In this document: piece by piece, positions 1-19,302 of the stretch
Layout: every line of letters starts with the position of its first letter
Position numbering within the stretch: the first letter of the stretch is position 1
Source of the DNA: Microcella sp.
Lineage (GTDB): Bacteria; Actinomycetota; Actinomycetes; Actinomycetales; Microbacteriaceae
Direction: 5' to 3'
NCBI GenBank assembly: GCA_020216895.1
Contig: JAIWOM010000001.1
Coordinates: forward strand, 1-19,302
DNA length: 19,302 nt
Position numbers and translations under genes: made by a program
The notes under the pieces: model-generated
The model's database searches: none
Told to the model about the DNA's origin: nothing
What the model saw: only the letters and a program-made list of their open reading frames with translations

Positions 1-10
1 GGGGTCGCGC

Positions 11-397
11 TCAGCGCAGGTCGAGCAGCACGCGGCTGGGGGCCGCGGGGTCGACGCGCACGGCGACCGTCGCGCCGGGCTGCACCTGGGCCAGCAGCGC
101 CATCGGCACGACCGTGGTGGTCGTGACCGGCACCGGAACACCGGCGGGCAGCAGCACGAGCAGGCCGAGGGCCACCTGCACGCCGTCGTTCACCATGACG
201 CCGGTGCTCGCGAGCTGGGTCACGGTGGCCGTGGCCGCGACGAACTCCGGCCCGGCCGCCGCGGTGCGCAGCTCGTTCTGGGCGATCAGGCCGTCCATCG
301 TGGCCTGCGCCTGCGCGAGCTGCGCGCCGACGTTCATCGTGGCGAGATTGTCGAAGCCCATCGTGGTGAGCTTGGCGAGGTTGGTCAGAACGCCCAT
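11..397 (-). CDS. Uncharacterised small protein with C-terminal beta-rich domain
   Basis: A 128-residue protein of unknown function. Residues 1-45 look helical and Ala/Gln/Leu-rich. Residues about 55-128 form a beta-rich module with the pattern STGVMVNDG, then a hydrophobic strand, then QPGATVAVRVDPAAPSRV. This arrangement (a variable 'TG..VN' strand followed by 'V.PG....VRVDP..PS.V') recurs in small actinobacterial proteins of unknown role, many membrane-associated; that comparison is from memory. No signal peptide is evident, and the hydrophobic stretch at 75-90 is broken by prolines, so a cytoplasmic or peripheral location is as likely as a membrane one. The ATG at 397 has AGGGG about nine bases upstream. 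The gene begins 11 bases after the stop of the gene at 409-834, so the two are probably co-transcribed. Function is unknown. Confidence 0.7.
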   Translation of the reverse strand: MGVLTNLAKLTTMGFDNLATMNVGAQLAQAQATMDGLIAQNELRTAAAGPEFVAATATVTQLASTGVMVNDGVQVALGLLVLLPAGVPVPVTTTTVVPMALLAQVQPGATVAVRVDPAAPSRVLLDLR

Positions 398-408
398 GTC
401 GGCAGCCC

Positions 409-834
409 CTACAGCGCCGTGTAGAGCTCGTTGAAGCGCGAGCCGACCGCGCGATCGGCCTGGATGCGCGCACCCCAGCCCTCCTGCGCCGCGGCCCAGT
501 CACCGGCCGCGATGCCGAGCCCGGCGGCGACATCGACGAGCTTCGTCGTGTCGTAGCCGAAGGCCGCGATGCCCTTGCTGACCTGCGCGTACTGCTCGAG
601 GGTGACGCCCGCGATCGGCGCGAGCGCCTCGGCGCTCGGGGCACCGTGCGCCTTCTGGTTGGCGAGGTTCACGGCGGCCTGCGAGCCGACCGTGCCGGGG
701 AAGCCAGCGCCGGCGGCGGAGGCGGTCGGGGCCATGGCGGCCTGGGTCTGCGCCTGCGCGGCGAGGGTGTTGGCGCTCTCGATGAGAGCGGGGGCGGCGT
801 TGATCGTGTCGATCATGCTCTTGAACATGTTCAT
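409..834 (-). CDS. Uncharacterised small helical protein
   Basis: A 141-residue protein of unknown function. The frame is open further upstream, but I start at the ATG at 834, which has AGGAAGG about six bases before it; the upstream extension is Arg/His/Pro-rich and looks non-coding. Residues 1-40 form an amphipathic Ala/Gln/Met-rich helix (MNMFKSMIDTINAAPALIES), followed by a Gly/Ala linker. Residues about 76-141 form a helical domain with GVTLEQYAQVS, DWAAAQEGW and FNELY. The spacing of Trp, Gly-Trp, Arg and terminal Tyr resembles a small domain found in uncharacterised bacterial proteins, possibly DUF6620-like; this is a memory-based comparison and not secure. It is the first gene of a probable two-gene operon with 11-397 and is divergent from gnd. 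Confidence 0.72.
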   Translation of the reverse strand: MNMFKSMIDTINAAPALIESANTLAAQAQTQAAMAPTASAAGAGFPGTVGSQAAVNLANQKAHGAPSAEALAPIAGVTLEQYAQVSKGIAAFGYDTTKLVDVAAGLGIAAGDWAAAQEGWGARIQADRAVGSRFNELYTAL

Positions 835-1017
835 GGTGGTGCCTTCCTGTCGGTGGAGCGTGTGGTCGCCGGGGTGGTGGCGTTCGGGGTGGAACCTGAT
901 GCCTCCATGCTTCGCGGGCGGTCGCGACCGCGGCTGAGCATCCATTGCTCAATTCGGCGGATGCGGGTACTCACCCGGGCGCAGAACCGGGCCCTGCCGC
1001 GCTCTAGGCTGGAGGCC
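835..1017. promoter_or_regulatory. Divergent promoter region upstream of gnd
   Basis: A 183-base region between the start of the minus-strand gene at 834 and the gnd start at 1018. It must hold promoters for both directions. It contains a perfect 14-base palindrome GCGGTCGCGACCGC at 918-931. Directly after it is an inverted repeat, TGAGCA-5-TGCTCA, at 935-951. Either could be an operator, but GC-rich palindromes arise easily in this genome. TAGGCT at 1005-1010 resembles a -10 hexamer but sits so close to the gnd start that it would overlap the ribosome binding site. No convincing -35 was identified. Confidence 0.4.
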
Positions 1018-2484
1018 ATGACCACCACGTCTTCCGCCACCACCGGTATCGCCAACATCGGGGTCGTCGGCCTCGCTGTCATGGGCTCGAACCTCGCGCG
1101 CAACCTCGCCAGCCGCGAGGGCAACACCGTCGCCGTCTTCAACCGCTCGTGGGAGAAGACCGAGACCCTCATCACCGAGCACCCCGAGGCGGGCTTCATC
1201 GCCGCGCAGGACTACGCCGCGTTCGCCGCGAGCCTGCAGAAGCCCCGCACCGCGATCATCATGGTGCAGGCCGGCCGTGGCACCGACGCGGTCATCGACG
1301 AGCTCGTGAAGGTCTTCGAGCCGGGCGACATCATCGTCGACGGCGGCAACGCGCTCTTCACCGACACGATCCGCCGTGAGGCCGCCGTGCGCGCCACGGG
1401 CATCAACTTCGTCGGCGCGGGCATCTCAGGCGGCGAGGAGGGCGCGCTCAACGGGCCCTCGATCATGCCCGGCGGCTCGGCCGAGGCGTGGGTCACCCTC
1501 AAGCCGATCCTCGAGTCGATCGCCGCCGTCGCCGAGGGCGAGCCGTGCGTCACCCACGTCGGCACCGATGGTGCCGGCCACTTCGTCAAGATGATCCACA
1601 ACGGCATCGAGTACGTCGACATGCAGCTCATCGCCGAGGCCTATGACCTTCTGCGCCGCGTCGGCGGGCTCGAGCCGGCCGCGATCGCCGAGGTCTTCGC
1701 CGAGTGGAACACCGGCGAGCTCGAGAGCTACCTCATCGAGATCACCGCCGAGGTGCTTCGCCAGGTGGATGCGACGACCGGCAAGCCGCTCGTCGACGTG
1801 ATCCTCGACCAGGCCGGCGCCAAGGGCACCGGCGCGTGGACGGTGCAGACCGCCCTCGACCTCGGAGTGCCGGTCAGCGGCATCGCCGAGGCCGTGTTCG
1901 CGCGCTCGCTGTCGTCGAAGCCCGCCCAGCGCGCGGCCGCCGCGTCGCTGCCGGGCAGCACGCAGGAGTGGCAGGTCGCGGACCGCGACGCCTTCGTCGA
2001 GGATGTCCGCCGCGCGCTCTACGCCTCGAAGATCATCGCTTACAGCCAGGGCTTCGACGCGATCGTCGCCGGCGCCGAGCAGTACGACTGGGACATCAAG
2101 AAGGGCGAGATCGCCAAGATCTGGCGGGCGGGCTGCATCATCCGCGCGCGCTTCCTCAACCGCATCACCGAGGCCTACGCCGCCGACCCCGCGCTCGTCG
2201 CCCTCGTCACCGCGCCGTACTTCGCCGAGGCTGTCGCCGGCGCGCTGCCCTCGTGGCGCCGCATCGTCGCCGGTGCGGCGCTGGCGGGCATCCCGACCCC
2301 TGCGTTCGCCTCGTCGCTGTCGTACTACGACGGCCTCCGCGCCGACCGTCTGCCGGCCGCGCTCGTGCAGGGCCAGCGCGACTTCTTCGGCGCGCACACC
2401 TACAAGCGCGTCGACAAGGAGGGCACGTTCCACACCCTCTGGAGCGGCGACCGCACCGAGATTCGCGCCGAAGACTCGCACTAG
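1018..2484 (+). CDS. gnd: 6-phosphogluconate dehydrogenase, NADP-dependent, decarboxylating
   Basis: Oxidatively decarboxylates 6-phosphogluconate to ribulose 5-phosphate and makes NADPH, in the oxidative pentose phosphate pathway (cytosol). The protein is 488 residues, within the range of the long (about 470-490 residue) form. The Rossmann motif VVGLAVMGSNLARNL is at about 16-30. Asn-Arg at 42-43 (FNRSWEKT) lies where NADP-preferring enzymes bind the 2'-phosphate. Catalytic Lys191 and Glu198 lie in HFVKMIHNGIEYVDMQ. The family signature ILDQAGAKGTGAW is at 262-274. The open frame extends upstream to 646, but the ATG at 1018 has GGAGG four bases before it and begins the conserved protein, so I start there. 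The next gene begins 5 bases after the stop. PRPP synthase, also in this window, uses pentose phosphate made by this pathway, but it is not in the same operon. Confidence 0.97.
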   Translation: MTTTSSATTGIANIGVVGLAVMGSNLARNLASREGNTVAVFNRSWEKTETLITEHPEAGFIAAQDYAAFAASLQKPRTAIIMVQAGRGTDAVIDELVKVFEPGDIIVDGGNALFTDTIRREAAVRATGINFVGAGISGGEEGALNGPSIMPGGSAEAWVTLKPILESIAAVAEGEPCVTHVGTDGAGHFVKMIHNGIEYVDMQLIAEAYDLLRRVGGLEPAAIAEVFAEWNTGELESYLIEITAEVLRQVDATTGKPLVDVILDQAGAKGTGAWTVQTALDLGVPVSGIAEAVFARSLSSKPAQRAAAASLPGSTQEWQVADRDAFVEDVRRALYASKIIAYSQGFDAIVAGAEQYDWDIKKGEIAKIWRAGCIIRARFLNRITEAYAADPALVALVTAPYFAEAVAGALPSWRRIVAGAALAGIPTPAFASSLSYYDGLRADRLPAALVQGQRDFFGAHTYKRVDKEGTFHTLWSGDRTEIRAEDSH

Positions 2485-2489
2485 ATGAC

Positions 2490-2861
2490 ATGAGCGACGA
2501 CGACCCGATCGAGCTGCGCGAGTGGCCCGACGACGAACGCGATGATGCGCGACCGACCTCCTGGGAGCGGCGGGCGCGCGTCATGCGGTGGGTCGCCCTC
2601 GTCGCTCTGATCGGGATGCTCGTGCCCACCACGCTCAGCACGGTCGCCGTCGCCCGCACCACCGCCGAGCAGTCGTGCCGGCTCGCGGTCGACACCGTCG
2701 CCAGCGAGCGCACTCCGAGCCGGGTCGCCTTCGAGCTGCTCTCGCCCGAGGCCGTCGGGTGGACCTGCTATGCCGCCACCCCCGGCGGTGAGGTGCTGAT
2801 CGCCGTCCTCGGGCTGATCCCGGGCGAGCCGCGGCTGGTGCCGCCGACGCGCCTGAGCTGA
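2490..2861 (+). CDS. Small single-pass membrane protein of unknown function
   Basis: A 123-residue protein I cannot assign to a named family. Residues 1-31 are polar, with an acidic Asp/Glu-rich start (SDDDPIELREWPDDERDD) ending in a basic stretch (WERRAR). Residues about 34-55 form one transmembrane helix. The rest is probably extracellular, with two cysteines (SCRLAV at 62-67 and WTCYAA at 91-96) that could form a disulfide. By the positive-inside rule the N terminus would be cytoplasmic. The ATG at 2490 is 5 bases after the gnd stop. An ATG at 2485 is rejected because it hits TGA after one more codon. The ribosome binding site is weak, which fits translational coupling to gnd. Role unknown. 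Confidence 0.75.
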   Translation: MSDDDPIELREWPDDERDDARPTSWERRARVMRWVALVALIGMLVPTTLSTVAVARTTAEQSCRLAVDTVASERTPSRVAFELLSPEAVGWTCYAATPGGEVLIAVLGLIPGEPRLVPPTRLS

Positions 2862-3108
2862 CCGTAGCGCCGAGCGGTTGCGGGCCCCCCGGGGGCTCGT
2901 GCCACACTGGAAGGGTTCCGCGCATGCGAACGGCGCCCCCGGGTTTCCTCCCGCGGGCGGCGTGACCCGTCGAGGAGCGGTGGTTGCCGTCATCGCTTCC
3001 GGTCACCTCAGTCGCATTCCTATCCGCGCGGGGCCGATGCCGTTGTGCGGTCGTCCGGCGTACCCGGGCTCCGCATCCGCATCGTCGACGAACAGTGAGG
3101 ACCCCATC
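2862..3108 (+). promoter_or_regulatory. Promoter and GC-rich leader before the aminotransferase gene
   Basis: A 247-base region with no credible gene. TTGCGG at 2878-2883 and CACACT at 2903-2908 could form a weak sigma-70-type promoter, but the 19-base spacing is long. If used, the mRNA would carry a leader of roughly 190 bases. The leader contains several self-complementary GC-rich segments, for example around 2936-2962. I could not match it to any riboswitch class I know. The open frame continues through this region, but its amino acids are low-complexity and it lacks a better start. Confidence 0.35.
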
Positions 3109-4470
3109 ATGATCGCCATCGATCGCACCCGTCTGGCCGAGCTCACCGAGCGCGAGAGCCAGGCCTTCATCACCGCACGCCCGAAGTCGAAGGCCGCCTA
3201 CGAGCGCGCCGAGCACCTGTTCGGCCGTGTGCCGATGACCTGGATGAACAAGAAGTCGGGCGCCTTCCCGATCTACCTCGACCGTGCGCAGGGCAACCGC
3301 GTGTGGGACATTGACGGGCACGAGTACATCGACTTCGCCCTCGGCGACACCGGCTCGATGGCCGGGCACTCGCACCCCGCCGTCGTCGAGGCCGTGCAGC
3401 GCCGCATCGGCGAGCTCGGCGGCCTCACCACGATGCTGCCGACGGAGGACGCCGAGTGGGTCGGCGCCGAGTTGTCCCGCCGCTTCAAGATGGATCGTTG
3501 GAGCTTCTCACTGACAGCGACGGATGCGAACCGCTGGGCGATCCGCCTGGTGCGCGCGATCACCGGCAAGTCGAAGATCGTCTTCCACTCGTACTGCTAC
3601 CACGGCTCGGTCGACGAGTCGCTCGTCGTGGTCGGGCCCGACGGCGAGAGCATGCCGCGCCCTGGCAACGTCGGCGCCCCGGTTCCGGTGACCGAGACGT
3701 CGCGCGCCGCCGAGTACAACGACCTGCCCGGCCTCGAGCGCGCCCTCGCGCACGGCGACGTCGCCGCGGTGCTCATCGAGCCCGCGCTGACCAACATCGG
3801 CATCGTGCTGCCCGAGCCCGGCTACCTCGAGGGCGTGCGGGAACTCACGCGGAAGTACGACGCGCTGCTCATCATCGACGAGACGCACACCTTCTCGGCG
3901 GGCCCCGGCGGCATGACGACCGCCTACGACATCGAGCCCGACCTAGTGGTCATCGGCAAGGCCATCGGCGGGGGCATCCCGACCGGCGCCTACGGGCTGT
4001 CGGCCGAGTTCGCCGAGCGGGCGCTGGCGCGCACCGACCTCGACCTCGTCGACATGGGCGGCGTCGGCGGCACGCTCGCCGGCAACCCGCTCTCGGTCGC
4101 GGCCATGCGCGCGACGCTCGAGCAGGTGCTCACCGACGAGGCCTTCGCGCACATGATCGACACCGCCACGTACTTCACCGACGGCGTCAACGCGCTGTTC
4201 GACCGCTACGACCTGCCGTGGGCGATCAACCAGCTGGGGGCGCGCGCCGAGTACCGCTTCGCGCGCCCGTACCCGACGAACGGCACCGAGGCGGCGGCCG
4301 CGGCGGATGCGGAGCTCGAGGACTTCCTGCACCTCTACCTCGCCAACCGCGGCATCATGCTCACGCCGTTCCACAACATGGCGCTCATGGCGCCCATGAC
4401 GACGCGGGCCGACGTGGATGCGCACCACACCGTGTTCGAGGCCGCGATCAAGGAGCTCGTCGGGGCCTAG
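3109..4470 (+). CDS. Class III PLP-dependent aminotransferase (glutamate-1-semialdehyde aminomutase-like)
   Basis: A 453-residue fold-type I pyridoxal-phosphate enzyme of the class III aminotransferase family. The substrate is not known. Visible landmarks are the N-terminal substrate-side segment (GNRVWDIDGHEYIDF, about 62-76), the cofactor-binding Asp258 in IIDETHTFSAGPGG, and Lys284 in VVIGKAIGGGIPTGAYG, which would form the Schiff base. The segment SLTATDANRWAIRLVRAITG (about 134-153) replaces the usual 'NSGTEA' loop. This variant occurs in proteins annotated loosely as glutamate-1-semialdehyde aminomutase or aspartate aminotransferase family, and true heme-pathway HemL keeps NSGTEA, so I do not call it hemL. 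The ATG at 3109 has GTGAGG about nine bases upstream. It ends 16 bases from the convergent pstB. Confidence 0.88.
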   Translation: MIAIDRTRLAELTERESQAFITARPKSKAAYERAEHLFGRVPMTWMNKKSGAFPIYLDRAQGNRVWDIDGHEYIDFALGDTGSMAGHSHPAVVEAVQRRIGELGGLTTMLPTEDAEWVGAELSRRFKMDRWSFSLTATDANRWAIRLVRAITGKSKIVFHSYCYHGSVDESLVVVGPDGESMPRPGNVGAPVPVTETSRAAEYNDLPGLERALAHGDVAAVLIEPALTNIGIVLPEPGYLEGVRELTRKYDALLIIDETHTFSAGPGGMTTAYDIEPDLVVIGKAIGGGIPTGAYGLSAEFAERALARTDLDLVDMGGVGGTLAGNPLSVAAMRATLEQVLTDEAFAHMIDTATYFTDGVNALFDRYDLPWAINQLGARAEYRFARPYPTNGTEAAAAADAELEDFLHLYLANRGIMLTPFHNMALMAPMTTRADVDAHHTVFEAAIKELVGA

Positions 4471-4486
4471 CCCCCTGCGCCGGCGG

Positions 4487-5266
4487 CTACCCGAACCGAC
4501 CGTTCACGTAGTCGAGAGTGCGCGGGTCTTCGGGCGTGGAGAACATCTGCTCGGTGAACCCGTGCTCGACGATCTGGCCCGGGGTTCCCGCCTCCGCGAG
4601 GAAGAAGGCGCAACGGTCCGAAACCCGCTGAGCCTGCTGCATGTTGTGGGTGACGATGACAATCGTCACCTGCTCCTTGAGCTCGAGGATAGTCTGCTCG
4701 ATTCGACGCGTCGACGTGGGGTCGAGAGCGGAACACGGCTCGTCCATCAGCAGCACGCGAGGCTTCACCGCCAACGATCGTGCGATGCAGAGACGCTGCT
4801 GCTGACCTCCCGAGAGACCGCCGCCGGCTGCCGAGAGACGGTCCTTCACCTCGTTCCACAGGCCCGCCATGGTGAGGGACTCCTCGATGAGGTCGGCGCG
4901 ATCTGACTTGCTGATCTTCTGGCCCGTCAGCGTGAGTCCGGAGACCACATTGTCGGCGATCGACATCGCCGGGAAGGGATTGGGCTTCTGGAAGACCATG
5001 CCGATCGCGCGGCGAGCATCCGTGATGCGCATGCTCGAGTCGTAGATGTCGAGCCCGTCAACGCTGACGGAGCCAGCGAGACTCGCGCCCGGCACGAGCT
5101 CGTGCATGCGGTTCAGCACGCGAAGGAACGTGCTCTTGCCGCATCCGGAGGGTCCAATCAGCGCGGTCACCTCTCCCGCGTGCATCGTCAGATCAACGCG
5201 GTCGAGAACCTTGCGGTCACCGAACCACGCCGACACTCCGCGCGCGTCAAGGGAAGCGAGGCCCAT
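4487..5266 (-). CDS. pstB: Phosphate ABC transporter ATP-binding protein PstB
   Basis: Cytoplasmic ATPase that powers phosphate import through PstC and PstA. At 259 residues it has the family's usual length. Visible motifs: Walker A GPSGCGKST (38-46), Q-loop VFQKPNPFP (91-99, the NPFP being typical of PstB), ABC signature LSGGQQQR (151-158), Walker B VLLMDEP (171-177), D-loop SALD, and the switch histidine in VTHNMQQA (H207). I start at the ATG at 5266 because it gives a typical N terminus. In-frame GTG codons at 5281 and 5314 are alternatives, and no strong ribosome binding site decides between them. It is the last gene of the operon, nearly 8 kb from the permease genes, whereas pstB usually directly follows pstA. 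It converges on the aminotransferase gene. Confidence 0.95.
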   Translation of the reverse strand: MGLASLDARGVSAWFGDRKVLDRVDLTMHAGEVTALIGPSGCGKSTFLRVLNRMHELVPGASLAGSVSVDGLDIYDSSMRITDARRAIGMVFQKPNPFPAMSIADNVVSGLTLTGQKISKSDRADLIEESLTMAGLWNEVKDRLSAAGGGLSGGQQQRLCIARSLAVKPRVLLMDEPCSALDPTSTRRIEQTILELKEQVTIVIVTHNMQQAQRVSDRCAFFLAEAGTPGQIVEHGFTEQMFSTPEDPRTLDYVNGRFG

Positions 5267-5327
5267 TGCCTCGGTGGTCACGGGTTGCTGCCTGTCGTCG
5301 GATGTCGTCAGCACAATCGGGGTCCAA

Positions 5328-6338
5328 TCACGTGAGGTTGGGGAGCAAGGTCGAAAGATCGCGGAACAACAGGAAACTGAGGAACACGGTGGTGGGCACT
5401 CCCACGGCCCAGGCCTGCCACCGCCCCCACGCGCGACGCATGACCGGCATCGCGGCAACGGCGGCCAGAAGAAGCAGTGCCCAGATCGCCACCTCCGAGC
5501 CGGTGGAGAATCGCGACGCCATCGCCAGTTCGTCACGAGGAAGCGCGGAGTAGCCGAAAGCTCGAGCACCGACCTCGGCGGCGTTGCCAGCCAGCACCGC
5601 ATCCACCCGCAGCACGTCTTCCGCGAAGTAGGGAATCCCGGTTGCCGTGACAAGCGTCAACGTGCTGTCCGAGGCGGGGCGGTCGGGAAGCGCTTCTTGG
5701 CCAGTGCGGACGCCTGCGACCGTGAAGACGAAGCGACCCTGCCCGGTCGTGACGACAATGCGATCGCCCTCGTCCAGCTCGGAAAGACGGGAGAAGGGGC
5801 CGCCGAACGCTGCCTGGCGACCAAAGATGACCGAGGCACCGACCTGGCCGGGCATCACCGTGTCGCGACGATGACCCGGACCGGACTGGAGGGCGCGTGC
5901 ATCGGTGCCCTCCACGATGACGGTGCTCAGGTCAATCGCATCGATCTCGAGCAGGGCGACTGGCTGGCCAGGAGTGAGAAGCTCACCAGTGCTCTCAAAC
6001 TGCGACACAGGAGCCGTGGAGTTCGCGAGCTCGAATCGGAGCTCTTCGCGCAACAGCGCCTGATCGCGCAGAAAAGTCACAGGGCTCGCGATCACGAGGT
6101 AGGCCGCGAATCCCAGCAAGATGGAGCCGACGAGCAGGAGCGCGGTCGACCCGAATCGTGCCCGATCAAGCGGGGTCAGAGCCAGAATCGCGCGCGACGC
6201 GGTCGCCGGACGTAGATCGCTCGACTCGCGGGCAACGGCATCGAGCGCACCCGCCACCGCTGATCGCATTCTGGTGCGCGTGGCCGTCACGGACACGCGG
6301 ACGCGATCGCGCCACGATACGGAAGGAGTGGAGGTCAC
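5328..6338 (-). CDS. Sortase-fold membrane protein lacking the catalytic His and Cys
   Basis: A 336-residue protein: one membrane helix (about 63-86), an extracellular sortase-like domain (about 120-252) and two C-terminal helices (about 283-299 and 310-326). The domain carries typical sortase landmarks: VIVEGTDARALQSGPGH, MPGQVGASVIFGRQAAFGGP and STLTLVTATGIPYF. Active sortases have GH(R/D) in the second and TTC or TC in the third. Here Arg174 (codon 5817-5819, CGC) replaces His, and Ala232 (codon 5643-5645, GCA) replaces Cys. Arg244 in DVLRVDAV fits the conserved sortase Arg. Transpeptidase activity is therefore unlikely. I start at the GTG at 6338, preceded by AAGAAAG. A GTG at 6395 is in frame but lies inside a strong hairpin. 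It sits between a secreted binding protein and pstB. Role inferred: scaffold or assembly factor for the exported proteins of the operon. Confidence 0.8.
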   Translation of the reverse strand: MTSTPSVSWRDRVRVSVTATRTRMRSAVAGALDAVARESSDLRPATASRAILALTPLDRARFGSTALLLVGSILLGFAAYLVIASPVTFLRDQALLREELRFELANSTAPVSQFESTGELLTPGQPVALLEIDAIDLSTVIVEGTDARALQSGPGHRRDTVMPGQVGASVIFGRQAAFGGPFSRLSELDEGDRIVVTTGQGRFVFTVAGVRTGQEALPDRPASDSTLTLVTATGIPYFAEDVLRVDAVLAGNAAEVGARAFGYSALPRDELAMASRFSTGSEVAIWALLLLAAVAAMPVMRRAWGRWQAWAVGVPTTVFLSFLLFRDLSTLLPNLT

Positions 6339-6360
6339 CGGGAACTTTCTTGCATCGGGT

Positions 6361-6401
6361 TCGCGGGTGCCATCCCAACGATCTGGGGATGGCACCCGCG
6401 A
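6361..6401 (-). repeat. Intercistronic hairpin, 16-bp stem
   Basis: A perfect inverted repeat. The arm CGCGGGTGCCATCCC at 6362-6376 pairs with GGGATGGCACCCGCG at 6386-6400, extended by one T-A pair at the ends, around a 9-base loop. It lies 14 bases after the stop of the Ig-repeat binding protein gene and just upstream of the ribosome binding site of the next gene. There is no U-run on either strand, so it is not a textbook intrinsic terminator. It may act as a 3'-end mRNA stabiliser, a partial terminator or a processing site that lowers expression of the downstream genes relative to the binding protein. Confidence 0.75.
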
Positions 6402-6415
6402 GGAAAGGGTGATCC

Positions 6416-8524
6416 TTACCGGACGACGAAACGTGCGGTGGTGCGCACCGCATTGAACTTCGTGTCACCCAGGTAGCGGACCGACAGGGTGTGGGTGCCG
6501 CGCGGAATCGACGAGAGCGTGATGGTCACGGCCCCTCGCGAGAGGGTTCCTGAGCCGACCCGCGTGCTGCCGCGGTAGACCTCAACCCGACCGGTGGGGG
6601 TCACACCATTGATAGCGGCAACCGTGACCTTGACTTTGCCTCGGGTACCCGCGCTGACCGTCGCCGCAGATGCCTTGATGGTCGGCGTGGCCTTGGCCAC
6701 CGTAACCGGGCGCTCGACCGAGCTGCTCGGCGCCAAGTTGCTCCCCGTCGGGGGTACGTACCGCACCTGGAACGCGTAGCTGAGCTTGGCTGCCGTGACG
6801 CGGAAGCCGAACCCGTTCTCGCCTTCGTCCAGGGTGTAGGTCTGCAGGCGCGTAGCACCGTCCCAGAGCTCGACGGTGCCGCCCTCCGCGCCCGTGACCC
6901 ATCCAACGACCGTCATCACGCCGCCGATGGTGGCGGTCGACTTGGTCGAGACGAATGACGCGGTCGGGGCCGAAACCGGCACCGACGCCACGGCGGTCTG
7001 CGAACCGACAATGCCGGGCAGGGTCGGGATGAAGACGGCGCGAAGCGAGGCACTCGTGGCATCCGTCGTGACAGTCACCGGCACCTGAACAGTGGCCGTG
7101 GCCGTCGCGACGTGCGGCGCGACCGCGGCCTGCCCGACGACGGTGTCACCGTTCAGGATGCGGACCGTGCCACCCTGACGGTGCACCTTCGAGTCGACGA
7201 CGACCTCAACCGAAGTGGACGCACCGACCTCGATCGCGGTCGGCGGGGTCCACGTGACGGTGCTCGTGTTGTCGGCGGTGGGAGCGTAAGCACGGATGCT
7301 GTCGTCACCACACTCGGAGCCGATCGGAAGGAAGCCGTAGAGCTCGATCGTCGCCGTCTGCTCGCAGAGCAGCGACGTCGAACCGTAGAAGACCTCGTGG
7401 ATGAGCGTGCTGGGGTCATCGAGCAGTCGCGACGGAACGATGTTGAACACGTTGCGAGTGGCGGCGGTGAACGCAGGGTTCGCCTTCACCAGCGGGCCGT
7501 CGCCGACGGTAACGAACGGGGCAGCGGCAACGCCTGCCTCGGTCGCCTTGAGCGGGAGGAGCACGGCCCCGTTGCGACGGTCCGTGACACCGGGGGCGTC
7601 ATTGGTGAACGCAACGTACTGCCCGATCGAGAACGGACCGATGACCGTCTCGTCGAGGCCCATAACCGTGCCGTCGTGCTCCTGCACCGAGTAGGTCGTG
7701 CCGTCGATCACGATCGAGGCGCTCCGGATGTCCGCAGGGATGCTGGTGTTGTTGTCCGCAAGACCCAGCACATCCACGATGAAGTACGAACGCGTGCCCG
7801 AGCCGGACTGAGGGACAACGGGGCGCAGCTGGTAGGCCACGGTTCCCTCCGGCGCATCGACCGGAAGGGTCGCATCCGGACCTACACCGACGTAGGTGTA
7901 CGAGCCGGCGGAGCCGGCGACATACGCGTACTTCACCGCACCCTTGTAGACCGCCGTGAGGTTCGGCTTCGAGGTGGTGTCTTCACCCTTGCCGATGTAC
8001 CACGGCACGACGGCGAGAGGACTGCCGTCCTTGACGGCCATCGTGAGGGCATCCTTGGCGAACGGCACATAGGCGAGCACGCCGTTGGCCGCCGCGGCGG
8101 CGCCGGGACCGCTCGAACTGCGCGCGACATCGATCTTGCCGATGGCATCAGCACCGACAGCGATGCTGCCACCGACCTGACGTGCGACGTTCGCCGTCGC
8201 CGTCTGGCCGATGGCGACGCGAAGGAAGTCGCGCCCCGCGCTGGAGCCGTTGGCACGAGGAGCGACCGTGCCGCCGGCATCGATCTGCACGGTCGACGAG
8301 CCGACCGCGAGGTAGTTGGCCAGCAGGTTCTCGTCCGCTGCCGCGTTGACCGCATTGGCGAGGCCCTGCATGACGTCCTGCGTCGTGTCCGATCCGAAGA
8401 TCCGAAGCTGGCCGTACTGGTCAGCAGCGGGATCAGCCGCCGCCGGAGCCGCAACCGCGGCACCCACGAGGATCGCGCCGATGCTCGTCAGTGCGAGCCC
8501 CCGGGCGAAGAGTCTGTTCTGCAT
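6416..8524 (-). CDS. Secreted substrate-binding-like protein with C-terminal Ig-like repeats
   Basis: A 702-residue exported protein. The signal peptide covers residues 1-30 (cleavage probably after APAAA), with no lipobox Cys. Residues about 37-410 form a periplasmic-binding-protein-like domain with GSDTTQDVM (44-52), RSSSGP (135-140) and QSGSGTRSYF (239-248); the last resembles the Ser/Gly/Thr anion-binding loop of PstS. Cys387 and Cys405 may form a disulfide. The C-terminal third has about three Ig-like beta domains (roughly 423-517, 519-609, 612-702). The last is clearest, with TPTGRVEVYRGSTRVGSG and GTHTLSVRYLGDTKFNAV, as in bacterial Ig group 3 repeats. There is no C-terminal helix, LPXTG or lysine-rich tail, so it is either released or held by partners. 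The ATG at 8524 has a weak GACGAGAA upstream. Hairpins lie on both sides of the gene. Ligand unknown; phosphate is inferred from context. Confidence 0.85.
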   Translation of the reverse strand: MQNRLFARGLALTSIGAILVGAAVAAPAAADPAADQYGQLRIFGSDTTQDVMQGLANAVNAAADENLLANYLAVGSSTVQIDAGGTVAPRANGSSAGRDFLRVAIGQTATANVARQVGGSIAVGADAIGKIDVARSSSGPGAAAAANGVLAYVPFAKDALTMAVKDGSPLAVVPWYIGKGEDTTSKPNLTAVYKGAVKYAYVAGSAGSYTYVGVGPDATLPVDAPEGTVAYQLRPVVPQSGSGTRSYFIVDVLGLADNNTSIPADIRSASIVIDGTTYSVQEHDGTVMGLDETVIGPFSIGQYVAFTNDAPGVTDRRNGAVLLPLKATEAGVAAAPFVTVGDGPLVKANPAFTAATRNVFNIVPSRLLDDPSTLIHEVFYGSTSLLCEQTATIELYGFLPIGSECGDDSIRAYAPTADNTSTVTWTPPTAIEVGASTSVEVVVDSKVHRQGGTVRILNGDTVVGQAAVAPHVATATATVQVPVTVTTDATSASLRAVFIPTLPGIVGSQTAVASVPVSAPTASFVSTKSTATIGGVMTVVGWVTGAEGGTVELWDGATRLQTYTLDEGENGFGFRVTAAKLSYAFQVRYVPPTGSNLAPSSSVERPVTVAKATPTIKASAATVSAGTRGKVKVTVAAINGVTPTGRVEVYRGSTRVGSGTLSRGAVTITLSSIPRGTHTLSVRYLGDTKFNAVRTTARFVVR

Positions 8525-8547
8525 TGTGTTCTCGTCTTTCGATGTAG

Positions 8548-8565
8548 CGCCCCCTCTCAGGGGCG
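8548..8565 (-). repeat. Short intercistronic hairpin
   Basis: CGCCCC at 8548-8553 pairs with GGGGCG at 8560-8565 around a 6-base loop. It lies in the 77-base gap between the 810-residue binding-protein-like gene and the Ig-repeat gene. No U-run follows on the minus strand, so a terminator is not supported. A role in mRNA stability or processing is possible, but a 6-bp GC stem is weak evidence in a GC-rich genome. Confidence 0.4.
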
Positions 8566-8601
8566 TGGAATTGTGAAGAATTCAGGGGAGACGTGAATGG
8601 A

Positions 8602-11034
8602 CTATGCGGCGGGCTGAATGAAGTCCTCCTCGCTCTCGATCAAGCGGCGTGCGCGGCGATTGAGCAGGGCTCCGGCGAGCATGCTCGGCACGCCGACGGC
8701 CAGGACGGCTCCGAAACCGACAGGGCCGATGCCTGCGGGCACCGGCGAGAGAGCGCGGGTGCTGTCAATCTCGGGGAACGAGGGCGGCGCCACCTCGGTA
8801 TCGACGGGAGGCAGTTCATCAACGGGGAACCCGACGTCAGGTTCGTCGACGACGACCTCGATCGGGGCCTCCTCCGTGGGGCATTCCTTGGAGGCAGACC
8901 CCAAGCCCGCGATGACGGCTGCCGCGGCCGTGCGGTCAGCCTCGGCGAGAGGCACGAACCCCGCGGGGAGCTCGCCGGCGGCACTCCCGGGCGACTGCCC
9001 GGTGGTCGTCGCGTAGCTGAGAACCGTGCTGTAGCTGCTCCGGGTCTCTGCGTCGAGATCGCAGACGTTCACAGCGGCATAGACCGGGTAGGCCAAGGGG
9101 TAGACCCCGGCCGTGACAAGGCCCGGGTCAACAGACCGGGTCCCTGTGGTTTCGTCTGTGGGGGAAGCAGCGAGCATCGCCGTAATGGCATCCGCGGTTG
9201 GCGCGATCGGCTGTCCGGCGGCGTTGACCAAGCGCGCGGTCTTGAGCCCGTAGCGTACGGCGCTCGGCGCGTCGACGAGCGCGATCATGAAGCGGGCACC
9301 GGGTCGCTGCGCCCCGGTCGTCACGTACGACGGTGGGAGCCGGGTCGGGTCCCACACGATGCGAGCGTTCGCGTCACCGCGGAGGGCGCGAAGGGCCGCC
9401 TCTGCGTAGTCGTTCATGTACGGGCGCATGTCCAGCGTCCCGAACCCCGGCGGCGGCGCGCCGTCTTGCTGGAGAGTCGACAGGTCGGCCTTGGGAAACG
9501 AATCCGTCGGGGTGGTCGCCAGCTCGAGGGCCAGGTACGCCCGGTTGATCGTCATCCCACTCTCGTCGGGGATTCCGGCGAGGAACCCGCGCGCGGATTG
9601 ATCGGACTGCAACCACTCCCACACCAGGGCGTTGGCATCGCTACCGCCGAGCGTCACGAGCATGCCCGGGGGGAAGGCATTGATACCGAAATCACGGAAG
9701 TCGGGGTTGAGACGCAGGAACTCCGGGTCTTTCACGATCGACACGGGATTGCTCGTGATGCCACCCAGCACCCCACCATCGGGAGTGTCGTTGCGATATG
9801 ACTGCGTCAGCAGCTTGGCGACGAGACGGGCGTTGAGCACCAGATCGTTGACGGGCGTGCCGTTGCGGCTGGCCAAAGGCGACTCTGAGTTCACCGCGTA
9901 ATCGATGTTGTAGGCAACGACGAGAGCACTCTGAGCGGCTGGCGCATACCGGATGACCTGGTCGGCTCGCTCCTCCTCGTTGAGCGGTCGCGTGACGAAA
10001 GCGAGCTTTGAATCGCCTTCTCGCCCACTCACAATGAGCCGGCGCGCCTCTCCATCACCGACCTGCGTGAAGCCGAGAGTCACACCCTTGCCGCACAGCA
10101 CCGGCTGCCAGCGCACAATGGCAGCAGCGATGGTCTCTGCGCCCGCGACCCGCTCCTCGTCCTGCCCAATCGGGCAGGAGACGGCGAGCGACTGGAATGT
10201 GAGCGGAATGGCAATGCGCTGCGCCCAGGCGGTGGCGGAAAGCGGGCTGCCCGTCACACGACCTGCGGCCGTCGCCGTCGCGGCGTCGCGCCCGTCGAGG
10301 TTGACCGCGCCGCGCGGGACGACGACGAGCCAGCATCCGCGGGGGCCGCTCGCGGTTGCCGCCCCACAGCCCAGGTGCGGAGCCTCCAGAGCGGTCTGCA
10401 CCTCGAAAACGATCGAGCCCGAGCCGTCGGCACCCGTGCGCACCGCGGAAATCTCGTTGGAGGTGTTGGCATCGAAGTAGTCCGCCGGTGTGAAGGTCGA
10501 TGCACCCTCGACGGGCTGGAAGGGAACTCGGAAGGCGTTCTGGAAGGGGTTATCCGGCGGCGGCGGAATGCGCACAGCGGCGTTGTAGACCTGCGCCGGG
10601 TCCTCGTTCCTCACCAGATCGCGGCTTCCCGCGCGCAGTCCCAGAAGGGTCGCGATGGACGGGCTGGTTGCACCCCACTGACACTGGTCGGGGCGGGGGC
10701 CGGCGACGTCATCACCCCAGCACTGCATGATCTGCAGGTAATTGGTCGCGAACTCGCCGAGCGATGTGGGCGTGCCGCCTGTCCAGCTAATCCGCACACC
10801 CTGGCTGGTCAGGTCACGGGTCTGGCTGACGGTGACCGCGAGGTTCTCCAGCGCTGCCGCCCCTGGCGTCGTGGCGCCCGGGTGCGCGTCGGCCCATCGG
10901 ACGGTGACCGAGGAGTCGTCGGTCGTGGCCGACGCTGACGGAAGGCTGAGGCCCCACCCGCCGACCAGGCTGGCGACAATGCCCCCAACCATCAGGAAGC
11001 GACCCGTCGAGCGGAGCGCACGCGCGGCGCTCAC
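8602..11034 (-). CDS. Large tail-anchored binding-protein-like exported protein
   Basis: An 810-residue protein. Residues 1-38 look like a signal peptide (hydrophobic core FLMVGGIVASLVGGWGLSL, then SASA). An N-terminal beta module has ISWTGG, NYLQIMQCWGDD and QCQWG (about 80-122). Residues about 270-700 resemble a PstS-type binding protein, with SKLAFVTRPLNEEERADQVI and AQSALVVAYNIDYAVN near 342-384, the position of the 'rPL..E....P.....vvayN' region of that fold. Several cysteines (for example 104/118, 223/234, 287/314) could pair. A Pro/Glu/Asp-rich stalk (about 715-765) leads to a C-terminal helix (about 768-790) and a short tail with RRARR. There is no lipobox or LPXTG. The GTG start at 11034 overlaps the pstS stop by four bases (GTGA), with CGGAGCGG upstream. 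Ligand and role are unknown; phosphate capture or donor relay is inferred. Confidence 0.85.
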   Translation of the reverse strand: MSAARALRSTGRFLMVGGIVASLVGGWGLSLPSASATTDDSSVTVRWADAHPGATTPGAAALENLAVTVSQTRDLTSQGVRISWTGGTPTSLGEFATNYLQIMQCWGDDVAGPRPDQCQWGATSPSIATLLGLRAGSRDLVRNEDPAQVYNAAVRIPPPPDNPFQNAFRVPFQPVEGASTFTPADYFDANTSNEISAVRTGADGSGSIVFEVQTALEAPHLGCGAATASGPRGCWLVVVPRGAVNLDGRDAATATAAGRVTGSPLSATAWAQRIAIPLTFQSLAVSCPIGQDEERVAGAETIAAAIVRWQPVLCGKGVTLGFTQVGDGEARRLIVSGREGDSKLAFVTRPLNEEERADQVIRYAPAAQSALVVAYNIDYAVNSESPLASRNGTPVNDLVLNARLVAKLLTQSYRNDTPDGGVLGGITSNPVSIVKDPEFLRLNPDFRDFGINAFPPGMLVTLGGSDANALVWEWLQSDQSARGFLAGIPDESGMTINRAYLALELATTPTDSFPKADLSTLQQDGAPPPGFGTLDMRPYMNDYAEAALRALRGDANARIVWDPTRLPPSYVTTGAQRPGARFMIALVDAPSAVRYGLKTARLVNAAGQPIAPTADAITAMLAASPTDETTGTRSVDPGLVTAGVYPLAYPVYAAVNVCDLDAETRSSYSTVLSYATTTGQSPGSAAGELPAGFVPLAEADRTAAAAVIAGLGSASKECPTEEAPIEVVVDEPDVGFPVDELPPVDTEVAPPSFPEIDSTRALSPVPAGIGPVGFGAVLAVGVPSMLAGALLNRRARRLIESEEDFIQPAA

Positions 11035-12689
11035 GAACCGCTCCGAGTGGCGCGCACCCAGCGCGCGAGTGCCGGCGGGGCGAGCGCTGTCAACAGCACC
11101 GCGATGAGAGCGAGTGCCATGTAGGTGCTCTCACGGGTCCATCCCGCGTCGACCCGCTCAATCTCGACAGGGATCGCCGCGACCGTCTGACACGCTCCGG
11201 TATCGATCTCGCAGATGGCCGGGCCACCACCGGTCGCTCCCCCGTCGCCTCCGATGCCTCCGCCGTCGACCGGCAAGCCGTCGACACCCGTGTCCGTGCC
11301 CGTTCCGGAGCCGTCGGTCGCGCCGCCATCGCTGGCCCCAGGACCGGGCTGCGTCGGCTGCTCCGCCGCTCCGCCCGTTCCGTCGGAGCATTGCACGGTC
11401 GACCCTCGGCGATCGCACTCCGGCGGCATTGGTGCGTTCTTCGCGAGGGTGTTCGTGCCATCGGAGGAGAAGGTCGGGTTCTTGCAGCTCCGGATGTCGA
11501 TCGACTGGGCCTGGACCCCCGGAATCTTGCGCACCTGCTCGAGGCCCGCTTTGACGAGGTTGATCGGCAGCGGCGAGTAGCCGAGAGTCTCGGCCTGCCG
11601 TTGCCCCTCGCACAGGAAGTAGTACGCGAACGCGCCGAGAGTCGACCCCTTGGCGGTCGTGAAGTTGCCCTCGACGGCAGTCGGCACGATGAGGTACGAG
11701 TACGACGAGAGCGGGTAGGTGCGCGGATCGGCGTTGCGGTAGACGCCCGTGAGGATCTGCGTCAGGTAGGCCTGTGAGGACGGGTCGTTGTTGATCCGCG
11801 CGCCGAGGAGTGACACCGCGACATTCGACGCGGTGGGCTCGACGTAGTAGCCCGCCTTGTTGAGCAGCTTGGCGACCGGGTAACCGGTCTTGATCGCGTA
11901 CGAGTACTCGACGTAGGTGATGGTTCCGACGTTCGCGCGCTGGGCAACGTAGCCCGACACGCCCTGCGATCCGGGCTGCCCCACAAAACCCGTGCCGGAG
12001 ATGACCGGGAAATTCGAGGTCTGACCGCAGGGAGTCGGACGGCCCGCCCGTGCACAGTAAGCATCCCAGATGCGCGGGTGCTCGGAAGCCATCCATGCGG
12101 TGAGCTGCGCGGTAGTCCCGGAGCCGTCAGACCGCACGACGGGAACGATGCGGCGGGCCGGCAGCGTGATCCCGGGGTTGTCGGCCTTGATCGCGGCGTC
12201 GTCCCAGCTGGTGATGTCGCCGGTGAAGATCCGCGCGACCGTCTCTCCTGAGAGGCGCAGATTGGTGATGCGCTGCGACCCGACCGTGAGGTTGTACATC
12301 AGCGAGGTGCCGCCCGCGACGATCGGCATGTAGGCGAACTTCCGACTCGGGGGGGTGTCGACGACACCGGAATCGCTCAGTCCGTAGGGGATCTCCGACG
12401 AGGCGAAGTCGACCGTGCCGGTGCGGAATTGATTGCGGCCGTCCGAGGAACCCGTACTTGCGTAGTTCACCCGCATGCCGAACTGCTGCACGTTGCGACG
12501 CCACTGATCGATGGCGTTGGCGCTCCACGACGACCCGGCCCCGCTGATGGGAACGTACGAGGTTGACGAGCTGGAGGTCGAGGTAGCTCTGGTGTCGTCC
12601 GGGGTCGACGCAACGACCGGCGAGGAGCCGACAGCGAGCACGGCAGCGGCGACCAGCGTCAGAACGAGACTCGCTTTCCAGCGCTTCAT
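11031..12689 (-). CDS. pstS: Phosphate-binding protein PstS, tail-anchored form
   Basis: Extracytoplasmic receptor of the phosphate importer, 552 residues against roughly 350-380 for typical PstS. Signal peptide about 1-28 without a lipobox Cys. Binding-domain motifs: ISGAGSSWSANAIDQW (48-63), VDFASSEIP (93-101) and VVRSDGSGTTAQLTAWM (184-200), the last matching the Arg...Asp-Gly-Ser-Gly-Thr anion loop. At the place of the phosphate-discriminating Asp (Asp56 in E. coli PstS) I read Glu99. After the domain come a Gly/Asp/Thr-rich linker (about 436-490), a Cys pair (493/500), a transmembrane helix (about 522-544) and a basic tail (RWVRATRSGS). It is therefore held by a C-terminal helix instead of a lipid. 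The ATG at 12689 has AAGGAGA about seven bases upstream and overlaps the pstA stop by four bases (ATGA). Confidence 0.93.
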   Translation of the reverse strand: MKRWKASLVLTLVAAAVLAVGSSPVVASTPDDTRATSTSSSSTSYVPISGAGSSWSANAIDQWRRNVQQFGMRVNYASTGSSDGRNQFRTGTVDFASSEIPYGLSDSGVVDTPPSRKFAYMPIVAGGTSLMYNLTVGSQRITNLRLSGETVARIFTGDITSWDDAAIKADNPGITLPARRIVPVVRSDGSGTTAQLTAWMASEHPRIWDAYCARAGRPTPCGQTSNFPVISGTGFVGQPGSQGVSGYVAQRANVGTITYVEYSYAIKTGYPVAKLLNKAGYYVEPTASNVAVSLLGARINNDPSSQAYLTQILTGVYRNADPRTYPLSSYSYLIVPTAVEGNFTTAKGSTLGAFAYYFLCEGQRQAETLGYSPLPINLVKAGLEQVRKIPGVQAQSIDIRSCKNPTFSSDGTNTLAKNAPMPPECDRRGSTVQCSDGTGGAAEQPTQPGPGASDGGATDGSGTGTDTGVDGLPVDGGGIGGDGGATGGGPAICEIDTGACQTVAAIPVEIERVDAGWTRESTYMALALIAVLLTALAPPALARWVRATRSGS

Positions 12690-14146
12690 GACTTGTCTCC
12701 TTCAGGACGCGGAGCGTCGGTAGCGACGGCAGGGGCAGGTGGAGCGTCGGGCTCGGATGCACGGCTGGAGGCATCCACCCATGTGCGTCGCACCCATTCC
12801 CGGAGGGTTCTGCTCAGCCGAACGAGCGCAACGCGGACGATGTCAACCCCGCGGAGGATGAGGCTGTCGCGCCGTGGCGGCTCGGCTCGGCGGAATGTGG
12901 CACCCACTGCTCTTCCTGCCGCGGCGAGACGACGACCCACAGGGGCCAGCAGACGACCAAACGGGGCGAGCACGGCGGCCCACCATTGACGCCGGCGGAT
13001 GCGGGCAAGTCGAGCACGCTCGCGCTTCTCGATCGTGCGACCGCCGAGCCAGCGGGCGACGGCAAACAAAACGAGCACCAGCACCATCAGAACAGCAGCC
13101 GCACCGAACCCGCGGGCGATCATGGTGGGTTCGGGCGACTTCACGAACTGGAAAACCGCGAGCGGCAAGGAGATCATGGGGCCGCTGGTGGGGTTGAGGT
13201 TCAGAGCGGCGGTGAAACCGGACGTGAGAAGAACCGGGGAGGTCTCACCGATGCCGCGCGCGGTCGCGAGGATGATCGCGGTCGTGAGCCCCGACCGAGC
13301 TGTCGGAAGGATGACGTGCCACACCGTCCGCCACTGGCCGGAACCCAGACCGATCGCTCCCTCTTTCAGGGTCGCGGGCACCATGCGGATCACGACGTCC
13401 GACGATCGGATCATGATCGGCAGCATCATCACGCTGATGGCGAAGGCCGCAGCCAGGCCCGACTTCTCGAGCCCGAGAATGAGGATCACGGTGGCATAGA
13501 TGAAGAGGCCGGCGACGATCGAGGGAAGCGCCGACATCGCCTCGACGACGGTGCGGACGAAACTGGCGAAGCGCCCGGGCATCTCGTTCATGTAGAGGGC
13601 AGTGAGGATACCGAGCGGAATCGTGATGGCGAGCGCGATCGTAATCTGGATGAGGGAGCCCACGATGGCGTGGAGGATGCCGCCCTGGCTCAGCGGATCG
13701 AGAGGCCCGGCCAGCGACATGTCCTGTACGAAGAAGTTCGGGAACCGCAGCGCCTCGGCACCCCGAATGATCGTGAACCCGACGATGAACAGCAGCGTGC
13801 CGACGACGACGAGGGCGAAGGTCTGAATGACCGCCGTGGCCACCGCGTCTTTCACGATCATTGCTGGCTCGGTGAATGACAGCAGCAACGCGTAGTAGAC
13901 GAGGAACAGCACGTACGCGACGAGGAGCACGGGCAGGACACCGGTGATCGGAAGCAGCTGACTGGAGAGAAGCCAGGTCGTCGCAAGGGAGGCGGTGGCC
14001 GCGCCGACGAGAGAGAACAACTCTCCGAGTCGCGCGCCACCGAGTTGCCGGCGTACCTCCGCCCGAATCACGGAGGGGACTGGTGCCACCTCGACCGGGG
14101 CCGGCACGGCCGCCGGCGCCGCCGGGCGTTCGAGTGTCGTGGTCAT
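12686..14146 (-). CDS. pstA: Phosphate ABC transporter permease PstA with extended ends
   Basis: Membrane permease subunit that pairs with PstC to form the phosphate channel. At 486 residues it is much longer than the usual 280-370. Residues 1-40 are Pro/Ala-rich and cytoplasmic. An extra pair of helices (about 43-90) precedes the standard permease core (about 102-367), which carries the EAA-type loop LKEGAIGLGSGQWRTVWHVILPT (only 260-279 is the central part, contacting PstB) and GIGETSPVLLTSGF (298-311), typical of PstA. After the last core helix there is a basic cytoplasmic tail of about 115 residues with amphipathic Arg-rich segments and a Pro/Ala end. Its ATG at 14146 shares one base with the pstC stop (TGATG), so translation is coupled. 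Confidence 0.94.
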   Translation of the reverse strand: MTTTLERPAAPAAVPAPVEVAPVPSVIRAEVRRQLGGARLGELFSLVGAATASLATTWLLSSQLLPITGVLPVLLVAYVLFLVYYALLLSFTEPAMIVKDAVATAVIQTFALVVVGTLLFIVGFTIIRGAEALRFPNFFVQDMSLAGPLDPLSQGGILHAIVGSLIQITIALAITIPLGILTALYMNEMPGRFASFVRTVVEAMSALPSIVAGLFIYATVILILGLEKSGLAAAFAISVMMLPIMIRSSDVVIRMVPATLKEGAIGLGSGQWRTVWHVILPTARSGLTTAIILATARGIGETSPVLLTSGFTAALNLNPTSGPMISLPLAVFQFVKSPEPTMIARGFGAAAVLMVLVLVLFAVARWLGGRTIEKRERARLARIRRRQWWAAVLAPFGRLLAPVGRRLAAAGRAVGATFRRAEPPRRDSLILRGVDIVRVALVRLSRTLREWVRRTWVDASSRASEPDAPPAPAVATDAPRPEGDKS

Positions 14147-15150
14147 CAGCTGCTCGCCCCCGATCGCGAGCGGGCGACGATGAACGATGCGGCGAAGTTG
14201 ACGGCGAGAGTCATCAGGAACAGGGAGAGGCCCGCGGCCATGAGAGCGGACATCCCGAACTGTGTCGCCTCGCCGTAGCGAAGAGCAATCAGGGACGAGA
14301 CCGAGATAGCCCCGTTCTCGAGGATGCGCGGCTGGATCTCGAAGACGGGGGAGATGATGATGTACACAGCGATCGTCTCCCCGAGAGCACGCCCGAGCCC
14401 CAGCATGCTTCCGCCGATCATCCCGGCGCGACCGAACGGCAGGATCACCGACGTGATCATCGACCACCGCGTCGCGCCGAGCGCCAGCGCACCCTCACGC
14501 TCGCCGATCGGTGCCTGATCGAAAACCTCGCGCATGATCGAGGTGATGATGGGGGTCACCATCATCGCGACCACGAGACCGGCGATGAAGGTCGAGGACG
14601 TGAAGACGGTCGTCGGGGCGAGGGGGTCGTTCGGGTCAGCACCGCGGACGGCGAAGATCGGAATGAAGCCGAGATTCTGCGAGATCCACTTGGCGACCGG
14701 AACTACTTCACCCTGCAGCCAGAAGAAGCCCCACAGCCCAAAGACGATGCTCGGGATCGCCGCCATGAGGTCGACCAACGAGATCAGGGTCCCCCGAATG
14801 CGCTGCGGAGCGAACTGCGTGATGTAGAGCGCGCAAGCAGAGGCAAGCGGCACCGCGACGATGATCGCGACGAGAGCGATCAGGATCGTGCCGACGATGA
14901 TGGCGACGATGCCGAAACGGCCCGTGTCCGGCTCCCAGGCCTGCTCGGTGAAAAAGCTCCACCCGGCGACGGACAGCGCGTCAGACGCACGAATCGCCAA
15001 GAAGATGCCAACCAGCAGCATGATCGCGAGCACCGAAACGCCGCCTGCGAAGGCGAGACGCCGAAAAATGCGGTCAGGGCGCGCACGATGAACCGTCAGG
15101 GCGATCGGTCGATCGTCCGCCAGTTCGACGTTTCCCGGTGCCGCGGTCAT
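14146..15150 (-). CDS. pstC: Phosphate ABC transporter permease PstC
   Basis: Membrane permease subunit of the phosphate importer, 334 residues, normal for the family. It has a short polar N terminus, six predicted membrane helices, and a long outer loop with GWSFFTEQAWEPDTGRFGI (63-81), a PstC hallmark. LMAAIPSIVFGLWG (128-141) is another family motif. The EAA loop is EREGALALGATRWSMITSVI (217-236), followed by GLGRALGETIAV (251-262). The ATG at 15150 has CGGAG five to nine bases upstream and overlaps the stop of the preceding small gene by four bases (ATGA). It couples in turn to pstA through TGATG. Confidence 0.96.
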   Translation of the reverse strand: MTAAPGNVELADDRPIALTVHRARPDRIFRRLAFAGGVSVLAIMLLVGIFLAIRASDALSVAGWSFFTEQAWEPDTGRFGIVAIIVGTILIALVAIIVAVPLASACALYITQFAPQRIRGTLISLVDLMAAIPSIVFGLWGFFWLQGEVVPVAKWISQNLGFIPIFAVRGADPNDPLAPTTVFTSSTFIAGLVVAMMVTPIITSIMREVFDQAPIGEREGALALGATRWSMITSVILPFGRAGMIGGSMLGLGRALGETIAVYIIISPVFEIQPRILENGAISVSSLIALRYGEATQFGMSALMAAGLSLFLMTLAVNFAASFIVARSRSGASS

Positions 15151-15680
15151 GATGCTCCGAGAGTTGGGGGCAGCGATGAATCCACGGCGGCATCGACATG
15201 AACGGGAACTGACTGAGAACGAGATTGTTCGTTGTGATGACCCGTCTCACCGAGAGCCGCCTTGCCCGTCTCCAGTCGGGCGGACACGAGAGAGCGGAGC
15301 GCCACCTCGATGGCGGCGCGGTTGTCTCGGATCGAGGAGTACCACCGAGCGCCCACGATTGCCGGCCGACCGTCGAGCCGCGCCCACCACCCATAGAGGT
15401 GATCAGACGGCCGTATCGTCGCGGATACGTCGAGCTCAGCGATCGACACCCGAAGATCGTCCAGCGCCCGGAGTGCACCATCGAAGTCAGCCTGAAATGC
15501 GACGGACCGGCAGATCGACCGGCCGTTGGACGTGACGAGCTGCCAGCCGACGACGTTGCCGGAATGAGGAGCACCGAGTACGGAGTGCCCCACAACAGAG
15601 ACGGAGTGCTCGATCCACGACACGTGTTGACGCCCGCCAGCGGGCACGACGACGAACATGATGCGGTCTTCTCGCGACAT
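15147..15680 (-). CDS. First gene of the pst operon; DUF1508/YegP-like small protein
   Basis: A 177-residue soluble protein with no signal peptide or membrane helix. Two segments resemble the short beta-beta-beta-alpha repeat of DUF1508 (YegP) proteins. The first is GWQLVTSNGRSICRSVAFQA (45-64) followed by DFDGALRALDDLRVSI. The second is YGWWARLDGRPAIVGARWYS (96-115) followed by SIRDNRAAIEVALRSLVSA. The similarity is read by eye and is weak in the second copy. Residues after about 140 are low-complexity. I start at the ATG at 15680 because GAAGGG lies about six bases upstream; an ATG at 15659 is the alternative. It overlaps the pstC start by four bases and is the first gene after the PHO box, so it is expected to be made under phosphate starvation. 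Function unknown; a regulator or accessory factor of the Pst system is a guess. Confidence 0.75.
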   Translation of the reverse strand: MSREDRIMFVVVPAGGRQHVSWIEHSVSVVGHSVLGAPHSGNVVGWQLVTSNGRSICRSVAFQADFDGALRALDDLRVSIAELDVSATIRPSDHLYGWWARLDGRPAIVGARWYSSIRDNRAAIEVALRSLVSARLETGKAALGETGHHNEQSRSQSVPVHVDAAVDSSLPPTLGAS

Positions 15681-15776
15681 GGACGCCCTTCGTTTTCTCC
15701 TGGTCCCCCGCCGACAGAACCATCAAGCAACGAGAACATTGCCCACCGTGCGCTCACACGTGACCAAGCACGATGC

Positions 15777-15798
15777 ATCACCTGAACGCATGGTGAAC
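15777..15798 (-). promoter_or_regulatory. PHO box (PhoP-binding direct repeat)
   Basis: On the minus strand the sequence reads GTTCACCATGC (15798-15788) immediately followed by GTTCAGGTGAT (15787-15777). This is two GTTCA repeats spaced 11 bases apart. Streptomyces PhoP operators are 11-base direct repeats with a GTTCACC-like conserved part, so the match is in both motif and spacing. It lies about 97 bases upstream of the first start codon of the pst operon and is oriented with it. I could not assign a convincing -10 hexamer. Confidence 0.8.
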
Positions 15799-15891
15799 AA
15801 GCGCTCAATATCCGAGGAATTATCCGGGTACCGGCGCGACAGCGACGCAGTGAGGCCGCCAGTGCGCGCTCAGTGAGCAGTTCCGGTGGGA

Positions 15892-15914
15892 AACAGGCGG
15901 AGAGTGCGCTCCGC
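15892..15914 (-). terminator. Possible weak terminator after prs
   Basis: On the minus strand GCGGAG, a 6-base loop and CTCCGC form a short stem (15897-15914), followed by CTGTTTCCC. It lies about 30 bases after the prs stop codon and before the PHO box, where a terminator is expected. The U-run is short, so termination may be partial or Rho-assisted. Confidence 0.4.
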
Positions 15915-15944
15915 TACGCAGCACGTCCGAACGGGGCGCTGTCC

Positions 15945-16922
15945 TTAGGCAGCGCCATCAAACATGCTGGTCACCGAGCCGTCGTCGAAGACCTCGTGGA
16001 TCGCCCGCGCGATGAGCGGGGCGATCGGCAGCACGGTGAGGCGGTCCCAGCGCTTGTCCTCCGGCACCGGCAGGGTGTCGGTCACGACGACCTGGTCGAC
16101 CGCCTCGCTCTGCAGGATCTCGAAGGCCGGGTCGCTGAACACGGCGTGGGTGGCGGCGACGACGACGCCGATCGCGCCGTTCTTCTTGAGCGCTTCGGCG
16201 GCTTTCACGATCGTGCGGCCGGTGTCGATCATGTCGTCGACGAGCAGGCAGACGCGGCCCTCGACCTCGCCGACGATCTCGTGCACGGAGACCTGGTTGT
16301 GCACCATCGGATCGCGGCGCTTGTGGATGATGGCGAGCGGCGCACCGAGCTTGTCGCTCCAGATGTCGGCGACGCGCACGCGGCCCATGTCGGGCGACAC
16401 GACGGTGAGGGTCGCGGGGTCGAGCTGGGCGCGGAAGTGCTCGAGCAGCACGGGCATGGCGAACAGGTGGTCGACCGGTCCGTCGAAGAATCCCTGGATC
16501 TGCGCGGCGTGCAGGTCGACGCTCATGATGCGGTCGGCGCCCGCCGCCTTGTACAGGTCGGCGACGAGGCGGGCCGAGATGGGCTCGCGGCCGCGCCCCT
16601 TCTTGTCCTGGCGGGCGTAGGGGTAGAAGGGCGCGACGACGGTGATGCGCTTGGCCGAGGCGCGCTTGAGGGCATCGACCATGATCAGCTGCTCCATGAG
16701 CGCCTCGTTGATCGGCGCCGCGTGCGACTGCAGCACGAAGGCATCGCAGCCGCGCACGCTCTCCTCGTACCGGGCGTAGATCTCGCCGTTGGCGAAGGTG
16801 CGGGTATCGGTGGGAACGATCTCGGTCTCGAGCTCGGCCGCGACCTGCTCCGCGAGGGCGGGATGCGCCCGACCGGTCACGATGACGAGGCGCTTCTGGC
16901 CGGTGATCTTGATGCTGGCCAT
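15945..16922 (-). CDS. prs: Ribose-phosphate pyrophosphokinase (PRPP synthase)
   Basis: Transfers pyrophosphate from ATP to ribose 5-phosphate, giving PRPP for purine, pyrimidine, histidine, tryptophan and NAD synthesis (cytosol). At 325 residues it is a full-length class I enzyme. Motifs: FANGEIYARYEESVRG (43-58), the flexible loop APFYPYARQDKKGRGREPIS (97-116), the metal-binding DLHAAQIQGFF (136-146) and the PRPP loop LLVDDMIDTGRTI (226-238). The ATG at 16922 is preceded by AAGGCGGGA. The gene follows glmU by 47 bases, a widely conserved actinobacterial order, and the two are probably co-transcribed. Confidence 0.97.
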   Translation of the reverse strand: MASIKITGQKRLVIVTGRAHPALAEQVAAELETEIVPTDTRTFANGEIYARYEESVRGCDAFVLQSHAAPINEALMEQLIMVDALKRASAKRITVVAPFYPYARQDKKGRGREPISARLVADLYKAAGADRIMSVDLHAAQIQGFFDGPVDHLFAMPVLLEHFRAQLDPATLTVVSPDMGRVRVADIWSDKLGAPLAIIHKRRDPMVHNQVSVHEIVGEVEGRVCLLVDDMIDTGRTIVKAAEALKKNGAIGVVVAATHAVFSDPAFEILQSEAVDQVVVTDTLPVPEDKRWDRLTVLPIAPLIARAIHEVFDDGSVTSMFDGAA

Positions 16923-16969
16923 GAGGTCCCGCCTTCTGCCGCCGAGGCGACGATCGTGTGCTGGTCGCG

Positions 16970-18439
16970 TTACTGCGGGTCGGGAGCGGCGCCGGCGGCG
17001 CCGCCATCCGGTACCGGGTCGGATGCGGCCGCAGCCGCCTCCGCCGCCGCCGTGCCCGGACGGTTGGCTGCCACCCAGCGTTCGACGTTCCGCTGCGGGG
17101 CGACGTTCACCGCCAGGGCACCGGGGGGCACATCCTTGCGGACGACCGTTCCGGCTCCCGTGTACGCTCCGTCGCCAATCGTAACGGGGGCGACGAAGAC
17201 GTTGTGAGACCCCGTTCGGGTGTGTGCTCCGACTTCGGTGCGGTGCTTGTTGACCCCGTCGTAGTTGGCGGTGATGGTGCCCGCTCCGATGTTGCTGCCC
17301 TCACCGACCGTCGTGTCGCCGATATACGACAGGTGCGGCACCTTCGCGCCCGCCCCGAGGGTCGTGTTCTTCGTCTCGACGAAGGTGCCGACCTTGCCCT
17401 TGTCGCCGATGACGGTGCCGGGGCGCAGGTAGGCGAAGGGCCCGACGGATGCTCCCGCCCCGATCACCGCGAGCGTCGCGTCGGTGCGGCTCACGCGCGC
17501 ACCCGCGCCGACCTCGGTGTCGACGAGCGTCGTGTCGGGGCCGACGACGGCGCCGGTCGCGACCGTGGTGGCGCCCTTCAGCTGCGTGCCGGGCAGCACC
17601 TCGGAGTCGGCCTCGAGGGTGACGGTGCGGTCGATCCAGACGCTGCCCGGGTCGCTGATGGTCACGCCGGCGAGCTGCCATCCGCGGACGATCATCGCGT
17701 TGAGACGCAGCGCCGCATCGGCGAGCTGCACGCGATCGTTGACCCCGGCGACGATCCAGCTCTGGCCGGCGGGCAGGGCCGCGACCGCGTGGCCGTCGCC
17801 GCGCAGCAGGCCGATGACGTCGGTGAGGTACTTCTCCTGCGCCGCGTTGTCGGTGGAGACGAGGGCGAGCTTCTGCCGCAGTGGGGCGAGGCTGAAGACG
17901 TAGGTGCCCGAGTTGACCTCGGTGAGGGCGCGCTCGTCGTCGGAGGCGTCCTTCTGCTCGACGATGCGGTCGAGACCGCCGTCGCTGCCGCGCACGATGC
18001 GGCCGTACCCGGTCGCGTCGTCGAGCTCAGCGCTGAGCACCGTCGCGGCCGCAGTGCGAGCGCGGTGCTCGGCGAGCAGGCCGGCGAGAGTGTCAGCGTC
18101 GAGCAGGGGCACGTCACCGGAGACCACGAGCACGTCTCCGTCGAAGTCGGCGGGCAGCGCGGCGAGCCCCGCCTCGACGGCCCGACCCGTGCCGGGGATC
18201 TCGTCCTGGTCGGCGATGATCGCGTGAGCATCCAGTTCGGCGATCGCGGCAGCGACCACGTCGCGCTCGTGCCGCACGACGGCCACGACGTGCGCGGGGT
18301 CGAGGGCTCGCGCCGTGGCGAGCACGTGCCCGATGAGCGGAACGCCCGCGAGCCGGTGCAGCACCTTCGGCGTCTGCGACTTCATGCGGGTGCCCTGCCC
18401 GGCGGCGAGCACGACGACGGCGAGGCGCGAGTCGGTCAT
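16970..18439 (-). CDS. glmU: Bifunctional UDP-N-acetylglucosamine pyrophosphorylase / glucosamine-1-phosphate N-acetyltransferase
   Basis: Performs the last two steps to UDP-GlcNAc, a precursor of peptidoglycan: acetylation of glucosamine 1-phosphate and uridylylation of the product (cytosol). The protein is 489 residues. The N-terminal nucleotidyltransferase domain has LAAGQGTRMKSQTPK (11-25), GTGRAVEAGL (83-92) and GDVPLLD (108-114). The C-terminal left-handed beta-helix has hexapeptide repeats and the acetyltransferase motifs FVETKN, HLSYIGD, GAGTITANYDG and SHNVFVAPV. The C terminus is an Ala/Pro-rich tail, as often seen in actinobacteria. The frame is open upstream, but the ATG at 18439 has GGGGG close by and begins the conserved domain. 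The stop lies 47 bases before prs. Confidence 0.97.
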   Translation of the reverse strand: MTDSRLAVVVLAAGQGTRMKSQTPKVLHRLAGVPLIGHVLATARALDPAHVVAVVRHERDVVAAAIAELDAHAIIADQDEIPGTGRAVEAGLAALPADFDGDVLVVSGDVPLLDADTLAGLLAEHRARTAAATVLSAELDDATGYGRIVRGSDGGLDRIVEQKDASDDERALTEVNSGTYVFSLAPLRQKLALVSTDNAAQEKYLTDVIGLLRGDGHAVAALPAGQSWIVAGVNDRVQLADAALRLNAMIVRGWQLAGVTISDPGSVWIDRTVTLEADSEVLPGTQLKGATTVATGAVVGPDTTLVDTEVGAGARVSRTDATLAVIGAGASVGPFAYLRPGTVIGDKGKVGTFVETKNTTLGAGAKVPHLSYIGDTTVGEGSNIGAGTITANYDGVNKHRTEVGAHTRTGSHNVFVAPVTIGDGAYTGAGTVVRKDVPPGALAVNVAPQRNVERWVAANRPGTAAAEAAAAASDPVPDGGAAGAAPDPQ

Positions 18440-18518
18440 GCCCCCATTGTGGCAGGGGCGGATGCTCGCCGCGGGTCGCCCGTCCGCCGGGGTTCGCCGC
18501 CACACGCCGTCGGGCGCC

Positions 18519-19302
18519 TCAGCACTCCACCACGTTGACGGCGAGGCCGCCCTCGCTCGTCTCCTTGTACTTGCGCGACATGTCATCGCCGGTCTGGCGC
18601 ATGGTCTCGACCACGGTGTCGAAGCTGATCAGGTGCGTGCCGTCGCCGTGCATGGCCAGGCGCGCGGCGGCGACGGCCTTGCCGGCGCCGATCGCGTTGC
18701 GCTCGATGCACGGCAGCTGCACGAGGCCGGCGACCGGGTCGCAGGTGAGGCCGAGCGAGTGCTCCATGGCGATCTCGGCGGCGTTCTCGATCTGCTCGTT
18801 GCTCGCCCCCAGCAGGTGCGCAAACCCGGCTGCGGCCATCGAGGCGGCCGAGCCGACCTCGCCCTGGCACCCGGCCTCGGCGCCGGAGATGCTGGCGTTG
18901 GCCTTGATGAGGCTGCCGATCGCGGCGGCGACGAGCAGGAACTCCTCGCGCGCCCGGTCGCGATCGGGCACCGGGATCACATCGAGCGCGTGCCGCAGCA
19001 CCGCCGGGATGATGCCCGCGGCCCCGTTGGTCGGGGCGGTGACGACGCGGCCGCCCGCGGCGTTCTCCTCGTTGACGGCGATCGCGTAGGCCTGCAGCCA
19101 CTCGAGCGAGCAGTCGCGCTCCCCCGCGGCATCGAGCGCGCGCAGCCGATCGGCCATCCCCGCGGCGCGACGCGGCACGTTGAGCCCGCCGGGCAGGGTG
19201 CCAGTCGCTGTGAGTCCCGCGTCGATGCAGTCGTCCATGGCCTGCGCGATGGCCCCGAGGGCGGCGCTCGTCGCGGCCTCACCGCGCACCGCCTCCTCGT
19301 TG
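18519..19302 (-). CDS. sdaA: L-serine dehydratase, iron-sulfur type (5' end missing)
   Basis: Deaminates L-serine to pyruvate and ammonia. Only the C-terminal catalytic (alpha) part, about 261 residues, is in the window; the frame is still open at the right edge, so the start lies outside. Visible family motifs: [39 protein letters not shown] and [20 protein letters not shown]. The cysteines in the last two are the expected [4Fe-4S] ligands. The protein ends in NVVEC, and a C-terminal Cys is characteristic of the bacterial iron-sulfur enzymes, where it occupies the active site. The gene ends 79 bases upstream of glmU in the same direction. The gene symbol follows the usual single-chain naming; the N-terminal beta domain cannot be checked here. 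Confidence 0.93.

Follow-up and report, generated by a model that had tools for sequence, protein, structure and literature searches.

Gene content of the expanded pst operon

The window, that is the whole 19,302-nucleotide stretch analysed, carries an operon on its minus strand at positions 4487-15680. All features described below lie on this strand. The genes encode, in this order, a DUF1508-like protein, PstC, PstA, PstS, an 810-residue protein (P810), a 702-residue binding protein, a sortase-fold protein and PstB. The first-pass annotation had proposed an expanded pst operon here, and we recovered the same gene set and order.

The first gene (15147..15680) codes for a cytosolic protein of 177 residues. 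This protein gave no Pfam match itself; its profile relatives were found upstream of pstC in other loci, one of them (L109) matching DUF1508 with 31.5 bits. The gene is an optional first member of the operon, present in only 3 of 18 loci with at least 9.9 kb of upstream sequence.

The importer core was assigned with family models. PstC (14146..15150) scored 250.9 bits against TIGR02138 (cut-off 196.45) and PstA (12686..14146), a permease with a long C-terminal extension, scored 213.1 bits against TIGR00974 (cut-off 193.45). The ATPase PstB (4487..5266) reached 333.7 bits with TIGR00972, below the cut-off of 343.2, which some cluster copies of relatives exceed (345.1 bits in G305, for instance). 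The ATG start of pstA and the start of pstB were set by inspection; the pstB reading frame stays open further upstream. We take R237 and E241 of PstC and R170 and R220 of PstA to be important for phosphate transport. These residues are kept in the window, as aligned with E. coli PstC (9k3s_B) and PstA (9k3x_A).

PstS is tethered by a C-terminal helix

The pstS gene (11031..12689) encodes 552 residues and scored 209 bits with TIGR00975, over the cut-off of 205. Hydropathy indicated a signal peptide and a C-terminal membrane helix at residues 524-542, and no lipobox was found. The same topology holds in relatives. After removal of five repeat fetches (L114, L117, L119, L120, L124), a C-terminal helix was counted in 81/81 PstS of expanded operons as compared to 0/21 canonical PstS, whereas a lipobox was counted in 0/81 and 21/21, respectively. 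Judged from its sequence, PstS is thus anchored at the membrane by its C-terminal helix and not as a lipoprotein.

The binding pocket was scored with a list of residues that we assume to contact phosphate. Within the 81 sequences, S38 (78), R135 (76), S139 (81) and G140 (81) are kept, and D137 mostly so. Two positions have changed, D56 being Glu in 68/81 and F11 being Trp in 80/81, so that specificity may have shifted.

Two further proteins with a predicted PstS-type fold

The 702-residue protein (6416..8524) had been described as a binding protein with Ig repeats. In agreement with this, it is predicted to be secreted, with a phosphate-binding-protein fold at residues 38-402 followed by three Ig-like domains at 419-702. 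Equivalents of S38, S139 and G140 are present in 42/42 proteins of this type. The R135 equivalent is missing, with Pro at this site in 37/42.

P810 (8602..11034), previously called binding-protein-like, is predicted to adopt a PstS fold at about residues 290-719 and ends with a C-terminal membrane helix. According to structure prediction, the folds nearest to those of the 702- and 810-residue proteins are phosphate-binding proteins. The N-terminal domain of P810 is Cys-rich; it had no PDB match up to an E-value of 5, and its Pfam matches were at chance level, each in 1 of 18 members. P810 appears to be a degenerate PstS. Its pocket in the window is acidic, with E300, D327 and D466. In the family, counted without the same five repeat fetches, Glu or Asp occupies the T10 site in 77/87 members, Asp or Glu the S38 site in 82/87 and Asp the G140 site in 74/87. 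Such a pocket is acidic and not anion-binding. Phosphate is therefore unlikely to bind in it, and the earlier idea that this protein captures or relays phosphate is doubtful. With respect to PstS3 and PstS1 of M. tuberculosis, P810 differs by the extra N-terminal domain, the C-terminal helix and the acidic pocket.

A sortase fold that has lost its catalytic residues

The membrane protein encoded at 5328..6395 contains a sortase domain (Pfam Sortase, 59.7 bits, cut-off 26.6). Its start may be the GTG at 6338. A profile search of the PDB matched 22 solved sequences, which are sortases. The best NCBIfam model was that of class E sortases (NF033747), with 72.3 bits, below the cut-off of 160. The first-pass annotation had placed a sortase-like gene in the operon. 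Fold and pst linkage were borne out, but the protein is not a working sortase: the catalytic His is replaced by Arg193 and the catalytic Cys by Ala, while the catalytic Arg is kept. Among the pst-linked relatives, Arg or Lys replaces the His, and the Cys is absent, in 101/101 distinct loci (106 before removal of five repeat fetches). In comparison sortases the catalytic His is kept in 24/26. For the catalytic Arg, the wide alignment is not reliable; its column there shows Arg in 70/106. As read from these residues, the protein is a catalytically dead pseudosortase, and an ordinary sortase was rejected on the same basis. It also differs from class E sortases (SrtE), which it resembles in its domain, best model and PDB matches, by further hydrophobic segments at the C-terminus and a C-terminal PN motif in 92/102.

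Six comparison sortases with flanks of 5-18 kb (L137, L139-L142, L144) had neither pstC nor pstA beside them; twenty others (L146-L165) have flanks of only about 0.6 kb.

The operon is conserved in actinobacteria

Loci were collected through the sortase-fold gene, and the window was compared with the best 80 of the 460 found (n = 81), retention being counted only where the flank was sufficient. On this basis the P810 gene is kept in 65/65 loci, the 702-type gene in 70/71, pstS in 62/63 and pstB in 74/75. The extra genes thus adjoin pstC, pstA and pstB in nearly all adequately flanked loci. An independent class-wide sample was drawn with P810 as query, using matches of at least 52 bits (49 of 66 matched genomes, 48 being searched besides that of the window) and leaving out additional fragments of a gene already counted. 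In 48 of 55 places, the contig carried a pseudosortase gene no more than 10 kb away. The first-pass annotation would have been refuted had the extra genes seldom occurred next to pst genes in other genomes; this was not the case. A chance neighbourhood was rejected on the strength of both sets, and misassembly is unlikely since many genomes show this gene order. Overall, the operon is part of a conserved actinobacterial system.

This system coexists with canonical pst genes. Besides the expanded operon, the window's genome contains a compact pst operon whose PstS is a lipoprotein, and compact S-C-A-B operons were found as 22 regions from 22 of 24 genomes chosen from the 80 loci. These genomes have 1-4 PstB-tier genes each, and most of the additional copies belong to further expanded operons. 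In the PstC tree, the expanded operons form a separate lineage (54 rows against 22 canonical rows, support 100/98). An ordinary pst duplicate was rejected by the PstC tree, the PstS topology and the gene order. As compared to PstSCAB (E. coli 9k3s/9k3x; Streptomyces SCO4139-4142), the expanded operon shares PstC, PstA, PstB and PstS homologues, transport residues and PHO-box-like sites. It differs in its order (C-A-S-...-B instead of S-C-A-B), in a PstS held by a helix instead of a lipid, in two further PstS-fold proteins, in the pseudosortase and in its PstC lineage. SCO1906 was considered as a Streptomyces counterpart and dropped; in the available part of PMC2267785 it figures solely among proteins probably secreted by the Tat pathway.

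In other lineages the operon also encodes wall proteins of the WxL, WxL-interacting and LPxTG/LAxTG-like types. WxL proteins were found in 20/32 and WxL-interacting proteins in 30/32 scanned relatives. No WxL, WxL-interacting or LPxTG gene was found in the window's operon. The added proteins recall the csc surface-complex clusters of Lactobacillus, which, from the available part of PMC1534035, comprise WxL, DUF916/WxL-interacting and LPXTG proteins. In the relatives, however, the wall proteins are joined to a Pst-type importer and a pseudosortase.

PHO-box-like sites precede many expanded operons

A GTTCACC-type direct repeat with an 11-base period lies 118 bp ahead of the first gene, at 15781..15798. 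Scored with a matrix built from 20 canonical pstS PHO boxes, it reached 15.1 bits, a value also attained by 1 in 100 segments drawn at random from this locus. Such sites are enriched ahead of expanded operons: 23 of 39 operons exceeded the 95th percentile of the control scores and 16 did not, the medians being 8.2 bits for operons and -1.8 bits for controls. In a consensus scan, 12/36 expanded operons reached 12 of 14 matches, and 21/21 canonical pstS upstream regions, taken as positive control, reached at least 12. These sites suggest that PhoP may control the expanded operon.

A candidate surface-tethered importer

The first-pass annotation had imagined a complex of the extra exported proteins capturing or relaying phosphate, or a phosphorylated ligand, to PstCA. 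The PHO-box-like sites, the kept residues of the importer core and those of the PstS pocket fit a phosphate-type substrate; the acidic P810 pocket and the dead sortase fold do not support the idea as it stood. We favour, with evenly balanced confidence, a second, paralogous Pst-type importer of actinobacteria, induced by phosphate starvation through PhoP and served by surface-tethered receptors that are not lipoproteins. Phosphate starvation would lead PhoP to switch the operon on. Within the cell wall, an oxyanion, with phosphate as the likeliest candidate, would be captured by the secreted 702-type protein, which carries its anion-pocket domain on Ig stalks. Other lineages would use for this a free binding protein together with separate Ig/WxL, WxL-interacting and LPxTG/LAxTG-anchored wall proteins. 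The membrane-anchored PstS would take the oxyanion from the 702-type protein and hand it to PstCA, with PstB driving transport. P810 and the pseudosortase would form a non-catalytic membrane docking module holding the wall-side proteins over the importer. We infer phosphate as substrate, the relay between receptors and the docking role.

The same importer might instead carry a phosphate ester, a breakdown product of teichoic acid or polyphosphate, or another oxyanion. The parallel canonical pst, the systematic PstS substitutions, the different 702-type pocket and the multiplied PstB-tier genes would agree with this. The backbone-anion residues S38, S139, G140 and R135, mostly kept in PstS, the PHO-box-like sites and the predicted nearest folds argue for free phosphate, making another ligand possible but rather doubtful. 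A bolder version of the tethered importer, speculative and on the whole unlikely, is a wall-spanning machine built from 'dead' parts: the pseudosortase, acting as a non-catalytic receptor, would clamp wall-anchored capture proteins onto the ABC core and the P810 pocket would bind the counter-ion (for instance Ca2+ or Mg2+), stripping metal-phosphate from minerals or the cell wall at the surface, the anion passing to the 702-type protein and PstS. Two degenerate members, and wall-anchoring proteins in many lineages, could also mean that the system mainly serves sensing or assembly at the surface, its ABC core signalling or driving an envelope complex in place of nutrient uptake; this is quite improbable given the kept PstC and PstA residues and the largely kept PstS pocket. 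Finally, a pseudosortase that regulates or chaperones an intact class E sortase by passing it LPxTG/LAxTG sorting signals, with an indirect link to uptake, seems very unlikely: sorting-signal-like C-termini do occur in 29/57 proteins of two LAxTG-type families and in 6/44 WxL-interacting proteins, and an apparently intact sortase is encoded elsewhere in the window's genome, but the window and the Microbacteriaceae-type operons have the pseudosortase with no LPxTG/LAxTG protein found in the operon.

The first-pass annotation knew of no described system of this composition, and none was found in the open-licence PMC literature; the available part of PMC7866108 makes no mention of 'sortase', 'paralog' or 'second pst'. 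If the favoured reading is true, actinobacteria possess a second importer of the phosphate type, its receptors tethered to the surface, which specialist Pst work seems not to cover, and a sortase fold has stayed in a single operon context without its chemistry over what appear to be hundreds of millions of years. Annotation hides the system. P810 relatives, where named, are mostly 'hypothetical protein' (among 120 of 1372 matches listed), and pseudosortase relatives are 'sortase' or 'class E sortase' (among 120 of 817 matches listed). Such pseudosortase genes should not be counted as anchoring enzymes.

Composition and conservation of the operon

The first-pass annotation had described an expanded pst operon, and the same eight genes were read in the same order on the minus strand. 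A DUF1508-like gene (15147-15680) comes first, followed by pstC (14146-15150), pstA (between pstC and pstS), pstS (11031-12689), the gene of an 810-residue protein, P810 (8602-11034), that of a 702-residue binding protein (6416-8524), that of a sortase-fold protein (5328-6395) and pstB (4487-5266). PstC, PstA and PstS scored over their NCBIfam cut-offs and PstB slightly under its own (333.7 versus 343.2 bits). At 71% completeness, the genome assembly is incomplete; by PstC, the closest relatives of the genome are Microbacteriaceae. As judged by eye from translations only, one flank (the two span 646-4470 and 15873-19302) looks like 6-phosphogluconate dehydrogenase and a class III aminotransferase, the other like phosphoribosyl pyrophosphate synthase, GlmU and L-serine dehydratase.

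Species genomes were scanned with the alignment of the sortase-fold family. Relatives were found at 460 loci. The analysis used the best 80, all of them actinobacterial by title except for one 'uncultured bacterium' (L040). These 80 and the window were scored, a gene being counted only where the contig extends far enough. P810 was present in 65/65 scorable loci, the 702-type protein in 70/71 and pstS in 62/63. Lower counts for pstA (52/57) and pstC (38/50) mostly arise because the 10-kb flank stops near those genes while only 9.5-9.7 kb was demanded. The DUF1508-like gene, found in 3 of the 18 loci having at least 9.9 kb upstream, is optional.

A reverse search began from P810. At a threshold of 52 bits, 49 of 344 genomes of the class sample contained a match (66 at E 0.001, the remaining 17 being weak). 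In a narrower, order-level sample, P810 was found in 28 of 297 genomes. With P810 and the sortase-fold protein as queries, the proposed co-occurrence was borne out: pstB was present in 74/75 scorable loci of the 81-locus set, and in 48 genomes of the class sample 48 of 55 P810 places had a relative of the sortase-fold protein on their own contig, no more than 10 kb away. Conversely, 48 of 52 such relatives were near a P810.

The sortase-fold protein is a pseudosortase

The window's protein was aligned with the best 120 of 817 homologues; at the column of the catalytic His, 121/121 sequences have Arg, and at that of the Cys, 121/121 have Ala, Gly or Thr. Profile alignment with the solved sortase 4d70 placed GHR of 4d70 opposite GRQ and its final TC opposite TA. 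Among the fetched loci, both catalytic residues are absent from all 106 pst-linked sequences (101 distinct), three of which carry Lys instead of Arg at the His column. Of 27 other sequences, one is a pseudosortase (L072, no pst gene seen in the locus); the other 26 comparison sortases have His in 24 cases and Cys in 18, with no residue at the Cys column in 7. The family is otherwise well kept, with 28 invariant columns across 32 diverse members. From these alignments, the operon's sortase-fold protein is predicted to be catalytically dead.

One or two C-terminal hydrophobic segments were found in 101/102 pseudosortases; they do not discriminate because 14/26 comparison sortases have them too. 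A C-terminal PN motif does (92/102 versus 2/26). The sortase homologue of L146 has Tyr and Thr at the His and Cys columns. A single further sortase of the window genome shows, by eye, GHR and SCNP motifs.

Three PstS-fold proteins with different pockets

AlphaFold2 models of the 702-residue protein (pLDDT 90.9) and P810 (pLDDT 89.9) were confident. The former is modelled as a phosphate-binding-protein fold with three Ig-like domains, the latter as a Cys-rich N-terminal domain, a PstS fold and a C-terminal helix. The P810 N-terminal domain (residues about 43-285) gave no Pfam or PDB match; it contains four invariant Cys.

As reference we used T10, F11, S38, D56, R135, D137, S139 and G140 of E. 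coli PstS, which we take to be its pocket positions, and transferred them by alignment. The 81 PstS of expanded operons largely keep five of these residues (S38 in 78, R135 and D137 in 76 each, S139 and G140 in 81 each), with F11 changed to Trp in 80 and D56 to Glu in 68. In the 702-type proteins, mapped by a profile match over 149 columns (probability 85%), Asp and Thr occupy the T10 and F11 sites, Ser both the S38 and D56 sites, and Ser and Gly the S139 and G140 sites, each in 42/42; R135 is lost and an invariant Arg stands two residues before the D56 site. In P810 (profile match probability 99%, 87 sequences), Glu or Asp is found at T10 in 77, Asp or Glu at S38 in 82 and Asp at G140 in 74, and R135 is kept in one. 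P810 has thus replaced an anion pocket by an acidic one.

The C-terminal stalk of the expanded PstS carries a D-x-D-T-G-like motif in 46/81 sequences, inside a Cys pair in 23/81; the motif may bind a metal or serve in docking.

A probable second importer beside the canonical one

In 24 chosen genomes with an expanded operon, 55 matches fell in the PstB tier (at least 329 bits, the next tier being at most 243), with at least two in 23 genomes. The exception is Asanoa (G313), whose single match lies in the expanded operon. Fifteen stretches fetched around further PstB copies and two canonical ones comprised five already known loci, seven further expanded operons, two compact operons (L112, L122) and a locus with pstB only (L123). 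Across 22 compact-operon regions, pstC, pstA and pstB were present in all and pstS in 21 (L179 is cut); genes for P810, the 702-type protein and the pseudosortase were seen in none of them. A lipobox was found in 21/21 canonical PstS versus 0/81 expanded ones, and a C-terminal helix in 0/21 versus 81/81. In the PstC tree, one branch (100/98) parts 54 expanded from 22 canonical rows, with a program warning of long branches, including two canonical rows that meet the expanded group. The window genome has a compact pst operon with a lipoprotein PstS on another contig.

A matrix built from 20 canonical PHO boxes was applied to the 360 bases 5' of the first gene. The median score was 8.2 bits upstream of 39 expanded operons versus -1.8 for segments drawn at random from these loci; 23/39 exceeded the 95th percentile of these segments and 15/39 the 99th. 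The P value of 1e-11 is optimistic because the loci are related and the random segments include coding DNA. At least eight of the 39 clearly have no such site by this matrix in the 360 bases. When 1 kb was scanned with a plain consensus, using shuffles, at least 12 of 14 matching positions were found in 12/36 expanded versus 21/21 canonical operons. The window has a PHO-box-like site, by sequence match, at 15781-15798.

The simplest reading is a surface-tethered second Pst-type importer under phosphate-starvation control, in which the pseudosortase would help in docking without catalysis. We infer the substrate, the relay and the docking role. Our literature searches found no description of this system, and 'sortase', 'paralog' and 'second pst' do not occur in the available part of a review (PMC7866108) on how Streptomyces and its relatives transport phosphate.

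Accessory genes and layout variants

In other lineages, further genes lie in or next to the expanded operon. Of 32 WxL-interacting proteins scanned, 30 matched Pfam WxLIP_PGBD, many of them close to the cut-off; Ig/WxL proteins matched Big_3_5 in 24/32 and WxL in 20/32; and LPxTG/LAxTG-like sorting signals were present in 29 of 57 proteins of two families. None of these genes was found in the window.

The Jiangella pseudosortase (L072:3942-4916) has Arg/Ala at the catalytic columns and 702-type, Ig and WxL-interacting genes upstream; pstB was not seen in the 14.9 kb downstream. Five distant variants (L129, L130, L131, L135, L145) have pstB immediately 5' of pstC and the pseudosortase immediately 3' of P810, with the 702-type gene after the pseudosortase in L129-L131. 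In the second copy of Actinocrispum (L118), P810 directly precedes the pseudosortase; pstB lies on the opposite strand, and the binding protein comes after it. A Marmoricola locus (L049) has two pstB-like genes (3-791 and 11135-12019), one before the DUF1508-like gene and the other after the pseudosortase.
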